From Promineifilum sp. (GTDB lineage: Bacteria; Chloroflexota; Anaerolineae; Promineifilales; Promineifilaceae), in contig JAGOZU010000010.1 of assembly GCA_018058545.1 (NCBI GenBank), positions 1 through 61,448 of the forward strand: a stretch of DNA of 61,448 nucleotides. Reading direction: 5' to 3'. Shown one piece after another: positions 1 through 61,448 of the stretch. The stretch's first letter is position 1. Each line of letters begins with the position of its first letter. A model generated the notes under the pieces. That model ran no database searches, was not told the DNA's origin, and saw only the letters and a list, made by a program, of their open reading frames with translations. Made by a program: the position numbers and the translations under genes.

Positions 1-268
1 TGTCGACGACGAGGATGCGCACATCGGCCTGATCGGCCGTCGAGAACAGCAAGCCTTGCAGTTCCTCGCCTCCCGCGCCGCGCCCCCATAGCTCGATCAG
101 CTCGCGCTGGTTGGTGCGGCTGATGGCCGATAGACGTTCGAGCGGGGAGAGCAGCCGGGCGTCGGAGACCGTGGCGAAACCGAACAACGTGACGGCGATG
201 AACAGCAGCGCGGCCAGAATCACCACGATATAGGACCACAGCAAGCGGCCACGTAATGTGCGCATCAT
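1..268 (-). CDS. Sensor histidine kinase, N-terminus only (cut by window edge)
   Basis: Reading the reverse strand from two adjacent ATGs (268, 265) gives 89 residues that run off the left edge. A basic start (MMRTLRGRL) is followed by one hydrophobic helix of about 25 residues, then a segment LLSPLERLSAIS and a stretch ending VRILVVD. This matches the layout of the membrane anchor and extracytoplasmic sensor region of HAMP-type histidine kinases common in Chloroflexota, but no HAMP, H-box or ATPase region lies in view, so the call rests on the N-terminus alone. It starts 15 bases after the stop of the double phnE gene on the same strand and may belong to that operon. Another membrane-anchored sensor type is possible. 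Confidence 0.55.
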   Translation of the reverse strand, partial: MMRTLRGRLLWSYIVVILAALLFIAVTLFGFATVSDARLLSPLERLSAISRTNQRELIELWGRGAGGEELQGLLFSTADQADVRILVVD

Positions 269-283
269 GGGCTGGAGGCTAAT

Positions 284-2845
284 TTACACGAGCCGTTCGC
301 GGGCCTTGGCGCTCAGATAGTCCATCGTCCAGACCATGATCACGATGGCCCAGATGGCCGTGCCCGCGGCGCTATACTGATTCAGGCTGACCCAGATGCG
401 GAATTGCTGGCCGATGCCGCCGCCGCCGACGAAGCCGATGACCGTAGACATGCGGATATTGATATCCCACTGGTAGATGATGAAGGCCAGGAAGGGCGGG
501 ACAAGCTGCGGGACGATGGCATAGACCAACGACTGCATCCGATTGGCGCCCGCGGCCGTGACCGCCTCGACCGGGCCGGGATTGATCTCCTCGATCGTCT
601 CCGAGAAGAGCTTGCCGAGATTGGGTATATTGTTCAGGGCCAGGGCCAGCACGCCGGCGAACGGCCCCGCACCCACCCACGTGGCGGCGATGAGCACCAG
701 GATCAGCGGCTCAATCGAGCGGGTGAGGTTGAAGAACGTGCGCATCACATAATAGATCGTCCGTCCCGGTTTTGACTCGCCCATGATATTGCGCGCCGCC
801 AGAAAACTGAGCGGGATGGCAAACAGAGAGCCGATGGTCGTGGCCATTAGCGCCATCAGCAAGGTGACGACCGACAATCGGACGACCGTCTTGACCGTAT
901 CGCTGATCTGGAGACGGCCGGCGGCATCGTCATAGGTGATCTCAACCCGAGCCGGTTCGGTCTGCCCTTCCTCCATTAGAACAATGGGGTTGATGGTCGT
1001 CTCCAGCACGATGTTGCCGTCGCTGTCTGTGTCGCAACAATTGGATTTGACGCGCAGGTAGGCGCCGTCGGGCAACAGCCAGCGAATGGAGACCGTGCGG
1101 TTGGGCGGCAGGCCGGAGCCGGTGATGGTCAGCGGATCGCCGGGTTCACCGCAGGCGGCCGACAACGTGATGCCCGCATCGCCCGGCGTCGACGGCTCGG
1201 CCGCGTTGCAGGGCACGACGAGTGGCGCGCTAATGGCCGTGGTGGCCGTCGGCCGGGTGACGAGGTCGGGGATGGCGAACTCTCGCGCCAGCGCCAGCCC
1301 TTTGGGCGCGCCGCGCACCAGCTCAATCAGCTGGATTTGTGCTACCTGCCAGGACCAGGCAAACATGGCCAGAAATCCGCCGATGATGAGGAAGCGCAGG
1401 ATGGCCCGCACCGGCGGGCTGCGATGGCTGATGATCGGCCGCCCCTGGATGATGCGCTCCCGCAGCCAGCTGGAGACGAAATCCAGCACGGCGACGACGA
1501 TGACGATGGCGATGATGGCCGTGGCCATGGCCGAGAAACGATTCAGCCGCACCCACTGGATGACCAGGAAGCCCAGGCCGGCGTCGCTTACCAGACCGAT
1601 GACCGTCGAAAGTCGCACATTGATGTCAAAGCGATAGAGCGTAAACGAGGTGAATGTGGGCAAAATCTGGGGCAGGACGGCGTAGACGACCATTTGCGGC
1701 CAGCTCGCGCCCGTAGCTCGCAGCGCTTCGATGGGGCCGGGATCGATGCTCTCGATGGCCTCCGAATACAGCTTGGCCAGCGCGGCCACCGTATGGAACC
1801 ACAGCGCCAGCGTGCCCGCAAAAGGCCCCAACCCCACCCAGACGGCGAAAATAATGGCCCAGATAAGCGTCTCGATGGAGCGAATGATATTGAGGATCGC
1901 TCGCACGACGTTATAAATAACGAGCGTGATGCGGCTGCCTCCCATCAGGTTGCGCGCCGCCAAAAAGCTGACCGGCACGGCGAAGATGACACCCATCACC
2001 GTGGACAGAAATGCCAGCGCCAGTGTCTCGCCGATTTTCTCAATCACCAGCGACAGCGTCTGAGTGGGCTGCATGCCGCCGGAGGCGATGCTCTGCACGG
2101 CGCGAACCCCGTGGGTGAGGCTCATACCGGTGGTCGGCTTGTCGGTGAGAGGCACTGCCTGGGGGACGCGCAAGGTGGCCTCAAAGCGGCCGTTCTCGTC
2201 GGCCACAAACAGCACCTGCTCGCCATCCAGAAAAGCCCGGAGCGGCGTGCCCAACGGATCGACCCACTGAACCTGACCCGATTCGCCCGGCTCAAAACCC
2301 TCGCCCGTGATCGTCAGCAGGTCGCCAACTTCGGCGCAGGGGCTGCTCAATGTGAGGGCGGGCGATACCGTGGGCCGGCGATTCGGCTCCGGCAACGGAT
2401 CGACGCAGGGAACCATGATCGGCGTCACGCCGACGAATTCCGTCGTGGGTTGCTCGAACAGTTCAGGATTGAACAACGAGCGCAAATAAGGCTGGACGTT
2501 GGGCAAGCCGGTGATCAGACGCCCCGGCCGAACGTCGGTCACCAGTGTGGCCGCGCCATAAAGGACGATGCCGATCAGCAGCAATGACGTTCCCCATCCC
2601 TGTTGCCTGCCCTTGGCAAGTCGGTAGGCATCCCGCGCCCCCCAGACCAGCAACAGCAGCAGCGGGATCAGCAGGACATAGGCTTTCGTCCATAGCACCA
2701 GCGCCAGGAGCAGGAAGAAGGTGATGAAGAGGACGAAGCCCCTTGACTTGTGGTGGACGATGAACTGGCCGCCCCCCGGAACGATCAGCGAGAGGATGGC
2801 CGGCAGCCAGGGATTCCGGTGGGGCTGGTGGGTATCAGGCGCCAT
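284..2845 (-). CDS. phnE: Double-length phosphonate-type ABC permease PhnE with Ig-like inserts
   Basis: At 853 residues this is about three times a normal PhnE (about 260). It is an internal duplication. Unit 1 has N-terminal membrane helices (13-104), a typical PhnE loop motif (RLITGLPNVQ, 109-118), an IPT/TIG-like beta domain (about 159-230, with LLTITGEGFEPGE) and a permease core (about 265-465) carrying the EAA-type loop EALRATGA (373-380). Unit 2 repeats the plan: helix 482-502, a second TIG-like domain (about 557-640, PLTITGSGLPPN), and a core (about 650-850) with EAVTAAGA. Both cores contain SFLAARN and RLSTVIG/RMSTVIG. The inserts fall in the loop expected outside the membrane. It overlaps phnC by 11 bases, so the permease dimer is presumably encoded as one chain for the PhnC/PhnD importer. 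Phosphonate versus phosphite or another organophosphorus ligand cannot be decided. Confidence 0.88.
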   Translation of the reverse strand: MAPDTHQPHRNPWLPAILSLIVPGGGQFIVHHKSRGFVLFITFFLLLALVLWTKAYVLLIPLLLLLVWGARDAYRLAKGRQQGWGTSLLLIGIVLYGAATLVTDVRPGRLITGLPNVQPYLRSLFNPELFEQPTTEFVGVTPIMVPCVDPLPEPNRRPTVSPALTLSSPCAEVGDLLTITGEGFEPGESGQVQWVDPLGTPLRAFLDGEQVLFVADENGRFEATLRVPQAVPLTDKPTTGMSLTHGVRAVQSIASGGMQPTQTLSLVIEKIGETLALAFLSTVMGVIFAVPVSFLAARNLMGGSRITLVIYNVVRAILNIIRSIETLIWAIIFAVWVGLGPFAGTLALWFHTVAALAKLYSEAIESIDPGPIEALRATGASWPQMVVYAVLPQILPTFTSFTLYRFDINVRLSTVIGLVSDAGLGFLVIQWVRLNRFSAMATAIIAIVIVVAVLDFVSSWLRERIIQGRPIISHRSPPVRAILRFLIIGGFLAMFAWSWQVAQIQLIELVRGAPKGLALAREFAIPDLVTRPTATTAISAPLVVPCNAAEPSTPGDAGITLSAACGEPGDPLTITGSGLPPNRTVSIRWLLPDGAYLRVKSNCCDTDSDGNIVLETTINPIVLMEEGQTEPARVEITYDDAAGRLQISDTVKTVVRLSVVTLLMALMATTIGSLFAIPLSFLAARNIMGESKPGRTIYYVMRTFFNLTRSIEPLILVLIAATWVGAGPFAGVLALALNNIPNLGKLFSETIEEINPGPVEAVTAAGANRMQSLVYAIVPQLVPPFLAFIIYQWDINIRMSTVIGFVGGGGIGQQFRIWVSLNQYSAAGTAIWAIVIMVWTMDYLSAKARERLV

Positions 2846-3608
2846 TATGAGGTGTAATCGAGACCATCTCCGCCTCTTCGCCGTACACCTCTTTGAATTT
2901 CTCAGGCGTCAACTCGGACGGCAGACCATCGAAGACAAGCTCGCCGTCTTTCAGACCGACGACCCGACCGGCGTACCGGTGCACAAGGTCCAGAAAGTGC
3001 AGACTGCATAAGACGGTGATGTTATCCTGCTGATTCAATAACTCGAGATATCCCAAAATGGAGTGCGACAGGACGGGGTCCAGGCTGGCGACCGGTTCAT
3101 CGGCCAGCAATAGCTGGGGGTCCTGCATCAGGGCGCGGGCGATGCCGACGCGCTGCTGCTGGCCACCGGAGAGCTGATCGGCGCGATTGTCGGCCTTGTC
3201 GGGGATCCCGACGCGCTCCAGAGCGGCCACCGCCCGCCGGCGATCCTCAGCCGTAAAGCGGCCGAAAAGGCTCCAGACCGGGTGGGCATATCCCAGCCGC
3301 CCCGACAGGACATTCGTCATGACGCTGCTGCGCTTCACCAGATTGAAATGCTGGAAGATCATGCCGATCTGCCGTCGTATCTGCCGCAGTTCGGCCCCTT
3401 GCGCGGCGGTGATATTTTGATCGTTCCAGTAAACGGTCCCCGAGGTGGGGTCGATGAGGCGATTGATGCAGCGCAGGAGGGTGGATTTGCCGGAACCGGA
3501 CAGGCCGATGATGGCCAGAAATTCACCGTCCTGAACCTCAAAGCTGACGTCCTTGAGGGCGACGGTTCCGTCCGGAAATACTTTGGTCAGGTTTTGAATC
3601 CGAAGCAC
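2835..3608 (-). CDS. phnC: Phosphonate-type ABC transporter ATP-binding protein
   Basis: A 257-residue ABC ATPase energising import with PhnE and PhnD. It shows Walker A GLSGSGKS (35-42), Q-loop Q86, signature [15 protein letters not shown] (from 147), Walker B LLLADE (167-172) and H-loop H204. The segment [18 protein letters not shown] is typical of PhnC-type ATPases. The start is GTG at 3608, supported by AAAGGAG just upstream; no better ATG lies near. It sits 88 bases after phnD and overlaps phnE by 11 bases, so translation is probably coupled. No phosphonate C-P lyase gene follows in the window, so the fate of the imported substrate is not visible. Confidence 0.92.
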
Positions 3609-3696
3609 GGAGGCTCCTTTGCCCGGAGCCGAGCGCTCCGGAAATACGAACCCGGAAGCCTGTTCGGCCTCCGGGTTCGCTTAATCCACACAAAAC

Positions 3697-4596
3697 TTAC
3701 TTGGCCAAATCTTCGATATTGATGCCCGCGCGGCTCAGGTCGGCGCGGAATACATCATAGAACGAGTCGCTGGACTCAACCAGGCTCTCGATATTGTAAA
3801 GCGTGTTGAGTGCTTCCTGCCCTTCGGGCGAAGCGGAGATATCGAGCAGGGCGGCGACGACTTTGGTGCGCATCTCTGCCGGGAAGTCCTTGATGAAGGA
3901 CACGCTGTCGTTGGGGATGTCGCTGGTGGTGGCCAGGACGACGACCTTCTCCAGCACATCGGGGAACTCTTCCTCGATGCCGGTACGAGCATCGGAGAAC
4001 GTCGCGCCCGCGTCGCAATCGCCATTGTAGACTTGCGTCACAACGTTGTTGTGCGACCCGGCCTCGATGGTCTGGCTGAAGTCCGTATCGGGATTGATAC
4101 CGTTGGCGGACAGCATGATGCGCGGGATGATATAACCGGAGGTCGAGGCGGGATCGACCCAGCACATGACCTTGCCGCGCAGATCTTCAAGCGTCGCAAT
4201 GCCGCTGTCAGCGCGGACGATGATCTGGCCGGCATAGGTGCTCGACCCGAAACGGGACGTCGCCAGCGCGGCATCGACGCCGCACTGCTCGTTGGCCAGC
4301 ACGTAGTTGAACGTGTTCAGCCAGCCGATTTGAGCCTGACCGGCGCACATCGCCTCGCGAACGGACGAGAAGTCCGTGCCGACGTTGGATTTAACGGTGA
4401 GGCCGGTGCGGTCGGTGATCATTTTCGCCAGGGTGTCGCCGCTGGCGATGATGTCCTGCGTGTCGCCCGAGGGCACAAAGGACATGATGATGGGATTCTC
4501 GGCCGTGCCCAAGTCGGGTTTGCCGCCACAGGCGGCCAGAGCCAGGCCAAGCAAGGATACCATCCCAAACAGCAAAACAATCTTACGGACGTTCAT
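3697..4596 (-). CDS. phnD: Phosphonate-type ABC transporter substrate-binding lipoprotein
   Basis: A 299-residue PhnD-family binding protein delivering ligand to PhnCE. It has a lipoprotein signal with lipobox ending at C23 (LALAAC), then the PhnD-like start of the mature domain (IIMSFVPSGD) and later WVDPASTSGYIIPRIML, a characteristic PhnD hinge and ligand-loop segment. An in-frame longer reading exists to 4641, but the ATG at 4596 has a strong GGAGGAGG ribosome site nine bases upstream, so this start is preferred. It is the first gene of the phnDCE operon and has its own promoter and a leader of about 100 bases containing a terminator hairpin (separate entries). Confidence 0.92.
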   Translation of the reverse strand: MNVRKIVLLFGMVSLLGLALAACGGKPDLGTAENPIIMSFVPSGDTQDIIASGDTLAKMITDRTGLTVKSNVGTDFSSVREAMCAGQAQIGWLNTFNYVLANEQCGVDAALATSRFGSSTYAGQIIVRADSGIATLEDLRGKVMCWVDPASTSGYIIPRIMLSANGINPDTDFSQTIEAGSHNNVVTQVYNGDCDAGATFSDARTGIEEEFPDVLEKVVVLATTSDIPNDSVSFIKDFPAEMRTKVVAALLDISASPEGQEALNTLYNIESLVESSDSFYDVFRADLSRAGINIEDLAK

Positions 4597-4639
4597 TCTT
4601 GAAAACCTCCTCCACATGAATGGGTTGGAAAGGGACATC

Positions 4640-4660
4640 AAAAAAGGCGCTTGCGCCTTT
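4640..4660 (-). terminator. Intrinsic terminator inside the phnD leader
   Basis: On the minus strand AAAGGCG-CAAG-CGCCTTT is followed directly by further T residues (six in a row). It lies between the phnD promoter (4703-4731) and the phnD start codon (4596), so it can act as an attenuator as well as the terminator of the upstream phosphatase gene. Confidence 0.6.
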
Positions 4661-4668
4661 ACGTCTTG

Positions 4669-4695
4669 CGCGAGGGCGTTCCTCGCGACACGAGG
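4669..4695 (-). promoter_or_regulatory. Mutually exclusive stems in the phnD leader
   Basis: Read on the minus strand the leader starts with CCTCG, then CGCGAGG, then CCTCGCG. The middle segment can pair with the first (5 bp) or with the third (7 bp, loop AACGC) but not both. This lies directly before the terminator hairpin, an arrangement expected for a switch or attenuator. No known riboswitch consensus was recognised. The pairing is seen; the function is inferred. Confidence 0.35.
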
Positions 4696-4702
4696 CGACT
4701 AT

Positions 4703-4731
4703 ATAATAAATCTGTCAAATCAGTTTGCCAA
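4703..4731 (-). promoter_or_regulatory. Promoter of the phnDCE operon
   Basis: On the minus strand a -35 box TTGGCA (4731-4726) is separated by 17 bases from a -10 box TATTAT (4708-4703), placing the start near 4696, about 100 bases before phnD. The same -35 hexamer and spacing recur in front of the tRNA-Leu gene. Confidence 0.65.
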
Positions 4732-4772
4732 CTAATTAGCCGGTCAAAAGTGAAATTTGCTTCTACTCCGGT

Positions 4773-5396
4773 TCAACCGTTGTGCCAGGGCACGCGATAC
4801 CGGAACCCGACGAGGCCCCCGCTATCCCCCTCGGCAAAAGTGAAGGTGGCGATGGACGCCGGAGAGGGGTAGCCTTCGGGCACGCCACACTGAACCAGGC
4901 GCTTGCGCTGCTCGGCCGACGGAGCGAGGCCACAAGCCCACATAATGGCAAAGGCGATCGGGTCGGCGTGACTGACGCCGACGACATGCCCGCCGGGATG
5001 ACGCTCGCGCGCCCGATCGAAAAAGCGGATGATGCGATCCAGTATCTGTTCCGGCTGTTCGTAGGGCGGGTCGACGGTGCTGTAGAAATCCCAGTTGCGC
5101 CCCTCCATCTCCGCGGCCGTGCGGCCGTCATAGGATGAGTGGATCTCGTTCAGGAGATCGCAACTCTGTAGCGGCGTATCGGCGGGCAGGTAAGCGCAGA
5201 TGATCCCGGCCGTCTCGGCCGCGCGCTGCATCGGGCTGTGATACACAGCATCGACCGGCTCCAGTGCCAGGGCCCGTCCGGCGGCCGCCGCCTGCTCGCG
5301 ACCCGTCTCGGCCAACCCGAAGCCGGGCAGGCGTCCATAATAGACGCCATCGGGATTGTGAACCAATCCGTGGCGTACCAGCGATATTTTGGTCAT
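4773..5396 (-). CDS. Histidine phosphatase family protein (phosphoglycerate-mutase-like)
   Basis: A 207-residue member of histidine phosphatase branch 1. The phospho-accepting RHG motif is at R8-H9-G10, a conserved acidic segment is LLNEIHSS, and the second catalytic histidine is in VGVSHADPI. Such enzymes remove phosphate from small metabolites (sugar phosphates, nucleotides, cobalamin intermediates); the actual substrate cannot be read from sequence. The ATG at 5396 is preferred over a TTG two codons upstream. It lies between the response regulator and phnD on the same strand, which fits a link to phosphate metabolism but does not prove one. Confidence 0.8.
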   Translation of the reverse strand: MTKISLVRHGLVHNPDGVYYGRLPGFGLAETGREQAAAAGRALALEPVDAVYHSPMQRAAETAGIICAYLPADTPLQSCDLLNEIHSSYDGRTAAEMEGRNWDFYSTVDPPYEQPEQILDRIIRFFDRARERHPGGHVVGVSHADPIAFAIMWACGLAPSAEQRKRLVQCGVPEGYPSPASIATFTFAEGDSGGLVGFRYRVPWHNG

Positions 5397-5428
5397 AGGC
5401 AAACTATCCTGTATTTTGACCGACGATA

Positions 5429-6115
5429 TTACGCTTCACGCAGGCTCAGCTTGTAGCCGCGACCCCAGACCGTCTCGATTTCCACCCCGCTACCGTCCAG
5501 CCGATCGCGCAACTGAGCCACGTGAACATCGACCGTGCGCGTCTGCCCGTGGTATTCATAGCCCCAGGCCAGATCGAGCAACTGATCGCGCGAGAGGACC
5601 TGGTTGGGATGATCGGCCAGCGCCAGCAGCAGGTCGAACTCTCTGGCCCGCAGGGTGATGGGCGCGCCGTCGACGGCCACCTCGCGGGCGGCCGGGTCGA
5701 TGGTGAGGCGACCGATGTGGCGCTGTCGGTCCTGGCCGGAGCGGCCGCCGCCGCCGGCTCGCCTCAGGATGGCCCGCACCCGCGCCACCAGTTCGCGCGG
5801 GTTGAAGGGCTTGGTGAGGTAGTCGTCGGCCCCCATCTCCAGGGCGACGATTTTGTCGATATCCTGGTCACGGGCGGTCAGGATAAGGATCGGCAGGTCG
5901 CTGCGGGCGCGCAGCCGCCGGCAGACCTCCCAGCCGTCCATCTCCGGCATCATGAGGTCGAGGACGAGCAGGGCGGGCGAGTCACTCTCCGCCTGGGCCA
6001 GCGCCTCCGCCCCGTTCACGGCCATGCGCACCTGGAAGCCCTCTTTCTCCAGATAGAGCCGGGCCAAGTCGCGGATGCTGGCCTCGTCGTCGGCCACGAG
6101 AATGGTATCAGCCAT
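5429..6115 (-). CDS. OmpR/PhoB-family response regulator
   Basis: 228 residues: receiver domain (1-118) with acidic pocket D9/D10, phospho-acceptor D53 in LVLDLMMPEMDGW, T80 in ILILTARD and K102 in YLTKPF; a Gly/Arg-rich linker (RRAGGGGRSGQDRQ); and a C-terminal winged-helix DNA-binding domain (about 130-228) ending VWGRGYKLS. It is expected to be phosphorylated by a histidine kinase and to bind promoters. No kinase gene is adjacent. The nearest candidate is the truncated gene at the left edge, on the far side of phnDCE. The downstream phosphatase starts 32 bases after its stop. Confidence 0.93.
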   Translation of the reverse strand: MADTILVADDEASIRDLARLYLEKEGFQVRMAVNGAEALAQAESDSPALLVLDLMMPEMDGWEVCRRLRARSDLPILILTARDQDIDKIVALEMGADDYLTKPFNPRELVARVRAILRRAGGGGRSGQDRQRHIGRLTIDPAAREVAVDGAPITLRAREFDLLLALADHPNQVLSRDQLLDLAWGYEYHGQTRTVDVHVAQLRDRLDGSGVEIETVWGRGYKLSLREA

Positions 6116-6142
6116 GGGAGAAGAAAAACGGCGGGTTCGACG

Positions 6143-6523
6143 CTACGGCATGGTGGCCACGCATTCGATCTCCACCAGCACGTTTCTGGGCAGCGCGGCC
6201 GCCTCGACGGTGGTGCGAGCCGGGAAAGGTTCGGTGAAGTGACGGGCGTAGACGGCGTTCATGGCCGCGAAATCGCCCATGCTCTGCAGAAAGACGGTCG
6301 TCTTGACGACGTGGGCCATATCCGTGCCGGCGGCTTCCAGAATGGCACGCAGGTTGCTGAATACCTGCTCGGTTTGCGAGGTGATATCCTCGCCCGCCGG
6401 CTCACCCGCGGGGGTGTAGCCCATCTGCCCGGCCGTGAATACAAAATCGCCGACGCGAATACCTTGTGAGTAGGGGCCGATGGCCGCCGGGGCGTTGTCC
6501 GTATGAATCCGATGCTTGTCCAT
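6143..6523 (-). CDS. ridA: RidA family (YjgF/YER057c) enamine/imine deaminase
   Basis: 126 residues, the normal family length. RidA hydrolyses reactive enamine/imine intermediates released by PLP enzymes such as threonine dehydratase, in the cytosol. Key features are IGPYSQ (15-20), GQMG (32-35) and PARTTVEAAALPR (101-113), with the conserved carboxylate-binding arginine R103 and C-terminal VEIECVA. The ATG at 6523 has AAGGA just upstream. It lies between the zinc-ribbon trio and the response regulator on the same strand, with short gaps, so co-transcription is possible but no functional link is evident. Confidence 0.9.
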   Translation of the reverse strand: MDKHRIHTDNAPAAIGPYSQGIRVGDFVFTAGQMGYTPAGEPAGEDITSQTEQVFSNLRAILEAAGTDMAHVVKTTVFLQSMGDFAAMNAVYARHFTEPFPARTTVEAAALPRNVLVEIECVATMP

Positions 6524-6547
6524 ATAGTTCCTTTTTCCTCGTGTGCC

Positions 6548-7132
6548 TTACGGCTTCTTCAATAATAGTTGCGGGCCTTCAGCCGTCTGTTCGGCCGGCA
6601 ACAGCCAAAGCTCCTCGCTTTCGAGTCGCAGATCGAAATCCAGCGTCTCTATCCAGTCGCTGCGTTTGGCCTCGATGGAGACGATGACCAGCTCCAACAG
6701 CTTGCGGCCGTCCTCGGGCGACACGACGACCGGCTCGAATGTCGCCCCTTCCGGCGGGGCGATCTCCTCCAGCGGCGGCTGCGTTTGCACCAGCTTCGCG
6801 ATCAGGTCGCGCGCCTGGGGCAACCCGACGCTCCAGGCCGGGACATACATCCGGCGCGGCAGATCCCAAAACGCTCGGGCCTCTCTCTCCGTCGAGCGAC
6901 CTTCCTGCGTTTTGCGCTGGTTAATCGTCACCCGGCCGCGATAGACCCGGAAAGGCAGCCAGCTTGCCACCTCCTCCACCGACGAGGCCGCGTATTGCAC
7001 CGCCGGTAAATCCAGCCCCCCTTCCTGGATGCCCACGGCCGCGCGACAGTTGGGGCACTGGACGACCTGATCCTCCTGGCCCGGTGCGAGCGCGGTATTG
7101 CATTTGGGGCAGCGCAGCAGCATCAGTTTCAT
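6548..7132 (-). CDS. Small zinc-ribbon protein, third of a trio
   Basis: A 194-residue protein of unknown function. The N-terminus is a four-cysteine zinc ribbon (C8, C11, C26, C29: CPKC...CPNC). The rest is soluble, with YVPAWSVGL followed by an acidic C-terminal part. The ATG at 7132 is chosen because it follows the preceding stop by a few bases and gives the ribbon directly; a longer reading to 7174 would overlap the neighbour. No membrane segment is predicted, unlike its two upstream neighbours, with which it shares the ribbon and a P-[aromatic/W] motif. It may be the soluble partner of a membrane complex; this is inference. Confidence 0.75.
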   Translation of the reverse strand: MKLMLLRCPKCNTALAPGQEDQVVQCPNCRAAVGIQEGGLDLPAVQYAASSVEEVASWLPFRVYRGRVTINQRKTQEGRSTEREARAFWDLPRRMYVPAWSVGLPQARDLIAKLVQTQPPLEEIAPPEGATFEPVVVSPEDGRKLLELVIVSIEAKRSDWIETLDFDLRLESEELWLLPAEQTAEGPQLLLKKP

Positions 7133-7136
7133 GGCA

Positions 7137-8279
7137 TCATTCGTCCTGGTCGGAGGAAGTGTCCAGGTCCTCAATTTCTTTCATCAAAGCTTTGCCCGTC
7201 TCGAACATCTTCGACAAGCCCGCGGACGTCGGCAGCAGATTGCCCATCACCCCCCGGCTGGAACCGGTAGCCGCTTTCTGGAACTCCTTCGGCTTGTCCT
7301 CTACCTCCTCACCGTAGCGGAACTGCTTGTAGCCCCAGACGATGAGGGCGATGCCCACGGCGATGGGCAGGAAAACGATGTAAAACCCGTCATCGCTGTC
7401 GGAGACGGCAAGGGCGGTCAGGATGGTCCCGTTCACCAGAACAAAATTACCGGTAGCCAGGCCGGACACCAGAGCCGCGGCGCGATAGAGGATATTGCCC
7501 GGCGCCTTGCCATACATCACCCCGCCGTTGACGCCGTTGATGACCACCTGATAGACCCGGTTGCGGTAGGTATAGCGCGCCAGCCAGACGGGGTAATAGA
7601 CCAGCGAGAACTCCGGCCGCAATAGCTGGATGTTTTCGTAAGTCGTGCGGGTCTGGTTGGCCTGGGCGCGGCTGCGATAGAGGAAGTGGCCGCGGGCTTC
7701 TTCCAGCGCCTCGGTCCGCGATTCCGACGGCTCGAAGACCATTCCCTCGGCGTGCATGGCCTGGCTGTCGAATGGCTGGAGGTCACTTTGCGAGACGACG
7801 ATCTGGTGGACGCCGAATTCGGCCACATCGACGGCCGCATCGGTCCAGTGCATCGACTCGAACACGTAATGCTCGTCCGGTTTGGTCTCGTCCTTGTCCT
7901 TGCGCACGCGGCCGAACAGCCAGCCGGCCACCGTGGACTCGACGCGCCAGAAAGGCAGATAGACCAGCAGCACCTCGTCGAACCGGGCAGCGCGGCTCAG
8001 ATCGCCGGCCTTGCGCATGCCCTTCAGGAAACCGCGCGCGCTCTTGAGCGCAGCCTCGCGGTCGATGCGCCGGGGCACATGCCAGCGGCGAATGCCGCGC
8101 TCCCCCTGCACCAGTGAATGCAGATTGCAGTAGGGGCACTGCACGACGCGCACCCCCTCGGACACCGGCACGACGCCGGCGCAATTGGGGCAGACCAGGC
8201 CTTGAGCCTTTTCCCGGGGCAGCGTCGGCGAGGCGGCGGCCGCCGGGACAACGGGGTTGGGTGGGAGAGAGGTGGTCAT
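7137..8279 (-). CDS. Zinc-ribbon membrane protein, second of a trio
   Basis: 380 residues, function unknown. It has a Pro-rich start, then a zinc ribbon (C30, C33, C48, C51: CPNC...CPYC), a long soluble region with two aromatic-proline strands (YLPFWRVE and YYPVWLARYTYRNRVYQ), then two hydrophobic segments near the C-terminus (ILYRAAALVSGLATG and GFYIVFLPIAVGIALIVWG) and an acidic tail. The segment after YYPVW resembles the matching region of the upstream neighbour (VPIYTFKYQYKGVTY), suggesting a common fold presented on the cytosolic face. It begins 5 bases after the upstream stop, so the three genes form an operon. Confidence 0.75.
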   Translation of the reverse strand: MTTSLPPNPVVPAAAASPTLPREKAQGLVCPNCAGVVPVSEGVRVVQCPYCNLHSLVQGERGIRRWHVPRRIDREAALKSARGFLKGMRKAGDLSRAARFDEVLLVYLPFWRVESTVAGWLFGRVRKDKDETKPDEHYVFESMHWTDAAVDVAEFGVHQIVVSQSDLQPFDSQAMHAEGMVFEPSESRTEALEEARGHFLYRSRAQANQTRTTYENIQLLRPEFSLVYYPVWLARYTYRNRVYQVVINGVNGGVMYGKAPGNILYRAAALVSGLATGNFVLVNGTILTALAVSDSDDGFYIVFLPIAVGIALIVWGYKQFRYGEEVEDKPKEFQKAATGSSRGVMGNLLPTSAGLSKMFETGKALMKEIEDLDTSSDQDE

Positions 8280-8284
8280 GATGG

Positions 8285-9097
8285 TTAATATTTACGTGAA
8301 ACCGAGGCGGCGGCGATGAAAATGGGAATGGCCAGCCCGATGGCGATCACGATGTAGAGCATCGTACCCAGCACGGCCCCTTCCCCGCCACCGGAGACGA
8401 CGAAGCCGATGAGGGGGATGAGCGCAGCCAAAAAGTAGGCCAGGCAGCCCAACCCGCCGATGGTGAAGTAGGGCAGCTCGAATTTCTCGGGGAAGATGGC
8501 GGCGAATACCTGACTCGTCGCCGCGTCCACCAAAGCTGTATAAGTTACTCCCTTGTATTGGTACTTGAAGGTGTAGATCGGCACGTGGACCAGCGACACC
8601 TCCCGAATGGAACCGCCGGCGACATCCTTGTTGTCGGCCAGCCAGGAGCGCAGGGCCGTCACGGGCACCGTCGGCCGAATCGCCCGATCGTCCAGATCGT
8701 AATCATATGGCTCCAGGTCGGAGGCGGGCAAACGCAGCTTGCCCAGCTCGACAATCGACAGCGCCGCCGCCGGTAGCAGGTGCACCGTCTCCCGGCCGCC
8801 CATATCCGTCCGCGCCAGCCACATGGGGAAGTATTGGAACGTCTGCGATTCGATCCTGGCGTCCGCATCCAGCCCTTTGACGGTATGGTTGCCGGCCATC
8901 CAGCGGCGCAGCGAGGCCAGGGCTTGCGGATCGTCGATGGTCGGCCGCACGGCATAGTGCAGCACGGCCTCGCTCTTGTCCAGGGAGTTGACCGTGCCGC
9001 AAAATTCACAGGTGGCATATTGGGCCCCCTGTTCCACGACCAGGACGGCCGCGCATTGTTGGCAAAGGAGTTGGGTACGTGCTTCGATTTCGGCCAT
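8285..9097 (-). CDS. Zinc-ribbon membrane protein, first of a trio
   Basis: 270 residues, function unknown. TFIIB/RPB9-like four-cysteine ribbon at C12, C15, C30, C33 (CQQC...CEFC); a middle soluble region with YFPMWLART and VHVPIYTFKYQYKGVTYTALVD; and two C-terminal membrane helices (about 210-235 and 243-265). It is the first gene of the zinc-ribbon operon, with a TACAAT -10-like box on the minus strand (9123-9118) about 20 bases before the start but no clear -35. It is divergent from the EF-P gene. The repeated architecture with its neighbour suggests duplication. Confidence 0.75.
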   Translation of the reverse strand: MAEIEARTQLLCQQCAAVLVVEQGAQYATCEFCGTVNSLDKSEAVLHYAVRPTIDDPQALASLRRWMAGNHTVKGLDADARIESQTFQYFPMWLARTDMGGRETVHLLPAAALSIVELGKLRLPASDLEPYDYDLDDRAIRPTVPVTALRSWLADNKDVAGGSIREVSLVHVPIYTFKYQYKGVTYTALVDAATSQVFAAIFPEKFELPYFTIGGLGCLAYFLAALIPLIGFVVSGGGEGAVLGTMLYIVIAIGLAIPIFIAAASVSRKY

Positions 9098-9157
9098 GGC
9101 GGCGAACCTCGACCGTCATTGTATCATGCCACGGGATAACGGCATATGTATAGGCGA

Positions 9158-9187
9158 TTGCCAACCGCCACGGATTTATGCTAAACT
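9158..9187 (+). promoter_or_regulatory. Promoter of efp
   Basis: TTGCCA (9158-9163), 18-base spacer, TAAACT (9182-9187) preceded by an extended TG element. The transcript would begin near 9194, about 45 bases before the EF-P start codon. Confidence 0.6.
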
Positions 9188-9237
9188 GTGGGTGTAATGG
9201 ACATTATGTCTCGTCTTGCAGGAGAACAATTTTACCA

Positions 9238-9795
9238 ATGATCGATGTCAATCAGCTGCGCCGCGGGGTCACTTTCAACCACGACGGCGCTTTATTGAAA
9301 GTAACCGAATATTCCCACACCAAACCCGGCCGCGGCAAGGCCACCATCCGGGTCAAGGTTCGCGACATGCGCACCGGCACCAACAAGGAAGTCACCTTCA
9401 ACTCCGGCGACCGCGTCGATGATGTGCGCCTGGACAAGAGCGCCTACCAGTACATCTATGACGACGGCACGTTCTACGTCTTCATGGACCTGAGCACCTA
9501 CGAGCAAAGGAGCGTCGCCCACAGCGTGCTGGAGAGCGACGCCAAATTCCTGCGCGATAACATGGAACTCGAGCTGCTGTCCTACGAGGGCGAGGTGATC
9601 GACTACGAGCTGCCCAAGACGATGGAGTTCGAGGTCGTCGAGGCGGAGAACGCCGTCGCCGGCGACACGGCCACCGGCGCGACCAAGGAAATCATCACCG
9701 AAACCGGTCTGCGGGTGAAGACGCCGCTGTTCGTCCAGGTGGGCGACCGCATCCGCGTCAACACCGAGACGGGCGAGTACCAGACCCGGCTCTAG
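9238..9795 (+). CDS. efp: Translation elongation factor P
   Basis: 185 residues, standard EF-P length. It binds between the P and E sites of stalled ribosomes and promotes peptide-bond formation at polyproline. Domain I starts MIDVNQLRRG; the tip loop is HTKPGRGKA, so the residue at the modification position is arginine (R32) rather than lysine. The C-terminal OB-fold domain ends in GLRVKTPLFVQVGDRIRVNTETGEY, the EF-P signature. The ATG at 9238 is chosen over an upstream in-frame reading because it gives the canonical N-terminus and follows AGGAG. Proline-rich proteins in the window (LysM, LCP) fit a need for EF-P. Confidence 0.97.
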   Translation: MIDVNQLRRGVTFNHDGALLKVTEYSHTKPGRGKATIRVKVRDMRTGTNKEVTFNSGDRVDDVRLDKSAYQYIYDDGTFYVFMDLSTYEQRSVAHSVLESDAKFLRDNMELELLSYEGEVIDYELPKTMEFEVVEAENAVAGDTATGATKEIITETGLRVKTPLFVQVGDRIRVNTETGEYQTRL

Positions 9796-9935
9796 ACTCG
9801 TCCACAGCTGTCATGCTCGGCCGCGAACGCGACGGGAACGATATCCGATCGCCGCGATGAGCGGCGACGGGCACAGAATCGGAGCAAGCCGGGAGATTTG
9901 GCGGGCATTGTAATCACTAGTGGTTGGAGGATGAG

Positions 9936-10415
9936 ATGAATAGTGAGCTTGTTCGTGGCAAATTGTCCGGTCGCCTGGTCGCGTTGGCGGCCCTGATGTT
10001 GGTCATGCTGTTTCTGGCGGCGGCCAGACCGGCCGAAGCCCAGGGGGGCGGCGTTTTCCATATCGTGCAGCGCGGGGAGTATTTGTCGCTCATCGCCCGG
10101 CAGTACGGCACGACGACGCAGGCTATTCTGGCAGCCAACCCGCAGATTACGAACGCGAATCTGATCTTCGCCGGGCAGACGATCTTCGTGCCCTTCGGGA
10201 CGCAACCGCCGCCGGTGACACCCGTGCCCACGCCTGTGCCCACGCCTGTGCCGCCACCCTCATCGGCCTGTCGCTGGCAGCATCTCGTGGTGCCTGGAGA
10301 TACGCTGCTGAAGATCGGCCGTCTGTATGGCGTGGACCCGTTTGTCATCGCCCGGGCCAATAATATCTTCAATCTGAATCTGATCTTCGCCGGCTCGACG
10401 CTTTGCATCCCGTAG
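9936..10415 (+). CDS. Secreted protein with two LysM domains
   Basis: 159 residues. Signal peptide (1-35, ending PAEAQ), LysM 1 (about 42-88, FHIVQRGEYLSLIARQYG...IFVP), a short Pro/Thr linker made of repeated TPVP units, and LysM 2 (about 116-159, HLVVPGDTLLKIGRLYG...LCIP). LysM modules bind N-acetylglucosamine polymers such as peptidoglycan. There is no catalytic domain, so it is probably a cell-wall-associated binding protein. The ATG at 9936 is preferred, with GGAGG five bases upstream; the TTG at 9924 is an alternative. A strong terminator follows (10468-10538). Confidence 0.88.
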   Translation: MNSELVRGKLSGRLVALAALMLVMLFLAAARPAEAQGGGVFHIVQRGEYLSLIARQYGTTTQAILAANPQITNANLIFAGQTIFVPFGTQPPPVTPVPTPVPTPVPPPSSACRWQHLVVPGDTLLKIGRLYGVDPFVIARANNIFNLNLIFAGSTLCIP

Positions 10416-10467
10416 CGCGGGCTGTTTGCACGCAAACCAATTAATGCGGTCGGGTATATAGAGGTAG

Positions 10468-10538
10468 GGGCGAGGCAGCGGCGTATTCATCACCGCTCTG
10501 CAGAACCACCCTTATTCGCCGTTGCCTCGCCCTTTTTT
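10468..10538 (+). terminator. Strong intrinsic terminator after the LysM gene
   Basis: Inverted repeat of 16 bp with one G-T wobble (10468-10483 with 10517-10532; arms begin GGGCGAGGCA and end TGCCTCGCCC), loop of 33 bases, followed by six T residues (10533-10538). Confidence 0.8.
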
Positions 10539-10606
10539 CAGAAGGGTCAGGTAGTCGGGAAGGGACGCCGCGCGTTTCCGTGGAGATGGTTGCCCGGTTG
10601 CAGGAG

Positions 10607-10660
10607 CACAACCTGACAGGTTGTGCCACAGGGATCACAACCTGAAAGGTTGTGCCACAG
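10607..10660. repeat. Tandem pair of palindromic intergenic repeats
   Basis: Two 25-base copies (10607-10631 and 10636-10660) differing at one base and separated by four bases. Each contains an inverted repeat CACAACCT-GAC/GAA-AGGTTGTG followed by CCACAG. Part of the unit (GACAGGTTGTG) recurs at 16695-16705, within the hairpin before the lasso precursor. This looks like a small interspersed palindromic (REP-like) element; two copies are too few to call an array. Confidence 0.6.
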
Positions 10661-10949
10661 GTTTGTTGGGCCTATTTATCTTTTCTCTGAGTATTTCCGC
10701 CGCATTTCTTCTGCCTCAAAATACGTAGATCCAATCGAATATCTGGTGACTTTTTCAATGATCGCGGGCGTGAAAGCCGCGTGAAACATCACGATCCCTA
10801 TTGACTATGATCCCGGTTGACTATATGCTTTTTAATAGCGGTTGATGGATCGACACGCGATGTCGTCGACCCATTTCGGTCCTTCTTGCCAGAGTGTCGG
10901 CTGATACAGACCAACAACAGATTAACAAAAGACGGGTTCAGGCCCTTTG

Positions 10950-11120
10950 TGGATGGAGACCGGGCTGGACCGCCAGGGTGATCAGCATTTAAATGCCCGG
11001 TTTCATGGTCTATGGGTTGTCGCGCCTGCCGGCGTTTGTTCACACGCCACCGTTTCGGCCGCGGCGGGTTCGCCATGCCGCCGGGAACGTCATCATTCCA
11101 CTGTTCCTTTATATGAGTCG
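10950..11120 (+). promoter_or_regulatory. Hairpin-rich leader of the giant secreted-protein gene
   Basis: Several nested inverted repeats precede the gene: ACCGGGC...GCCCGGT enclosing CTGG-accg-CCAG and the palindrome GCATTTAAATGC, then GGCGT...ACGCC and GGCGG...CCGCC. None matches a riboswitch consensus known to me (c-di-GMP-I, c-di-AMP, cobalamin and TPP were considered). It could be a structured 5' leader; in GC-rich DNA some of this may be chance. Confidence 0.25.
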
Positions 11121-11149
11121 GGAGCCAATGGAGAGGAGGAATTAACTCC

Positions 11150-14100
11150 ATGAATCACAATCGTCGAATTAATCAGATCAGACTCGCATCACTGCGTGCC
11201 GGGCAAATTGCCGCCGTCATCCTGCTCCTGTTCGTCGGCCTGGTCGGCACCGCCTCGGCCGCCCGAACCCTGAACTGGTTCAACTGGATAGACTTGAACC
11301 CGGGCCAGCAGACCCCCACCTCGACCGTCACGGTCACAGAGGGCCAGGCCTTCCCGATCTGGGTGAATGTCACACTGACCGATAATTCTGATTGGCAATG
11401 TACTCGCTTCAATTTCACCGGCGGGCCGACGCCTCTCAATACTACAAATAACAGTCCCAATTACATCAACAATAACGGCACGCACTCCCATAACCACGCG
11501 GTAACCGCCCCGGCGACCGCGGGTACCTACGACTTGACCGTGACTATATACAGGAACGACGACTGCACCGGCGGCGCGACCTCGGCGACCAAGACCAGCG
11601 CGGTGCAGGTCATCGTCGCGCCGACCCCAATTACCCCCCTTCCGCCGGTGATGCAGACCTATTTCGTCTCCGAGCCGGAGGATGACCAGTGGAAGGCCTA
11701 CGATGCAATCATGTCGGGTTCGCCGTCGAACAACATCCGCACCCACATCGGCATCACCATCGGCTTCGCGGGCACGGTGCTCTACTATGACCAGTGGGAG
11801 AACGGCTTCGACGCCGACATCACCGACCCGACAAATATCTGGAGCGCCGGCAACCCCGGCGGCACCCAGATCTGGGGCGACGGCGATCCGTCCAATGGCG
11901 CAGCCCCCGGCTTCCCCGCAGATACTTTCGCCGCCGGCGATGTGGTGATTCTGCAGAACATGGTGCCGGGCAACCCGCGCGGGACGGGCATCTACTTCGA
12001 CGGGCGCGACAAGATCGGCGCCTCGCAGCCCATCGCCGTCACGCGCCTGGGCTGGGCCGAGTCCACTCCCGGGTCGCTGCTGGCCTACGCCAACGCCATG
12101 TTCCCTGTCTCCGAATGGGGCACCGCGTACACCGTGCCCACCGGCTGCAACACAACTACGTCCACCGCAAACTTCGAATACTCGGCCCTGACGTTCATCG
12201 CCGCCTACGACAACACGACGGTCGACATCGACGCCGACGGCAACGGAACCTGGGAGACGACCGTGACGCTGAACCAGGGGCAGCATTATCTCGCGGCGAC
12301 GAACCCCGACGCCGCCAACGGCTGCGATTATATCCGCCAGGGAGCCAAGATCCGCTCCACCGACCCGACCAAACCGATCCAGGTGCAGCTGCTGACCGGC
12401 GACATCGGCTCCAACTACGCCGGGCGCGACCTGAACCTGGTGCCCGACGCGGACCTGGGCTACGATTACCTCGTTCCGGTCGGTGCCGTCTACGGCAATG
12501 GGACGCGCCTCTTCCTCTTCAACCCCGAGGCTAATCCCCTCTACGTTCGTTGCGAGGTCGGCACCACGCCAATTGTTACCAATCTGACCATCGCTTCCGG
12601 CGCATTGGATACATCGGTCGTTCTCGGAAACGATCAGGCCGCTCACTGCTACGCCGTCACGGCGGCGGGCGGGTCGACACCTGACCCAACCCGCCACTTC
12701 ACCGGCATGGCCGTCGTCGACGACGCTAACTCAGCCTATGACTGGGCCGTGCCCCTCATGCCGGCCAACATCCTGTCCAACATGGCCATCGTCGGCATCG
12801 GCTTCGGGCGCGATCCGTTCTCGTCCACAAACCCGAACGAGAACGGCAGCCCGCTGTGGGTGACGCCCCACTGCACCCCCCACGGCACCGGATCCACCTG
12901 GTTCTATGTCGACTGGAACAACGACGGCACGCCGGATCTGGTCGATTTCAACGGTGACGGTGACGCGCTCGACACCAACGTCAATGGCCTGAACGAAACC
13001 ACCTCCAATAACGGCTTCCAGGTGACCAACGGCCAATCGGTGCGCCTCTTCCGGCCGGGCACCCCGCCCAATCAGACCGGCGCCTACATCTACACCAAGA
13101 CGTCCTCGGGTAATCCCGACCCCGACGCCGGCGGCTGCGTGTTCGCCGCCGCCTGGGGCGAGGATCCGCGCACCGCGTCCGCCGCCCAACCCGGCATGGA
13201 CCTGGGCACGATCATCATCCCGCTGCGCGGCGAGCAGATCGCCAAGACCTCGACGTTGGTTGATGATAACGATGGCGACGGCAAACCCGGCCCCGGCGAC
13301 ACGCTGAGATTCACGATTTCCATCACAAACATCGGTTTCGCGCCGATCGCGGTCAGCGTCTACGACACCATCCCGACCTACACGACCTATGTCGCCGGCT
13401 CGACGTTCAAATTCACTCCCGGGCCAAGCGGTACACAGATTCCCGACCAGCCGGGTTCGGGCGATGCCGCGTTCCCGCTGGCGGTCAACTCGCCGATCGG
13501 CGTCCCCCTCGGCAGCCTGCCCAGTGGCGAGACCTGGGAGGTGGAGTTCGACGTCACCCTGGACCCGCCACAACCGGGCCAGGGCGATTACGACGAGATC
13601 ACCAACTGCGCGCTGGTCACCACCGACGGTACCAAAAACGAGACGTGTGATATCGAGGAGATCGTTCCGCCGCTGATACTGGAGCTGCAAAAGACGGCTG
13701 ACCCGATGGATCTGGCCCCCAACGAGAACGTGACCTATACCATCCGGTACTGGAACGTGAGGCAGGAGCCGTTCACCGACCTCGCCACGCATCTCACCGT
13801 GACCGATCCGCTCAGCACCGACCTGATATTCATCAGCGCCACCCCGACCGGAGCCGGATCGTGCACCCATGACGGCGCCGCCTACGGCGGCCTGATCAAC
13901 TGCACCGGCCTGCCCGATCTGGCCCCGGCAACGCCGCCGGCCACGCCTTACGGCACGATCACCGTGGTGGCCAAGGTGCGGAATACACCCGACACGCAGA
14001 CGCCCGGCCACCAGATCCCCAACACGGCGACGGTCTGTGGCGTGGGCGCCACCCGGCCACCGAATTGGCCGAATGATCCTAACTTCTATGTCTGCGACAA

Positions 14101-16675
14101 TGACACGGTGATCATCACAACCCCGGTCACGGTCGACTTCTTCAGCGCCACCGAGACGGCCGGCGGCGTGCGCTTCGACTGGACGACGGCGACCGAGACG
14201 GCCAACGCCGGCTTCAACCTTTATGCGCGCACCCCTGACGGGGGGGTGGTGAAGCTCCACGACGCGCTCATCCTGTCGTCCGTCATGGACTCCAGCTCAC
14301 CGACCGACTACAGCGTCACCCTCAGCGGCGTCCCGTCCGGTCAATACTTCATCGAGGACGTCTCCCTGTTCGGCGAGACCCGCGCCCATGCGGCGATCGA
14401 CCTCAACAGCGCCAGCGGCGAGCGGACGGCGCCCGAAGCTATCGACTGGACGGCGATCAATGCCGAGAACACAGCCCTGGAACAGGCGCGAGCGGCGGCC
14501 GCGGCCGAATCGCAAATCGTCGCTCCCCAAACCGCCGGCCCGCAAGCCGAACCCCTCAACGGCGGCGCGGCCACCGACGGCGCAACTACCGGTTCCGAGG
14601 CATCCGCCGCCCGTCGATCGGCTTATCCGTCGCTCGACCTGCGCCTGAGCGAGACGGGCGTCTACCGTCTGACCTACGAGCAGATCAAGGCCGCGGGCGT
14701 CGACCTGCGCGGCGTCTCCCGCCGCGACCTGGCCCTCACCAACCGCGGCGAATCGGTTCCTCTCTACGTCTCCCGGGCTAGATTCGGCCCCGGCGCCTTC
14801 ATCGAGTTCATCGGCCAGGGGCTGGACACGCTCTACACCGACACCAACGTCTACCGGCTGGTGGTCAATTGCGCCATGGCCAGCCGCGTCACGGCCGTGC
14901 AGGCCCGGCCGTCGCCCAGCGCGACCGTCGCCCCCTACTACATGGAGACGGTGCGGGTCGAGAACAACAAGGCGTACTCCTATCTCTCACCCAACGGCGA
15001 CCCGTGGTACGACTACTTCCTGGCAGCCACGCCGGGCAGACCGGCTTCGAAGTCGGCGACCGTCGCCCTCAGCGACCCGGTCGCTCAGGACGCCGCCGGC
15101 AACCCGCTGAGCGCCACCGTCACCTACGACATATGGGGCAGTTCGGAGAGGATCGCCGGGAATGATCACCACGCGACGCTCACGGCCAACGGCCAACTGA
15201 TCGCCGATCAATGGTTCGACGGCAACACGGCCGTCGCCCTGAGCGGTCAACTGACCAACTTCGGCGACAGCGTCGCCCTGACGCTTAAGGCTCCCGGCGA
15301 CCATAGCGGCGTGGGCGGCGTAGCCAACTTCGCTGACGTGTTCACGGTCGAAGCCTGGAGCGTCACCTATCCACGCGCCTTCCGCGCTGTGGACGGCCGG
15401 CTGGATTTCGAGGCCAGTGCCGATGCGCTCGCCTTCAAGGTGACGGGCCTCGACAGCGACCAGGTCGTGATCTATCGTCTCAATGGCGGTCGCCCGGCAC
15501 GGCTCAACGGGGTCAAGGTCACTGCCGACGGCAACGGGGCGTACAGCGCCAGTTTCGCCGGTGGCAAGAATGACACCTACTTCGTTTCAACGGTCGGCGC
15601 CCTGCGGACGCCCGGTATCTCGCTGACCCCGGCGGCGGCCGATATCAACGGCGGCACGGCCGACCTGCTGATCATCGCCCATCCCAACTTCATCAACGGC
15701 GACCTCGACCGGCTGGTCCAGGCCCGCCAGGCCCAGGGCTACACGGTGAAGGTCGTCGATGTGACCCAGATCTACCGCCAGTACAGCGGCGGCATCTTCG
15801 ACGCCCAGGCTGTTCGCGACTACGTGGACCACGCCATCCAGTCGATGGGCGTCCAGTACGTCCTGCTGGTCGGTGGCGACACGCGCGATTACCGCAACTA
15901 CAGCGGCACGGGCAGCATCAGCTTCGTTCCGTCGCTCTATGCCGCCACGATTGACTGGGTGAAGTTCGCCCCCGTCGACCCGCTCTACACTGACGTCGAC
16001 GGCGACAACGTGCCCAACCGGCCCATCGGCCGCTTCCCCGTGCGCTCTGTCGCCGACCTGCAGCTGATGGTCGACAAGACGTTGATCTACGATGCCGGTG
16101 TCTCCGTGGAGACGGCCGTCTTCGCCGCCGATCGCGGCTTCGAGTACGACGGCAACAGTTTCGCCGCCGCCCTGAGCGACTGGTCCGTCCAGACGGCCTA
16201 TCCCAAGCTGCTGGGCAACGCCTCGGCGCGAACGACCCTCATCAATGGATTGAACGCCGGGCCGCGTCTGGCCGCCTTCGTCGGCCACTCCGGTCCCAAC
16301 GCCTGGATCTCAACCTCGTTCTTTAGCGTAAAAGACGCGCAGGCGCTGACCAATGTCAATCCGATGTTCATCGCCCAATGGGGCTGCTGGAATACCTACT
16401 ACATCGACCCGGCGTACAACACACTGGGCGATCGCTTCCTGTTGTCGGGCATGAGCGGCGCGGCGCTGGTCTCCGGAGCCACCACGCTGACCAGCAGCAG
16501 CTCCGAGCTTGCCTTGGGCGAGTTGTTCATGGCGCAGGTCGTCCAGCCCGGCATCACGATCGGCCGGGCGATGCAGACGGCAAAGTCGGAGTTGGCCAAC
16601 ACCAACCCCGGTTTGACCGATGTCCAGCTCGGTTGGACAATCCTGGGCGACCCAACGGCGGTGGTCCAGCGCTAA
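11150..16675 (+). CDS. Giant secreted multidomain protein with C-terminal C25 (gingipain-like) peptidase
   Basis: 1841 residues starting at ATG 11150 with AGGAGG upstream. Signal peptide (1-38, ...GTASAA). An N-terminal beta-rich region (about 170-600) resembles IgGFc-binding-type adhesin domains (TYFVSEPEDDQW; YDQWENGFDADI). Two DUF11-like stalk domains begin near 690 (QIAKTSTLVDDNDGDGK...GPGDTLRFTISITN) and 843 (LELQKTADPMD); a fibronectin-like segment begins near 995. The C-terminal peptidase C25 domain (about 1500-1841) has candidate catalytic His1713 (VGHSG) and Cys1746 (WGCWN), 33 residues apart as in gingipain R (H211/C244). There is no C-terminal sorting signal, so it is presumably released or wall-associated. 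It ends 93 bases before the lasso precursor on the same strand. Confidence 0.85.
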   Translation: MNHNRRINQIRLASLRAGQIAAVILLLFVGLVGTASAARTLNWFNWIDLNPGQQTPTSTVTVTEGQAFPIWVNVTLTDNSDWQCTRFNFTGGPTPLNTTNNSPNYINNNGTHSHNHAVTAPATAGTYDLTVTIYRNDDCTGGATSATKTSAVQVIVAPTPITPLPPVMQTYFVSEPEDDQWKAYDAIMSGSPSNNIRTHIGITIGFAGTVLYYDQWENGFDADITDPTNIWSAGNPGGTQIWGDGDPSNGAAPGFPADTFAAGDVVILQNMVPGNPRGTGIYFDGRDKIGASQPIAVTRLGWAESTPGSLLAYANAMFPVSEWGTAYTVPTGCNTTTSTANFEYSALTFIAAYDNTTVDIDADGNGTWETTVTLNQGQHYLAATNPDAANGCDYIRQGAKIRSTDPTKPIQVQLLTGDIGSNYAGRDLNLVPDADLGYDYLVPVGAVYGNGTRLFLFNPEANPLYVRCEVGTTPIVTNLTIASGALDTSVVLGNDQAAHCYAVTAAGGSTPDPTRHFTGMAVVDDANSAYDWAVPLMPANILSNMAIVGIGFGRDPFSSTNPNENGSPLWVTPHCTPHGTGSTWFYVDWNNDGTPDLVDFNGDGDALDTNVNGLNETTSNNGFQVTNGQSVRLFRPGTPPNQTGAYIYTKTSSGNPDPDAGGCVFAAAWGEDPRTASAAQPGMDLGTIIIPLRGEQIAKTSTLVDDNDGDGKPGPGDTLRFTISITNIGFAPIAVSVYDTIPTYTTYVAGSTFKFTPGPSGTQIPDQPGSGDAAFPLAVNSPIGVPLGSLPSGETWEVEFDVTLDPPQPGQGDYDEITNCALVTTDGTKNETCDIEEIVPPLILELQKTADPMDLAPNENVTYTIRYWNVRQEPFTDLATHLTVTDPLSTDLIFISATPTGAGSCTHDGAAYGGLINCTGLPDLAPATPPATPYGTITVVAKVRNTPDTQTPGHQIPNTATVCGVGATRPPNWPNDPNFYVCDNDTVIITTPVTVDFFSATETAGGVRFDWTTATETANAGFNLYARTPDGGVVKLHDALILSSVMDSSSPTDYSVTLSGVPSGQYFIEDVSLFGETRAHAAIDLNSASGERTAPEAIDWTAINAENTALEQARAAAAAESQIVAPQTAGPQAEPLNGGAATDGATTGSEASAARRSAYPSLDLRLSETGVYRLTYEQIKAAGVDLRGVSRRDLALTNRGESVPLYVSRARFGPGAFIEFIGQGLDTLYTDTNVYRLVVNCAMASRVTAVQARPSPSATVAPYYMETVRVENNKAYSYLSPNGDPWYDYFLAATPGRPASKSATVALSDPVAQDAAGNPLSATVTYDIWGSSERIAGNDHHATLTANGQLIADQWFDGNTAVALSGQLTNFGDSVALTLKAPGDHSGVGGVANFADVFTVEAWSVTYPRAFRAVDGRLDFEASADALAFKVTGLDSDQVVIYRLNGGRPARLNGVKVTADGNGAYSASFAGGKNDTYFVSTVGALRTPGISLTPAAADINGGTADLLIIAHPNFINGDLDRLVQARQAQGYTVKVVDVTQIYRQYSGGIFDAQAVRDYVDHAIQSMGVQYVLLVGGDTRDYRNYSGTGSISFVPSLYAATIDWVKFAPVDPLYTDVDGDNVPNRPIGRFPVRSVADLQLMVDKTLIYDAGVSVETAVFAADRGFEYDGNSFAAALSDWSVQTAYPKLLGNASARTTLINGLNAGPRLAAFVGHSGPNAWISTSFFSVKDAQALTNVNPMFIAQWGCWNTYYIDPAYNTLGDRFLLSGMSGAALVSGATTLTSSSSELALGELFMAQVVQPGITIGRAMQTAKSELANTNPGLTDVQLGWTILGDPTAVVQR

Positions 16676-16698
16676 CCCGGCCTTACGATATCATGACA

Positions 16699-16732
16699 GG
16701 TTGTGGGCCGGCCTTCCGGTCGGCCTGCAACC
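16699..16732 (+). terminator. GC-rich hairpin after the giant gene
   Basis: GGTTG...CAACC encloses GGCCG...CGGCC with a short loop. No T-run follows, so it is a weak terminator or an mRNA-stabilising stem between the C25-protein gene and the lasso precursor gene. Confidence 0.4.
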
Positions 16733-16768
16733 CGATTGATCGAGGCATTGAGCGGAGAAGACGAAAAA

Positions 16769-16948
16769 ATGACTCAAGAACTTAAGACTCTCTTGCCGGC
16801 CGAGCCGGGCGTGCGAATGAAGAACAAACGGCCCTATCGGAAACCGCTCCTCACCCGCTTCGGCGAAATCCGCACCCAGACACTTTCACCCACGATTACC
16901 AATGAAATAGAGAGCGGAAAGGGAGCCCCATATAGAGATGATCTTTAG
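16769..16948 (+). CDS. Lasso peptide precursor (A)
   Basis: 59 residues. The leader carries the exact lasso recognition pattern YxxPxLxxxGxxxxxT: Y23, P26, L28, G32, T38. T38 sits at the usual penultimate leader position, so cleavage after L39 would release a 20-residue core starting S40 and ending L59. Acceptors at core positions 7 (E46) and 9 (E48) could close a 7- or 9-residue macrolactam with the Ser1 amine, leaving a tail of 11-13 residues containing GKGAPYRDDL. The ATG at 16769 follows CGGAGAAG; an internal ATG (M17) is an alternative. Downstream lie a lasso-type cyclase and a kinase. The product and its activity are unknown; the core assignment is inference. Confidence 0.85.
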   Translation: MTQELKTLLPAEPGVRMKNKRPYRKPLLTRFGEIRTQTLSPTITNEIESGKGAPYRDDL

Positions 16949-17054
16949 TAGGGCGACATATCCCGGCCTGGGGCCGGATTGGCCCGTTCAGCGTCGCAGC
17001 CGCGATCTGACCGTCAGAGCGGGCCGCCGGCGTTGAATGATGAACCATAAAGAT

Positions 17055-17090
17055 GGGCCGTTCCCGGGTTGTTCCGGGGGCGGCCATTTT
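17055..17090 (+). terminator. Terminator-like hairpin after the lasso precursor
   Basis: GGGCCG-tt-CCCGG...CCGGG-gg-CGGCC followed by ATTTTC. It could stop most transcripts after the precursor gene and so give more precursor than enzyme, as is common in RiPP loci. Confidence 0.55.
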
Positions 17091-17251
17091 CTGTGGCGCA
17101 AGTCCCATCCGGGTGAGACAGGGCGGCAGCTACGGGAATTTGCATCGAGAAGACCATTCGGCCGCCCCATCCGTCTTTATCCTCTTATAACCGAGAACTG
17201 AAGAACCCGGCCTCTTCAGCGCCGCTCATTTAACCACCGGCCCGGGCGAGG

Positions 17252-17257
17252 TATAAT
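17252..17257 (+). promoter_or_regulatory. -10 box directly before the lasso cyclase
   Basis: Perfect TATAAT with 12 bases before the ATG at 17270; no good -35 (TTTAAC at 17 bases is the best). The transcript would be leaderless or nearly so. Confidence 0.5.
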
Positions 17258-17269
17258 CATACGGTACCC

Positions 17270-19120
17270 ATGAGCGCCATTTTCGCCATCTTCAACCGCG
17301 ACGGCCGCCCGGTTCTGCCCGAGGAGTGGCAACCCATGCTGCACGTTCGCCCCGAGCGCGCCCCCGACGGCGTGCGCGCACTGGCCGACGGCCCCGTCGC
17401 CATCGCCCACGGGCTGTTCCGCCTCCTGCCCGAGGAAGCGCCCGGCGACCAGCCGCTGGCCGAGGATGCTCTGCTCCTGAGCGCCGACGTCCGGCTGGAC
17501 AACCGGCCGGAGTTGGCCTGCCTGCTTGACCTCGACTCCACCGCAGCGGCCGCCCCCGACGCCCGTTACCTCCTCTGGGCTTACCGCCGCTGGGGGACGC
17601 GCTGCCCCGAACATCTGCTGGGCGATTTCGCCTTCGTCCTGTGGGACGCGGCCGAGGGGCGCCTGTTCGCCGCCCGCGACCCGCTCGGCGCGTGCGACGT
17701 CTGCTATTACCGGGACGGCGCCCTGTGCGTTGTGGCCTCGGAGGCGTCCCACGTCCTGGCCCACTCGCGTGTCCCGCGACGGATCAACGACGATCGCCTG
17801 GCCGCCTACCTGGCCAACGTGGTAAACCGGCCCGAGGAGACCGTCCATCGCGACGTCTTCTTCCTGCCGCCGGCCCACGCCCTCAGCGTCACCGCCGACC
17901 GCTTTGAGCTGTGGCGCTACTGGGATGCCACCCCGGCCACCATCCGCTATCGCGACGAGCGAGAGTACGCCGTCCATTATCGCGAGCTGCTCGACACGGC
18001 CGTCCGTGACCGGTTGCGGGTCGTGGGGCCGGTCGGCGTCTCCCTCAGCGGCGGGCTGGACTCGCCCACGCTGGCCGCCCTGGCTGCGCCGTTGTTGCCT
18101 TCGCTGACCGGCCAGGCGCGGTTGAAGAGCTTCACCTACACCTTCGATGAGCACGCCAGCTGCGACGAGCGGACGTGGATCAGGCCGGTCGTCGAAAAGT
18201 ACGACATCGACCCGACCTGGGTCCCCTGTGACGATCGGTGGTCGTTCAGGGATCTGCCCGACTGGTCGACCTCGCCCGATTTCATTTTCTACGATCCCTA
18301 CGACCTCTTGCCGGCGGCGGTGCGCGCGGCGGCGGCCGGGGCGGGCGTGCGCGCCTTGCTGGCCGGCTACTTCGGCGATTCCCTCATGGGCGGCCAGCAT
18401 TACTGGGCGCTGGATATGGCGCGCGACGGGCGGCTCGGCATGCTTGCCCATTATTCCCTCGCTCACTGGGGCGGCTTCAAATGGCGCAACGCTTACTTCG
18501 AGTATGGCCTGCGACGATTAATCCCGCCGGCGGCCGCTGCCTTCTATCGATCCTTTCGGCCGCGCCAGGCCGAGACCGTCGCCCCCGGCATCCACCCCGA
18601 CCTCGTGGCCCGCACCGACGTCGCAACGCGGCTCTCCCCCGTGCCCCCTCCGGACAGGGCCTTCCCCGGTTTCCAGCAGCGGTACGGCAGCCTTACCGGC
18701 AGTAACTTCAGCCAGTCCGTCGTCGTCCGCCACCAGTACAATCAGGCCGGCATGGAGCTGCTGCAGCCCTACTACGACCGGCGGCTGGTGGAGTATGTCC
18801 TGGCGATCCCCGCCTATGTGCTGGGACGGCCGGGCGATTTCCGCCACCTGCACCGCGCGGCGATGGCCGGCCTGCTGCCGGAGGAGGTCCGCCTGCGACA
18901 GAAGCGCACCACGTTCGAGCCGTTACTGAGGCAAGGGGTCGAACAGGAGATGGGGGTGATCCGGCAACTGCTGGCCGACCCGCTCGTCGTCGCTCGCGGC
19001 TATGTGCGCGGCGACTGGCTGGCGACCCAACTGGCCCAACCCTTCGATCAGACGGCCGGCTGGTCGCTGCTGTACAAGGCCGTCTTCCTCGAACTCTGGC
19101 TCCAGCGCTACTGGAATTAG
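17270..19120 (+). CDS. Asparagine-synthetase-like lasso peptide cyclase (C)
   Basis: 616 residues, asparagine synthase B fold. In lasso pathways this enzyme adenylates the side-chain Asp/Glu of the cleaved core and closes the macrolactam with the N-terminal amine. The N-terminal glutaminase-like domain (1-205) begins MSAIF, so the catalytic Cys2 needed for glutamine hydrolysis is absent (Ser), as in lasso cyclases. The synthetase domain has the PP-loop SGGLDS (260-265) and LLAGYFGDSLMGG downstream. The gene lies between the precursor and the kinase, with six bases to the latter. No ribosome site is visible; the start is immediately behind a TATAAT box. The alternative, a true asparagine synthetase, is disfavoured by the missing Cys2 and the context. 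Confidence 0.88.
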   Translation: MSAIFAIFNRDGRPVLPEEWQPMLHVRPERAPDGVRALADGPVAIAHGLFRLLPEEAPGDQPLAEDALLLSADVRLDNRPELACLLDLDSTAAAAPDARYLLWAYRRWGTRCPEHLLGDFAFVLWDAAEGRLFAARDPLGACDVCYYRDGALCVVASEASHVLAHSRVPRRINDDRLAAYLANVVNRPEETVHRDVFFLPPAHALSVTADRFELWRYWDATPATIRYRDEREYAVHYRELLDTAVRDRLRVVGPVGVSLSGGLDSPTLAALAAPLLPSLTGQARLKSFTYTFDEHASCDERTWIRPVVEKYDIDPTWVPCDDRWSFRDLPDWSTSPDFIFYDPYDLLPAAVRAAAAGAGVRALLAGYFGDSLMGGQHYWALDMARDGRLGMLAHYSLAHWGGFKWRNAYFEYGLRRLIPPAAAAFYRSFRPRQAETVAPGIHPDLVARTDVATRLSPVPPPDRAFPGFQQRYGSLTGSNFSQSVVVRHQYNQAGMELLQPYYDRRLVEYVLAIPAYVLGRPGDFRHLHRAAMAGLLPEEVRLRQKRTTFEPLLRQGVEQEMGVIRQLLADPLVVARGYVRGDWLATQLAQPFDQTAGWSLLYKAVFLELWLQRYWN

Positions 19121-19126
19121 CCTGCC

Positions 19127-20044
19127 ATGCCCCCCGCGCCCCCCATTGAACTCCTCTCTTTCCGGCCCGGCATCCCGCGCGCCTATCGCCTGGCCGGGGT
19201 CGATCTGCTGACTGACATCGACCTGCCGGTCCTGCAAACCTACCGGATCGACGGTCCCGCGGCCTGGTCGGCCGAGCGGGAAGCGCCGGACGACGACGGC
19301 GGGGAGCCGGTCTTCGACGGCCGGGGTCTGATCGTCGACGGGCAGCGGCGGGTCGTCTGCCTCGTCTCGGACGCGGGCTACCGGCTGGAGGTGGACGGCA
19401 TCGGCGCCTGGTGGATCGCGCCCGACGGCCGCCGGATCGTCGAAACGGCCGTCGATCCTCGCTGCGAGCCGGAGATACGGGCGATGGCTGCCCTCGGCGC
19501 GCCCCTTGTGCTGGCCCTCGCCCTGCGCGGCACGTTCTGCATCCACGCGAGCGCGGTCATCCATGGCGGCAAGACGGCGGCCTTCATCGGCGAATCGGGC
19601 GCCGGCAAGTCGACGCTGGCCCGCTATCTGGACCGCGAGGGCGGGCCGGATTGGCGGCGGCTCATCGACGATACGCTCCCCATCGCCCCGCCGGACCCCG
19701 ACGCGCCGGCTACCGCCCTGCCCCATTTCCCGCAACCGAAACTGCCCGACGCCATGCAACCTTCGCGATTGGGGCCGGAGCGGTTGCCGTTGAGCGCCAT
19801 CTACGTGCTGGAAAGCGACGGCGACGGGATCGCCATCGTTCCCCTGCGCCAGAGCGAAGCGACGCTGGCCCTGGCCGCGCAGACCGTCGGCAGCCGGCTG
19901 TTCGGCCGCGCCTTGCTGGCCGGCCACATCGATTTTTGCGTCGACCTGGCCGCCCGGGTCCCCGTTAAGCGGCTGATCTACCCGCGCGAGTTCGCTACCC
20001 TGCCTGCGGTTCAGGCGGCGCTGGCCGCCGACCTGGCGGATTAA
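19127..20044 (+). CDS. HPr-kinase-like protein of the lasso locus (K)
   Basis: 305 residues. The C-terminal half resembles the P-loop domain of HPr kinase/phosphorylase: FCIHASAVIHGGK (137-149) precedes Walker A GESGAGKS (155-162), and D181-D182 follow. The N-terminal 110 residues are a variable beta-rich region without the HPr-kinase N-domain. Homologues occur next to paeninodin-type lasso clusters, where they phosphorylate the precursor, and also in other RiPP loci. Here it directly follows the cyclase by six bases, so co-translation is likely. The target residue is uncertain because the precursor ends in Leu, not Ser. Confidence 0.8.
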   Translation: MPPAPPIELLSFRPGIPRAYRLAGVDLLTDIDLPVLQTYRIDGPAAWSAEREAPDDDGGEPVFDGRGLIVDGQRRVVCLVSDAGYRLEVDGIGAWWIAPDGRRIVETAVDPRCEPEIRAMAALGAPLVLALALRGTFCIHASAVIHGGKTAAFIGESGAGKSTLARYLDREGGPDWRRLIDDTLPIAPPDPDAPATALPHFPQPKLPDAMQPSRLGPERLPLSAIYVLESDGDGIAIVPLRQSEATLALAAQTVGSRLFGRALLAGHIDFCVDLAARVPVKRLIYPREFATLPAVQAALAADLAD

Positions 20045-20095
20045 TCGTCGCCCGCGCGCACGCCTCTCGTCGCTGTCTCGTCGCTTCACCTGTGG

Positions 20096-20101
20096 TATAC
20101 T
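20096..20101 (+). promoter_or_regulatory. -10 box of the cdaA operon
   Basis: TATACT preceded by TGG (extended -10), about 135 bases before the proposed cdaA start; no clear -35. The 197-base gap to the lasso kinase contains nothing else recognised. Confidence 0.4.
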
Positions 20102-20241
20102 TGCCCATCAGAATATTCGCTCACTCGCGTTCGCGGCCGCCCGCCACACGGAACAAACAGTCGTATGCCTGAGGCTTCCGGGTCGGCAATCGCCGGACAT
20201 CCGACCCGCCGCACACGAGAGCATGGATTGGCCGGGCACAC

Positions 20242-21069
20242 TTGGACATTTTCGAAAACATTCTGGATCGGATCGCCCTCATTGGCGTCGTCGATGTCAT
20301 CGACATCCTGCTCGTCACGCTGATCGTCTTCGCCGTGCTGATGTTGATCCGCGGCACGCGGGCGGTGCAGGTGTTGCGCGGTCTGTTGGTGCTGGCGGCG
20401 TTCATCTTCCTGCTGGCCCAGATATTCGACCTGCGGGCCTTCACCTGGCTGGTGGACAACATGCTGCCCGTGCTGTTGCTGTCCATCCCAGTCATCTTCC
20501 AGCCCGAATTACGGCGCGCGCTGGAGCAATTGGGCCTGGCCAGCCGCTACTTCCGCTTCTTCCGCCGCGGCGACGATATCAACCCGGTGGCCGTGACTCT
20601 GAAAGACGCCGCCCTGCGCCTGTCGCAGCGTCGTCATGGCGCGCTGGTCGTCTTCGAACAGGACACCGGCCTGCAGGACTACATCGATACCGGCGTCATT
20701 CTCGACGCCGAGCCGTCGCCGGAGTTAATCCTGACCATCTTCAACAAGCATACTGAATTGCACGACGGAGCCGTCATCGTGCGCGACAATCGGCTGATCG
20801 CGGCCGCCTGCGTCCTGCCGCTATCCACCAGCAGCCTGTCCGACCGCCAGATGGGCTTGCGCCACCGGGCGGCATTGGGCATCAGCGAAGTCAGCGACGC
20901 CGTGGCCGTGGTCGTGTCGGAGGAAACGGGGCAGGTGTCGATCGCCCACAACGGGCGCATCCTGCGCCGGCAAGACATCGCCCGCCTCGACACCATCCTC
21001 CACGCCTTTCTGACCGGGTCGCGCCAACCCGATTTCCTGGGGAGAAAACAAAGTGAACCGCGCGCGTAG
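20242..21069 (+). CDS. cdaA: Diadenylate cyclase CdaA (DisA_N domain)
   Basis: 275 residues. It makes c-di-AMP from two ATP at the membrane. Three N-terminal helices (about 12-36, 42-62, 65-85) are followed by the motif IRGTRAVQVLRG and the DAC domain, with catalytic DGA (175-177, LHDGAVIV) and RHR (207-209, GLRHRAALG). The start is probably TTG at 20242, which gives the family N-terminus; no ribosome site is evident. It overlaps the YbbR-domain gene by 17 bases, the usual cdaA-cdaR pair, and der follows. c-di-AMP controls potassium and osmotic balance and cell-wall state. Confidence 0.95.
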   Translation: MDIFENILDRIALIGVVDVIDILLVTLIVFAVLMLIRGTRAVQVLRGLLVLAAFIFLLAQIFDLRAFTWLVDNMLPVLLLSIPVIFQPELRRALEQLGLASRYFRFFRRGDDINPVAVTLKDAALRLSQRRHGALVVFEQDTGLQDYIDTGVILDAEPSPELILTIFNKHTELHDGAVIVRDNRLIAAACVLPLSTSSLSDRQMGLRHRAALGISEVSDAVAVVVSEETGQVSIAHNGRILRRQDIARLDTILHAFLTGSRQPDFLGRKQSEPRA

Positions 21070-22456
21070 TGCCCTGTCGAATCTGGCCACCTTCCTCCTG
21101 GCGCTGCTGTTAGCCTTCTTCATCTGGATGTCGGCCTCCGAGATGCAGGACCCCATCCGCACCCGCTTCCTGGAAGCGCCCGTGCAGTTCGTCGGCATGC
21201 CGGCCGACTCCGCGCTGGTGGATGCCCCCGCTCGGCAGACGGTTCAGATTCGGCTGGAAGGGCCTGATTCAGTCTTGCAGAAATATACGTCCGATGACTT
21301 CACGGCAACGGTCGATTTGAGCCAGGTTCCGTCGGGCCAGATGATATCCGTGCCCATTGTCGTGAACATGCTCCGGACGGGCGCGGACATTTCGTTTATC
21401 ACGCCGGAGCAGGTCGACGTATTGCTGGAGCAGCAGGTAGCGCGCGATATCCCGGTCGCCCTCGACATTCGTGGCTCGGTCGCCCGCGGCCATAATCAGG
21501 GCGAAGCCCTCATCGATCCGCCGACCATTCGCGTCAGCGGCCCGGCCAGCCGCGTTAACGAACTGGATTTCGCGCTGGTGACCATCTTCCTCAATAGCAC
21601 CAACGAAACCCTTGTGGAGACCACTCGCCCGATTTTCTACGACCTCTCGGGACGGGTCGCCAGCGTCACCGGCCTGGAATTGAGCCAGTACGATGCGACG
21701 GTCACCATTCCGGTGGAAGAATCGGCCGGGTTCGCCAACAAGCTCATCACCGTATCCTGGACGGGCGAGCCGGCCCCCGGCTATCGCCTGCTGAGCGTGA
21801 CGGCCGAGCCGCCGAGCGTGCTGGTCGAGGGGCGACCGGCGCAGGTCAATCGACTCGTCACGGTGATGACCGAACCCATCGACATCACCGGGCTGACCGA
21901 ATCGTTCCAGCAGACGGCCGTCCTCGATCTGCCCGGCAGCATCACGGTCGATCCGGAGCAGGCGGTCACGGTCACGATCCAGATCGAGCCGATCCTGACC
22001 ACGAGCACCTACAACCGCGTGCCCGAATTGCGCGGCTTGCGCGCCGGCTTCCAGGCCGAGGTCGTGCCCAGCCAGGTGCGCGTGGTGCTCTTTGGCCCGC
22101 TGCCCGTTCTGGACGCCCTGTCGGAAGACGACGTCCGCGTGATGCTCGACCTGTTTGGTCTGAGCGAGGGTACCCATTCCATCGTGCCCGACGTCGATAT
22201 CCCCGACCGGGGCATCGAAATTCGTTCGGTGCAGCCCGCGGCCGTCACCGTCACCATCTCTCCCGCGCTGGAAGAGACTCCCGAACCGGGCGATACGTCA
22301 GAGGCTCCGGGCGGAGGGATCGCTATGAGCGCGGCCTCGCCCGTTCGTCCGGTGCGGACGGCTGGCATCACCCCCATGTTGTGCTACCGGGCATCAGTGA
22401 CTATGGTGACGCCGGAATTGGGGAATATTTGTGAGCAACAACAGATTATTCAATGA
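21053..22456 (+). CDS. cdaR: YbbR-domain protein, CdaA regulator
   Basis: 467 residues. One N-terminal membrane anchor (about 9-27, NLATFLLALLLAFFIWMS) is followed by about four YbbR repeats of 80-90 residues on the outside, each recognisable by segments such as PVQFVGMP, VALDIRGSV, ITVSWTGEPAPGYRLLSVTAEP and RGLRAGFQAEVVPSQVRVVLFGP. In Firmicutes CdaR binds CdaA and adjusts c-di-AMP synthesis. The GTG start at 21053 has GGGGAGAAAA upstream. It overlaps cdaA by 17 bases and der by 4 (ATGA). The C-terminal tail is short and low-complexity. Confidence 0.9.
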   Translation: MNRARSALSNLATFLLALLLAFFIWMSASEMQDPIRTRFLEAPVQFVGMPADSALVDAPARQTVQIRLEGPDSVLQKYTSDDFTATVDLSQVPSGQMISVPIVVNMLRTGADISFITPEQVDVLLEQQVARDIPVALDIRGSVARGHNQGEALIDPPTIRVSGPASRVNELDFALVTIFLNSTNETLVETTRPIFYDLSGRVASVTGLELSQYDATVTIPVEESAGFANKLITVSWTGEPAPGYRLLSVTAEPPSVLVEGRPAQVNRLVTVMTEPIDITGLTESFQQTAVLDLPGSITVDPEQAVTVTIQIEPILTTSTYNRVPELRGLRAGFQAEVVPSQVRVVLFGPLPVLDALSEDDVRVMLDLFGLSEGTHSIVPDVDIPDRGIEIRSVQPAAVTVTISPALEETPEPGDTSEAPGGGIAMSAASPVRPVRTAGITPMLCYRASVTMVTPELGNICEQQQIIQ

Positions 22457-23826
22457 GTAACAAGGCAATCGTGGCCCTCGTCGGCCGTCCTAACGTCGGT
22501 AAATCGACGCTGTTCAATCGCATCATCGGCCGCCGTCTGGCCGTCGTGTCCGATGTCGCCGGAACGACCCGCGACCGTCTCTACTCCGACGCCGAGTGGG
22601 GCGGGATCACATTCACGGTCATCGACACCGGCGGCATCGAGGTGACCGAGGGTCGCCACACCGCCCCGCTGTCCGAGGACTCCGAGCGATTCCTGCCCCT
22701 CATCCGCCAACAGGCGGCCATAGCCATGGAGGATGCCGACGTCATCGTCCAGGTCGTGGACGGCCAGGCAGGCATCACTGCCGCCGACCGCGAGGTAGCT
22801 GCCATCCTGCGTCAGGCGGAGAAGCCGGTGATCGTCGCCGCCAACAAGCTCGAATCGAGCAAGCTGTGGGACACGGCCTACGAATTCTATGAGCTGGGCC
22901 TGGGCGAGGTGGTCGCCGTATCCGCGCTTCACGGCTCGGGCACGGGCGATCTGCTGGACGCCATTGTCGACGCCATCCCGCCGTCGGCCACATTAGAAGA
23001 GGAAGAGGATGAGTCGATCCGGATCGCCATCCTGGGGCGACCAAATGTCGGCAAGTCGACCCTGCTGAACAAGATGCTCGGCAAGGAGCGCGTCATCGTC
23101 AGCCCCATTGCCGGGACGACGCGCGACGCCATCGACGAGAAACTCCGCTGGCATGGCCAGGAGTTCACCATCATCGACACGGCCGGGATTCGCCGGCGCG
23201 GCAAAATCGACCCGGGCATCGAGAAATATAGCGTGCTGCGAGCCGTCAAAACGTTGCGACGCGCCGACGTAGCCTTGCTGCTAATTGACGGCGTCGAGGA
23301 AGTCACCTCCCAGGACGCCCACATCGCGGGCATGCTGGTGGAGGAAAACGTCGGCGTCATCGTGCTGGTCAACAAATGGGACGCCGTGGAGAAGGACACC
23401 CACACCATGCCCGTCTACGAGACGACGGCGCGTCGCGAGTTGAACTTCATCAGCTACGCGCCACTATTGTTTATCTCGGCCGAGACCGGGCAGCGCGTCA
23501 ACAAAATCCTTGAGACGGTGCTGGAAGTCCAGGCGGCACGGCATCACCGCCTGTCCACCAGCGAGCTAAACGACCTGATGCGCGACATCGTGGCCCACCA
23601 CCCGCCGCCGACGAAGGGCGGCACACAGCTCAAGTTCTACTATGTCACGCAGGTCGGCGTAGCCCCGCCCACGTTCGTCTTCTTCGTCAATCGCCCGGAG
23701 ATGGTGCACTTCGGCTACCAGCGCTACATCGAGAACCAGCTGCGCGAACGTTACCCGTTCACGGGCACGCCGGTGCGCCTGCTGTTCAGGGGACGAGGCG
23801 ATAAAGAAGGGGCTGGCACTCGCTAA
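22453..23826 (+). CDS. der: Ribosome biogenesis GTPase Der (EngA)
   Basis: 457 residues with tandem G domains, each starting GRPNVGKST (first at 11-19, second near 199), each with its G3 motif (DTGG, DTAG), and NK.D/NKWD G4 motifs (AANKLES in the first, LVNKWDAVE in the second), followed by a KH-like C-terminal domain (about 370-450) with HHPPPTKGGTQLKFYYVTQ. It acts in 50S subunit assembly. It is translationally coupled to cdaR by a 4-base overlap, an unusual partner since cdaR is often followed by glmM. Confidence 0.96.
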   Translation: MSNKAIVALVGRPNVGKSTLFNRIIGRRLAVVSDVAGTTRDRLYSDAEWGGITFTVIDTGGIEVTEGRHTAPLSEDSERFLPLIRQQAAIAMEDADVIVQVVDGQAGITAADREVAAILRQAEKPVIVAANKLESSKLWDTAYEFYELGLGEVVAVSALHGSGTGDLLDAIVDAIPPSATLEEEEDESIRIAILGRPNVGKSTLLNKMLGKERVIVSPIAGTTRDAIDEKLRWHGQEFTIIDTAGIRRRGKIDPGIEKYSVLRAVKTLRRADVALLLIDGVEEVTSQDAHIAGMLVEENVGVIVLVNKWDAVEKDTHTMPVYETTARRELNFISYAPLLFISAETGQRVNKILETVLEVQAARHHRLSTSELNDLMRDIVAHHPPPTKGGTQLKFYYVTQVGVAPPTFVFFVNRPEMVHFGYQRYIENQLRERYPFTGTPVRLLFRGRGDKEGAGTR

Positions 23827-23882
23827 TCGCTGCCGGCTGAAAGCACAGAAGCGCCCGCCGGTTTGCTCTGCCAGGCAGCCGC

Positions 23883-25046
23883 CTATGCGGGCGAATCCAG
23901 AGCGGCCAGCAACGCCTCTTTCATCTGGCGGCCGATAGCCGGGATGCTGTTGCCCGTCAGGTAGCGCGCGTGTCCGGCGGCGGCTATCGCCTCTCGCAGG
24001 CCGGGGTCGTCCCGCAGCTCGCGCAACCCCGCGGCCAGCGCCGACGGATCGTCGCGGGCGATAAGATAGACCTCACGTCGATCAGCCAGAGCGGCTCGGA
24101 TGGTCGGCGAATCGCCCGAGATCACCGGCCGGCCCATGGCCAGCCCCTCCCACACCTTGTTCTGCACCGTGAAGTTGGCCTGCCGCGTCGTGCCGAACAC
24201 GCCCAAACAGACGTGAGCCTGGGCCAGGTTATCGAGCAGATCGTCCTGTTCGATAAAGCCATGGAAGGTCACATTGGGCAAGCCCAGCGCCTCCGCCCGG
24301 GCCACAATGCGCGCCTTTTCCGGCCCGCTGCCGAAGAAGTGGAAGCGCATGTCGGTCTCATCGCGAAGCATGTCGGCCGCGCCGATGATGGCGTCCATCC
24401 CGTGCGATGGCAGGTAGCCGCCGTGATAACTGATCCGGAACTCGTCGTCCGGCGGCCGCAAAGGGCGCGGGTGGAAGACCGTCTCATCCGCGCCATGGGG
24501 CACAAAGCGAAAATGCTCCAATGGCAGCTGGTATTTATCGGCGATATAGCCGCCGTATTCCGGGTTCTCGGCGATGAGCAGATCGGGGCGTCGCAAACCG
24601 CCGCGCTCCAACTGGAAGATGAGGCGGCCGGTCGTCGGATGGGCGGCCGTCAGCCCGCGCTCCTCCGCCACCAGATGAAGCGACATGAGGATGTCCAGAG
24701 CCACCGGTCGGCCCCGCGAGTGGGCCAGGCGGCGGCCCAGCCAGGCGTCGAACTGGCCCGGATAGCCGATGAGCATCACATCATAATCGGGCGCCTGCTT
24801 GTGGGCGCGAATCAGTTGGCGGTAGGCCTCGACCACGCGCCACCAGAAACTGGGCTTGCGCCAGCCCCCGCTGGCCTGGGCGACGCGATCCTCGATGCCT
24901 TGCCACAGGGTGGCATGGCATATATGGACCGACACATCCGGCTGCGCAAGCAGCCCCTTCAGGACGATCTGGTTACGGGTATAGCTCGCCCGGTAGGTGC
25001 CGAAATAACACACACGGAGCGGCCGCTCGGGAGAAAAACGGACCAT
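23883..25046 (-). CDS. GT4-type glycosyltransferase
   Basis: 387 residues, GT-B fold. The N-terminal domain starts RVCYFGTYRASYTRNQIVLKGL; the C-terminal nucleotide-sugar domain has FRISYHGGYLPSHGMDAIIGAA and the substrate loop NKVWEGLAMGRPVISGDSPTIRAAL, where the glutamate of NKVWE replaces the usual EX7E. Acceptor and donor are unknown. It is separate from the main glycan locus and divergent from the epimerase gene; the 47-base gap carries a TATAAT box for each direction, with only 8 bases between this gene's box and its ATG. Confidence 0.85.
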   Translation of the reverse strand: MVRFSPERPLRVCYFGTYRASYTRNQIVLKGLLAQPDVSVHICHATLWQGIEDRVAQASGGWRKPSFWWRVVEAYRQLIRAHKQAPDYDVMLIGYPGQFDAWLGRRLAHSRGRPVALDILMSLHLVAEERGLTAAHPTTGRLIFQLERGGLRRPDLLIAENPEYGGYIADKYQLPLEHFRFVPHGADETVFHPRPLRPPDDEFRISYHGGYLPSHGMDAIIGAADMLRDETDMRFHFFGSGPEKARIVARAEALGLPNVTFHGFIEQDDLLDNLAQAHVCLGVFGTTRQANFTVQNKVWEGLAMGRPVISGDSPTIRAALADRREVYLIARDDPSALAAGLRELRDDPGLREAIAAAGHARYLTGNSIPAIGRQMKEALLAALDSPA

Positions 25047-25054
25047 AGCGTCCG

Positions 25055-25086
25055 ATTATAGCAAGGGGCCACGCTCGCAGTACAAT
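25055..25086. promoter_or_regulatory. Back-to-back leaderless promoters
   Basis: Minus strand TATAAT (25060-25055) lies 8 bases from the glycosyltransferase ATG; plus strand TACAAT (25081-25086) lies 7 bases from the epimerase ATG. Both messages should begin at or next to the start codon. No good -35 elements were seen. Confidence 0.5.
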
Positions 25087-25093
25087 TGGAATC

Positions 25094-25957
25094 ATGATCC
25101 TGATCACCGGTTCCACCGGATTCATCGGCCGTGTTCTGGGCCGAGCGCTCACCCATGCCGGCCACGACTGGCGACCCTACAGCGGGCGCATGAATACACC
25201 CGATGTATTGCAGGCGGAACTGGAGGGCGTGGATACGGTCATCCATCTGGCCGGAGCCGAGGCGCGCGGCAGCAACCGGCTGCTACAACGGGTCGATATC
25301 GACGGCACGCACCTGCTGTTGACACTGGCCGGGCAGGCGGGCATCGGCCGTATCATCCTGCCCAGCCGCATCAATGCCGACCAGCACTCGATGCACGCGC
25401 TGCTGCGGGCCAAGGGTGAAGTGGAACGAATGGTGCGGCAAAGCGGCATCCCCTACAACATCTTGCGCACCTCAACGCTCTTCGGCCGCGATGATCGCTT
25501 CAGCGAGATCGTCCTCAGCCTGGCCCTGTGGTCATGGCCCATCGCCTGGCTGCCGGGCGGGGGGGCGGTTTTCGTGCAGCCGCTTTGGGTGGAGGATTAC
25601 GTTCAGTGCATCGTCCATCTGCTGGGCGAGCCAGACAGGGTGAACAGCATCACGACCGTCGCCGGAGATGAGTTGCTAAGCTATCGCGACTTCGTTCGGG
25701 CGATCCTCGATGTGACCCGCAAGAACCGGCTGTTGCTGCCGATGCCGATGGGGGTGGCGCGGCCGCTTAGGCGGGCCTTCCTGGGTTGGTGGTACTGGCC
25801 GACCGTCAGTCGCTACTTCCTCGACCGCTTTTTTGCGCCGGACGTGACCAATCTCGACTCCGTGCAGCGGCAGTTCGGCTTTCGACCGGCGCGCTTCAAG
25901 GAGACGATCACCTACCTCAATCGTCGGGGCATGCGCGGGCGCCTGTTTCGCCATTAG
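25094..25957 (+). CDS. NAD(P)-dependent epimerase/reductase, NmrA-like SDR
   Basis: 287 residues, extended SDR. The nucleotide-binding motif GSTGFIG lies at 6-12 in MILITGSTGFIGRVLG; VIHLAGAEARG follows a complex-I NDUFA9/NmrA pattern; the segment SGIPYNILRTSTLFG replaces a classical YxxxK site, so it may be an atypical, sugar- or quinone-related reductase. The C-terminus has YWPTVSRYFLDRFFAPDVTNLDSVQRQFGF, as in NDUFA9-like proteins. It overlaps mutY tail-to-tail by 41 bases. The function is not known. Confidence 0.75.
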   Translation: MILITGSTGFIGRVLGRALTHAGHDWRPYSGRMNTPDVLQAELEGVDTVIHLAGAEARGSNRLLQRVDIDGTHLLLTLAGQAGIGRIILPSRINADQHSMHALLRAKGEVERMVRQSGIPYNILRTSTLFGRDDRFSEIVLSLALWSWPIAWLPGGGAVFVQPLWVEDYVQCIVHLLGEPDRVNSITTVAGDELLSYRDFVRAILDVTRKNRLLLPMPMGVARPLRRAFLGWWYWPTVSRYFLDRFFAPDVTNLDSVQRQFGFRPARFKETITYLNRRGMRGRLFRH

Positions 25958-27053
25958 CGCCCACCGCTTCAGCCAGAAGTGCGGCGATGATCTTCCTGTC
26001 CGTCACGGCAAAGGCGTATCGATCCAGTTCATCGAGCGTCACCCAGGCATGGTCGGCGACGCCCAGATGCTCGACCTTGCCGTCGACATAGGCGGCATGA
26101 AAGGCATGGAGCGTGATGCGAAAGTGGGTGTAGGCATGTTCGACGACGGTCAGAGCCTCGCCCGGCGCGATCTCCAGCGCCAGCTCCTCGCGGATTTCGC
26201 GCTGCAGCGCGTCCGGCAGGCTCTCGCCCGGCTCCACCTTGCCGCCGGGGAACTCCCACAACCCGCCCAGCAAGCCGTCGAGCGGCCGTTGGGCGATCAG
26301 GATGCGGCCGTCGGACGACGACCCGCTGGTACGCCGGATGACCGCCGCCACGACATCGTAATGGGGCGTGCGCTTGCGCGGCGGCCGAACGGGGCGCTCC
26401 AGTTGCGTGCCTCGTTGGCGGGCCAGGCAATGGCCAACTAGCGGGCAGATGAGGCAGCGAGGGGCCTGGGGAAGGCAGATCTGCTGCCCCAGCTCCATGA
26501 GCGCCTCGTTGTAGTCGCCCGGGCGGACGGCGGGCACGCCCTCCCCGGCCAGCTGCCACAGCCGGGCGCGAGTCCCGGAACGGGTGACATCTTCCTCGAT
26601 ATCGTACAGACGGCTCAGCACCCGGATGATGTTGCCGTCGAGGATGGGCGCGGGCACATCACAGGCGATGGAGGCGATGGCTCCGGCGGTGTAGCGACCG
26701 ATACCGGGCAGCTTCTGCAATTCAGCCACGGTGCGCGGCAGCCGGCCGCCGTAATCGCGCCTGACGATGCCGGCCGCGGCATGGAGGTTGCGCGCCCGGC
26801 TGTAATAGCCCAACCCCTCCCACATCTTCAGCACATCATCCAGCGTGGCCGCCGCCAGCGACTCGACCGACGGCCAGCGAGCCATCCAGCGTTCGTAGTA
26901 CGGGATCACCGTGGCGATCTGCGTCTGCTGCAGCATCACCTCGGCCACCCAGACGGCGTAGGGGTCGCGGGTTCGCCGCCAGGGCCAATCGGCGTGCCCG
27001 GCGTCCCACCACGCCAGAAGGGGCGCGCTGAAGTCCAATGGGGATTCGGCCAT
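25917..27053 (-). CDS. mutY: A/G-specific adenine glycosylase with NUDIX-type C-terminus
   Basis: 378 residues from ATG 27053 (a GTG one codon upstream is possible). It removes adenine mispaired with 8-oxoguanine. Catalytic Glu38 in VAEVMLQQTQ and Asp139 in ILDGNIIRV are spaced exactly as in E. coli MutY (E37/D138); helix-hairpin-helix LPGIGRYTAGAI (116-127); [4Fe-4S] cysteines C193, C200, C203, C209 (C-x6-C-x2-C-x5-C). The C-terminal domain (about 245-360) is NUDIX-like and keeps a full Nudix box, GGKVEPGESLPDALQREIREEL trimmed of flanks, so it may have residual hydrolase activity. It is coupled to kynB (overlapping stop/start) and converges with the epimerase gene. Confidence 0.94.
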   Translation of the reverse strand: MAESPLDFSAPLLAWWDAGHADWPWRRTRDPYAVWVAEVMLQQTQIATVIPYYERWMARWPSVESLAAATLDDVLKMWEGLGYYSRARNLHAAAGIVRRDYGGRLPRTVAELQKLPGIGRYTAGAIASIACDVPAPILDGNIIRVLSRLYDIEEDVTRSGTRARLWQLAGEGVPAVRPGDYNEALMELGQQICLPQAPRCLICPLVGHCLARQRGTQLERPVRPPRKRTPHYDVVAAVIRRTSGSSSDGRILIAQRPLDGLLGGLWEFPGGKVEPGESLPDALQREIREELALEIAPGEALTVVEHAYTHFRITLHAFHAAYVDGKVEHLGVADHAWVTLDELDRYAFAVTDRKIIAALLAEAVGANGETGARACPDD

Positions 27054-27697
27054 CACGCCGGATTCTCGTGCGTTCGCAAGACCGCCCGGACGGGTGAACC
27101 GTCGCCGCCGCGAATCCTGAGCGGCAGGGCAACCAGTTCATACAGGCCGTCGGGCACGCCGGTCAGGTCAAGCCCCTCCAGGATGAAGATACCGTTGCGC
27201 TGCAGGGCGTGGTGACCCGGCAACGATTCGGAGCCGGCATCGTCCACCGACGGCGCATCGGTGCCGTAGAGCACCACCCCCAGCCCGCCCAGATGATCGG
27301 CCAGTTCCGGACTGGGGTAAACGTAGTCGGGTTGAAAGGTGCGCGGATCGGACAGGCTCGCCCCGGAGCGCACCAGCAACCGTGGCGCTCGCCCCAGGCC
27401 ATACCCGGCGAAGTCGGCCGCCGTCAGCGAGCCGGACGTCTTGCCGACCGACACCACTTGGGCCGGGCCCCAATAGACGGCCAGGTCGATTTGCTCCAGC
27501 GTCTGGCCGCCCGCGGCGAAATGATAAGGGGCATCGACATGGGTCCCGGTATGGGCGCTGAGCGACAGGGCGGTCACGTTGGCGGAGTCGCCCTCGGCCA
27601 GGCTGCCCGTCGGCCGCAATTCAAAGGGGGCATCACCCGGCCAGACGGCCATGCCGGGAAACAGTGTGCGGCTGATATCATAGAGTCGTGCGGTCAT
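27053..27697 (-). CDS. kynB: Cyclase-family protein, probable kynurenine formamidase
   Basis: 214 residues, normal for KynB, which hydrolyses N-formylkynurenine in tryptophan catabolism. Seen: VWPGDAPF (18-25), metal-binding HTGTHVDAPYHF (49-60; H49, H53, D55, H59), GTDAPSVDDAGSESLPGHHAL, and the C-terminal KynB-like YELVALPLRIRGGDGSPVRAVLR. No other kynurenine-pathway gene is in the window, so another cyclic amide or ester substrate remains possible. It is first in a two-gene operon with mutY under a near-consensus promoter (27736-27764). Confidence 0.8.
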   Translation of the reverse strand: MTARLYDISRTLFPGMAVWPGDAPFELRPTGSLAEGDSANVTALSLSAHTGTHVDAPYHFAAGGQTLEQIDLAVYWGPAQVVSVGKTSGSLTAADFAGYGLGRAPRLLVRSGASLSDPRTFQPDYVYPSPELADHLGGLGVVLYGTDAPSVDDAGSESLPGHHALQRNGIFILEGLDLTGVPDGLYELVALPLRIRGGDGSPVRAVLRTHENPA

Positions 27698-27735
27698 CGT
27701 CCGGTTACCACCACTGAGAGCATTAATCGGAGTTG

Positions 27736-27764
27736 AGTATAGAGACCGCTCCCGCGTGTGTCAA
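27736..27764 (-). promoter_or_regulatory. Consensus promoter of kynB-mutY
   Basis: Minus strand: perfect TTGACA (27764-27759), 17-base spacer, TATACT (27741-27736); start near 27729, about 31 bases before the kynB ATG. It is the best sigma-70-type promoter in the window. Confidence 0.75.
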
Positions 27765-27798
27765 TCGGCGTGAGGTGGGATGAATCAGCCATTTGTGG

Positions 27799-27804
27799 CA
27801 CAAT
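27799..27804 (+). promoter_or_regulatory. -10-like box before the GHL10 gene
   Basis: CACAAT with 9 bases to the ATG at 27814; no clear -35. It fits the leaderless pattern seen elsewhere. Confidence 0.35.
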
Positions 27805-27813
27805 AACGGCCGA

Positions 27814-29592
27814 ATGAGCATCTGGAAAACCCGCTTTCTGCGACCTGTGATCGCCGTCGCCGCCCTGGCCGGAGCGGCCTGGCTGGCCCTTGCCCAGGGC
27901 GATCACCGCAGCTACTCCCCGGCCGTCATGCGCGGGCCGATCTCCACCGGGTCGCCGGTGGTGAAGATCAACTTCCAGCCCGAGGGCGCGGCGATTCCCC
28001 ACGGCTACCTGCCGGATACCGGCGCGACCTACGCCGACCGCGGCAACGACTTCAGCTACGGCTGGAACGCCGATAACAGCACGACTACGCGCGACCGTAA
28101 TTCGCCTTTCGCCTTCGACCAGCGGTTCGACACGCTCATCCACCTCCAGAAACCGGAGAACCCCGATGCGATCTGGGAGATCGCCCTGCCGCCGGGCGTT
28201 TATGATATTTATGCCGTCGCCGGCGATCCGGAATCCTTTGACGGGTATATGCAGAGCCTCGCCGAGGGGCGGGGGCTTGTGAACGGCGCTCCCCACGAGG
28301 GAAGACGCTTCATCAACGGCACGGCCGCCGCCGTGCCCGTGAGTGACGGTCGCCTGACGATCCGCAGCGGCTCCGGCGCCGTCAACAACAAGCTCTCTTT
28401 CCTGGAGATATACAAGGTCGCCGACCTTCCAACGCCTCCGCCGGACACGGTGGAGTTTCGCGGCCTGTGGGTGACCCGCTTCGATTGGTCTATCCCTCTA
28501 AGCAAGGCCGATCTTGACAAGATCGTTGATGACGCTGCACGGGCAGGGTTCAATGCCATCCTGTTCCAGGTGCGAGCCAACGGCGACGCTTACTATGCCT
28601 CCGGCCTGGAACCCTGGGCCAGGCGAGTTACCGGAACATTTGGACAAGCTCCTAATCCATACTGGGATCCGCTGGCCTACATTATCGATCGCGCCCACAA
28701 GCGCGGCGTCCAAGTACATGCTTATGTCAATGTCTACCCCATATGGGAAAACTGCACCCCGCCACCGGAGGACACAAATCCCAGGTCGCCCTATTATTTG
28801 CTGCGCGACGAGCATGGCCTGACCGGCGAACAACTAAACGGGGCGCAATGGCAACAACAGGGCGGGGTCTATTGCTCCGATTATCTTTACGCCACCCCAG
28901 CCTCGACTGTTTACCGTGATCACGTCAAGGCGGTGGTCGCCGATCTGGTCCAGCGCTATGCGATCGACGGGATCCACTTGGATCGGGTGCGCTATGCCGG
29001 GCGCACCTTGTCGTGCGATCCGGTCAGCAAGGCGGTATTCGGCCGCGACTGCTTCACCGGCGGCGATCCGGCCTATGAAGACTGGCAGCGGGAACAGGTC
29101 AATACGCTGGTGCGCAAAATCTACAACGAGGTGATCGTGCCCGCCGGCCGCGACATCTGGCTCTCGGCCGCCGTCTGGCACACCTACCAAGATCGGTGGG
29201 ACTGGGGCAACAGTCAGGGGTATAGCGACTATTATCAGGACTCGCGCGCCTGGGTCAGGGACGGCTACATCGACGCACTCATGCCGATGATCTACTCCTC
29301 TAAGCCGCCCGGCGAAAACCCATTCCCCTTTGAAAAGTGGAGGATACTGGCCCAGGACTTTCAGGATAATCGCGCCGGGCGATATGCTATCCCCGGCATC
29401 GGTGGCATCGGGGAGGGTTTGCTCTCCTTCGACGACGTTGTCGATCGTATTGAGGCGGCGCGCGCCATGGGAACCGCCGGCCATGTCATATTCTCCTATG
29501 GGGCGCTGCGGGATAACGACTACTTCGACGATCTGGCTGCCGGGCCGTACGCCACACCCGCGGCCGTGCCCGAAATCACCTGGCACGACTGA
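27814..29592 (+). CDS. Secreted GHL10-type glycoside hydrolase (DUF187)
   Basis: 592 residues. Signal peptide (1-28, ...AWLALAQG), a malectin-like beta region (about 45-195; VKINFQPEGA, DRGNDFSYGWNAD, GVYDIYAVAGDPESFDGYMQ), then a TIM-barrel GHL10 domain (about 210-540) beginning VEFRGLWVTRFDWSIP and containing GFNAILFQVRANGDAYY, RGVQVHAYVNVYPIW, AIDGIHLDRVRYAG and YIDALMPMIYSS. The family is thought to cleave extracellular glycans (some members act on peptidoglycan or glycosaminoglycan-like polymers). It opens the plus-strand glycan locus, 24 bases before the first glycosyltransferase, and may trim the polymer made there. The start is ATG 27814; the in-frame extension upstream lacks a signal peptide. 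Confidence 0.85.
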   Translation: MSIWKTRFLRPVIAVAALAGAAWLALAQGDHRSYSPAVMRGPISTGSPVVKINFQPEGAAIPHGYLPDTGATYADRGNDFSYGWNADNSTTTRDRNSPFAFDQRFDTLIHLQKPENPDAIWEIALPPGVYDIYAVAGDPESFDGYMQSLAEGRGLVNGAPHEGRRFINGTAAAVPVSDGRLTIRSGSGAVNNKLSFLEIYKVADLPTPPPDTVEFRGLWVTRFDWSIPLSKADLDKIVDDAARAGFNAILFQVRANGDAYYASGLEPWARRVTGTFGQAPNPYWDPLAYIIDRAHKRGVQVHAYVNVYPIWENCTPPPEDTNPRSPYYLLRDEHGLTGEQLNGAQWQQQGGVYCSDYLYATPASTVYRDHVKAVVADLVQRYAIDGIHLDRVRYAGRTLSCDPVSKAVFGRDCFTGGDPAYEDWQREQVNTLVRKIYNEVIVPAGRDIWLSAAVWHTYQDRWDWGNSQGYSDYYQDSRAWVRDGYIDALMPMIYSSKPPGENPFPFEKWRILAQDFQDNRAGRYAIPGIGGIGEGLLSFDDVVDRIEAARAMGTAGHVIFSYGALRDNDYFDDLAAGPYATPAAVPEITWHD

Positions 29593-29616
29593 CGGCCAAT
29601 CCGCGCAATTCCAAAG

Positions 29617-31134
29617 ATGAGCCATCATACCACCCAAGGCGACCGGACGGCCGAGCTACACAAGCGCGCGACCTTGCGCGAGTACGTCTTCACCTCCGAT
29701 ACGCCAGTCATCGGGGGGCTAATCGCCCGACTGCGCACGGCCTGGAACAGCGTCGCCACCCGCCCGCAGGTACGGCCGTTGATGGAGCAGCAATCCGCCT
29801 TCAACCGGGCGCTGGCGGATTGGCTGGAGCGGCCGCCGGGTCTGTCCGAACTGGACACACGCCTTGCCGAACAGGATCGCCATGTGACGCGCCTGTTCAA
29901 CGCCGTCGGTACGGCCGAGGCACAAGCGGCCTTCCGGCAAAAGATGCCGGCCGCGGGTCGCCACCGCCTGCGCCTCGCTTATTTCAGCCCGATGCCGCCC
30001 GACCGCAGCGGCATCGCCGACTACAGCGCCGAATTGCTGCCCCATCTGGCGAAACTGGCCGATGTCACCATCTTCACAGACGAACCCGGCACGGCCCAAT
30101 CACCCGGCCTGACGGTGCGGCCGACGAGCGACTACCCTCATCGGCGTCGGGAGTTCGATCTGCCTCTCTACCAGATGGGCAACAGCGCTTTTCATGAGTC
30201 GATGTACGACTTGCTGGTGCGATATCCCGGCGTAGTCATGCTCCATGACTACTTTCTGCATCATTTCATCCGCCACCATACGGCGGGGCACGACGATTGG
30301 ACGGCCTACGGCCGCGAGATGGCCTACTCATTGAATAGCGACGGCCGCGCCCTCGCCCAGGCCATCCATGCGGGCCGTGCCGAAGCGCCTCTGTTTGAAG
30401 AGCCGTTGAACCGCAGGTTGCTCGATGCTTCCCTGGGGTTGATCGTCCATAGCCGGTACGCCGCCGAGCGCGCCCGGCGACAACGCTCCGACCTTCCGCT
30501 GGCGGTCGTCCAGGCGCTCATCGAGCCACGTCCCGGCCGCAGCTTGCGAGATCGCCTGGCCTTGCCGGATAACGCCGTGCTGTTCGGCAGTTTCGGGCAG
30601 ATCACGGCCGAGAAGCGGATCGACCTGGCCCTTCAGGCATTTCAGCGCGTGCGCCGGAACTATCTCGCCGCCCACTACCTGCTGGTCGGGGAGACGCGGC
30701 CGGACGTCGATTTGCCCGCGCTGCTGGCCGAATACGAGCTGGCAGATGCCGTGCATCAGATCGGCTATGTCGCCGATTTGGCGGAGTTTGTAGACTGGAT
30801 CACCACGGTCGATGTCGTGGTCAACCTGAGACAGCCGACGGTGGGCGAGACATCGGCCATAGCCCTGCGCGCCATGGCTGCCGCCCGGCCGCTCATCGTC
30901 TTCGACCATGGCTGGTACAGCGAGCTGCCGGACGATGCGGCCATGAAAACGGCCCCGGGCGACATCGACGCCTTGCAAGCAGCCATGGAGCGCCTGACCG
31001 CGTCGGCCGAGACGCGCCGATCCATGGGCGCCGCCGGTCTGGACTACGTACATCGCCACTGCCTGCCACAACACGTCGCCCGCGCCTATATCGATTTTCT
31101 GTATCACGTCCTGGAGACGGTCGGGCATGGCTGA
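29617..31134 (+). CDS. Glycosyltransferase with N-terminal cluster-specific module
   Basis: 505 residues. Residues 1-110 form an extra helical module (TPVIGGLIARLRTAWNSVA, 28-46) also found, in diverged form, in the FkbM protein and the small protein further downstream. From about 115 a GT-B domain starts RLRLAYFSPMPPDRSGIADYSAELLPHL and contains VVMLHDYFLHHFIRHH and, in the C-domain, FGSFGQITAEKRIDLALQAF. The EX7E region reads GETSAIALRAMAAARP, so the second glutamate is not conserved. It probably adds a sugar to a surface glycan; donor and acceptor are unknown. It overlaps the next gene by 8 bases. Confidence 0.82.
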   Translation: MSHHTTQGDRTAELHKRATLREYVFTSDTPVIGGLIARLRTAWNSVATRPQVRPLMEQQSAFNRALADWLERPPGLSELDTRLAEQDRHVTRLFNAVGTAEAQAAFRQKMPAAGRHRLRLAYFSPMPPDRSGIADYSAELLPHLAKLADVTIFTDEPGTAQSPGLTVRPTSDYPHRRREFDLPLYQMGNSAFHESMYDLLVRYPGVVMLHDYFLHHFIRHHTAGHDDWTAYGREMAYSLNSDGRALAQAIHAGRAEAPLFEEPLNRRLLDASLGLIVHSRYAAERARRQRSDLPLAVVQALIEPRPGRSLRDRLALPDNAVLFGSFGQITAEKRIDLALQAFQRVRRNYLAAHYLLVGETRPDVDLPALLAEYELADAVHQIGYVADLAEFVDWITTVDVVVNLRQPTVGETSAIALRAMAAARPLIVFDHGWYSELPDDAAMKTAPGDIDALQAAMERLTASAETRRSMGAAGLDYVHRHCLPQHVARAYIDFLYHVLETVGHG

Positions 31135-33292
31135 TTGGCCGGGTCTCCTGCTGTTAGCCGCCCTGATAGTTCTGTCGGGGGCGCTGCTGGTATTGAACTT
31201 CTTGCCCCGCCGGGCGCGCTGGAGTCTGCCGACGGCTTTTGCCGCTCTGGCCTTGGGCGTGATAGCTACGGGCTGGTTGGGCCTGATTCTGGCGGAGTTT
31301 GGCTGGTTCGGCCGTTGGCAGCTCGCGGCCGCCTTGGGCGTTCTTAGCATAGCACTGTTCATCCGCTTGCGTCTGTCCGGCAAGCTGGCCGGGCCGGACG
31401 ACGCCCTTCCGGACGAGCCACGCTGGGCCTCGTGGGAATGGGTCATGCTGGCCGTGTGGCTGGTGGCCGCCGTCTGGCTTTTCTTCCGGCCACACGAATA
31501 CGTATACGGCGGGACCGACGCCGGAGTGTACGTCAGTCTGGGGGCGGAAATCTCGCGGCATGGCGGCTTTCGGCTCGTGGATGAGACCTTTGCCGCGCTG
31601 CCCCCCGAGTTGCAGGCGGCCGTTGTTCGCCCATTGCCCAATACGCCGGGCACGACCTCCTACCTGTTCCCCGGCTTTTACGTCACCGACGCCGCCGCCG
31701 GTCGCCTGACGCCGCAGTTTTATCCGCTCCATCCGGTGTTGCAGGCCGCCGTCTTCGGCGCCGCGGGTGGGGGCGCATCCGGCGTTCGGGCCGAGCTGTT
31801 GCTGGTCGGCCTGTGGATGTTGCTGGGCACGCTGGCTGTCTATCTGACGGCGCGCGAGGCAGGCGGGCCGGTCGTGGGGGCGCTGGCGCTGGCCGGCCTG
31901 AGCCTCATGGGGTTGCAGGTGTGGTTCGGCCGCTATCCGACCAGCGAGAGCCTGACCCAATTCATGCTATGGACCGGGCTATGGGGCGTGGCGCGCTGGC
32001 TGGGCGGGCGTGGCCCGTCGGCGTTATGGGCCTTTGTCGCCGGGTGTGCCTTCGGGGCGGTGTTTCTGGTACGAATCGATAGTCTGGTCATGCTACCCGT
32101 CTTCTCGATTTTTCTCGTCTGGCGCTGGATCGGGGGATGGCAACGAGCCGATTCATGGTTTGCCCTGCCCTTCGTGGCGCTGGTCGTCCATTCCCTTCTG
32201 CACGGCCACTTCCTGAGCGCGCCCTATTTCTACGAGACGGTGGGTTATGGCGTATTTCTGCTGCAACGCGCTTGGCCGGTACTTCTGGTGGCGATCCTCG
32301 TCGCCACGGCCGTCCTGTGGTGGCTGGCCCGCAACCGCGACCGGCTGCACGCCCCGGAGAAACTCAGGCGGCCGTTTCTGGCGGCGCTGGTCTTCTCGCT
32401 GCTGGCCTATGCCGTCTATGGCTGGTTCATTCGCCCCGGACTGGCGACGACCACGATGCGACCGGACGTGTTCAGCGGCGGCGAAATCCCGGTGACAAAC
32501 CACGAGAACTGGCTCCGCCTGGGCTGGTATCTCTCGCCGGTTGGCGTCTGGCTGGGCGTCCTCGGGGGTTGCCTGCTGGTCTGGCGCATCGAGCGCCGCA
32601 CGGCGTTATTGGTGGCTTTCGGCTGGCTGTTTTCTATCGTGTACCTGTGGAATATCAGCGCCAACCCGCACCACGTCTATGTCATGCGCCGCTATGTACC
32701 CGTCGTCGTGCCGTTCTTTATCCTCGGCGGAGCCTGTCTGTTAGCCTGTCGAGGATTTTCGCGCGAGAGCTGGAGCACCCGGCCTGGAGACATATTGCCC
32801 AGACTGCCCTATCCAGCCGCCCCGGCGATCCTGGCCGTCTTCGCCGCCGTCTGGCTGGCCGGGTTGGGCTGGCACGCGCGCGGGCTAATATCCCAGGTCG
32901 ATAACCCCGGCCTGGTCGAGCAAATCGATAACCTGGCCGGGCAAATGCCGCCCGAGGCCGTGCTCCTGTTCAACGATCCCGCGCCTGTCGGGCAGGGAGA
33001 CATCTGGGGTACGCCGCTCAAGTTCATTTTCGGCCACGACGCCTTCACCCTGCGGCAGCCGCCTGAGGCCATAGCCCCCTCGTTGGTTGAGACGATAAAA
33101 ACGTGGCAGAATAGCGGTCGAACCGTCATCTGGGTCGGCGACACCGGTTGGCTGGATGAGGCGTCTATCCCTTATCATACGGAGTTGGTGACCATGAACC
33201 GCGAGCATCTGGAAAATAGCTATTTCTACAGGCCACAGGCTATCATCCTCGACACAACGGTTCTGACGGTGAGCTACCTGGAGTCAGACTGA
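31127..33292 (+). CDS. Polytopic membrane protein, GT-C glycosyltransferase-like
   Basis: 721 residues with about 12-13 hydrophobic helices. The first external loop has EYVYGGTDAGVYVSLGAEISRHGG, an acidic-aromatic motif typical of lipid-phosphate-sugar-dependent GT-C enzymes (ArnT/PMT class). A basic segment RNRDRLHAPEKLRRP is cytosolic, and ISANPHHVYVMRRYVPVVVPFF is near the end of the membrane part. The C-terminal 130 residues are soluble (ALLFNDPAPVGQGDIWGTPL). It may transfer sugars from polyprenyl-phosphate donors outside the membrane, or help polymerise the glycan. It overlaps the upstream gene by 8 bases and abuts the FkbM gene by one base. The specific family is not certain. Confidence 0.7.
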   Translation: MADWPGLLLLAALIVLSGALLVLNFLPRRARWSLPTAFAALALGVIATGWLGLILAEFGWFGRWQLAAALGVLSIALFIRLRLSGKLAGPDDALPDEPRWASWEWVMLAVWLVAAVWLFFRPHEYVYGGTDAGVYVSLGAEISRHGGFRLVDETFAALPPELQAAVVRPLPNTPGTTSYLFPGFYVTDAAAGRLTPQFYPLHPVLQAAVFGAAGGGASGVRAELLLVGLWMLLGTLAVYLTAREAGGPVVGALALAGLSLMGLQVWFGRYPTSESLTQFMLWTGLWGVARWLGGRGPSALWAFVAGCAFGAVFLVRIDSLVMLPVFSIFLVWRWIGGWQRADSWFALPFVALVVHSLLHGHFLSAPYFYETVGYGVFLLQRAWPVLLVAILVATAVLWWLARNRDRLHAPEKLRRPFLAALVFSLLAYAVYGWFIRPGLATTTMRPDVFSGGEIPVTNHENWLRLGWYLSPVGVWLGVLGGCLLVWRIERRTALLVAFGWLFSIVYLWNISANPHHVYVMRRYVPVVVPFFILGGACLLACRGFSRESWSTRPGDILPRLPYPAAPAILAVFAAVWLAGLGWHARGLISQVDNPGLVEQIDNLAGQMPPEAVLLFNDPAPVGQGDIWGTPLKFIFGHDAFTLRQPPEAIAPSLVETIKTWQNSGRTVIWVGDTGWLDEASIPYHTELVTMNREHLENSYFYRPQAIILDTTVLTVSYLESD

Positions 33293-33293
33293 A

Positions 33294-34661
33294 ATGGATC
33301 GCAGCGAAAGTGGTGAACAATCGGCCGAGGCCGTCGATATCGAAAGCGTGATGCAGGAGGTGCGCCGGCAAATCCTGGAGCGCCAGTTGCCCGGCCAACT
33401 ACATCTTCCCGACAAGGCCAACAGTCTCCCGCCGGAATATTATGAGCACCTGTTTCGGGCCGGGTTGGCCCAGAGCAAGATAGACGTGGACATGCTGGTG
33501 ACACCAAGCTCCGTGCCGCTGGTCGGGCCACTCATCGATCGCCTGCGGGTGAAAGTTCACGAGCTGGTGATTTTCTATATCAACCGCTTCGCCGAAAATC
33601 AGGCCCGGGTGACCCACCATATGCTCCAGGCGCTGGCTGTGCTCGGCCGCCCGGAAAACCGCACAGGAGCGCCCGGCCAACTCCCCGCAGGACAGGCCGG
33701 ATCGTCCGTTCCGGGGGATGATCGTGCCACACTGGACGATGTCCTGGCCGGCTATCGGCTCCTCCTCGGCCGCGAACCGGACGCCGACGGCTGGAATTAC
33801 TGGTCGGATTTGGTACTGAACCAATCCGTGCCGCGAGCTTTTCTCGTGGACACCATGCTTAACAGTCAGGAGTTCAAGGGCTTGCAGGCGGAGCGATTTC
33901 GCCCCACGCTTGTGGAACTGCCTGACTTCAAGCTATATGTTCGCCTGAATGATATCTCCATCGGCGCGGCAATCGCCCGCGAAAAAAGCTATGAGACCCA
34001 TGTCAGCCGAGTTTTAGGTGAGTTTCTGTCTCCCGGCATGACGTTCGTCGATGTGGGAGCCAACGTCGGCTACTTCTCGCTCCTGGCGGCCGCACGAGTC
34101 GGCCCCGACGGTCGGGTGTTCGCTTTCGAGCCAAACCCGGCCAATGGTGAACTTCTGCGGCAGAGCATGGTCGCCAACGGATTCGAAACGATCATCACTC
34201 TTCAGATCGCCGCCGTAGCCGAAGAGGCCGGAATGCTCCGTTTTGTGACGCCGGGCGTCGACAGCAACGGCATGATCGCCGGCCTGAATGAATCGGCCGC
34301 GGCCGATCTGCCGGCGGTCGAGGCGGTTACATTGGATCACGCACTGGCCGACTGCGATCGCGTGGATGTCATCAAGATGGATATCGAGGGCGCGGAGGCG
34401 CGAGCCTGGCGCGGGATGCAATCCATTATCCGCCGCCACCGGCCGGTGTTGTTGTTCGAGTTCTCGCCAACCCTGCTGCGTCGGACCAGCGACATCGACC
34501 CCGCCGCCTTTCTGGAGGATGTCCGGTCCGAGTACGACCTGTACGTCATCTCAACCAATGGCGTTGTGGCTCCCAGGCCAGACAGCGTCGCGGCCATCAT
34601 GGAGCAGCACGCCGCCGCCGGGCTTGCCCATCTCGATATCCTGGCGCGGCCGCGGAAATAG
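33294..34661 (+). CDS. FkbM-type methyltransferase with N-terminal module and DUF4214-like domain
   Basis: 455 residues in three parts. Residues 1-120 are the cluster-specific helical module (VPLVGPLIDRLRVKVHELV then FYINRFAENQAR). Residues about 145-200 are DUF4214-like (YRLLLGREPDADGWNYWSD). Residues about 235-455 are an FkbM methyltransferase: SAM motif FVDVGANVGYFSLLAA, FAFEPNPANG, DVIKMDIEGAEARAWRGM and VLLFEFSP. The enzyme probably O-methylates a sugar of the surface glycan. It starts one base after the membrane protein stop and is followed by the small protein carrying the same module. Confidence 0.85.
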   Translation: MDRSESGEQSAEAVDIESVMQEVRRQILERQLPGQLHLPDKANSLPPEYYEHLFRAGLAQSKIDVDMLVTPSSVPLVGPLIDRLRVKVHELVIFYINRFAENQARVTHHMLQALAVLGRPENRTGAPGQLPAGQAGSSVPGDDRATLDDVLAGYRLLLGREPDADGWNYWSDLVLNQSVPRAFLVDTMLNSQEFKGLQAERFRPTLVELPDFKLYVRLNDISIGAAIAREKSYETHVSRVLGEFLSPGMTFVDVGANVGYFSLLAAARVGPDGRVFAFEPNPANGELLRQSMVANGFETIITLQIAAVAEEAGMLRFVTPGVDSNGMIAGLNESAAADLPAVEAVTLDHALADCDRVDVIKMDIEGAEARAWRGMQSIIRRHRPVLLFEFSPTLLRRTSDIDPAAFLEDVRSEYDLYVISTNGVVAPRPDSVAAIMEQHAAAGLAHLDILARPRK

Positions 34662-34703
34662 CTCCAATGGCGGCGCATCAAACACCACACCCATTTGAAC
34701 ACT

Positions 34704-35216
34704 ATGAACGAATCGGAACAGCGACCCATAACAACAGGCCCATGGCTGACGATCCACGACGAGGAGATCACATCGGAGGAGCTTGTCAGGGAAGTCGAGA
34801 GGCGGGTGGCCCTGCGCCGCGAACAACTGGGCAGCGTGAACCTGGTTTTCCCCACATTCGGCCACGTGTCCACCTTCCCTGAACCAGCCGGGGATGCGCT
34901 CAACCCGCAGATCTTCTATTACCTGAAGCAAGCCAACCGAACGCCCTCCCCCGCCGTCGAGCCAATCCTTGCGCCGTCCCCGGCCACCCGGACGCCCGTC
35001 CTCGGCCGCCTCTGGGGCCGCATCCGAGGCGAGATGCATAATCTGGTCCTGTTTTATGTCAACCGATCGGTGAGCGACCAGGCTCGCCTCAACGTCAATC
35101 TCATCAGTGTTATGAACGAGATGACGCGCGCCCTCCAGGATCAGCAAGCCCGGATCGAGACCCTGCAGGACGAAGTCCGTCGCCTGACCCAGGACACTGA
35201 ACAACCACCCCAATGA
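34704..35216 (+). CDS. Small protein carrying only the cluster-specific module
   Basis: 170 residues, no known domain. An N-terminal charged helix (EEITSEELVREVERRVALRR) is followed by the segment TPVLGRLWGRIRGEMHNLV, then FYVNRSVSDQARLNVNLISVMNEM, and a C-terminal coiled coil (ALQDQQARIETLQDEVRRLTQD). The middle aligns by eye with the N-terminus of the FkbM protein just upstream and more weakly with the first glycosyltransferase. It may be a scaffold or membrane-surface adaptor for the glycan enzymes. The start is uncertain (ATG 34704 or TTG 34695; no ribosome site). It overlaps the next gene by 4 bases. Confidence 0.7.
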   Translation: MNESEQRPITTGPWLTIHDEEITSEELVREVERRVALRREQLGSVNLVFPTFGHVSTFPEPAGDALNPQIFYYLKQANRTPSPAVEPILAPSPATRTPVLGRLWGRIRGEMHNLVLFYVNRSVSDQARLNVNLISVMNEMTRALQDQQARIETLQDEVRRLTQDTEQPPQ

Positions 35217-36283
35217 GACGCGGCACTCTTCACCAGTTTTTGACGGGGGCCACGGCCGGCGACGCCATCACCGATCAGGCCTTGCTGATGCGCCGCTGGT
35301 TGCGCGTCCTGGGCTTTAAGTCGGAGATCTACGCCTGGCATATGCATCGCAGCATGAGCGAGGAAATCCGGCCAATATCCACCTACGTCCGCGCGCAGGG
35401 CGAGGAGTGGGGCATCTATCATCACAGCATCGGCTCCGAAGTGCCGGACTTTCTGGTGCAGCAGGATTTGCGCCTGATTCTCGTTTATCACAACATCACG
35501 CCGCCGGAGTTCTTCGAGGGCAGCGACCCGCTGCGCGCTCATCTGGCCCGGCTGGGCATGCAACAACTGACGACGCTGCGGCCGAAGACCGAGCTGGCGC
35601 TGGCCGTCTCCAGCTACAACGAGGCTGAACTGAAGCAAGCCGGCTTTGAACACACCGCCGTGCAACCCATTTGTTTGCGGACAGAGCAATACGATATGCC
35701 GCTCAACCGGCAACTGGCGGCCGAATTGGCCCAGCCCGGCCCGCGCTTGCTCTTCATTGGGCGCCTGGCCCCCAACAAACGGCAGGAGGATCTGGTGAAG
35801 CTCCTCTACTGTCTTCGCCGCACGCGACCGCAGGCGCATCTTTACCTCATCGGCGACCCCTGGGAGGTCGGCTATGACCGCTGGGTGGAGCAGTTGGCCG
35901 ATGATCTGGGCATCCGGACGGGCGTGACGCTGGTCGGCAAGGTGTCACAGGAAGACATGGTCACCTATCTTCGGGCGGCCGACATCTACGTCTCCATGAG
36001 CGAACATGAAGGGTTTGGCGTGCCTCTGATCGAGAGCATGTATTTGGGCTTGCCGGTCGTGGCCTATGGCGCAGCGGCCGTCCCAGAGACGATGGCCGAC
36101 GCGGGCGTGCTGTTTTCCCGCAAGGAGTACGAGTCTCTGGCCGAGCTGATCGATCTGCTGCTGGCCGATGAAGCCTTGCGCGGCCGGATCATCGAGCGAC
36201 AGAAGGCCCGCGTCCGGACTTTTCTCGAACCTCAGGTTCACCGCCAATTCGTCGCCCAACTGGAAAAGGCAGGGTTGATTTGA
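35213..36283 (+). CDS. GT4-type glycosyltransferase
   Basis: 356 residues. The N-terminal domain begins LHQFLTGATAGDAITDQ and contains LILVYHNITPPEFF; the C-terminal donor-binding domain has LLFIGRLAPNKRQEDLVKLL and the EX7E motif EGFGVPLIE within SEHEGFG. It is clearly paralogous to the gene two positions downstream (37472), sharing the start, the YHNITPP segment and the RLAPNKRQEDL/RFAPNKRQEDL strand. Its start overlaps the small protein's stop (ATGA). It probably transfers a hexose from a nucleotide sugar; linkage unknown. Confidence 0.9.
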   Translation: MRRGTLHQFLTGATAGDAITDQALLMRRWLRVLGFKSEIYAWHMHRSMSEEIRPISTYVRAQGEEWGIYHHSIGSEVPDFLVQQDLRLILVYHNITPPEFFEGSDPLRAHLARLGMQQLTTLRPKTELALAVSSYNEAELKQAGFEHTAVQPICLRTEQYDMPLNRQLAAELAQPGPRLLFIGRLAPNKRQEDLVKLLYCLRRTRPQAHLYLIGDPWEVGYDRWVEQLADDLGIRTGVTLVGKVSQEDMVTYLRAADIYVSMSEHEGFGVPLIESMYLGLPVVAYGAAAVPETMADAGVLFSRKEYESLAELIDLLLADEALRGRIIERQKARVRTFLEPQVHRQFVAQLEKAGLI

Positions 36284-36285
36284 AC

Positions 36286-37479
36286 ATGAGGCGCGTGGCG
36301 CTCGTCGTACAGCGTTATGGCGAGGAAGTCAACGGTGGCGCGGAGCTTCTGGCCCGCTGGCTGGCCGAGCGACTCACCGATATGGCCGAGATGCACGTCA
36401 TCACGACCTGCGCGATCGACTATCAAACCTGGGAAAACGTCTATCCCCCGGGCGAGAGCGATCTGAACGGCGTGCGCGTTCACCGCTTCACCGTTGACGC
36501 GCCGCGCTCAGCCGATTTCGCCCAGCAGACGATCGCCCTCTTTGAAAAGGGCAGCACCTTGTTTGATGAGTTGCGCTGGATGAAGGATCAAGGGCCCTAT
36601 TCGACTGGCCTGCTGAACTACATCCGGCAATCCTACCCCATCTACGATCTGTATATCTTTGTGACCTACCTCTATCCGCCCACCTTCTTCGGCCTGCCTT
36701 TGGTATCGGACAAGGCTATCCTGGTGCCGGCGGCGCACGACGAACCCTACCTCCGGCTGCCTGTCATGCGATCGCTCTTCCACCTGCCGCAGGCTATCAT
36801 CTACAGCACCGAGCCGGAGAAACAGCTGGTCAACGAGGTCTTTCACAACGAACACGTCCCCCAGATCATCGCCGGCATAGGCATCAATGTTCCCGAGGAT
36901 GTATCGGCCGAACGTTTCCGGCGCAAATACGGCATCGACGGGCCGTTTGTTTTGTATGCCGGGCGAGTCGATTCGGCCAAGAACGTGCCCGAGTTACTCG
37001 ATTATTTCGCCCGCTTTCGCGATGAGACAGGTCACGACGTCCGGCTGGTGCTGATCGGCCGATCCAACCTGGAGTTGCCTCCGCGCCCCGACATCATCCC
37101 GCTGGGGTTCGTCAGCGAAGAAGACAAATTCGATGCGATCCGCGCCGCCGACCTTCTGGTCATGCCCTCCCTGTACGAGAGCCTCTCCATGGTCATCATG
37201 GAGGCGTGGCTGATGCAGGTTCCCACCCTGGTGAACGCCAATTGCGAGGTGCTCAAGTTCCAGAGCCGCCGCAGCAACGGCGGCCTGTATTACTACACCT
37301 ACGACGAGTTCGCGACGGCGATGAAAATGCTGCTCGATGACGCCCATCTTCGCGCCAATCTGGGGCGGCAGGGACGGGCGTTCGTCGCCTCTATCTACAG
37401 TTGGGATGTCGTGATGGCCAAATATCGCGCCTTGCTGGAAACGCTGACCGCGAGACCCAACCCGGAGGCGCATGGCTGA
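36286..37479 (+). CDS. GT4-type glycosyltransferase
   Basis: 397 residues from ATG 36286 (a TTG two codons earlier overlaps the previous stop). It starts MRRVALVVQRYGEEVNGGAELLARWLAERL, the usual acceptor-domain opening with the GGAE loop; the donor domain has FVLYAGRVDSAKNVPELLDYF and EX7E as ESLSMVIME. It is probably a retaining transferase of the surface-glycan pathway, sandwiched between the two paralogous transferases and overlapping the second by 8 bases. Donor and acceptor are not known. Confidence 0.9.
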   Translation: MRRVALVVQRYGEEVNGGAELLARWLAERLTDMAEMHVITTCAIDYQTWENVYPPGESDLNGVRVHRFTVDAPRSADFAQQTIALFEKGSTLFDELRWMKDQGPYSTGLLNYIRQSYPIYDLYIFVTYLYPPTFFGLPLVSDKAILVPAAHDEPYLRLPVMRSLFHLPQAIIYSTEPEKQLVNEVFHNEHVPQIIAGIGINVPEDVSAERFRRKYGIDGPFVLYAGRVDSAKNVPELLDYFARFRDETGHDVRLVLIGRSNLELPPRPDIIPLGFVSEEDKFDAIRAADLLVMPSLYESLSMVIMEAWLMQVPTLVNANCEVLKFQSRRSNGGLYYYTYDEFATAMKMLLDDAHLRANLGRQGRAFVASIYSWDVVMAKYRALLETLTARPNPEAHG

Positions 37480-38563
37480 GCCGGCTCTGCACCAATTTAC
37501 CGAAGGGGCCTATATCGGCGACGCCGTCAGCGACCAGGTGTTCATTATCCAGCGCTGGCTGCGCGATCTGGGCTTCGCCTCCGAGGTCTATTCCGAGCGC
37601 ATCCAGCCCGAGCTGGAAGATCGCGTGCGACCTGCGCATGAATATCGACCGGGGACGACCGAAAGATGTCTCATCCATCATCACGCCGTCGGCTCCGATA
37701 TCGCCGAGCGGCTCAAGGGCGTGGGGCTGCCGCAAATCCTCATTTATCACAACATCACGCCGCCCCAGTTCTTCGCCTTCTCCAATCCGGTGCTGGCCGC
37801 CAATCTCCGTCGGGGTCGTGGCCAACTGGAAGAGATGCGCTTCAACACGTTGCTGGCCCTGGGTGATTCCGGCTACAACGAGCGCGAGCTGATCGAGATT
37901 GGCTATTCGCCGACGGGCGTGCTGCCCATCGTGCTTGACGAGAGCCGGCTCGACGCACCCTTAAACGAGGCGCTGGCGGCCGAGTGCGACAAGGCGCGGC
38001 CGCTGGTCCTGTTCGTCGGCCGCTTTGCTCCTAACAAGCGGCAGGAAGATTTGCTCAAACTCCACTATTGCCTGCGCCGCCTCGCGCCGGATGCGCGGAT
38101 GGTGCTTGTGGGCAACACCGAATTCACTGAGTATGTCGAGTGGCAGGAGGCGTTCGCCCGCGAATTGGGGCTGGATGATTCGGCCGTCCTCATAACCGGC
38201 CACGTCTCCCACCAGGACATGCTGACCTATTACCGGTGCGCCGATGTCTATGTCTCGATGAGCGAGCATGAGGGCTTCGGCAAGCCGCTCATCGAGAGCA
38301 TGTATTGCGGCCTGCCGGTCATCGCCTATACCTCGACGGCCGTGCCCGACACGCTGGGCGACGCGGGCATCCTGTTCCATCGCAAGGATTATGAGGGGTT
38401 GGCGGAACTGATCGACAAGGTAGTGAAAGACGAGCCGCTGCGACAGCGAATCATCACCCGCCAGAAGCGCCGCGTGCAGACCTTTCTGGAGCCACAAGTC
38501 CGGCGGCAATGGGAAGCCTACCTGCGCTCCCTCGATCTGCTGCCCAACGGAACACGCCGGTGA
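37472..38563 (+). CDS. GT4-type glycosyltransferase, paralogue of the 35213 gene
   Basis: 363 residues. It opens LHQFTEGAYIGDAVSDQ and has LIYHNITPPQFF, LFVGRFAPNKRQEDLLKLHY and EX7E EGFGKPLIE. The match to the gene at 35213 runs over nearly the whole length by eye, including RWLRDLGFASEVY versus RWLRVLGFKSEIY, which indicates duplication with one unrelated transferase left between the copies. It overlaps the previous gene by 8 bases and the next by 4. Confidence 0.9.
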   Translation: MAEPALHQFTEGAYIGDAVSDQVFIIQRWLRDLGFASEVYSERIQPELEDRVRPAHEYRPGTTERCLIHHHAVGSDIAERLKGVGLPQILIYHNITPPQFFAFSNPVLAANLRRGRGQLEEMRFNTLLALGDSGYNERELIEIGYSPTGVLPIVLDESRLDAPLNEALAAECDKARPLVLFVGRFAPNKRQEDLLKLHYCLRRLAPDARMVLVGNTEFTEYVEWQEAFARELGLDDSAVLITGHVSHQDMLTYYRCADVYVSMSEHEGFGKPLIESMYCGLPVIAYTSTAVPDTLGDAGILFHRKDYEGLAELIDKVVKDEPLRQRIITRQKRRVQTFLEPQVRRQWEAYLRSLDLLPNGTRR

Positions 38564-39831
38564 CCGACTCCGCTCTTCACATCGCATTGGTGACGCCCGC
38601 CTATCCACCCTTGCCGGGTGGTGGCGAGCGTTACGTCGGCGCGCTGGCTCGCGGGCTGGCCGCTGCGGGGGCGCGCGTCACGGTCGTCACCAGTTCGGCC
38701 ACGACCGAAGCTGACTTCTGGCTGGGTTCCGAGGTCGCCTCCGACACGATGGAAGACGGCGTCCGAGTCATCCGGCGACCGGTTCGCCCCATTCCCGGCG
38801 GCCGTCGTGGCCTGCTGGCCTGGCGCAAGGCGATGGTTCTCCTCTCGGCTCTGCCCGGCGACCAGTCCAACCTGCTGTCACGCATGGCGCGGCATGTCCC
38901 CGCAATCGAGGGCCTCGATACCGCGCTGGACGAGTTGGCGAACGTCGATCTCGTCCATGCCTTCAACGTCTCCTGGGAGCATGGCCTGGTGGCCGCCACT
39001 GACTATGCCGGGCGAGCACACATCCCGCTGGTCGTCACCCCCTTCCTGCATCTGGGCGACCGGAGCGGCGACCGGGTGGCCCGCAATTCGACGATGGACC
39101 ATCAGCTGCAGATCATGCGTCAGGCCGACCGCCTGCTGGTGCTAACCCGTGTCGAAGCCGAGGGATTGGCGCGCCTGATGTTCCAGCCGGAGCGAATCAG
39201 CGTAATCGGGGGCGGGGTTGACGCTCCCCCCGAAGATTACGAATCATCCCCCTACTTCGCCGCGGACCATCATGAGGCTCACGGCGAATTTGGCCTCTAT
39301 ATCGGCCGGCAATCGTTTGACAAAGGCGCTCTCCATGCCGCCGACGCGATCCGTCTGCTACGGGCGCGCGGCCGCAAGATCGCCCTGTTGATGATCGGCT
39401 CCACCACCCCTGAGTATGAACGCTATCGCCACCGCTTGTCACCTGAGGACCGGGCGGCCATCCGTCCCCTCGGAGTACTGTCCGACCGCGACAAGCACGC
39501 CGTATTGAGCCGGGCCAAATTCCTCCTGCTGCCTTCCCGCAGCGACTCCTTCGGGATCGTGCTGCTGGAAGCCTGGACCCATGGCAAGCCGGTCGTTGCC
39601 GCGCGCGCCGGCGGAATCCCGGGTGTGGTTGATGACGGGGCTAACGGCTTGCTGGTCTCATTTGCCGATGTCGAGGCCCTGGCGATGGCCGTTGACCGTC
39701 TGCTCAGCGATCCCTTGTTCGCCGATCGGCTCGGGAGGAAGGGCCAGGAGAAGGTCAACTCCACTTACAACTGGGATGTTGTCGTCGAGCGCGTTCTCCA
39801 ACACTATCACGACCTCCTGCCGGAATGCTAG
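38560..39831 (+). CDS. GT4-type glycosyltransferase
   Basis: 423 residues from GTG 38560, which overlaps the preceding stop in a GTGA; an ATG at 38509 would extend 17 codons into the upstream gene and is less likely. Acceptor domain LHIALVTPAYPPLPGGGERYVGALARGL (P-x-GG-E loop); donor domain with GLYIGRQSFDKGALHAADAI and SRSDSFGIVLLEAW, where Asp replaces the first Glu of EX7E. It ends NWDVVVERVLQHYHDL, typical for the family. Part of the translationally coupled glycan operon. Confidence 0.9.
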   Translation: MTDSALHIALVTPAYPPLPGGGERYVGALARGLAAAGARVTVVTSSATTEADFWLGSEVASDTMEDGVRVIRRPVRPIPGGRRGLLAWRKAMVLLSALPGDQSNLLSRMARHVPAIEGLDTALDELANVDLVHAFNVSWEHGLVAATDYAGRAHIPLVVTPFLHLGDRSGDRVARNSTMDHQLQIMRQADRLLVLTRVEAEGLARLMFQPERISVIGGGVDAPPEDYESSPYFAADHHEAHGEFGLYIGRQSFDKGALHAADAIRLLRARGRKIALLMIGSTTPEYERYRHRLSPEDRAAIRPLGVLSDRDKHAVLSRAKFLLLPSRSDSFGIVLLEAWTHGKPVVAARAGGIPGVVDDGANGLLVSFADVEALAMAVDRLLSDPLFADRLGRKGQEKVNSTYNWDVVVERVLQHYHDLLPEC

Positions 39832-39844
39832 AGGACGCCGATCG

Positions 39845-41122
39845 ATGCGCATCCTGCACGTAGTTCACCAATACCCGCCCAACCATATCGGCGGCACGGA
39901 ATTATATACTCAGGCGATCGCCCAACGACAGACCCGCGCCGGTCACTCGGTGGCTGTGTTCTGCCCGGCAAGTGGGCTGGAGGAGCCGCTGGCGATGACC
40001 GTCGAGGACGATGTGCGAGTCTATCGGGCCAGGGCCGGGGAGGGGCGGACGGCCGTATTCCTCAGGACATTGGCTTCCGGCTCGACCGCGGCCGCCTTCG
40101 ATGAGGTACTGGCAACCGAGCAACCCGACATCGTTCATCTGCAGCACCTGATGGGCTTGCCGGCGTCGCTCGTCGATGTCCTCCACGCGCGGGGTATCCC
40201 CTATCTGATAACCCTCCACGACTACTGGTACGGCTGTGCTAACGCCCAACTCCTGACCAATTACGACCACACCCTGTGCCGCGGGCCAAACGAGCGGTTC
40301 ACCAACTGCGCCCATTGCGCGCTGGCTCGCGCCGGGCTGGAGTGGCTGGCCCCGGCGGCCCCTCTGGTCGCCCCGCTCATGGCCCGGCGCAACCGGACCC
40401 TCATGCGCGTCTATTCGGGAGCGGCCGCGGCGCTGGCCTCAACCCCCTTTGTCCGCGATGCACATCAGGGCATGGGCTTCCCGGTTGACCGCGTTCGCCT
40501 GTTGCCCCTCGGAGCCGACGTGTCGGCCGACGATATCGCCGAGGCCCGGCATGCCCATCGGCGAGTTGCCGGCGAGCCGTTCCGTATCGGCTACATCGGC
40601 GGGTTGAGCCGCCAGAAGGGCGTGCATGTGCTCATCGCCGCCGCCAATCGCCTGCCCGACCGGGTTGAGACCCTGATCTACGGCGAACTGTCGGCCTTCC
40701 CTGACTATGTCGCAGAATTACGACAGGCGGCTGTCCATCCCGGGATCCGGTTCATGGACCTGCTACCCCGTGCGTCGTTCTGGTCCTCCCTCGGAGCACT
40801 GGATGTGCTGGTTGTGCCGACCCTGTGGTATGAGACCTATTCCCTCATCATCCAGGAGGCCTTTGCGGCGGGCGTGCCCGTGGTCGCCTCCCGAATCGGG
40901 GTCATACCGGATGTGGTCGAGGACGGCGTCGGCGGTCGCCTTTTTCCCCACGGCGATGCCGAAGCCCTTGGCTCGATTCTGCTTGAATACATGGAATACC
41001 CCGAGCGCCTCGCCGCTTTGCAAGCCAAAATACCGCCAGTGATGACCATGGATGACCACGCGGAACAGTTGGCCGCCATCTATCGCGAGGTCTTAACCCA
41101 ACCCCCGATCGCCATAGATTAA
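39845..41122 (+). CDS. GT4-type glycosyltransferase
   Basis: 425 residues from ATG 39845 (MRILHVVHQYPPNHIGGTELYTQAIAQ trimmed); the much longer in-frame reading upstream overlaps the previous gene and is spurious. Acceptor domain with the IGGTE loop, a cysteine-rich insertion (GCANAQLL...CRGPNERFTNCAHC) common in a glycosyltransferase subgroup, donor domain FRIGYIGGLSRQKGVHVLIAAA and EX7E ETYSLIIQE. It is the last transferase before the exporter permease and 13 bases after the previous stop. Confidence 0.9.
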   Translation: MRILHVVHQYPPNHIGGTELYTQAIAQRQTRAGHSVAVFCPASGLEEPLAMTVEDDVRVYRARAGEGRTAVFLRTLASGSTAAAFDEVLATEQPDIVHLQHLMGLPASLVDVLHARGIPYLITLHDYWYGCANAQLLTNYDHTLCRGPNERFTNCAHCALARAGLEWLAPAAPLVAPLMARRNRTLMRVYSGAAAALASTPFVRDAHQGMGFPVDRVRLLPLGADVSADDIAEARHAHRRVAGEPFRIGYIGGLSRQKGVHVLIAAANRLPDRVETLIYGELSAFPDYVAELRQAAVHPGIRFMDLLPRASFWSSLGALDVLVVPTLWYETYSLIIQEAFAAGVPVVASRIGVIPDVVEDGVGGRLFPHGDAEALGSILLEYMEYPERLAALQAKIPPVMTMDDHAEQLAAIYREVLTQPPIAID

Positions 41123-41151
41123 CGACAGGTACGCATTTAGGCCGGATGCGT

Positions 41152-41157
41152 TATAAT
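41152..41157 (+). promoter_or_regulatory. -10 box before the exporter permease
   Basis: Perfect TATAAT about 70 bases before the permease start, in the 103-base gap after the last transferase; no recognisable -35. Confidence 0.4.
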
Positions 41158-41225
41158 CCCGACTTGGTGCATGGCGAACGTTCCGATTGGGGCAGCCATG
41201 CCAAATTTTGGATGATGTACGAGAG

Positions 41226-42128
41226 ATGAGTTCCGAAATTCGGCCGCAGTCCGGCGGCGAGCCACCTGTCTATATCTACAATGCCGACCGGCGTCTTGGC
41301 AATTGGCGCGACAAGGTGCGGGAGTTGTGGCGATACCGAAATCTGTTGCGCAATATGGTCGTTCGCGACCTGAAGGCGCGCTATAAAAACTCGGTGTTGG
41401 GCATCCTCTGGAGCATCCTGAACCCCCTGTTTCTGATGGTGGTCTTTACGATCCTGTTTTCGGTAATGACCAACAGCCAAATTCGCGACTATCCGATCTT
41501 TGTCCTGACCGGCCTCATACCGTGGAATTTCTTCAGCGGCTCCCTGGTTAGCGGCACGACATCCATCACCAACAATTCGGGCCTGGTGAAGAAGGTCTAT
41601 TTCCCGCGCGAACTGTTGCCGGCGTCGGCCCTGCTTTCCAATCTGGTGAACTTCCTGTTCGCCTTTGTGGTGCTCATTATCTTCCTCTACGTCTTCGGCG
41701 TCGGTCTGACCCGGCACGCGCTGTGGGTGCCGCTCATCCTGATAACCCAACTGATATTTTCGCTGGGGCTGAGCCTTTTGCTCAGCAGCCTGACCGTCTT
41801 CTATCGCGACGTCCTGATGATCCTCGAAGTCGTCATCCTGGCCTGGTTTTTCATGACCCCGGTGTTCTATTCACTGGAGATGTTCGGCGATGCGGTGACG
41901 GTGCTGGGCATCACGTTCAACCCCGCCCAATTGATGCGCTGGGTCAATCCAATGGCTTCGATCATCGACGGCTATCGCACCGTCCTGTGGGGGACGTATA
42001 CCAGCGGGGGACCGGCGTCGATGAACCCGATCTTTTTGCTGCGGACGTTCGTGACGGCGGTGCTCGTCCTGATCGGCGGCTACATCGTCTTTGCCCGATT
42101 AAACCCCCTGTTTGGCGAGAAACTCTGA
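41226..42128 (+). CDS. ABC-2 type polysaccharide export permease (Wzm/TagG-like)
   Basis: 300 residues with six hydrophobic segments. The N-terminal amphipathic region RELWRYRNLLRNMVVRDLKARYKNSVLGILWSILNPL trimmed of its ends is the typical Wzm/TagG/KpsM start; LIPWNFFSGSLVSGTTSITNNSGLVKKVYFPRE follows, the family hallmark. It would export a lipid-linked glycan made by the preceding genes. The usual partner ATPase (Wzt/TagH) is neither directly upstream nor downstream. The start at ATG 41226 is uncertain. Confidence 0.9.
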   Translation: MSSEIRPQSGGEPPVYIYNADRRLGNWRDKVRELWRYRNLLRNMVVRDLKARYKNSVLGILWSILNPLFLMVVFTILFSVMTNSQIRDYPIFVLTGLIPWNFFSGSLVSGTTSITNNSGLVKKVYFPRELLPASALLSNLVNFLFAFVVLIIFLYVFGVGLTRHALWVPLILITQLIFSLGLSLLLSSLTVFYRDVLMILEVVILAWFFMTPVFYSLEMFGDAVTVLGITFNPAQLMRWVNPMASIIDGYRTVLWGTYTSGGPASMNPIFLLRTFVTAVLVLIGGYIVFARLNPLFGEKL

Positions 42129-42158
42129 TCGACGTTTCCCCCCTTATTGATGTGGTAT

Positions 42159-43736
42159 ATGAAGAAAAGTTCGTCTGTTTATCTTGCTCTGCTTTTAATA
42201 GCGGCCGTGACGCTGGCCGCCTGTAATTCGGCGACCGGCAGCGCGCGTGTGACGCCATTCCCCACCAATACGGCCTCGGCCACTGATTCCGTAGCGGAGA
42301 GCAGGGGAACCGCCACGCTGACCCCCGAAGCTGAAGACTTGCCGACCGATGGTCCGACCGTGACGGACACGCCAACCGCCGAGCCGGCGCCCGGAACCGA
42401 CACCCCCAAGCCGACTGCCACCACTCGTTCAACCGCTACCCCGCGGCCGACGGCCACCTCAACCGCGACCGTCACCCCCACCAGCCTGCCGCAGGTTGAC
42501 CCAACGGCGGCGCTGAACATCACCGGCTCCATGGCCGAAGGCGTGCCGACGCCGCCGACAGCCATTCCATCGCCTGTGCCCGTTTTTGATATGCCCGCCG
42601 AGACGACCAACATCCTGCTGTTGGGCGTGGACTCCAACGCCGATGGCAGCGACGGCGACCGCACTGACACGATGATCATCGTCTCCATTAACCACGAGAC
42701 CCGCACCGCGTCGATGATCTCGCTGCCACGCGACCTCTACGTCTATATGCCCAACCGGATCATGGGGCGTCTGAACACGGCCTATGTGCTGGGCGGCGCC
42801 GAATTGCTGGAGCAGACCATCCTCTATAACTTCGGTATCCCCATTCACTATTACGCTCGGGTCAACTTCGAAGGCTTCAAGAAAATCGTCGACGTGCTGG
42901 GCGGCGTGACAATGGCCGTCAGCTGCCCGCTGGAAGACTGGCGGTTGATCTCCCCCGAGCTGGACCCGACGCTTGAAGAGAACTGGGAGCGATACAAGCT
43001 GGGAGCGGGTATCCATGACATGGACGGCGATATGGCGCTATGGTACGCTCGCTCGCGCCTGTCGACCAACGACTTCGACCGCGGCCGCCGCCAGCAACAA
43101 CTGCTGCACGCGATGTTCAATCAGGGCGTCGATCTGGGTCTGGTGACCAAAGTGCCGGAGCTGTGGGCCGCGTTCAGCGAATATGTCCAGACCGATATGG
43201 ATATCGGCCGCATCCTGCAACTGGCGGCCATGGCTCCCGATGTCCGCCGCAACGGCATCCAGCATCTCTATCTGGCGGGCAAGATGAAAGCCTGGTCGGT
43301 GCCGGAGAGCGGCGCATCCGTCCAGCTGCCGATCTGGGAAGGCGACAATATGTTTAGGGACACGTTCCGCCGCCTGGTCCTGCCCCCGGCGCTCAATCGG
43401 GCCGACCGCGCCCCGATCACCGTTGAGGTCATCAACGCCAGCGGGTTGCCGGCCCAGGGCAGGCTGGCCGCCGATAATCTGGCCTGGTACGGGTTTGTGC
43501 CGGTCCTGGGCGAAACGCGCCCGATGCAAAGCGACACCGAGATGGTCTACTTTGGAGATAACTTCAAAGGCTCCTATGACTGGTTATTCAGTTGGGTCAT
43601 GGGCAAACGCGCCAGCCAGATCGAGCTGGTGAGCGAACCTTCGGAATTCAACTACCGGGTCGTCATCGGCACGGATTACAATCCCTGCCGCCCGGCGTTT
43701 GACGCGCCGCAGGCCGATCTGCCGGGAGAAAGTTAA
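42159..43736 (+). CDS. LytR-CpsA-Psr (LCP) family glycan ligase with LytR_C domain
   Basis: 525 residues. The N-terminal signal has a lipobox (LAAC, Cys22), which is unusual since LCP proteins are normally anchored by a membrane helix. Then a Thr/Pro-rich linker (about 25-130, many TPTAT-like units), the LCP catalytic domain (about 145-300; ILLLGVDSNADGSDGDRTDTMIIVSIN, SLPRDLYVYMP, and the downstream ALWYARSRLSTNDFDRGRRQQ with the key arginines) and a C-terminal LytR_C domain (ITVEVINASGLPAQGRLAADNL). LCP enzymes attach lipid-linked glycans to the cell wall, which fits its place behind the exporter. The start could also be at 42150 or 42147. Confidence 0.9.
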   Translation: MKKSSSVYLALLLIAAVTLAACNSATGSARVTPFPTNTASATDSVAESRGTATLTPEAEDLPTDGPTVTDTPTAEPAPGTDTPKPTATTRSTATPRPTATSTATVTPTSLPQVDPTAALNITGSMAEGVPTPPTAIPSPVPVFDMPAETTNILLLGVDSNADGSDGDRTDTMIIVSINHETRTASMISLPRDLYVYMPNRIMGRLNTAYVLGGAELLEQTILYNFGIPIHYYARVNFEGFKKIVDVLGGVTMAVSCPLEDWRLISPELDPTLEENWERYKLGAGIHDMDGDMALWYARSRLSTNDFDRGRRQQQLLHAMFNQGVDLGLVTKVPELWAAFSEYVQTDMDIGRILQLAAMAPDVRRNGIQHLYLAGKMKAWSVPESGASVQLPIWEGDNMFRDTFRRLVLPPALNRADRAPITVEVINASGLPAQGRLAADNLAWYGFVPVLGETRPMQSDTEMVYFGDNFKGSYDWLFSWVMGKRASQIELVSEPSEFNYRVVIGTDYNPCRPAFDAPQADLPGES

Positions 43737-43765
43737 TTGCCGGATTAAAAAGGCAGGGGCATAAT
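43737..43765 (+). promoter_or_regulatory. Promoter upstream of the UMF1 transporter leader
   Basis: TTGCCG (43737-43742), 17-base spacer, CATAAT (43760-43765), beginning immediately after the LCP stop codon. A small hairpin GCAGGG/CCCTGC (43753-43758 with 43766-43771) overlaps the -10 box and could serve as an operator. Confidence 0.5.
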
Positions 43766-43772
43766 CCCTGCG

Positions 43773-43850
43773 ATGAAAAACACCAAGATCGGCGACTTTA
43801 AGGACGATGGTTTCCCGCACGAGCGGCCATCGTCCTTTTTTGCCTATTAA
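43773..43850 (+). CDS. Possible 25-residue leader peptide
   Basis: ATG at 43773 follows the CATAAT box by 7 bases, so it would be translated from a leaderless message. It encodes 25 residues (starting MKNTKIGDFKDDG, ending SFFAY) and its coding bases contain both arms of the terminator at 43800-43841. A ribosome moving through it would disrupt the hairpin. There is no homologue evidence; it may be chance. Confidence 0.3.
   Translation: MKNTKIGDFKDDGFPHERPSSFFAY
43800..43841 (+). terminator. Intrinsic terminator before the UMF1 transporter
   Basis: Perfect 11-bp stem AAGGACGATGG / CCATCGTCCTT (43800-43810 and 43827-43837), 16-base loop, T-run to 43841. It ends 29 bases before the transporter start, too close for a separate ordinary promoter downstream. 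Confidence 0.75.
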
Positions 43851-43870
43851 GCCCATCCGGGAGGAACCCA

Positions 43871-45220
43871 TTGAATAATATGAGTGAGGTAATAGTCAAC
43901 GACAAACGCGAGATCAACGGCTGGATGATGTATGACTGGGCCAATTCGGCCTTCAGCACCACCGTCGTCACCGCCCTTCTTGGCCCCTACCTTCAGGCGC
44001 TGGCCGAGGCCAGCACAGAGCCATTCCGTATCCTGGGGACGGCCATCGAACCGGGGGCTATCTACCCCGCGGCCGTCTCGCTGTCGGTCGTGCTGCAAGT
44101 CTTTTTCCTGCCGTTGCTGGGCACGATAGCCGACTATACCTCGCTGAAGAAGCGGATGTTGCTCACCTTTGCCTATACCGGCGCGTTCGCCACCATCCTC
44201 CTGTTTTTCATCAAGGCCGACATGGCCTTCTTTGGCACCAGCGGCGCGGTGGCCGTGGGCAGCCTGCTGTTCATCATCGCCAACCTCTGCTTTGGCGCGG
44301 CCATCGTTTTCTATAACGGCTTCCTGCCCCAGATCACAACGCCCGATCGCCGCGACGAAGTCAGCTCGAAAGGCTGGGCCGTGGGTTATCTGGGCGGCGG
44401 TTTGCTGCTGTTGATCAATCTGGTACTGCTGATGCTGATGGACGACACCACCATGGCGGTGCGCATCAGCCTGGCCAGCGCCGGCGTATGGTGGCTGGTG
44501 TTCACCTTCCTTTACCCCCAACAACGGCTCATCCAGCGCGAGCCAAGTCGTCAGCGCCCGGACGTGAACCTGTTCACCCACGGCGTCAAGCAGGTACTCA
44601 GCACCTTGAACGAATTGGTACGCGAATATCCGATGACCTTGCGCTATCTGATCGCCTATCTGATCTACAACGACGGCATCCAGACCGTGATCGTCGTCGC
44701 CGCGGCCTTCGCGGCATCCGAGTTGGGCGTCGAGGCCCAGATGATCCTCATCCTCGTGTTGATGATCCAGTTCCTGGCTTTTGGCGGCGCGCTGCTGTTC
44801 GGCAAGATGGCGAAGCGTATAGGCGCCAAGAAGGCCATCATGATCAGTCTGGTCATCTGGTCGGCGATCGTGATCTATGCCTATTTCTTCCTGAACAACA
44901 CGGTGCAACTCTTCGTCATGGGCGCTGTGCTGGCTCTGGTACTGGGCGGGTCGCAGGCGTTAAGCCGCTCCCTGTTCTCGCAGATGATCCCGCCCGCACA
45001 GGAAGCGGAATATTTCGGTTTCTATGAGATCAGCGAGCGCGGGACATCGTGGTTGGGCACGGCCGCGTTTGCCCTGGCCGTGCAATTGACCGGATCGCAG
45101 CGCGTGGCCATCATCAGCCTCATCGTCTTCTTCCTGGTGGGCCTGCTGCTGCTCAGCCGGGTCGACGTCCGCCGGGCCATCGTCGAGGCGGGCAACGATC
45201 CCAGTGGCGTAGTTCTATGA
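43871..45220 (+). CDS. MFS transporter, UMF1/Atg22-like family
   Basis: 449 residues, about 12 membrane helices. The family motif is MMYDWANSAFSTTVVTALLGPYL near the N-terminus (UMF1 proteins have WxxYDWANSAF), with LPLLGTIADY and LGGGLLLLINL in later helices. Atg22/UMF1 members are thought to export amino acids or other small metabolites; the substrate is unknown. GGGAGGA lies six bases before TTG 43871 and 15 before ATG 43880, so the TTG start is favoured. Expression may depend on read-through of the terminator just upstream. Confidence 0.88.
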   Translation: MNNMSEVIVNDKREINGWMMYDWANSAFSTTVVTALLGPYLQALAEASTEPFRILGTAIEPGAIYPAAVSLSVVLQVFFLPLLGTIADYTSLKKRMLLTFAYTGAFATILLFFIKADMAFFGTSGAVAVGSLLFIIANLCFGAAIVFYNGFLPQITTPDRRDEVSSKGWAVGYLGGGLLLLINLVLLMLMDDTTMAVRISLASAGVWWLVFTFLYPQQRLIQREPSRQRPDVNLFTHGVKQVLSTLNELVREYPMTLRYLIAYLIYNDGIQTVIVVAAAFAASELGVEAQMILILVLMIQFLAFGGALLFGKMAKRIGAKKAIMISLVIWSAIVIYAYFFLNNTVQLFVMGAVLALVLGGSQALSRSLFSQMIPPAQEAEYFGFYEISERGTSWLGTAAFALAVQLTGSQRVAIISLIVFFLVGLLLLSRVDVRRAIVEAGNDPSGVVL

Positions 45221-45247
45221 GCGACGGCAAGGCGTATCCGAGCATCA

Positions 45248-46057
45248 ATGGATTCATCTGACTTTAACGCCAACATAAGGCGGTTCACCGGCTTCGCCGA
45301 CGTTTACGACGCTTACCGCCCGTCCCCGCCTGCCGCTCTGGCCGATATACTCTGCGGTTTGGCCGGTATTGAACGTCCCGATCTCGTCGTTGATCTGGGG
45401 AGCGGCACCGGCTCTTCCACCCGCTATTGGGCCGGACGGGCCGAGCTGGTCGTCGGCGTGGAGCCTTCGGCCGATATGCGCCGACAAGCCAAGGCCGCGA
45501 CCGACTTCCCCAACGTCACATTCCGGGAGGGGTATTCACACGCGACCGGGCTGCCCGATAGCGCGGCTGACATCGTCACCTGCTCCCAGTCACTCCACTG
45601 GATGTTGCCCGAGCCGACGTTCGCCGAAGTATCGCGTATGCTGAGAACGGGGGGTGTCTTCGCAGCCGCCGATTATGACTGGCCGCCCCTCACACCGCGC
45701 TGGGAGGCGCAGGCGGCATACCATCGCTTCATGGACGGTATCCGCGATCTGGAGCAGCGTAATCCGGTCCTCGATGGACTGGTGAATTTTGAGAAGGCGG
45801 GCCATCTTGCCCGAATGCAGGCCGGCGGCCGTTTTCGATTCACCCGTGAGTTTATGCTCCACCACGTAGATGAGGGCAGCGCCGAGCGACTGGTCGGTCT
45901 GGCGCTCAGTCTCGGCTCTGTGCAATCGTTGCTCAAACTCGGCCTGACGAGCACAGAAATCGGCCTCGATCGGCTGCGGCAGGAGCTCGACAGCATCATG
46001 GGGGCGACCGTCGAGCGATGGTATTGGACGTCGCGCGTGCGGGTCGGCATCATCTGA
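45248..46057 (+). CDS. Class I SAM-dependent methyltransferase
   Basis: 269 residues. The N-terminal RRFTGFADVYDAYRPSPPAALADIL is typical of UbiE/Tam-like methyltransferases; SAM motif I is VVDLGSGTGSSTRYWAGRA with VVGVEPSADMRRQA as motif II; DIVTCSQSLHWM is motif III/IV. The substrate is unknown (trans-aconitate methyltransferase-like proteins share the HWM segment). It starts 27 bases after the transporter and is followed after 32 bases by a prenyltransferase-like repeat protein. Confidence 0.85.
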   Translation: MDSSDFNANIRRFTGFADVYDAYRPSPPAALADILCGLAGIERPDLVVDLGSGTGSSTRYWAGRAELVVGVEPSADMRRQAKAATDFPNVTFREGYSHATGLPDSAADIVTCSQSLHWMLPEPTFAEVSRMLRTGGVFAAADYDWPPLTPRWEAQAAYHRFMDGIRDLEQRNPVLDGLVNFEKAGHLARMQAGGRFRFTREFMLHHVDEGSAERLVGLALSLGSVQSLLKLGLTSTEIGLDRLRQELDSIMGATVERWYWTSRVRVGII

Positions 46058-46089
46058 TCCGCGACCGTTCGGCATCTCGGGAGAATATA

Positions 46090-46890
46090 ATGGATCAGTC
46101 GCCATACCAATCGGCTATAGACTATGTTCAGCAACACGGCACGGCCGTGGAGCGAGCGAGGCTGCGTTACCTGTTGGTTGGCGAGCCGCCGCCCGACGAC
46201 GTCCGCGAGCAACTGGAGCGCTCGCAGCGCGGCGACGGCGGTTGGGCCGCGGCCTGGGCACCGGACTACAGCTCGCTCGATGCGACCTGCTATCAACTGG
46301 CGCAGGCCGATCAGATGGGGGTCAGCCGCTCCTCACGAGTTATCATCGACGCCGTCCGTTTTCTGGCCGAGCGGCAAAACCTCGACGGCTCTTGGGAAGA
46401 GGACGTCACCGAGGCTGCCGGCGCGCCTCTGTGGGCCAGACCCGGTGACACGGCCGCGGGGTTGTATATGACCGCCCATTGTGCATTTTGGGTGGCCATG
46501 ACCGGGTTGGTTCCGCCGGTGGCGCATGACGCGGCGTCATATCTGAGCTTTTATTTGGGCGAGGACGGCGCCTTGCCGTCTTTCCCGCACACCCATTGGC
46601 TGGCCACGGCTTTGTGGCAACACGAGGGGATGGCCGACGAGGCGAACAAAGGGCTGTCGGGTCTGCTCGGCCGCGTCCCCGAGCTATCGGCCGGGAACCT
46701 GGCCTGGATGATCCTGGCCTTGCGGCGGGGCGGCGTGCCCGCCGACAACGGGACGGTGGCCGCGGCGCTCGATCGGTTGGTCGGGTTGCGCGATCCGGCC
46801 GGTCACTGGCCGCCGGACGAGGGGGCCGGCAACGCGACCCACGTCACGGTCGAGACGCTCCATGCGCTGCGCCTGTGCGGCCGATTATAA
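46090..46890 (+). CDS. Alpha-barrel repeat protein, prenyltransferase/squalene-cyclase-like
   Basis: 266 residues from ATG 46090 (preceded by GGGAGA). Three QW-like repeats are visible: GDGGWAAAWAPDYSSLDATCYQL, LDGSWEEDV with a following AAGLYMTAHCAFW, and DPAGHWPPDEGAGNATHVTVETLHAL. This is roughly half an alpha/alpha6 barrel. No DCTAE-type catalytic aspartate motif of squalene-hopene cyclases and no prenyltransferase zinc site is present, so it is probably a binding or structural member of the fold. Function unknown. Confidence 0.7.
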   Translation: MDQSPYQSAIDYVQQHGTAVERARLRYLLVGEPPPDDVREQLERSQRGDGGWAAAWAPDYSSLDATCYQLAQADQMGVSRSSRVIIDAVRFLAERQNLDGSWEEDVTEAAGAPLWARPGDTAAGLYMTAHCAFWVAMTGLVPPVAHDAASYLSFYLGEDGALPSFPHTHWLATALWQHEGMADEANKGLSGLLGRVPELSAGNLAWMILALRRGGVPADNGTVAAALDRLVGLRDPAGHWPPDEGAGNATHVTVETLHALRLCGRL

Positions 46891-47027
46891 TGAAACCCTG
46901 CCTGGCTGGCTCTGTCAGGATCGCCCGGCAATAGAGATCGACCCGCGCCGATCTCGCCGCTCGCGCCCGAACCCCCGAGGCGCTCTCCCACCCGCTAAAT
47001 CATGATTAAAAGCTGGCGGCCGATCGT

Positions 47028-47645
47028 TTAGCCGTTGCCGTTGACCGACAGCGGGTTGGTCAAAACCTCGTCTACCAGCCCATAGTCACGCGCCTGAACC
47101 GCGGTCATATAAAGGTCGCGGTCGGTATCCTTCTGGATGCGCTCAATCGACTGGCCGGTGTGCTGGCTCAGGATATTGTTCAGGTCGCTGCGCAGGCGCA
47201 GAATCTCCTGGGCTTGAATGGCGATGTCGGTGGCCTGACCGCGCGCGCCGCCCAGCGGCTGGTGCAGGTGGATGGTGGCATTAGGCAGGGCGTAACGCAT
47301 CCCCTTCGTGCCCGCGGCCAACAGGATCGTCCCGAAGCTGGCCGTGAAGCCGACGGCCACGGTGGACACCGGACATTCAACCTGCTGCATCGTGTCGTAG
47401 ATAGCCATCCCGGCATAGACCTGCCCGCCCGGCGAGTTGATGTACATGCGGATGGGCTTCGCGCTGTCTTCGCTGGCCAGCCACAACAACTGGGCCACGG
47501 TCAGATTGGCGATCTGATCGTTGATGGGCGTACCCAGAATAATGATTCGCTCTTTCAGCAAAAGCGAGAAGATGTCATAGGCGCGCTCGCCCCGCCCCGT
47601 CGATTCGACGACCATCGGCACAAGCGATGTTGGAATATCAAACAT
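47028..47645 (-). CDS. clpP: ATP-dependent Clp protease proteolytic subunit
   Basis: 205 residues. Catalytic triad Ser103 (TASFG), His128 (IHLHQP) and Asp177 (TDRDLYM), spaced 25 and 49 residues apart exactly as in E. coli Clp[19 protein letters not shown] and [14 protein letters not shown] are intact. The oxyanion segment reads [14 protein letters not shown] rather than the usual GQAASMGA. It forms tetradecameric chambers fed by ClpX/ClpC. ATG 47645 follows GAGGAG, so the longer reading to 47660 is rejected. It lies downstream of trigger factor, the common tig-clpP order; clpX is not in the window. Confidence 0.96.
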
Positions 47646-47723
47646 GGTTGCTCTCCTCAAATTCGTTCACGAAGCGGCCGCCACGCAGACGGCTACGGCG
47701 GCGAACGACGTGACAACGCCCAA

Positions 47724-47760
47724 AACGAGCGCCGAAAACCCAGTGTATCCGGCGCTCGTT
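47724..47760 (-). terminator. Terminator of the trigger factor gene
   Basis: Minus strand stem AACGAGCGCCG / CGGCGCTCGTT (11 bp, loop 15) followed by TTTTGGG, ending shortly before clpP. Confidence 0.65.
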
Positions 47761-47770
47761 AGATTCTCGT

Positions 47771-49231
47771 TTATTCCGCCTCGTCGGTTGTTTCGTCAAC
47801 CACTTCGTCGGTCGCTACGTCGACTGCTGCATCGGCCGCTTCTTCCTCGGCCTCCGCGAGATCAGGCGCGTTGCCGCTGAAAATAGCCAGCGCGCGCTCA
47901 TAAGCCTTCTCGCTCAGCACCTCGCTGCTAATCACGTCGAACCCCACGCCGCTGCGATAATATTTACGCATGCTGTCGCTGATGCTCTCGTTACCGAATC
48001 GAGCGACTTGCTTCTCGATCTTCTCGTCGATGTCGGCCACCTCGACCCGCAACTTCTCGTCAAGGATGAACTGGCGCAAAGCCAACTGATGCTTCAACTG
48101 GCTCTCGGCGTTTTCACTGAAATCCTCGCGCAACTTTTCCTCGGTGATGCCCTGCAGATTCAGGTAGTCCTGAAATTGCCAGCCACTGCGAGTCAGGCGG
48201 CTCTTGAAGTCATCGACCATGGTATCGATCTGGGCATCGACGGCCGCCGGGGGATAGACCATTGTCGCCCCATCCATCAGTTGATGGATCAGGTCATCGA
48301 GCACCTTTTCGCGGGCCGCACCTTCAGCGTCGCGCATCAGGTCGTCACGCAACGATTCGCGCAAGGCCTCCAGAGTCTCGAAATCCCCCTCCTGCCTGGC
48401 CAGTTCGTCGTCCAGTTCAGGCAGGTCGCGCTGTTTCACTTCCAGCACAGTGACGTCGAACAGGGCCTCACGGCCCGCGTAATCAGCCTCATGCTCATAC
48501 GGATCAGCGAAGATGAAGCTGAATTCCTTGTGGTCTCCCGCGGACATCCCGACGAGATTCTCCACAAAGGGCGTTTCGGGGAAGAGGGTCTTGTCATCCA
48601 GCAAAATGTCCAGGCGCTCCTCTTCGAAGATAGTATCATCATCGTCCGCGCTATCCGCTTCGTCGGCTTCTTCTTCTGCCGCTTCCACACCCTCAGCCGC
48701 CGGCTTGGGGGAGGTGAATCGGCCGTGACCGCTGATGGAGACGACATCGCCCGCCGCGGCCGGGCGGTCGACGGTCTCGATGGCCTGGTGACGAACGCGC
48801 ACATATTCCAGCGCTTGCTCCAGAGCCTCGTCCGTCACGGTGACTTCCTCCACTTCCTGGCGCAGGGAGCGATAATCGCCCAGCGTGACCGTCGGCGACA
48901 GCGGCACAGTGAACGTCAGGACGAGCGGTTTCAGATCGATATTCTCCAGGGTCGGCCGGGCATACGGATCGATGTCTTCCTGCTCCAGAGCCTCCTCAAA
49001 AATAGGCTGGATGATGTCCTCGACAGCTTCGCCGCGCAGGACATCCTCGCCGATTCGGCGGACTAGGACGTCATAGGGAGCCTTGCCGGGTCGAAAGCCG
49101 GGCAGATTGACCTCGCGGCTCAGTTCGCGCGCCTTCTTCTGCATGGCCTTGACCACGCGAGCCTCATCGACTTCGATCGTCAGCGTCATTTGCCGCAAGT
49201 CATCTTCAGCGGTTTGAATCGTTAGCGTCAC
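47771..49231 (-). CDS. tig: Trigger factor
   Basis: 486 residues from GTG 49231 with GAGG upstream; the longer in-frame reading to 49327 runs into the tRNA gene and is rejected. Ribosome-docking motif GFRPGK (45-50); a PPIase domain interrupted by an acidic insertion (about 175-205, rich in Glu/Asp: AEEEADEADSADDDD); then the helical chaperone arms (QLMDGATMVYPPAAVDAQIDTMVDDF). The C-terminus is a second acidic, Ala-rich tail. It binds nascent chains at the ribosome exit. The insertion makes it longer than the usual 430 or so residues. Confidence 0.95.
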   Translation of the reverse strand: MTLTIQTAEDDLRQMTLTIEVDEARVVKAMQKKARELSREVNLPGFRPGKAPYDVLVRRIGEDVLRGEAVEDIIQPIFEEALEQEDIDPYARPTLENIDLKPLVLTFTVPLSPTVTLGDYRSLRQEVEEVTVTDEALEQALEYVRVRHQAIETVDRPAAAGDVVSISGHGRFTSPKPAAEGVEAAEEEADEADSADDDDTIFEEERLDILLDDKTLFPETPFVENLVGMSAGDHKEFSFIFADPYEHEADYAGREALFDVTVLEVKQRDLPELDDELARQEGDFETLEALRESLRDDLMRDAEGAAREKVLDDLIHQLMDGATMVYPPAAVDAQIDTMVDDFKSRLTRSGWQFQDYLNLQGITEEKLREDFSENAESQLKHQLALRQFILDEKLRVEVADIDEKIEKQVARFGNESISDSMRKYYRSGVGFDVISSEVLSEKAYERALAIFSGNAPDLAEAEEEAADAAVDVATDEVVDETTDEAE

Positions 49232-49248
49232 AGCGTTACCTCTTGAAT

Positions 49249-49277
49249 AAAAAAGCGTTGCCGCAGCGCAACGCTTT
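49249..49277 (-). terminator. Terminator between tRNA-Leu and trigger factor
   Basis: Minus strand 10-bp stem AAAGCGTTGC / GCAACGCTTT, loop of six, followed by T residues (six in total from 49254 to 49249). It leaves only about 18 bases before the trigger factor GTG. Confidence 0.75.
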
Positions 49278-49288
49278 GGATTTTGTAA

Positions 49289-49370
49289 TGGGGATGGAGG
49301 GACTCGAACCCACACGCCTTTCGACACATGATTCTAAGTCATGCGCGTCTGCCAATTCCGCCACATCCCC
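49289..49370 (-). tRNA. tRNA-Leu (anticodon UAG)
   Basis: 82 bases on the minus strand. Acceptor arms GGGGATG (49370-49364) and CATCCCC (49296-49290) pair fully, followed by discriminator A at 49289; the 3' CCA is not encoded. D arm with GGCAGACGC, anticodon loop CTTAGAA (TAG at 49336-49334), a long class II variable arm, and T loop TTCGAGT. It reads CUA codons. Confidence 0.95.
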
Positions 49371-49385
49371 GACAGAGCGTCATGG

Positions 49386-49414
49386 ATTATAGCTCACCGG
49401 CATGTCGTTGCCAA
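49386..49414 (-). promoter_or_regulatory. Promoter of tRNA-Leu
   Basis: Minus strand TTGGCA (49414-49409), 17-base spacer, perfect TATAAT (49391-49386); start near 49379, nine bases before the tRNA. It may also drive trigger factor by read-through. Confidence 0.75.
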
Positions 49415-49580
49415 AATCCGCCGCCGTGCTACTCTACGGGCAGCACAAGCTGATAACAACCCGTTTTCCCTCCAAATAGCGACAGTTGCTCGGCCCGATC
49501 CGCCGGCATTGCCAGAGCGATCGGCGGCAAATGCGCCTGATGGCGGGAACTGTTTAGTCCAATCCTGAAGGGAGCGCCAC

Positions 49581-50984
49581 ATGCCTACTCTGTTAGCAAA
49601 GAATGCCCGGGTCCTGGTGACGATGGATGACGAGCGCCGCGAGATCGAGAACGGCGGATTGTTCATTCGCGACAACGTCATCGAGGCCGTTGGGCCGACC
49701 GGTGATTTGCCGGCTACGGCCGACACCGTCATCGACCTGCGCGACCACGTCGTCCTGCCGGGTCTCATCAACACCCATCACCACCTGTATCAGACCCTGA
49801 CGCGGGTCATCGCCCAGGACGCCGACCTGTTCACCTGGCTTAAGACGCTCTACCCGATCTGGGCCAATCTGACCGATGAGGCTATCTACGTCAGCACCAT
49901 CACCGGCCTGGCCGAGTTGGCGTTGTCGGGCTGCACGACCAGCAGCGACCACCTCTACATCTTCCCCAACGACTGCACGCTCGACAGCCAGATTCGGGCG
50001 GCGGCCGACATCGGCCTGCGTTTCCATGCCGCGCGCGGCTCCATGTCCCTGGGCGAGAGCCAGGGCGGATTGCCGCCCGACCGGGTGACGGAAGACGAGG
50101 CGTTCATCCTGCGCGACAGTCGCCGCCTGATCGAAACCTATCACGACAGCGGTCGCCATGCCATGACCCGTGTGGTGCTGGCCCCTTGCTCCCCCTTCTC
50201 CGTCACCGCCGACCTGATGCGCGAATCGGCCGCGCTGGCCCGCGCTTATGGAGTTCGCTTGCATACCCACCTGGCGGAGACCATCGAGGAGGAGTCGTTC
50301 TGCCTGGAGGTGTTCGGCCTGCGTCCGGTTCCCTATGTCGAGTCGCTGGGCTGGACCGGCGATGACGTCTGGCATGCCCACTGCGTCCACATGAGCACGG
50401 GGGAGATAGACCTCTTCGGCCGCACGGGGACGGGCGTGGCCCACTGCCCGTCGAGCAATATGCGGCTGGCCAGCGGCATCTGTCGCGTGCCGGAAATGCG
50501 GCGAGCGGGCGTGCCCGTCGGTCTGGGGGTCGACGGCTCGGCCTCCAACGACTCAGGCCATCTGCTGGCCGAGGCGCGACAGGCCATGCTCCTGCAGCGC
50601 GTCGCGCCGGACCGCTACCTGAGCGAGCCACCGGGCGGACGTGGCGGGTTTGCCGGTCTTGCCGGAGCGATGTCGGCTCGCGAGGCGCTGGAGATCGCCA
50701 CCCGGGGCAGCGCGGCCGTGTTGGGTCGCGACGACGTGGGTCATCTGGCTCCGGGCATGAGCGCCGACTTCATCGCCCTGAATCTGAACCGCGTCGATTA
50801 TGCCGGAGCATGGCACGATCCGGTGTCGGCCATCCTGTTTTGCGGGCCGCGCGGGGTAGATTTATCAGTCGTCAACGGCCGCGTGGTTGTGGAAGGCGGC
50901 CGTCTGACCACGGTCGATCTGGACGCCCATCTGCCGCGCCACAACGACATCTCCCGGCGCATGATCAGCGGCGATGCGAGATAG
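49581..50984 (+). CDS. Amidohydrolase, probable 8-oxoguanine deaminase
   Basis: 467 residues, preceded by AGGGAG. Amidohydrolase barrel with metal ligands H66 and H68 in LPGLINTHHHLYQTLTR, HTHLAETIEE, WHAHCVHMS and GLGVDGSASND. LYQTLTRVIAQDADLFTWLKTLYPIWANL matches the 8-oxoguanine deaminase branch (Pa0142-like) of the guanine deaminase/ATZ family. It would convert 8-oxoguanine to urate in the cytosol. Deamination of other aminopurines or triazines cannot be excluded. The 210-base gap upstream holds the tRNA-Leu promoter on the other strand and a possible TTGCCA/TACTCT pair for this gene. Confidence 0.82.
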   Translation: MPTLLAKNARVLVTMDDERREIENGGLFIRDNVIEAVGPTGDLPATADTVIDLRDHVVLPGLINTHHHLYQTLTRVIAQDADLFTWLKTLYPIWANLTDEAIYVSTITGLAELALSGCTTSSDHLYIFPNDCTLDSQIRAAADIGLRFHAARGSMSLGESQGGLPPDRVTEDEAFILRDSRRLIETYHDSGRHAMTRVVLAPCSPFSVTADLMRESAALARAYGVRLHTHLAETIEEESFCLEVFGLRPVPYVESLGWTGDDVWHAHCVHMSTGEIDLFGRTGTGVAHCPSSNMRLASGICRVPEMRRAGVPVGLGVDGSASNDSGHLLAEARQAMLLQRVAPDRYLSEPPGGRGGFAGLAGAMSAREALEIATRGSAAVLGRDDVGHLAPGMSADFIALNLNRVDYAGAWHDPVSAILFCGPRGVDLSVVNGRVVVEGGRLTTVDLDAHLPRHNDISRRMISGDAR

Positions 50985-51022
50985 TCGGCAGATTCAGTGG
51001 CGCCGATAACCGGCGCTTCGTT

Positions 51023-51502
51023 CTATTTATGATACGGCACGCCGTGGAGAATGGTGAACGCCCGGTAGAGCTGCTCCAGCAAGATGACGCGGGCCATCTC
51101 ATGCGTGAAGGTCATGGGCGACAGGGAAAGCTGGTCATAAGCGGCGGCAACGACCGACGGGTCGAACCCCAGCGGCCCGCCAATGAGGAAAGCCAGATCG
51201 CCGACCATCTCCAGCTGCGCCAGCAGCCAGGTCGCCAGTTCCGGGCTGTCCATCCGGCGGCCATCGGGAGAAATCAGGATCGCGCGCGCCCCCGGGGGAA
51301 CGGCTGCCAGCAGTTGCTCCCCCTCGCGAGCCATGGCCACGGCATCGGGCAATGACTTGCCGACGGCGTCCTTCACTTCAACAAGCTGAAAATCGGTGTA
51401 GTGGCCCAGACGACGCGCGTAGTCGTCTTGTGCAGCTCGCCAGTGCGACTCGCGCAGCTTGCCGACGGCGGCGACGGTGATGTGGCCGATCGAGCGAGGC
51501 AT
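51023..51502 (-). CDS. rlmH: 23S rRNA (pseudouridine1915-N3)-methyltransferase
   Basis: 159 residues, the family length. SPOUT-type methyltransferase acting on helix 69 of 23S rRNA. SAM-binding knot region AFLIGGPLGFD followed by the hallmark C-terminus HEMARVILLEQLYRAFTILHGVPYHK trimmed of ends; the usual IGGxxG is present. It starts 12 bases after the TPR gene stop on the same strand, suggesting a two-gene operon. Tail-to-tail with the deaminase gene (38-base gap). Confidence 0.95.
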   Translation of the reverse strand: MPRSIGHITVAAVGKLRESHWRAAQDDYARRLGHYTDFQLVEVKDAVGKSLPDAVAMAREGEQLLAAVPPGARAILISPDGRRMDSPELATWLLAQLEMVGDLAFLIGGPLGFDPSVVAAAYDQLSLSPMTFTHEMARVILLEQLYRAFTILHGVPYHK

Positions 51503-51514
51503 GGGCCGCTCGGG

Positions 51515-52003
51515 TCAGTTCAGGCGGCCGAGCAAGGCGGTCTTGGCCCAGTGAGCAGGCAGGTAAAGCGGCGCGAGGGCCAGCGACCGGTCATAGGCAG
51601 CCAGCGCCCGGTAGACCTCGCCCAGTCGTTCGTAAGCCCGGCCAAGGTTGAGGTGGGCGAATTGGGGCGTGGCGTAGCGGGGAGCAATGGCCGCCTGTTC
51701 GAGCCAGGGAATGGCTTCCTCCGGCCGCCCCATCTCGATCAGATATGCGCCGATATCGTTATAGGGATTGCCGAGATCCGGATCGAGGGCGATGGCTTTT
51801 TCGCATTCGGCTATGGCCTCTTCGTTGCGATCCATCATGTTATAGGCCCATCCCAGGTAGGTGTGGGCTTCGGCCGTGGGGTACATGGCAATTGAGCGCC
51901 GGTAGAGGGCGATGGCGTCACCCAGTTCGCCATGAGTCTGGTGGCGATAGGCGCGGTCGGTCAGGATCTGCGCTTGTTCGCGCATCAGGTCTTGATCTTC
52001 CAT
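51515..52003 (-). CDS. TPR repeat protein
   Basis: 162 residues from ATG 52003 (a TTG reading to 52021 is possible). About four tetratricopeptide repeats, e.g. HTYLGWAYNMMDRNEEAIAECEKAIALDPD and HLNLGRAYERLGEVYRALAAYDRSLALAP trimmed of ends, with no other domain and no signal peptide. Presumably a cytosolic protein-protein interaction factor. It precedes rlmH by 12 bases. Confidence 0.85.
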   Translation of the reverse strand: MEDQDLMREQAQILTDRAYRHQTHGELGDAIALYRRSIAMYPTAEAHTYLGWAYNMMDRNEEAIAECEKAIALDPDLGNPYNDIGAYLIEMGRPEEAIPWLEQAAIAPRYATPQFAHLNLGRAYERLGEVYRALAAYDRSLALAPLYLPAHWAKTALLGRLN

Positions 52004-52060
52004 ATGCAGGTAGTTTAGCAACTGACAAGTTACGATTCAAGACGAGCTTCGAGATCCCGA

Positions 52061-52089
52061 TTGGCGCGAACCGACGAGTGGGCTAGACT
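52061..52089 (+). promoter_or_regulatory. Promoter of the crotonase gene
   Basis: TTGGCG (52061-52066), 17-base spacer, TAGACT (52084-52089), about 30 bases of leader before ATG 52126. Confidence 0.6.
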
Positions 52090-52125
52090 ATTCGCCGAAC
52101 CCATACTCCTGCCTCTGGAACAACC

Positions 52126-52923
52126 ATGAACTACTCCGACTACCAACACATCCTCTTCGAACGCCGCGAGCCGCATATCCTGTGGATGACGCTGAACCGG
52201 CCGGAGGTGCTCAACGCGGCCGACGCTCGCCTGCATACCGAACTGGTGGAAGTCTGGAACACGATCGACCGCGATCCCGACGTGCACGTAGCCGTGGTTA
52301 CCGGCGCGGGGCGGGCCTTCTCGGCCGGGGGCGATTTGTCGTTGGTGGAGAACGCCTATCGCAATCCGGAGGAGATCATGCGCATCCTCGATGAGGCCCG
52401 CGATCTGGTCTATAACATCCTGCGCTGCAACAAGCCCATCGTCTCGGCCATCAACGGCGCGGCCGTGGGGGCGGGGCTGGTGGTGGCCTTGCTGGCCGAC
52501 ATCAGCATCGCCGCCCAGAACGCCAAACTGGGCGATGGGCACGTGCGTATGGGGGTGGCCGCGGGCGACCATGCCGCCATCGTCTGGCCGCTTCTGGTGG
52601 GCATGGCCAAAGCCAAGTATTACCTGATGACGGCCGAATTCGTCAGCGGCGAGGAGGCCGAACGCATCGGGCTGGTCAGCCTGTGCGTGCCGGATGAGGA
52701 GCTGCACGACCGGGCGATGGCCGTGGCGACCCGGCTGGCCACCGGCCCGCGTCACGCCTTGCGATATACCAAGCGCGCGCTCAATCAGTGGCTGCTGCAG
52801 GCCGGGCCGATCTTCGACCATTCACTGGCGCTGGAGATGCTGGGCTTCCATCACGTGGATATGATGGCCGGGGTGGAGGCATTGCGGCAGAAACGATCGG
52901 CGAATTACCCTTCGAGCCAATAG
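52126..52923 (+). CDS. Crotonase (enoyl-CoA hydratase/isomerase) superfamily protein
   Basis: 265 residues, crotonase fold. [13 protein letters not shown] and the oxyanion-hole segments [15 protein letters not shown] and [21 protein letters not shown] are clear. However, the two catalytic glutamates of enoyl-CoA hydratase are replaced: the Glu after GGGC is Val, and the PE position reads [15 protein letters not shown]. It therefore probably does not hydrate enoyl-CoA; the GDHAA type is seen in actinobacterial homologues of unclear reaction. It stands alone, with its own promoter. Confidence 0.85.
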
Positions 52924-52962
52924 ACGGCTTGACCGGGCTTCCCCATCAAAGTCGGAATTAAA

Positions 52963-53760
52963 TCAGGCCGCCAGGAAGCCGCCATCGACCGGGACGGCCG
53001 CGCCGTGGACGTAACTGGCCAGATCGCTGGCCAGCACCAGAGCCATCCGCGCCACCTCATCCGGACGGCCAACGCGGCCGACCGGCAGGCGTTGCCGAAA
53101 CTCGATGCCCGTCCGAACCAGATCGAACTTGAAGTGCAGCACCTCTTTGGCGGCCGCTTTCGTCCCCGGAGTCAGGATGCCGCCGGGCAGGATGGCGTTG
53201 ACCCGGAAGCCTTGCCGGGCGTGTTCCTTGGCCAACGCTCGGGTCAGGGCGATGACGCCGGCCTTGCTGACGCTATAGTGGGCCGCGTCTTCCTTGAATG
53301 GCAAGACCGCTTCGATCGACCCGAGGTTGATGATCACGCCGCCGGACTTGCCTCGCCGGGTAATCATCTCTCGGCACATCCACGTCACCGAGAAGAGATT
53401 GACCTCCATCACATGGCGAACGAACGCCTCATCGGCATCGACAAAATGGCGGAAGGGGTAGATACCCGCATTGTTGACCAGAATATCCGGTTCAACGCCT
53501 TGAAGTGTGTTCCACAGGGCGTCGATCTGCTCCTTGCGCGACAGGTCAACGACATGACTTCTGACGCCGACGCCATAGATGGACAACTCGCTCACGGCGC
53601 CGGCCAGGGTCACCCCGTCACGATCGACAAGTTCCAGGTCAGCCCCGGCCTCAGCAAAGCGGCAGGCGATGGCCTTGCCGATGCCGCCGGCCGCGCCGGT
53701 GATGAGAGCGCGCTTGCCCCTCAAAGAAATCAGTTCCTCTAAAGTGTTCAGTTTATTCAT
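52963..53760 (-). CDS. SDR family oxidoreductase
   Basis: 265 residues from ATG 53760, which follows AGGAAG; the longer reading to 53814 is not needed. Classical short-chain dehydrogenase: TGAAGGIG (21-28), NNAGIYPF, catalytic Ser in LGSIEAV and YSVSK (Tyr/Lys), C-terminus ASYVHGAAVPVDGGF. It is an NAD(P)-dependent dehydrogenase/reductase of unknown substrate. Base composition is like the rest of the window, unlike the next SDR gene upstream. Confidence 0.88.
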   Translation of the reverse strand: MNKLNTLEELISLRGKRALITGAAGGIGKAIACRFAEAGADLELVDRDGVTLAGAVSELSIYGVGVRSHVVDLSRKEQIDALWNTLQGVEPDILVNNAGIYPFRHFVDADEAFVRHVMEVNLFSVTWMCREMITRRGKSGGVIINLGSIEAVLPFKEDAAHYSVSKAGVIALTRALAKEHARQGFRVNAILPGGILTPGTKAAAKEVLHFKFDLVRTGIEFRQRLPVGRVGRPDEVARMALVLASDLASYVHGAAVPVDGGFLAA

Positions 53761-53925
53761 GCAGCACTTCCTAAAACCCGAATTAACTTTCCTTGGCCTC
53801 CTCCATATTCGCATCCACCTCTAGTTTCCCCTAAGTAGAGATAACAAGAAAGCAGGGGCACCATTAAACTCCAGTTGCTGGAAAAAGCTGTAAGATTCAA
53901 TCCCAAAGCCCAGCTTTCGAGTGTT

Positions 53926-53955
53926 TTAAGCTCTCTCTTTTTAAGCTCTCTCTTT
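53926..53955. repeat. 15-bp perfect tandem duplication at a gene end
   Basis: TTAAGCTCTCTCTTT occurs twice without a gap (53926-53940, 53941-53955). On the minus strand each copy encodes Lys-Glu-Arg-Ala-stop, so the SDR gene's terminal codons and stop are duplicated. Confidence 0.85.
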
Positions 53956-54789
53956 GGAAACCAAGGTATGAGAAAGTAGAGTAATAAGTGCTTTGTAAAG
54001 CACATCAACCCATGCTTCGGGCAGTATCTCCAGCATTGCAAGCGCCGCGCCGGTGCCTATGCGGTATTTTTGCTTTGGCTTCTCTGCTTCGAGCGCTCGT
54101 ACGACCGTTTTTGCCAGATGATTTGGATTTCCGGAATGAACCAGCGTTGAATCCATCAGCGGTTTCATTGTTGTCAGTACACGCTGATAACGAGTCGTCT
54201 GCGACAGTACTTGATCATAATCGCCGTTTGTTTTATCGGTCATTGCCGTACGAAAAGAGCCGGGCTGTATCTTGATCACGGGAATGTTCAGAAACATCAA
54301 CTCTCTGCGCAGACTGTCGCTGTAGCCCTCCACAGCGCGTTTTGACATGGTATACGCTCCGGCAAATGGCTGCGCCGTCATCCATCCGGTCGAAGAGGAG
54401 CAGTTGACAATTCGTCCATGCCCGCGTTCGATCAGATCAAAGAATAATGCATTCGTGCGCACAGTTCCCATGACGTTGATTTCCAACATACGCTCGGAAA
54501 GTGTGATTGGGTCATCCTCTATGAGAGAGGAAAATGCGGAGATTCCCGCAAAATTGGCAATGGCGTCAAGCCTGTCGGTTTTCTGCAACACAACGTCGCG
54601 GGCTGCAGTCATACTGGCCGAATCGGTAACGTCGGCGCATATGGGGATGACGTTTGAAATATTCCCCAAAGCCTTTAGCTTTTCTTTGTTCGTTCCTATT
54701 GCGAATACCATCCAGCCCCTTGAGGCTAACATCGTTACACATGCCGTTCCCAAACCGCCAGTCGCGCCGGTAAACAGAACGGTTTTCAT
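53941..54789 (-). CDS. SDR family oxidoreductase, AT-richer and probably acquired
   Basis: 282 residues starting MKTVLFTGATGGLG (GATGGLG 8-14), with preceding AAGGAAGAG. NFAGISAF, NCSSSTGWM (catalytic Ser) and YTMSKRAV (Tyr/Lys) identify a classical SDR; the C-terminal 60 residues resemble those of DltE/SDR proteins from Firmicutes. Codon use is visibly AT-richer than in neighbouring genes (AAA, TTT, ATA codons frequent). It is divergent from a TetR regulator of similar composition, the usual layout of a regulator-controlled oxidoreductase. The substrate is unknown. Confidence 0.85.
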   Translation of the reverse strand: MKTVLFTGATGGLGTACVTMLASRGWMVFAIGTNKEKLKALGNISNVIPICADVTDSASMTAARDVVLQKTDRLDAIANFAGISAFSSLIEDDPITLSERMLEINVMGTVRTNALFFDLIERGHGRIVNCSSSTGWMTAQPFAGAYTMSKRAVEGYSDSLRRELMFLNIPVIKIQPGSFRTAMTDKTNGDYDQVLSQTTRYQRVLTTMKPLMDSTLVHSGNPNHLAKTVVRALEAEKPKQKYRIGTGAALAMLEILPEAWVDVLYKALITLLSHTLVSKERA

Positions 54790-54927
54790 CTATTCTCTTC
54801 CTTTTTGTGCATCGTGTTTGCGAATTTCTCGTTATATGCTCCGGGGAGAAGTTCCAAAAACAATTCCCACTTCCCATCCTGCCGAATACTTTGTCTGTCC
54901 GTCCATAAGGTCATACGGCAATAGCGC

Positions 54928-54956
54928 TTGCATATTCTCGATAATTGAAGAATAAT
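54928..54956 (+). promoter_or_regulatory. Promoter in the SDR/TetR divergent region
   Basis: TTGCAT (54928-54933), 17-base spacer, AATAAT (54951-54956) toward the TetR gene. A minus-strand TTGTCA (54961-54956) with a poor -10 overlaps it, so divergent overlapping promoters are possible. The rest of the 281-base gap is AT-rich without a gene. Confidence 0.45.
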
Positions 54957-54993
54957 GACAATTCGTTCGGGATGCAACAGCCTGTTTTATAAA

Positions 54994-55006
54994 GAACTGT
55001 TAGTTC
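54994..55006. promoter_or_regulatory. Candidate TetR operator
   Basis: Perfect palindrome GAACT-GTT-AGTTC between the promoter region and the TetR start codon, placed for autoregulation. Confidence 0.35.
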
Positions 55007-55070
55007 ACGAACGGTAATAACATCTTCTGTTCGATATGATGGCGCTGACAAAAAATTCAAAGACAGGAAT

Positions 55071-55673
55071 ATGATAAAGAACAATGAGTCGAAGGCAGAT
55101 CGGCGCGTCCGATACACAAAAAAGCTGCTAAGGGACGCATTGCTGAATTTGATGATAGAAAAGCCCTTCGGCAAAATCACCCCGACAGAGCTTTGCCGTG
55201 TAGCAGATATCAATCGAAACACTTTTTATACTCACTACTCAAGCCCGGAAGACGTGCTGCGAGAGCTTGAGGATGAGGTATACCAGAAAATCCGTCTTTC
55301 ATTGGACGTTTCGCTAAGGGTCGGAAATATTAGGGAAACCCTGATCGAAATATGCCAGGCCATCTATGTAAATGCCGATTTTTGCTCTGTCATAATGTCA
55401 GAACATGGGGATCGTGATTTCATGCTGCGCCTGATTGAAACCGCGCACGGGAAGACAATCGACGAATGGAGGCAGGGCGGTATTAAGGCCAGTGATGAAG
55501 ATATGGAACTGTTTTACACTTATAGCACAAACGGAACAGTCGCCGTTCTCCGCGACTGGATCGCCACCGGCATGAAAAGGAGCCCGCAAGAATTGGGAGA
55601 GGTTCTAGACAGGGTCAGTTGGTCGGGAATATCGCAATTCACCGATAACAATGATCTGTACCCGAAAAAGTAG
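55071..55673 (+). CDS. TetR/AcrR family transcriptional regulator
   Basis: 200 residues. N-terminal HTH: YTKKLLRDALLNLMIEKPFGKITPTELCRVADINRNTFYTHY trimmed of ends, the TetR pattern with recognition helix RNTFYTHY and YSSPEDVL after it. The C-terminal ligand domain is of the TetR_C type common in Firmicutes (DRDFMLRLIE, ATGMKRSPQELGEVLD). AT-richer than the surroundings, divergent from the SDR gene at 54789, so it probably represses that gene and itself. ATG 55071 follows AGGA. Confidence 0.88.
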   Translation: MIKNNESKADRRVRYTKKLLRDALLNLMIEKPFGKITPTELCRVADINRNTFYTHYSSPEDVLRELEDEVYQKIRLSLDVSLRVGNIRETLIEICQAIYVNADFCSVIMSEHGDRDFMLRLIETAHGKTIDEWRQGGIKASDEDMELFYTYSTNGTVAVLRDWIATGMKRSPQELGEVLDRVSWSGISQFTDNNDLYPKK

Positions 55674-55713
55674 ACAAAGAGTTAAGATGGACGGAACAAC
55701 GCCACAAACTCAA

Positions 55714-55752
55714 CCGGCGACCGGAAGGCTGGCTCTGGCCTCCGGTCGCCGG
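55714..55752 (+). terminator. Long GC hairpin after the TetR gene
   Basis: Stem of 12 perfect bp (CCGGCGACCGGA with TCCGGTCGCCGG), extendable to 15 with one bulge. No T-run follows. It marks the boundary between the AT-richer block and normal DNA. Confidence 0.45.
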
Positions 55753-55846
55753 CTCGACTGGTTAAAAAGTGACTTGCCCGGGCGTTACCTGATGTTAACC
55801 TGTGGGGCTATCGGTCTTTCAGGATCGGCGACCCGCCCACTCACCT

Positions 55847-56179
55847 TTAACAATCGTTACGGACGTACGCTACATAGGGGACTCGCTGCCCGGCGTCAAC
55901 GACCTGCCGGGAGTAACCCTCTCCTTTTACGATCGCTTCAACAGGTTCAGCATATCCATTTTCATCCAGCAGTGACAGCAGGCCACCCTCACGCCCCAAA
56001 ACAATCGTCTCTGCGTTTTCACAGAGAGCGATATTCCGGGCGTCGCCGGCTTCCAGCATGTTAATTCCATAATCTACCGCATTGACCTGATCCGGGGCTG
56101 TTGCCAGCACCAACAAGAAAATGGCCAACAGGAGCGAACCGACCATCCAAAAGTTGAATTGTACTGACTTGCTCATCAT
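55847..56179 (-). CDS. Small secreted protein of unknown function
   Basis: 110 residues. A hydrophobic N-terminus (10-33, WMVGSLLLAIFLLVLATA) is a signal peptide or anchor; the mature part is about 75 residues and contains two cysteines (IALCENAET and the final RNDC) and GREGGLLSLLDENGYAEPVEAI. No family is recognised. ATG 56179 or 56176, with GGAGAAAG upstream. It is divergent from the AfsR-like regulator and may be its target. Confidence 0.65.
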   Translation of the reverse strand: MMSKSVQFNFWMVGSLLLAIFLLVLATAPDQVNAVDYGINMLEAGDARNIALCENAETIVLGREGGLLSLLDENGYAEPVEAIVKGEGYSRQVVDAGQRVPYVAYVRNDC

Positions 56180-56326
56180 TTCACTTTCTCCTTGATTTCA
56201 AACTTGTGTGAATGTTTTCAACAATCAATACCTGCAATTTACCGGTCGGCCGTCCACGAAACAGCCCAAAAAGTGTCCAACAAACCGTCAAACAAAAAAC
56301 TCGTGATTATTTCTCCTCAAATACAG

Positions 56327-56332
56327 TAAAAT
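56327..56332 (+). promoter_or_regulatory. -10-like box directly before the AfsR-like regulator
   Basis: TAAAAT with six bases to ATG 56339, implying a leaderless message; no good -35. The 159-base divergent gap holds nothing else recognised. Confidence 0.35.
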
Positions 56333-56338
56333 AGGGCT

Positions 56339-59254
56339 ATGTTCCCGCTTCGGTTTCACTTGTTCGGCCCGCCTCGGCTCGAACGGATGGGCGAGAAAAT
56401 CAAAATCAACCTGCATAAAGCTCAGGCTCTGCTGGCTTACCTGGCTGTGACCAAACGGAACTACAGCCGCGACGCGCTGGCTACCCTGTTTTGGCCTGAG
56501 GACGACCAGAGCAAAGCGCGGGGCAATCTGCGCCGGGCCTTGTCCCGACTCAACACCACATTGGGCGAAGGCTATTTAACGACTGATCAAGAGACCGCCG
56601 GACTCAATCTAAAGGCCGGCCTCTGGCTGGATGTCGAGCAATTTCAGGGCCGGCTGGCCCAATGCCGGACGCATGGCCACGCCCCGGATGACGTTTGTTC
56701 CGATTGCTTGCCGGTTCTTGCCGAAGCGGCCGCGCTCTACACCGACGATTTCCTGGCGGGCTTCAGCCTGCCCGACTGCCCTGACTTCGACGAATGGCAG
56801 TTCTTCCAACGTGAAGGACTGCAGCAAGCACTGGCTTCGGCCCTGGATCGGCTGGTTCGCGGCAACAGCGACCGGGGCAACTACGATTCGGCCATCCTCC
56901 ATGCCCGGCGCCGGCTGACCCTCGATCGGCTGCACGAACCGGCGCAGCGGCAGCTGATGCTCCTGTATGCCCTGACCGGCCAATGGACGGCCGCGATGCG
57001 CCAGTATGAGGAATGTGTCGGGGTGCTCGATGAAGAGTTAGGCATCTTGCCCTCGGAAGAAACCAAAGCCCTGTATCAGGACATCATAGCGAAGCGGCTG
57101 CCTCCGCCAAAAGCGAACAGGCGGGAGAGCGGGGTGCAGGAAAGCCTCGCCTCGACCTCCCCGCCGCCCGTCCCTCCTCACAATCCCCTGCTGCAACCAA
57201 CGCCATTCATCGGTCGGGAAGAAGAGCTGGCCCGGATAAATCGATGTCTGACTGATGCCGACTGCCGGCTATTAACCCTGATAGGTCCCGGGGGTATCGG
57301 CAAGACCCGTCTGGCTCTGGAAGCGGCATCCCGCTCGCTATCGAGCGACACCTCTCCTGGCGGAGTTTACTTTATACCCCTGGCGGCCCTCAATTCGGCC
57401 GATTTTCTCGTTTCGACGATTGCCGACCGGCTTAATTTCATCTTTCAAGGCGGAATCGATCCCAAGGTTCAACTGTTCAACTATTTCGGTGGGCAGAAGC
57501 AAGCAACGTTGCTGGTGCTGGACAACTTCGAGCAGCTTGCCGATGGGGCGGACCTGTTGGCAGACCTCCTGCAGCACGCGCCAATGGTAAAGATATTGAC
57601 GACCTCACGGGAACGGCTCAATCTGCGTGATGAATGGGTACTCGACATTCAGGGGTTGCCGTTTCCACCCTCTGCAGAATCAGGAGAAACGTTGGAAAGC
57701 TATGCTTCCGTACAGCTATTCCTGCAAACCGCCGCCCGGCTCAATACGGTCATCGCCTTGTCTGACGCAGACAAACCCTTTGTGGCTCGCATCTGCCAAC
57801 TGGTAGAGGGGATGCCACTAGGCCTTGAGCTGGCCGCCGCCTGGACACGGGTACTGTCCTGCCGGGAAATCGTGAATGAAATTGAAAAAAGCCTGGATTT
57901 TCTGACCACATCATTACGGGATGTGCCGGCGCGTCACCGCAGCCTGATTGCGGTATTTGACCATTCCTGGCACCTTCTCTCCCCTGAGGAACAGGGCGTG
58001 TTCCGGCGACTGGCCGTCTTTCGCGGTGGTTTCTCCCGCGAAGCCGCCGAACAGGTGGCCGGCGCGTCGCTGCCCCTTCTGGCGACACTGGCGGACAAAT
58101 CCATGCTGCGCCGGTGGGAGTCGGGGCGATACGGATTCCACGAACTGTTGCGGCAGTATGCGGCCGGAAAACTGGACGAGGCGGGGGAGACTGGCGATGG
58201 ACGAAGCCGTCACCTGACCTTCTATCTCAGCCTGGCGGAAGAAGCCGAACCCAGATTTCGAGGCGCTGAACAGATCACATGGCTAGACAGGCTGAATACA
58301 GAGAATGGCAATCTGCGCGCTGCCCTGGCCTGGTCTTTGGAGGGTGGCGATACTGCGACCGGGCTGCGACTGGTGGCCACGCTGGGACAGTTCTGGTTTA
58401 TGCGTAGCCAGCAATATGATGAAGCGTTAGGATGGTTAGAAAGGGTTCTGTCTGCGGCAGGTCCCGCGGCGCAAGCGGAGGAACGCGCCAAAGCGTGTAA
58501 CTGGCTGGGTCAATTCGCCCTTTACCAGGGTGACGATGCGAAGGCGAAAAAGGCGTTTGAAAAAAGCCTGGTCCTCTACCGGCGGTTGGAAGACCAGACC
58601 GGCATTGCCGACTCCCTATTGCATATTGGAGATATCGTCTCATCCCAGGGTGACGATATTGCGGCTCGCTCGCTTTACGCTGAAGCCCGCTCAAAATATG
58701 AAGAAAGCCTGCCTGGGCTACGCGAGCGAGGCGATGACTGGACGATAGCCCGCTCGCTTAACCTCCTGGGAGAAATCGCGCGGACTGAGGAAGATTACGC
58801 TTCGGCACGCTCATTCTACGAGGATAGTCTGGCAATTCGACGCAAGTTGAGCGATACAAGGGGTGTTGCCGTTTCGCTTCATAACCTGGGCCATGTGGCG
58901 CATCATCAGGGCGATTTTCGGCAAGCAGCGGCGTACTTCAAGGAAAGCTTGACCCTGAGTCAAATTGTAAGCGATAAAGGATCTGTCGCCGGCTGTTTGG
59001 CCGGGTTGGCCGGGTTGGCCGGAACTTTAAAACAGCTCGAGCGAGCGACCCGGCTATTTGGAGCCGCCGAGGCGACGGTTAGAGATAGTGTTGTTCGCCT
59101 GGAGTATCCTGACCAGATCGTACATGATCGCAATGTGGCTGCTGCGCGCGCCCAACTTGACGAAACGACCTTTGCTACGATCTGGTCCGAGGGCTCAGCA
59201 ATGACATTGGAGCAAGCGATTGACTACGCCCTGGCGACAGAAGTCGACCAATAA
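56339..59254 (+). CDS. AfsR-like regulator: BTAD, NB-ATPase and TPR domains
   Basis: 971 residues. The N-terminal winged helix (1-95: LRFHLFGPPRLERMG, RDALATLFWPEDD) and BTAD helical domain (about 95-255; HEPAQRQLMLLYALTGQWTAAMRQYE) match SARP-type activators. A STAND/NB-ARC-like ATPase follows, with Walker A GPGGIGKT (316-323), Walker B LLVLDNFEQL, TTSRERLNL and GMPLGLELAAAW. The C-terminal third is TPR repeats (ARSLNLLGEIARTEEDYASARSFYE). It resembles the Chloroflexota-type LuxR/SARP sensors that respond to an unknown ligand by ATP-driven oligomerisation. It converges with adenine deaminase. Confidence 0.88.
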   Translation: MFPLRFHLFGPPRLERMGEKIKINLHKAQALLAYLAVTKRNYSRDALATLFWPEDDQSKARGNLRRALSRLNTTLGEGYLTTDQETAGLNLKAGLWLDVEQFQGRLAQCRTHGHAPDDVCSDCLPVLAEAAALYTDDFLAGFSLPDCPDFDEWQFFQREGLQQALASALDRLVRGNSDRGNYDSAILHARRRLTLDRLHEPAQRQLMLLYALTGQWTAAMRQYEECVGVLDEELGILPSEETKALYQDIIAKRLPPPKANRRESGVQESLASTSPPPVPPHNPLLQPTPFIGREEELARINRCLTDADCRLLTLIGPGGIGKTRLALEAASRSLSSDTSPGGVYFIPLAALNSADFLVSTIADRLNFIFQGGIDPKVQLFNYFGGQKQATLLVLDNFEQLADGADLLADLLQHAPMVKILTTSRERLNLRDEWVLDIQGLPFPPSAESGETLESYASVQLFLQTAARLNTVIALSDADKPFVARICQLVEGMPLGLELAAAWTRVLSCREIVNEIEKSLDFLTTSLRDVPARHRSLIAVFDHSWHLLSPEEQGVFRRLAVFRGGFSREAAEQVAGASLPLLATLADKSMLRRWESGRYGFHELLRQYAAGKLDEAGETGDGRSRHLTFYLSLAEEAEPRFRGAEQITWLDRLNTENGNLRAALAWSLEGGDTATGLRLVATLGQFWFMRSQQYDEALGWLERVLSAAGPAAQAEERAKACNWLGQFALYQGDDAKAKKAFEKSLVLYRRLEDQTGIADSLLHIGDIVSSQGDDIAARSLYAEARSKYEESLPGLRERGDDWTIARSLNLLGEIARTEEDYASARSFYEDSLAIRRKLSDTRGVAVSLHNLGHVAHHQGDFRQAAAYFKESLTLSQIVSDKGSVAGCLAGLAGLAGTLKQLERATRLFGAAEATVRDSVVRLEYPDQIVHDRNVAAARAQLDETTFATIWSEGSAMTLEQAIDYALATEVDQ

Positions 59255-59259
59255 CACGG

Positions 59260-61068
59260 TCATTCAACCACCAACCCCACCACTTCAAACGACCTGACAT
59301 CCACAATCCCCTTATCCGAAATCCGCAACTCGGGAATGACCACCAGCGCCAGCAGGCTCAGCTGCATATAGGCGTTGTGGAGCGTGCAGCCGCACTCGGC
59401 GAACGCTTCCACCATCCGATCGGCCTTGGCGGCCACGACCTCGGCTCGCTCATCGCTCATCAGTCCGGCGATGGGCAACTCCACCAGGGCGATCTGCCGC
59501 CCTTCCCGGAACACCACCACCCCGCCGCCGACCTCGGCCAGTCGATTGGCGGCGCGAGCCATGTCGGCCGCATCCGTGCCGACGACGATCATATGGTGGC
59601 TGTCGTGGGCCACGGTGCTGGCGACCGCACAGGGCACGTTGAAGCCAAAACCACTCACGAAGCCGTTGGTCACCTCGCCCGTCCCCCGGTGGCGCTCCAC
59701 CAGGGCGATTCGGCAAACATCCTGCTCCATATCCATGTCGATCTGCCCGTTCGAGACCGGCAATTCGTGCTCCAACGCCCGCGTGGGGGCCTGATTCTCA
59801 ATGACCCCGATGACCCGCGTCCGGACGGTTGACGGTTGACGGCCGTTTGCCGCCGGGGATAGGGCCACGAAATCGGCCGCTTCCAGCCGTCGTCCCGGTT
59901 TCACACTGTTTCGCGCGAAGTCGGGGTAGGCATAAGCCGGGATGTCGATGAGGATGCGGCCGTCCTCGGCCAGCAGTTCCCCGCCGGAGATAACCATCTC
60001 CACCGGCAGATCAACCAGATCGCTGGAGATGATGATGTCGGCGCGACGGCCGGGGGTGATGCTGCCGATATCGCCCTCGACGCCGAAGTGGAGCGCGGTG
60101 TTGAGCGTGGCCATCTGGATGGCGGTCATCGGCCGCAAGCCCTGAGCGATGGCGTGGCGCACGACGCGATCCATGTGCCCCTCGCCGACCAGTGTGCCGG
60201 AGTGGGAGTCGTCGGTGCAGAGGATGAAGTTGCGGCTGTCCAGCCCCATCTCGGTGATGGCCTTCACCTGCGCCGCCACATCGTGCCAGGCCGATCCGAG
60301 GCGCAGCATGGCCTTCATGCCCTGGCGCACGCGAGCCACGGCATCTTCAAGGCGCGTGCCCTCGTGGTCGTCGGCCGGGCCGCCGGCGACATAACCGTGG
60401 AAGGCGCGGCCGAGGTCGGGCGAGGCGTAATGGCCGCCGATGACCTTTCCCGCGCGCAGCGTCGCCGCCATCTCGGCGTGCATCTTGTCGTCGCCCATGA
60501 AGACCCCGGGGAAGTTCATCATCTCGCCCAGGCCGATGATGCCCGGCCAGGTCATGGCCTCGGCCACCTCGTCAGGGCCAATGGACGCGCCCGGCGTCTC
60601 CAGCCCCGGCGCGCTGGGCACGCAACTGGGCATCTGGACATAGACATTGATCGGCAGCGTGGTCGCCTCGTCGTGCATCAGGCGCACGCCCGGCAGCCCC
60701 AGCACGTTGGCGATCTCGTGTGGGTCAATGAACATGCTGGTCGTCCCGTGGGGGATGACGGCGCGGGCGAACTCGGTCACGGTGACCATGCCGCTCTCGA
60801 CGTGCATGTGGGCATCGCACAGGCCGGGGATGAGGTAGCGCTGTTTGGCTTCGATGAGACGAGTGTTTGGCCCGATGGTGTGGCTCGCGTCCGGGCCGAC
60901 GTAGGCGATGCGGCCGCCGATGATGGCGACGTCGGTGCCGGGCAGAATCTCGCCGCTGTGGACATTGACCCAGCGGCCGTTGCAGATGACGGTGTCGGCA
61001 TGTTTTCGCCCCATCGCCACAGCGACGAGGTCCTGCGTCATTTCATGCCGGAGCTTGCGAGTAGTCAT
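59260..61068 (-). CDS. ade: Adenine deaminase
   Basis: 602 residues, family length, from ATG 61068; an extended reading to 61122 has no ribosome site and crosses the promoter. Amidohydrolase domain with LIPGLCDAHMHVESGMVTVTEFARAVIPHGTT trimmed of ends, the Ade hallmark, FIDPHEIANVLG, and FILCTDDSHSGTLV; the C-terminal domain has VASTVAHDSHHMIVVGTDAADMARA. It converts adenine to hypoxanthine in purine salvage. The minus-strand promoter at 61094-61122 is near consensus. Confidence 0.95.
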   Translation of the reverse strand: MTTRKLRHEMTQDLVAVAMGRKHADTVICNGRWVNVHSGEILPGTDVAIIGGRIAYVGPDASHTIGPNTRLIEAKQRYLIPGLCDAHMHVESGMVTVTEFARAVIPHGTTSMFIDPHEIANVLGLPGVRLMHDEATTLPINVYVQMPSCVPSAPGLETPGASIGPDEVAEAMTWPGIIGLGEMMNFPGVFMGDDKMHAEMAATLRAGKVIGGHYASPDLGRAFHGYVAGGPADDHEGTRLEDAVARVRQGMKAMLRLGSAWHDVAAQVKAITEMGLDSRNFILCTDDSHSGTLVGEGHMDRVVRHAIAQGLRPMTAIQMATLNTALHFGVEGDIGSITPGRRADIIISSDLVDLPVEMVISGGELLAEDGRILIDIPAYAYPDFARNSVKPGRRLEAADFVALSPAANGRQPSTVRTRVIGVIENQAPTRALEHELPVSNGQIDMDMEQDVCRIALVERHRGTGEVTNGFVSGFGFNVPCAVASTVAHDSHHMIVVGTDAADMARAANRLAEVGGGVVVFREGRQIALVELPIAGLMSDERAEVVAAKADRMVEAFAECGCTLHNAYMQLSLLALVVIPELRISDKGIVDVRSFEVVGLVVE

Positions 61069-61093
61069 GTGGTACCCCCGTGTGAATGGCTCT

Positions 61094-61122
61094 ATTATAG
61101 CCCAGGGGATGACTTCACTCAA
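61094..61122 (-). promoter_or_regulatory. Promoter of ade
   Basis: Minus strand TTGAGT (61122-61117), 17-base spacer, perfect TATAAT (61099-61094); about 20 bases of leader to ATG 61068. Confidence 0.65.
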
Positions 61123-61160
61123 TCGAACAACAACGAATCGGCCGGCGGCTCATACAAAAG

Positions 61161-61193
61161 CACGGAGGACAGGGTTTCCCCTTGTCCTCCGTG
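61161..61193. terminator. Strong hairpin between cytochrome and ade genes
   Basis: Perfect 11-bp stem CACGGAGGACA / TGTCCTCCGTG enclosing GGG-TTT-CCC. On the minus strand it is followed by CTTTTG, on the plus strand by TTTC. It most likely terminates the cytochrome gene. Confidence 0.7.
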
Positions 61194-61227
61194 TTTCATT
61201 CGCAATGGCTCGAAAAGAGTGTGCGAT

Positions 61228-61448
61228 CTAATTTGCGGGGAGCGCCGGCGGCAGGCTGTTCAAATAGAGCCAGACCGCCTCGATCTCAACATCATTCATA
61301 TGTTGGAATGCCGGCCAGGGCATCGCCTCGGGATTAATTTCGACACCATCAGGGGTCACGCCGGTTCGCAACACGGTCTTGAAGTCATCCAGTGTCCAGT
61401 TCGCCAGCGCCCCGGACGGAGTCAGGTTGGCCGCGGGAGTCCCGCCGG
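61228..61448 (-). CDS. Cytochrome c family protein, C-terminus only
   Basis: Reverse-strand reading from the right edge to TAG at 61228 gives 73 residues: LDDFKTVLRTGVTPDGVEI, then AMPWPAFQHMNDVEIEAVWLYLNSLP and a short Pro/Ala tail. This is the C-terminal helix and axial-methionine loop of class I cytochrome c; the CXXCH haem site would lie upstream, outside the window. It presumably functions in electron transfer outside the membrane. It has its own terminator hairpin. Confidence 0.8.
   Translation of the reverse strand, partial: GGTPAANLTPSGALANWTLDDFKTVLRTGVTPDGVEINPEAMPWPAFQHMNDVEIEAVWLYLNSLPPALPAN

Follow-up and report, generated by a model that had tools for sequence, protein, structure and literature searches.

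A fused PhnE permease from Promineifilum with two Ig-like domains, predicted to be extracytoplasmic and possibly serving as docking arms for the PhnD lipoprotein

The analysed window, a stretch of 61,448 nucleotides of a Promineifilum sp. contig (Chloroflexota), carries a phosphonate-type ABC importer locus whose permease, PhnE, consists of two halves; in both, an insert of some 110-120 residues separates the first core helix from the permease core. This raises the questions of what these inserts are, on which side of the membrane they lie, and what they may do for the transporter. The phnE gene begins with an ATG at position 2845, its first 11 bases are shared with the end of phnC, and phnC and phnD lie directly upstream (Table 1). 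PhnC exceeds the cut-off of TIGR02315, and PhnD exceeds those of PF12974 and of the subfamily TIGR01098 (212 bits); against the PhnD equivalog TIGR03431 the product of phnD scored 145.3 bits, below the cut-off of 261.1.

Table 1. Coordinates of the phn locus, of the neighbouring genes and of the parts of PhnE in the window.
Feature	Coordinates	Strand	Basis or remark
Probable sensor kinase, cut by contig end	2..268	-	homology to longer ORFs downstream of phnE in L039-L042
phnE, tandem fused phosphonate-type permease, 853 aa	284..2845	-	TIGR01097, half-versus-half alignment
Permease core 2, residues 649-853	287..901	-	
Insert 2, residues 533-641, second Ig-like domain, Cys546/Cys565	923..1249	-	
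TM helix of half 2, residues 477-501	1343..1417	-	linker before helix rich in K+R
Permease core 1, residues 262-467, EAA-type cytoplasmic loop around 369-377	1445..2062	-	
Insert 1, residues 134-254, predicted extracytoplasmic Ig-like beta-sandwich, Cys147/Cys170	2084..2446	-	
Residues 1-102, N-terminal helices 33-53 and 56-77 and TM1 of half 1 (85-102)	2540..2845	-	AlphaFold2 helices, alignment coverage
phnC ATPase	2835..3608	-	TIGR02315, 344 bits, over cut-off 266.1
phnD lipoprotein	3697..4641	-	LAAC lipobox in translation; PF12974, 206.9 bits
Histidine phosphatase family protein, upstream of phnD	4773..5402	-	
OmpR/PhoB-type response regulator	5429..6115	-	

The whole PhnE protein scored 471.5 bits against TIGR01097 (cut-off 216.7), and each half passed this cut-off alone, with 248.9 and 228.7 bits. 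Aligned with each other, the halves share 143 of 358 residues (40%, E 1e-72) over a range that spans the insert as well as the core, which bears out the duplication proposed in an earlier note on this DNA. As judged from these sequence scores, the protein is a genuine PhnE, a type I ABC importer permease with its two transmembrane halves fused in one chain. It is the sole PhnE over the cut-off in its own genome, and a tandem PhnE was found in all seven other searched genomes of the genus, near full length and with 77-84% identity in six of them and as a fragment in one. The repeated plan of helix, loop, beta domain and core, also proposed in that note, holds for both halves, except that half 1 has approximately 80 additional N-terminal residues, comprising two predicted membrane helices before TM1 and a PGxGQ-like motif. 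Neither half 2 nor the separate phnE2 proteins have these helices. Matches to DUF6677 and DUF5683, seen in three of the six PhnE relatives scanned (L092, L013, L061), were all below the cut-off.

The structure of PhnE predicted by AlphaFold2 from 64 aligned proteins (mean pLDDT 89.3, pTM 0.75) places beta strands within residues 134-254 and 533-641 and helices elsewhere. Insert 1 folded alone (residues 126-260) gave a pLDDT of 93.2 and a pTM of 0.83 with an alignment of 79 inserts, comprising 64 first or sole inserts and 15 of the 24 second ones. The beta-sandwich expected for both inserts is therefore recovered in the predictions. The nearest solved folds for the isolated insert are neocarzinostatin-like (Z 7.4 and 7.3, 82 residues, 2.5-2.6 Å), which are modest scores inside the range that the structure-comparison tool calls common, and a Foldseek search with the isolated insert returned no match below E 0.001; the modelled fold is thus Ig-like, with no close solved relative found in these searches. 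Weak sequence matches agree with such a fold. The Pfam TIG model (PF01833) scored 15.4 bits (cut-off 20.9), along a stretch of 24 residues and for insert 1 only, and matched four of the 79 inserts at E≤1 (best 0.093). The Neocarzinostatin family (PF00960) did not match insert 1 of the window and was found at E≤1 in three of the 79 (best 6e-4), while chromo_anti matched 10 (best 0.0017) and GxPGS_dom 11. Since no curated cut-off seen was reached, the insert is not named after TIG, neocarzinostatin or any other family; of the term "TIG-like" used previously, the Ig-like sandwich stands, while the reference to TIG is approximate. Likewise, the insert profile matched the chain of CD276 at E 9e-6, but its two single domains only at 0.5 and 1.5; kinship with CD276 was rejected, and the match is read as Ig-like only. 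The predicted sandwich may be of the kind found in the apoproteins of neocarzinostatin and other enediyne chromoproteins and in bacterial Ig-like repeats. Neocarzinostatin-type apoproteins are secreted single-domain proteins, whereas the insert is part of a loop in a permease.

The fold of the core bears on the side of the membrane to which the inserts belong. The PhnE core matched MetI with Z 19.7 over 204 residues at 2.6 Å, consistent with the permease fold of type I ABC importers, and MetI was also the best of the four solved chains that matched PhnE by sequence at E≤1, all of them from other importers. The top structural match was a chain of an FbpB-type ferric importer (9j4r_A; Z 21.7, 429 residues, rmsd 5.1) aligned over both halves, in keeping with FbpB being likewise a tandem of two halves; this chain is shorter, with 490 residues. 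Across 24 fused proteins, the share of K+R was 7.0% in both inserts, 28.1% in the linker between the halves and 36.5% at the C-terminus. The low share in the inserts alone would be compatible with the cytosol, because the EAA loops, which face the ATPase and are cytoplasmic, are equally poor in K+R in these proteins (6.1% and 5.0%); the topology is therefore fixed by the stretches rich in K+R that flank TM1 and TM7. The two cysteines corresponding to Cys147 and Cys170 of insert 1 were both present in 77 of the 79 inserts and both missing in two, never one alone, as expected of a disulfide. Together, the core fold, the flanking K+R-rich segments and the cysteine pairs place the modelled inserts outside the cell. 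That they are instead cytosolic, or not folded domains at all, is hardly credible, given K+R-rich segments across each flanking helix, the cysteine pairs, the topology of the permease fold and the high pLDDT. Neither of the outcomes that the earlier note had set as refuting its reading, beta domains in the cytosol or the lack of a sandwich fold, occurred when the structure of PhnE alone was predicted.

In canonical PhnE proteins the core is preceded by a total of 70-80 residues, including TM1, as measured in 13 ORFs (one of Acinetobacter, L120, and 12 of Chloroflexota, from L121-L126), versus 184 residues between the two cores of the window PhnE, so the statement that the canonical protein has a short loop only is upheld. 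The PhnE/PtxC permeases defined by TIGR01097 otherwise resemble the present protein in their core, EAA-type loops and phnC and phnD partners; the window PhnE differs from them by the fusion of its halves, the Ig-like domain in each loop between TM1 and core, and the helices added at the N-terminus of half 1.

A search for the same architecture in other Chloroflexota had been proposed as a check; it does occur there and is more widespread than anticipated, with split and single-copy versions and with representatives labelled Spirochaetota. Among at least 522 confirmed relatives in genome_contigs, the best 80 loci were picked by likeness to the fused PhnE; 38 of them have a single phnE gene, 19 have two and 23 have a fused one. 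The two genes lie within 50 bases of each other or overlap, as called, in 16 of the 19 two-gene loci, with distances of 270 in L076 and L081 and larger ones in L104 and L091. Six of the 38 single-gene loci (L074, L078, L090, L099, L107, L113) have less than 1.2 kb downstream, so that a second gene was possibly cut off. Upstream of phnE, phnC was found in 77 of the 80 loci and a phnD-like ORF in 66, and the order phnD-phnC-phnE in 65, including L117, counted by hand, where the PhnE ORF was called too long. A phnD-like ORF was not found in 14 loci, nine of which begin too near phnE; the other five (L079, L085, L086, L095, L099) have room upstream. Six loci are labelled Spirochaetota (L082, L092, L093, L103, L111, L114) and one Actinomycetes (L102), while the remaining loci bear Chloroflexota names. 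Single, paired and fused PhnE alike have one insert domain per permease core: the number of inserts equals that of cores in 97 of 99 PhnE ORFs, a count from loci chosen by likeness and not a frequency, and the mismatches are the first ORF of L064 (324 aa) and, in L110, a PhnE truncated at a contig end. Should single-copy PhnE act as a homodimer, each transporter would have two insert domains.

In a sample of 301 genomes of the phylum, the insert profile scored at least 45 bits in 26 (hand count), those matches lying in or beside PhnE matches, and 23 of these genomes are among the 38 of the class to which the window belongs, its own genome included. At E≤0.001 the profile matched in 172 of the 301 genomes, mostly as weaker matches in other ORFs, some of which have several copies (two matches in L182 and five in L183). 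PhnE without an insert is common in the phylum; in a sample chosen to contain such cases, 43 of 51 ORFs had no insert match, two of which (L141, L142) are merely cut short, the insert being present (L175, L174). The 40 regions of this kind were hand-picked, mostly as insert-free cases, and provide loop lengths rather than frequencies. With so many PhnE proteins of this phylum devoid of them, the inserts are not needed for transport as such. No description of a PhnE bearing Ig-like domains was found in the titles and abstract openings of the open-licence papers listed. We regard PhnE with inserts as an uncommon, widely shared version of a transporter already known rather than as a system of a new kind.

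Phylogenetic trees based on the cores alone were used to follow the history of the halves. In the smaller tree, of 75 hand-chosen rows, the first halves without L065 formed one clade (12 rows, support 100) and the second halves another (12 rows, support 99); the second halves joined with phnE2 (28 rows, support 97) and the first halves with phnE1 at a support of 88, below the level starred by the tool. The larger tree gave supports of 100 for F1 (17 rows), 99 for F2 (17 rows) and 97 for F2+E2 (43 rows), the last group also taking in one half of L149. Its rows do not include 25 locus ids that were truncated, duplicate or odd, 16 of the 48 single rows and those fused proteins not on a list of 18; the downstream genes of L088 and L117 were labelled E1 by length in it, a label corrected in the smaller tree. 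Both are quick trees whose root was not inferred. At the sequence level they fit one duplication of an insert-bearing phnE followed by fusion, and the order from single gene through pair to fusion is the simplest reading of an unrooted tree. In the larger tree the fusion of L065/L013 stands apart, on long branches; an independent origin is not claimed for it, since a tree with all 13 first halves together was not rejected (p-AU 0.60).

The presumed partner of the inserts is PhnD. Of the PhnD ORFs with complete 5' ends, 57 of 61 outside the spirochaetes and one of five spirochaete ones have a lipobox, by a rule with a wider window that was chosen after viewing the misses of narrower ones (40 of 70 and 42 of 66), which were found to be misplaced. 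Among the 58 ORFs that have a lipobox, the linker leading to the folded domain is 2-8 residues long in 40 and 19-54 in the other 18. Co-divergence was calculated for 62 of the 80 loci, those with usable PhnD, PhnC and PhnE regions. Evolutionary distances of PhnD correlated with those of insert 1 at 0.75, of the core at 0.64 and of the N-terminal region at 0.56; after correction for the core, PhnC and the N-terminal region, insert and PhnD showed a partial correlation of 0.53, versus 0.22 for the N-terminal control. A subset intended to drop PhnD outliers removed none. Within the fused loci the values were 0.22 versus 0.17 (by ranks 0.27 versus 0.33) and within the single-gene loci 0.34 versus 0.30, and the split pairs alone differed clearly (0.34 versus -0.17). 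The insert also tracks PhnC, at 0.36 in all loci and at 0.45 in the fused ones, where this is closer than its tracking of PhnD (0.22); PhnC is on the membrane side opposite to the inserts. As neither the fused nor the single subset reproduced the excess and PhnC is tracked too, co-divergence is not taken as proof of contact between insert and PhnD and is kept as weak support for it.

Folded external domains in permeases of type I ABC importers are best known from the P2 domain of MalF, which is itself Ig-like and reportedly interacts with MalE and signals to MalK. MalF also has additional N-terminal helices, and resembles the present PhnE in this respect as well as in having a folded external domain directly before the conserved core; it has one such domain per transporter, whereas PhnE here has two. 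In structural comparison, residues 121 to 465 of the model aligned with 260 to 511 of MalF (9nxc_H; Z 13.3, 207 aligned, 3.4 Å), a range known by its end points only, which bracket insert 1. According to one paper (PMC3150292), P2 occupies residues 91-271 and one segment directly contacts MalE; set beside that P2 range, the aligned range alone indicates that the insert occupies a site of the P2 type, an external domain just before the conserved core. MalF was absent among the matches listed for the isolated insert, which thus gave no sign of homology, and P2 is not claimed as a homologue of the insert. In both halves of the AlphaFold2 model, seven residues separate the last insert strand from the core helix (254 to 262 and 641 to 649). 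A rigid link between insert and core, suggested by spacings of 4-8 residues in 117 of 120 modules, was discarded, this being largely an artefact of the profile cut at residue 260.

By analogy with MalF, the chances are about even that the inserts are two extracytoplasmic arms, one per half, which dock the lipoprotein PhnD where MalF carries P2. A PhnD held close to the membrane has to be brought before the pore mouth, a task for which two flanking external domains are well placed; we infer that they contact it. As paired arms on either side of the pore mouth, the two Ig-like domains would take up PhnD with its lipid anchor, each of them holding one lobe steady, and the arrival of PhnD would be passed to the second core helix, which starts seven residues after the last strand of the domain. 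Such a device would work like the P2 domain of MalF, but would be duplicated and independently acquired. A more far-reaching proposal, possible but on the whole doubtful, is that Chloroflexota and Spirochaetota have a two-armed docking device, independent of MalF and gripping both lobes of a PhnD lipoprotein mostly on a short tether; the device would have passed from homodimer through pair to fused chain and in some cases would serve PhnD chimeras. Such chimeras, in some relatives, would be PhnD fused to other classes of binding protein.

The docking proposal is left at even chances because its co-divergence advantage nearly vanishes in the subsets and PhnC is tracked too, and next to it stands a structural role, in which the inserts would act as spacers or braces, keeping the permease dimer stable at the surface or at a distance from the cell wall, with no specific contact to PhnD. 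The mixed co-divergence result, which does not single out PhnD, leaves room for this, and similar Ig-like domains in other Chloroflexota ORFs, some in several copies, fit it. A scaffold would also suit the fast divergence of the insert (mean distance 1.53, versus 0.49 for the core) combined with the retention of framework residues, since the best-kept positions are Pro, Cys, Gly, Trp and one Asp, with Gly219 kept in all 79 inserts and Trp194 in 76. A purely structural function is nevertheless less likely in view of a site comparable to that of P2 and of the insert that accompanies every core in 97 of the 99 PhnE ORFs, albeit from loci chosen by likeness.

The same framework residues argue against ligand capture, in which the inserts would themselves bind phosphonate, phosphate or metal-phosphate at the membrane. 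Neocarzinostatin-like folds, the nearest to the insert, can bind small molecules, and the solved matches include ligand complexes; the inserts, however, are net acidic (insert 1: 16.5 D+E versus 8.8 K+R), which is unfavourable for an anion, and nothing was found in support of the ligand scavenging suggested in the earlier note, so that a role of this kind is very improbable. It is also quite improbable, though less so, that the inserts are a neutral or lineage-specific decoration, acquired once and tolerated with no important function. The many insert-free PhnE proteins of the phylum (43 of 51 ORFs in the chosen sample, two of them merely cut short) would fit neutrality; against it, insert and cysteine pair are kept in 77 of 79 cases across Chloroflexota and some Spirochaetota, and both copies were kept after the duplication, where neutral cargo would be expected to decay.

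If the docking arrangement is real, it would be a second case at a site comparable to that of MalF P2, duplicated, and in an anion importer of little-studied phyla. It would allow one to ask whether external domains are a general answer to the docking of binding proteins, and what is different for a binding protein that is a lipoprotein on a short tether. The interest of the locus lies in this possible second, doubled P2-like arrangement, and likewise in the natural series for experiment that related genomes preserve as single, split and fused forms.

Regarding the substrate, no C-P lyase gene was found in 20 genomes (PhnJ in none), and phosphonatase exceeded its cut-off in none of the 20, while PstC did so in 17. 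An Acinetobacter protein with the annotation phosphonate dehydrogenase has matches in the genome of the window that are only 30-35% identical, the level expected of ordinary relatives on sequence grounds. The best solved sequence relatives of PhnD are named phosphonate- and phosphite-binding and include PtxB and HtxB. Two papers state that PhnCDE of E. coli can carry phosphate (PMC6469041) and that picocyanobacterial PhnDCE is a proposed phosphate transporter in strains mostly without phosphonate or phosphite degradation (PMC10284923). From these data, phosphate or phosphite is a reasonable guess for the substrate of the window PhnCDE.

The truncated ORF at the contig end has a HAMP-kinase-like N-terminus, which supports its identity as a probable sensor kinase, and a kinase, a regulator and a phosphatase lie beside phnE in all four of L039-L042; elsewhere they were mostly not seen. 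This linkage at the level of the genus suggests candidate phosphate-responsive control of the phnE locus.

The block of genes around the window phnE, comprising a response regulator, histidine phosphatase, phnD, phnC, phnE and a probable sensor kinase, is retained in all four close relatives of the window locus (L039-L042). In the neighbourhood comparison this block was mostly not observed in loci beyond these four.

Domains matching the Ig-like insert of PhnE, the predicted extracytoplasmic beta-sandwich, also occur in other proteins. Two ORFs with signal-like N-termini carry several of them (L182 and L183, listed in the table); the former is lipoprotein-like and the latter has a membrane helix at its C-terminal end. 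The PhnE insert may come from a wider stock of Ig-like domains found in secreted proteins. In one tandem PhnE, that of L149, the insert profile gave no match in either half, and just 70 residues separate the cores.

Further domains are found in other PhnE proteins. In some Chloroflexota (L174-L178) a second, hydrophobic insert of about 130-225 aa lies within the core, following the SFxAARN motif, and in the two examined, L174 and L177, it includes several hydrophobic stretches. Both inserts are present together in PhnE of L174, L175, L176 and L178. In L085, an RDD-family domain occupies the place of the extra N-terminal helices of other PhnE.

The binding proteins encoded beside insert-bearing PhnE are varied. 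At L106 and L084, binding-protein classes other than PhnD are fused to PhnD; the LysM match in the latter fusion scores 20.8 bits against a cut-off of 20.9. Among the matches listed for 201 genomes from the same order as G160, SBP_bac_3-to-PhnD matches within a single open frame without stops are recurrent (for example G431, G561, G489, G477, G450 and G470); in that listing the complete triple of Bmp, SBP_bac_3 and Phosphonate-bd was seen in one further case, G439, 100% identical. In five loci with phnC upstream of an insert-bearing PhnE (L079, L085, L086, L095 and L099) no phnD-like ORF was found, despite room for one in the locus, and the partner binding protein may be encoded elsewhere or be of another kind.

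Features of the window and related loci
Locus	Feature	Coordinates	Length (aa)	Description
Window	Gene block	2-6115, minus strand		six genes
L182	ORF	202-1713		2 insert-like domains
L183	ORF	720-2789		5 insert-like domains
L106	PhnD fusion	2383-5037	885	Bmp, SBP_bac_3, Phosphonate-bd
L084	PhnD fusion	2975-5086	704	LysM match (below cut-off), Bmp, Phosphonate-bd
L083	PhnD ORF	1914-3161		weak LysM match, Phosphonate-bd
L174	PhnE	2507-4324		hydrophobic core insert
L177	PhnE	2424-3899		hydrophobic core insert
L085	PhnE	2952-4676		N-terminal RDD family, PF06271 (36.3 bits, cut-off 24.1)
L149	Tandem PhnE	869-2929	687	

In spirochaetes, the cysteine pair is absent from the PhnE inserts of L092 and L114. 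A lipobox is present in one of five spirochaete PhnD proteins beside insert-bearing PhnE, that of L093; those of L082, L092, L103 and L111 lack it.

Follow-up and report, generated by a model that had tools for sequence, protein, structure and literature searches.

A predicted lasso peptide precursor-cyclase-kinase locus with a neighbouring C25 protease gene and B1-B2 genes on a separate contig

The window, the whole stretch of DNA that was analysed, is one entire contig (C6, 61 kb) of a draft genome assembly with 185 contigs and 98% completeness. Three lasso peptide genes, encoding a precursor (A), a cyclase (C) and a putative precursor kinase (K), lie on its forward strand, and the gene upstream of them, which ends 93 bp before A, codes for a large secreted-type protein with a Peptidase_C25 domain. 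This C25 gene is just outside the coordinates of the first-pass annotation, which had overlooked it. The features of the region are:

11150-16675, + strand: large secreted-type protein, 1841 aa, with DUF11 and a C-terminal Peptidase_C25 domain (PF01364)
16769-16948, + strand: lasso precursor A, 59 aa, with a leader to Leu39 and the predicted core SPTITNEIESGKGAPYRDDL (S40-L59)
17056-17085, + strand: candidate terminator-like hairpin of 13 pairs between A and C, from a consensus scan; may be due to chance
17230-17257, + strand: candidate promoter-like site TTAACC-16-TATAAT just 5' of C, from a consensus scan
17270-19120, + strand: lasso cyclase C, 616 aa, asparagine-synthetase-like (NF033535, PF00733)
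19127-20044, + strand: HPr-kinase-like precursor kinase K, 305 aa, assigned from motifs and predicted fold

The precursor, cyclase and kinase genes

The first-pass annotation had described a precursor, cyclase and kinase without local B1 or B2, and we confirm all three genes at the positions given above. The leader residues that it had read as a lasso recognition pattern (Y23, P26, L28, G32 and T38) are all present, and in a six-frame translation of the window the strict form Y..P.[LIVMF]...G.....T occurs once, ahead of the cyclase gene, against a chance expectation of 0.13 under an order-1 Markov model. The precursor has the YxxPxL leader, the Thr at position -2 and the Asp/Glu at core positions 7-9 by which the lasso class is recognised. 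In an alignment of ten precursors from the window's cyclase group, all ten keep the RRE-motif residues Tyr, Pro and Leu together with Thr(-2) and Leu(-1); the third core residue is Ser or Thr throughout, and core position 8 or 9 always holds an Asp or Glu with a Ser behind it. The core had been thought to have no obvious known relative, but the same leader and core signature is found in eight other Chloroflexota genomes. Positions 7 and 9 had both been put forward as ring acceptors; because the ten precursors share [ED]-S at core 8/9, E9 is favoured over E7, and the core of 20 residues is predicted to carry a ring of nine, closed between Ser1 and Glu9, giving a product of 2144.04 Da. The calculated mass rises to 2224.00 Da with a phosphate and to 2386.06 Da with a hexose in addition. 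Lys12 and Arg17 in the core tail were considered as gingipain-type cleavage sites, but their conservation among the relatives is incomplete and they were not used further.

The cyclase starts MSAI, lacking Cys2 as had been noted, and retains the PP-loop (SGGLDS). Its best NCBIfam match is to NF033535, 'lasso peptide isopeptide bond-forming cyclase' (E 1.5e-106), at a score of 357.5 bits that is below the curated cut-off of 525, as is also the case for divergent members, and it matches PF00733 with an E-value of 3.3e-36. It shares 55% and 40-43% identity with its relatives, and 54% and 47% with the two cyclases of G005, a genome of the same genus. Cyclases linked to C25 genes form one group in the tree with a weakly supported base (SH-aLRT 70), and that of the window falls inside a well supported subgroup of six (99); the cyclases of G015, of contig C127 in the window's own genome (see below) and others were excluded from the C25-linked group by the tree and by gene context. 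Folding of the gap between A and C as RNA gives a z-score of -1.71.

The kinase gene follows the cyclase by 6 bp, as first described, and its assignment as HPr-kinase-like is borne out by its predicted structure. Sequence libraries recognise K faintly, and an AlphaFold model (pLDDT 87.5) is matched by Foldseek to PEPCK and to HPrK/P (1kkl). His140, a P-loop (GESGAGKST) and Asp181-Asp182 are all kept. In the bsf cluster of Bradymonas sediminis (BsfA-B1-B2-C-D-K-N), BsfK phosphorylates Ser3 of the core, accepts Thr and is aided by B1, and has a conserved H-G-G-G-K-S-D-D motif (PMC10368454); this motif is present in K as H140, G155, G158, G160, K161, S162, D181 and D182. Paeninodin-type kinases act on a C-terminal Ser (PMC9266682). 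Such a residue is present in two of the ten related precursors and the window core ends in DDL, so that K is placed with the BsfK pattern and not with paeninodin; the C-terminal Ser, missing from eight of the ten, was accordingly rejected as kinase target in favour of core residue 3. Since position 3 is always Ser or Thr, a C-terminal Ser is mostly missing and BsfK targets residue 3, Thr3 of the window core is, by this analogy, the probable site of phosphorylation.

The neighbouring C25 protease gene

The C25 gene is the most informative feature of the locus. Residues 1507-1837 of its product match PF01364 (E 1.3e-55; 189.6 bits against a cut-off of 23), both active-site motifs are intact (GHSG for the His, QWGCWNTY for the Cys), and a putative signal-like hydrophobic stretch is seen at the N-terminus. 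The nearest solved structures are PorU (6za2) and gingipain R, with which it shares a C25 domain carrying the His and Cys of the catalytic dyad; it differs from them in its occurrence in Chloroflexota, its N-terminal regions, the form Q[WY]GC[WY]N.Y of the active-site segment and its link to a lasso operon.

A C25 gene adjoins the lasso genes in nine of the ten loci of the window's cyclase group, spread over three taxonomic families: the window, both loci of G005, and those of G013, G017, G022, G400, G181 and G345. The exception is G395, where the single C25 gene is not adjacent. The window genome, G345 and G400 each have one C25 gene, and G005 and G181 have two; all of these adjoin lasso genes. 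Six genomes of the same genus without the cyclase have no C25 gene, and within the genus the two are present together or absent together. Adjacency to C25 was not found at 23 other cyclase loci from the class (1.5 kb flanks) or at 62 further cyclase loci (flanks up to 10 kb). A tree of 48 C25 domains places the lasso-linked members in a single clade (100/100, stem 1.26) with none of the 38 others inside it, and Q[WY]GC[WY]N.Y at the active-site Cys is present in all ten lasso-linked proteins and in none of the 32 others that could be read. C25 genes at a distance from lasso loci also occur in other genomes of the family. We note that in this family other C25 genes adjoin cassettes of a kinase, an RRE and a radical SAM enzyme.

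Because they share descent, these adjacencies are not independent trials, and the link appears to have had a single origin for both genes; the C25 gene could then be a hitchhiker, inherited beside the lasso genes in one lineage without any joint function. We regard this as unlikely, as the link has survived divergence of the cyclases to 34-55% identity and across three families, and is kept where adjacency to B1-B2 is lost, while C25 and the cyclase co-occur in the genus and the C25 clade is set apart by an active-site signature of its own. Since the A-C block is genetically tied to the upstream C25 gene, the lasso peptide and the protease most likely serve one extracellular function, as judged from gene order and conservation. 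A narrower proposal, that the peptide is the cognate partner of the protease, either inhibiting or regulating it or being processed or attached by this PorU-like enzyme as its substrate, is one that we make tentatively and at somewhat less than even odds; if true, this would be a lasso peptide with a role tied to one self-encoded protease.

B1 and B2 genes on a second contig

In lasso clusters B1 and B2 are usually clustered with A and C. Here they are not, and no match to a B1 or B2 profile is present anywhere in the 61 kb of contig C6. The genes tested from 20 to 29 kb include no ABC exporter and are housekeeping or unrelated; one ABC-ATPase signature is present at 2835-3608, and no peptide exporter was found near the A-C-K locus. 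The absence of B1, B2 and exporter genes near the locus reported in the first-pass annotation therefore holds. It had further suggested a search of the whole genome, which reveals two copies each of B1 and B2, all four on contig C127. A position just outside the window had been considered, but the window is a whole contig and the B genes are on another one; with A-C-K 16.8 kb inside contig C6 and B1 and B2 on C127, an effect of decay or of a contig end was discarded as the reason for their absence from the locus.

One of the two B1-B2 pairs of C127 belongs to a second, complete lasso cluster with the order B1-B2-C-A-K and a precursor ending in YHKPELAVFGDVQELTANTFAWGSEEWFFLDVRTG. The other is in an orphan operon convergent to that cluster, where it is followed by a nucleotidyltransferase (NT) gene. 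These genes are:

4229-8063, + strand: complete second cluster B1-B2-C-A-K, with its B1-B2 pair at 4229-4973
8064-9236, - strand: orphan nucleotidyltransferase (PF14907)
9233-9763, - strand: orphan B2 (PF13471), with the Cys, His and Asp motifs kept
9672-9968, - strand: orphan B1 (PF05402)
10054-12123, - strand: InhA-like secreted protein, upstream in the orphan operon

In G005 there are two A-C-K loci without local B genes, and a third contig bears its one B1 and one B2 in a single B1-B2-NT operon. This operon and the orphan one of C127 are syntenic, with an InhA-like gene upstream and flanking genes alike in kind; in the trees the orphan NT and the NT of G005 are sisters (100/99), the B1 genes likewise (94/91), and the nearest row to the orphan B2 comes from G005. 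In related genomes the two halves are arranged in various ways. G017 has the unbroken order C-A-K-B1-B2-NT and G345 the order C25-C-A-K-B1-B2, in G013 (where no K was found at the lasso locus) the halves are on one strand about 14 kb apart, in G022 they are on different contigs, and G181 combines three lasso loci with one B2. G395 was left out of the split cases: its contig C38 stops immediately behind K and its contig C116 inside B1-B2, which makes an assembly break the probable cause of the split. B2 is present in every tested genome that carries the window's cyclase group. In the window genome the halves are separated by an estimated 25 kb or more, as far as a draft of 185 contigs can be read.

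The earlier suggestion that B genes act in trans is thus supported by the genome search, by synteny and by the trees, and from the gene content across genomes we conclude that B1 and B2 would act in trans on the window precursor; as they may do so, their clustering with A and C would be dispensable. We consider it likely that the window holds the A-C-K half of a split kinase-type lasso pathway, served in trans by the orphan B1-B2-NT genes of C127 and tied to the C25 gene. This reading is supported by gene order, orthology, conservation and the predicted kinase fold, and the biochemistry is inferred from these. B1 would bind the YxxPxL motif and present the leader to B2, which would cleave after Leu39; K, assisted by B1, would phosphorylate Thr3, C would activate Glu9 to form the 9-residue macrolactam to Ser1, and, in the manner of PsmN (PMC9266682), NT may decorate the phosphate. 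The peptide and the C25 protease would then be exported and act together.

The B1-B2 pair of the complete cluster (C127:4229-4973) might instead serve both precursors and leave the orphan operon redundant, given that both leaders have YxxPxL and both pairs appear intact. This is improbable: the orphan set is orthologous to the sole set of B genes that G005 has for its two A-C-K loci, the cyclase and B1 of the complete cluster group with Acidobacteriota clusters, and RREs are able to tell similar leaders apart (PMC13381572). Less probable still is a route without B2, in which the cyclase takes a leaderless core or the leader is cut by a different protease, for example C25. A precedent is indicated by the title of a study of pseudomycoidin, whose cyclase is reported to accept a core made without its leader (Zyubko 2019, cited in PMC13381572), and no B2 is found locally; but the leader of A is complete and conserved, RRE motif and Thr(-2) included, B2 accompanies this cyclase group in all genomes tested, and C25 looks secreted and so apart from a cytoplasmic precursor. 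We give least credence to A-C-K being a decayed remnant without a product, as might be read from the missing local B1, B2 and exporter and the sub-threshold cyclase score, since ten related precursors share the leader and core signature, all reading frames are intact, A, C, K and C25 keep their motifs across the ten related loci and B genes exist elsewhere in the genome.

Relation to known systems

Each enzyme of the peptide pathway is of a known kind, and as a set they are similar to the bsf and pseudomycoidin clusters. The likeness to bsf extends to the gene set (A, C, K, B1, B2 and a nucleotidyltransferase), the presence of Ser or Thr as third core residue and the kinase motif; in contrast to bsf, the genes are here divided between an A-C-K and a B1-B2-N locus, the search for an ABC exporter found none, position -2 holds Thr where BsfA has Ile, and C25 is a direct neighbour. 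Paeninodin and pseudomycoidin share with the present system an HprK-like kinase, a PF14907-type nucleotidyltransferase, a lasso cyclase and discrete B1 and B2 (PMC9266682), but their kinases target the C-terminal Ser that is missing here and their clusters are contiguous. SynChlorMet/LPP-type cassettes (TIGR04248/9; PMC13381572) also combine an HprK-like kinase with a discrete RRE, whereas the window encodes a macrolactam cyclase and neither a radical SAM enzyme nor a leader peptidase of the signal-peptidase type.

A literature search, with subscription journals mostly outside its reach, found no paper linking lasso peptides to C25 proteases or gingipains, the one co-mention being an entry in a reference list, and nothing relevant on lasso peptides of Chloroflexi, on B genes in trans or on separate loci. 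What appears to be new is the division of the pathway, with B genes in common between loci, and most of all the conserved pairing with C25.

To our knowledge, most lasso peptides have no established natural role, and the conserved coupling to C25 offers a directly testable one here, in inhibition, activation or processing of the protease. Genome-mining rules by which B1 and B2 must lie within the cluster will overlook pathways with trans-acting leader-processing genes, which would sometimes serve two or three precursors per genome.

Gene order in the two halves of the proposed split lasso pathway

The precursor (A) and cyclase (C) genes of the window are separated by two transcription-signal candidates from a consensus scan:

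17056-17085, + strand: terminator-like hairpin
17230-17257, + strand: promoter-like site that ends 12 bases 5' of the cyclase start codon and contains a perfect TATAAT

The presence of both between A and C suggests that A may be transcribed separately from C and the HPr-kinase-like gene (K).

Directly upstream of the trans operon encoding the RRE (B1), the leader peptidase (B2) and a nucleotidyltransferase (NT) is a gene conserved in both same-genus genomes, whose secreted-type product carries an InhA-like MAM domain:

Contig C127 (L007), 10054-12123, - strand: copy in the genome that holds the window, in which HELRH was noted
L107, 5804-7945, + strand: copy in the other same-genus genome

Each half of the proposed split pathway thus adjoins a peptidase-like gene. 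Gene reading also identifies a second, complete lasso cluster on C127, flanked by an acyltransferase gene on one side and the orphan B1-B2-NT operon on the other; in trees, its cyclase and B1 group with those of Acidobacteriota clusters.

Contig C127 (L007), 4229-8063, + strand: B1-B2-C-A-K cluster

Variation among related lasso loci

Genome G181 (L195 and L184) contains three lasso loci and one B2 gene, which by gene content is predicted to serve all three; its C43 locus has B1 and lacks B2. A lasso A-C pair in this genome is enclosed by two direct repeats of 2460 bp, and G013 has a comparable repeat pair (82%). The G181 repeats could provide a recombination route for loss or movement of the lasso cassette, or could be an assembly artefact. 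In G022 there is an apparent cyclase–precursor fusion or lost stop codon.

L183 (G181), 2540-4999 and 9271-11730: direct repeats, 99.9% identical, copies of the C-terminal part of the Peptidase_C25 (C25) gene
L110 (G022), 3805-5916: cyclase frame that extends into the lasso precursor (LPYQPPTLENLGDIRDVTLGGSPGTADSG...) with no intervening stop

C25 genes beside other RiPP-like cassettes

Further C25 genes in the same taxonomic family (L145, L146, L147 and L149; genomes G013, G020 and G017) adjoin cassettes encoding an HprK-like kinase, a PqqD/RRE protein and a radical SAM/SPASM enzyme, in some cases with an archaeal-type signal peptidase. These cassettes are similar to the SynChlorMet and LPP systems, and RiPP-like pathways of this taxonomic group may have C25 as a recurrent partner.
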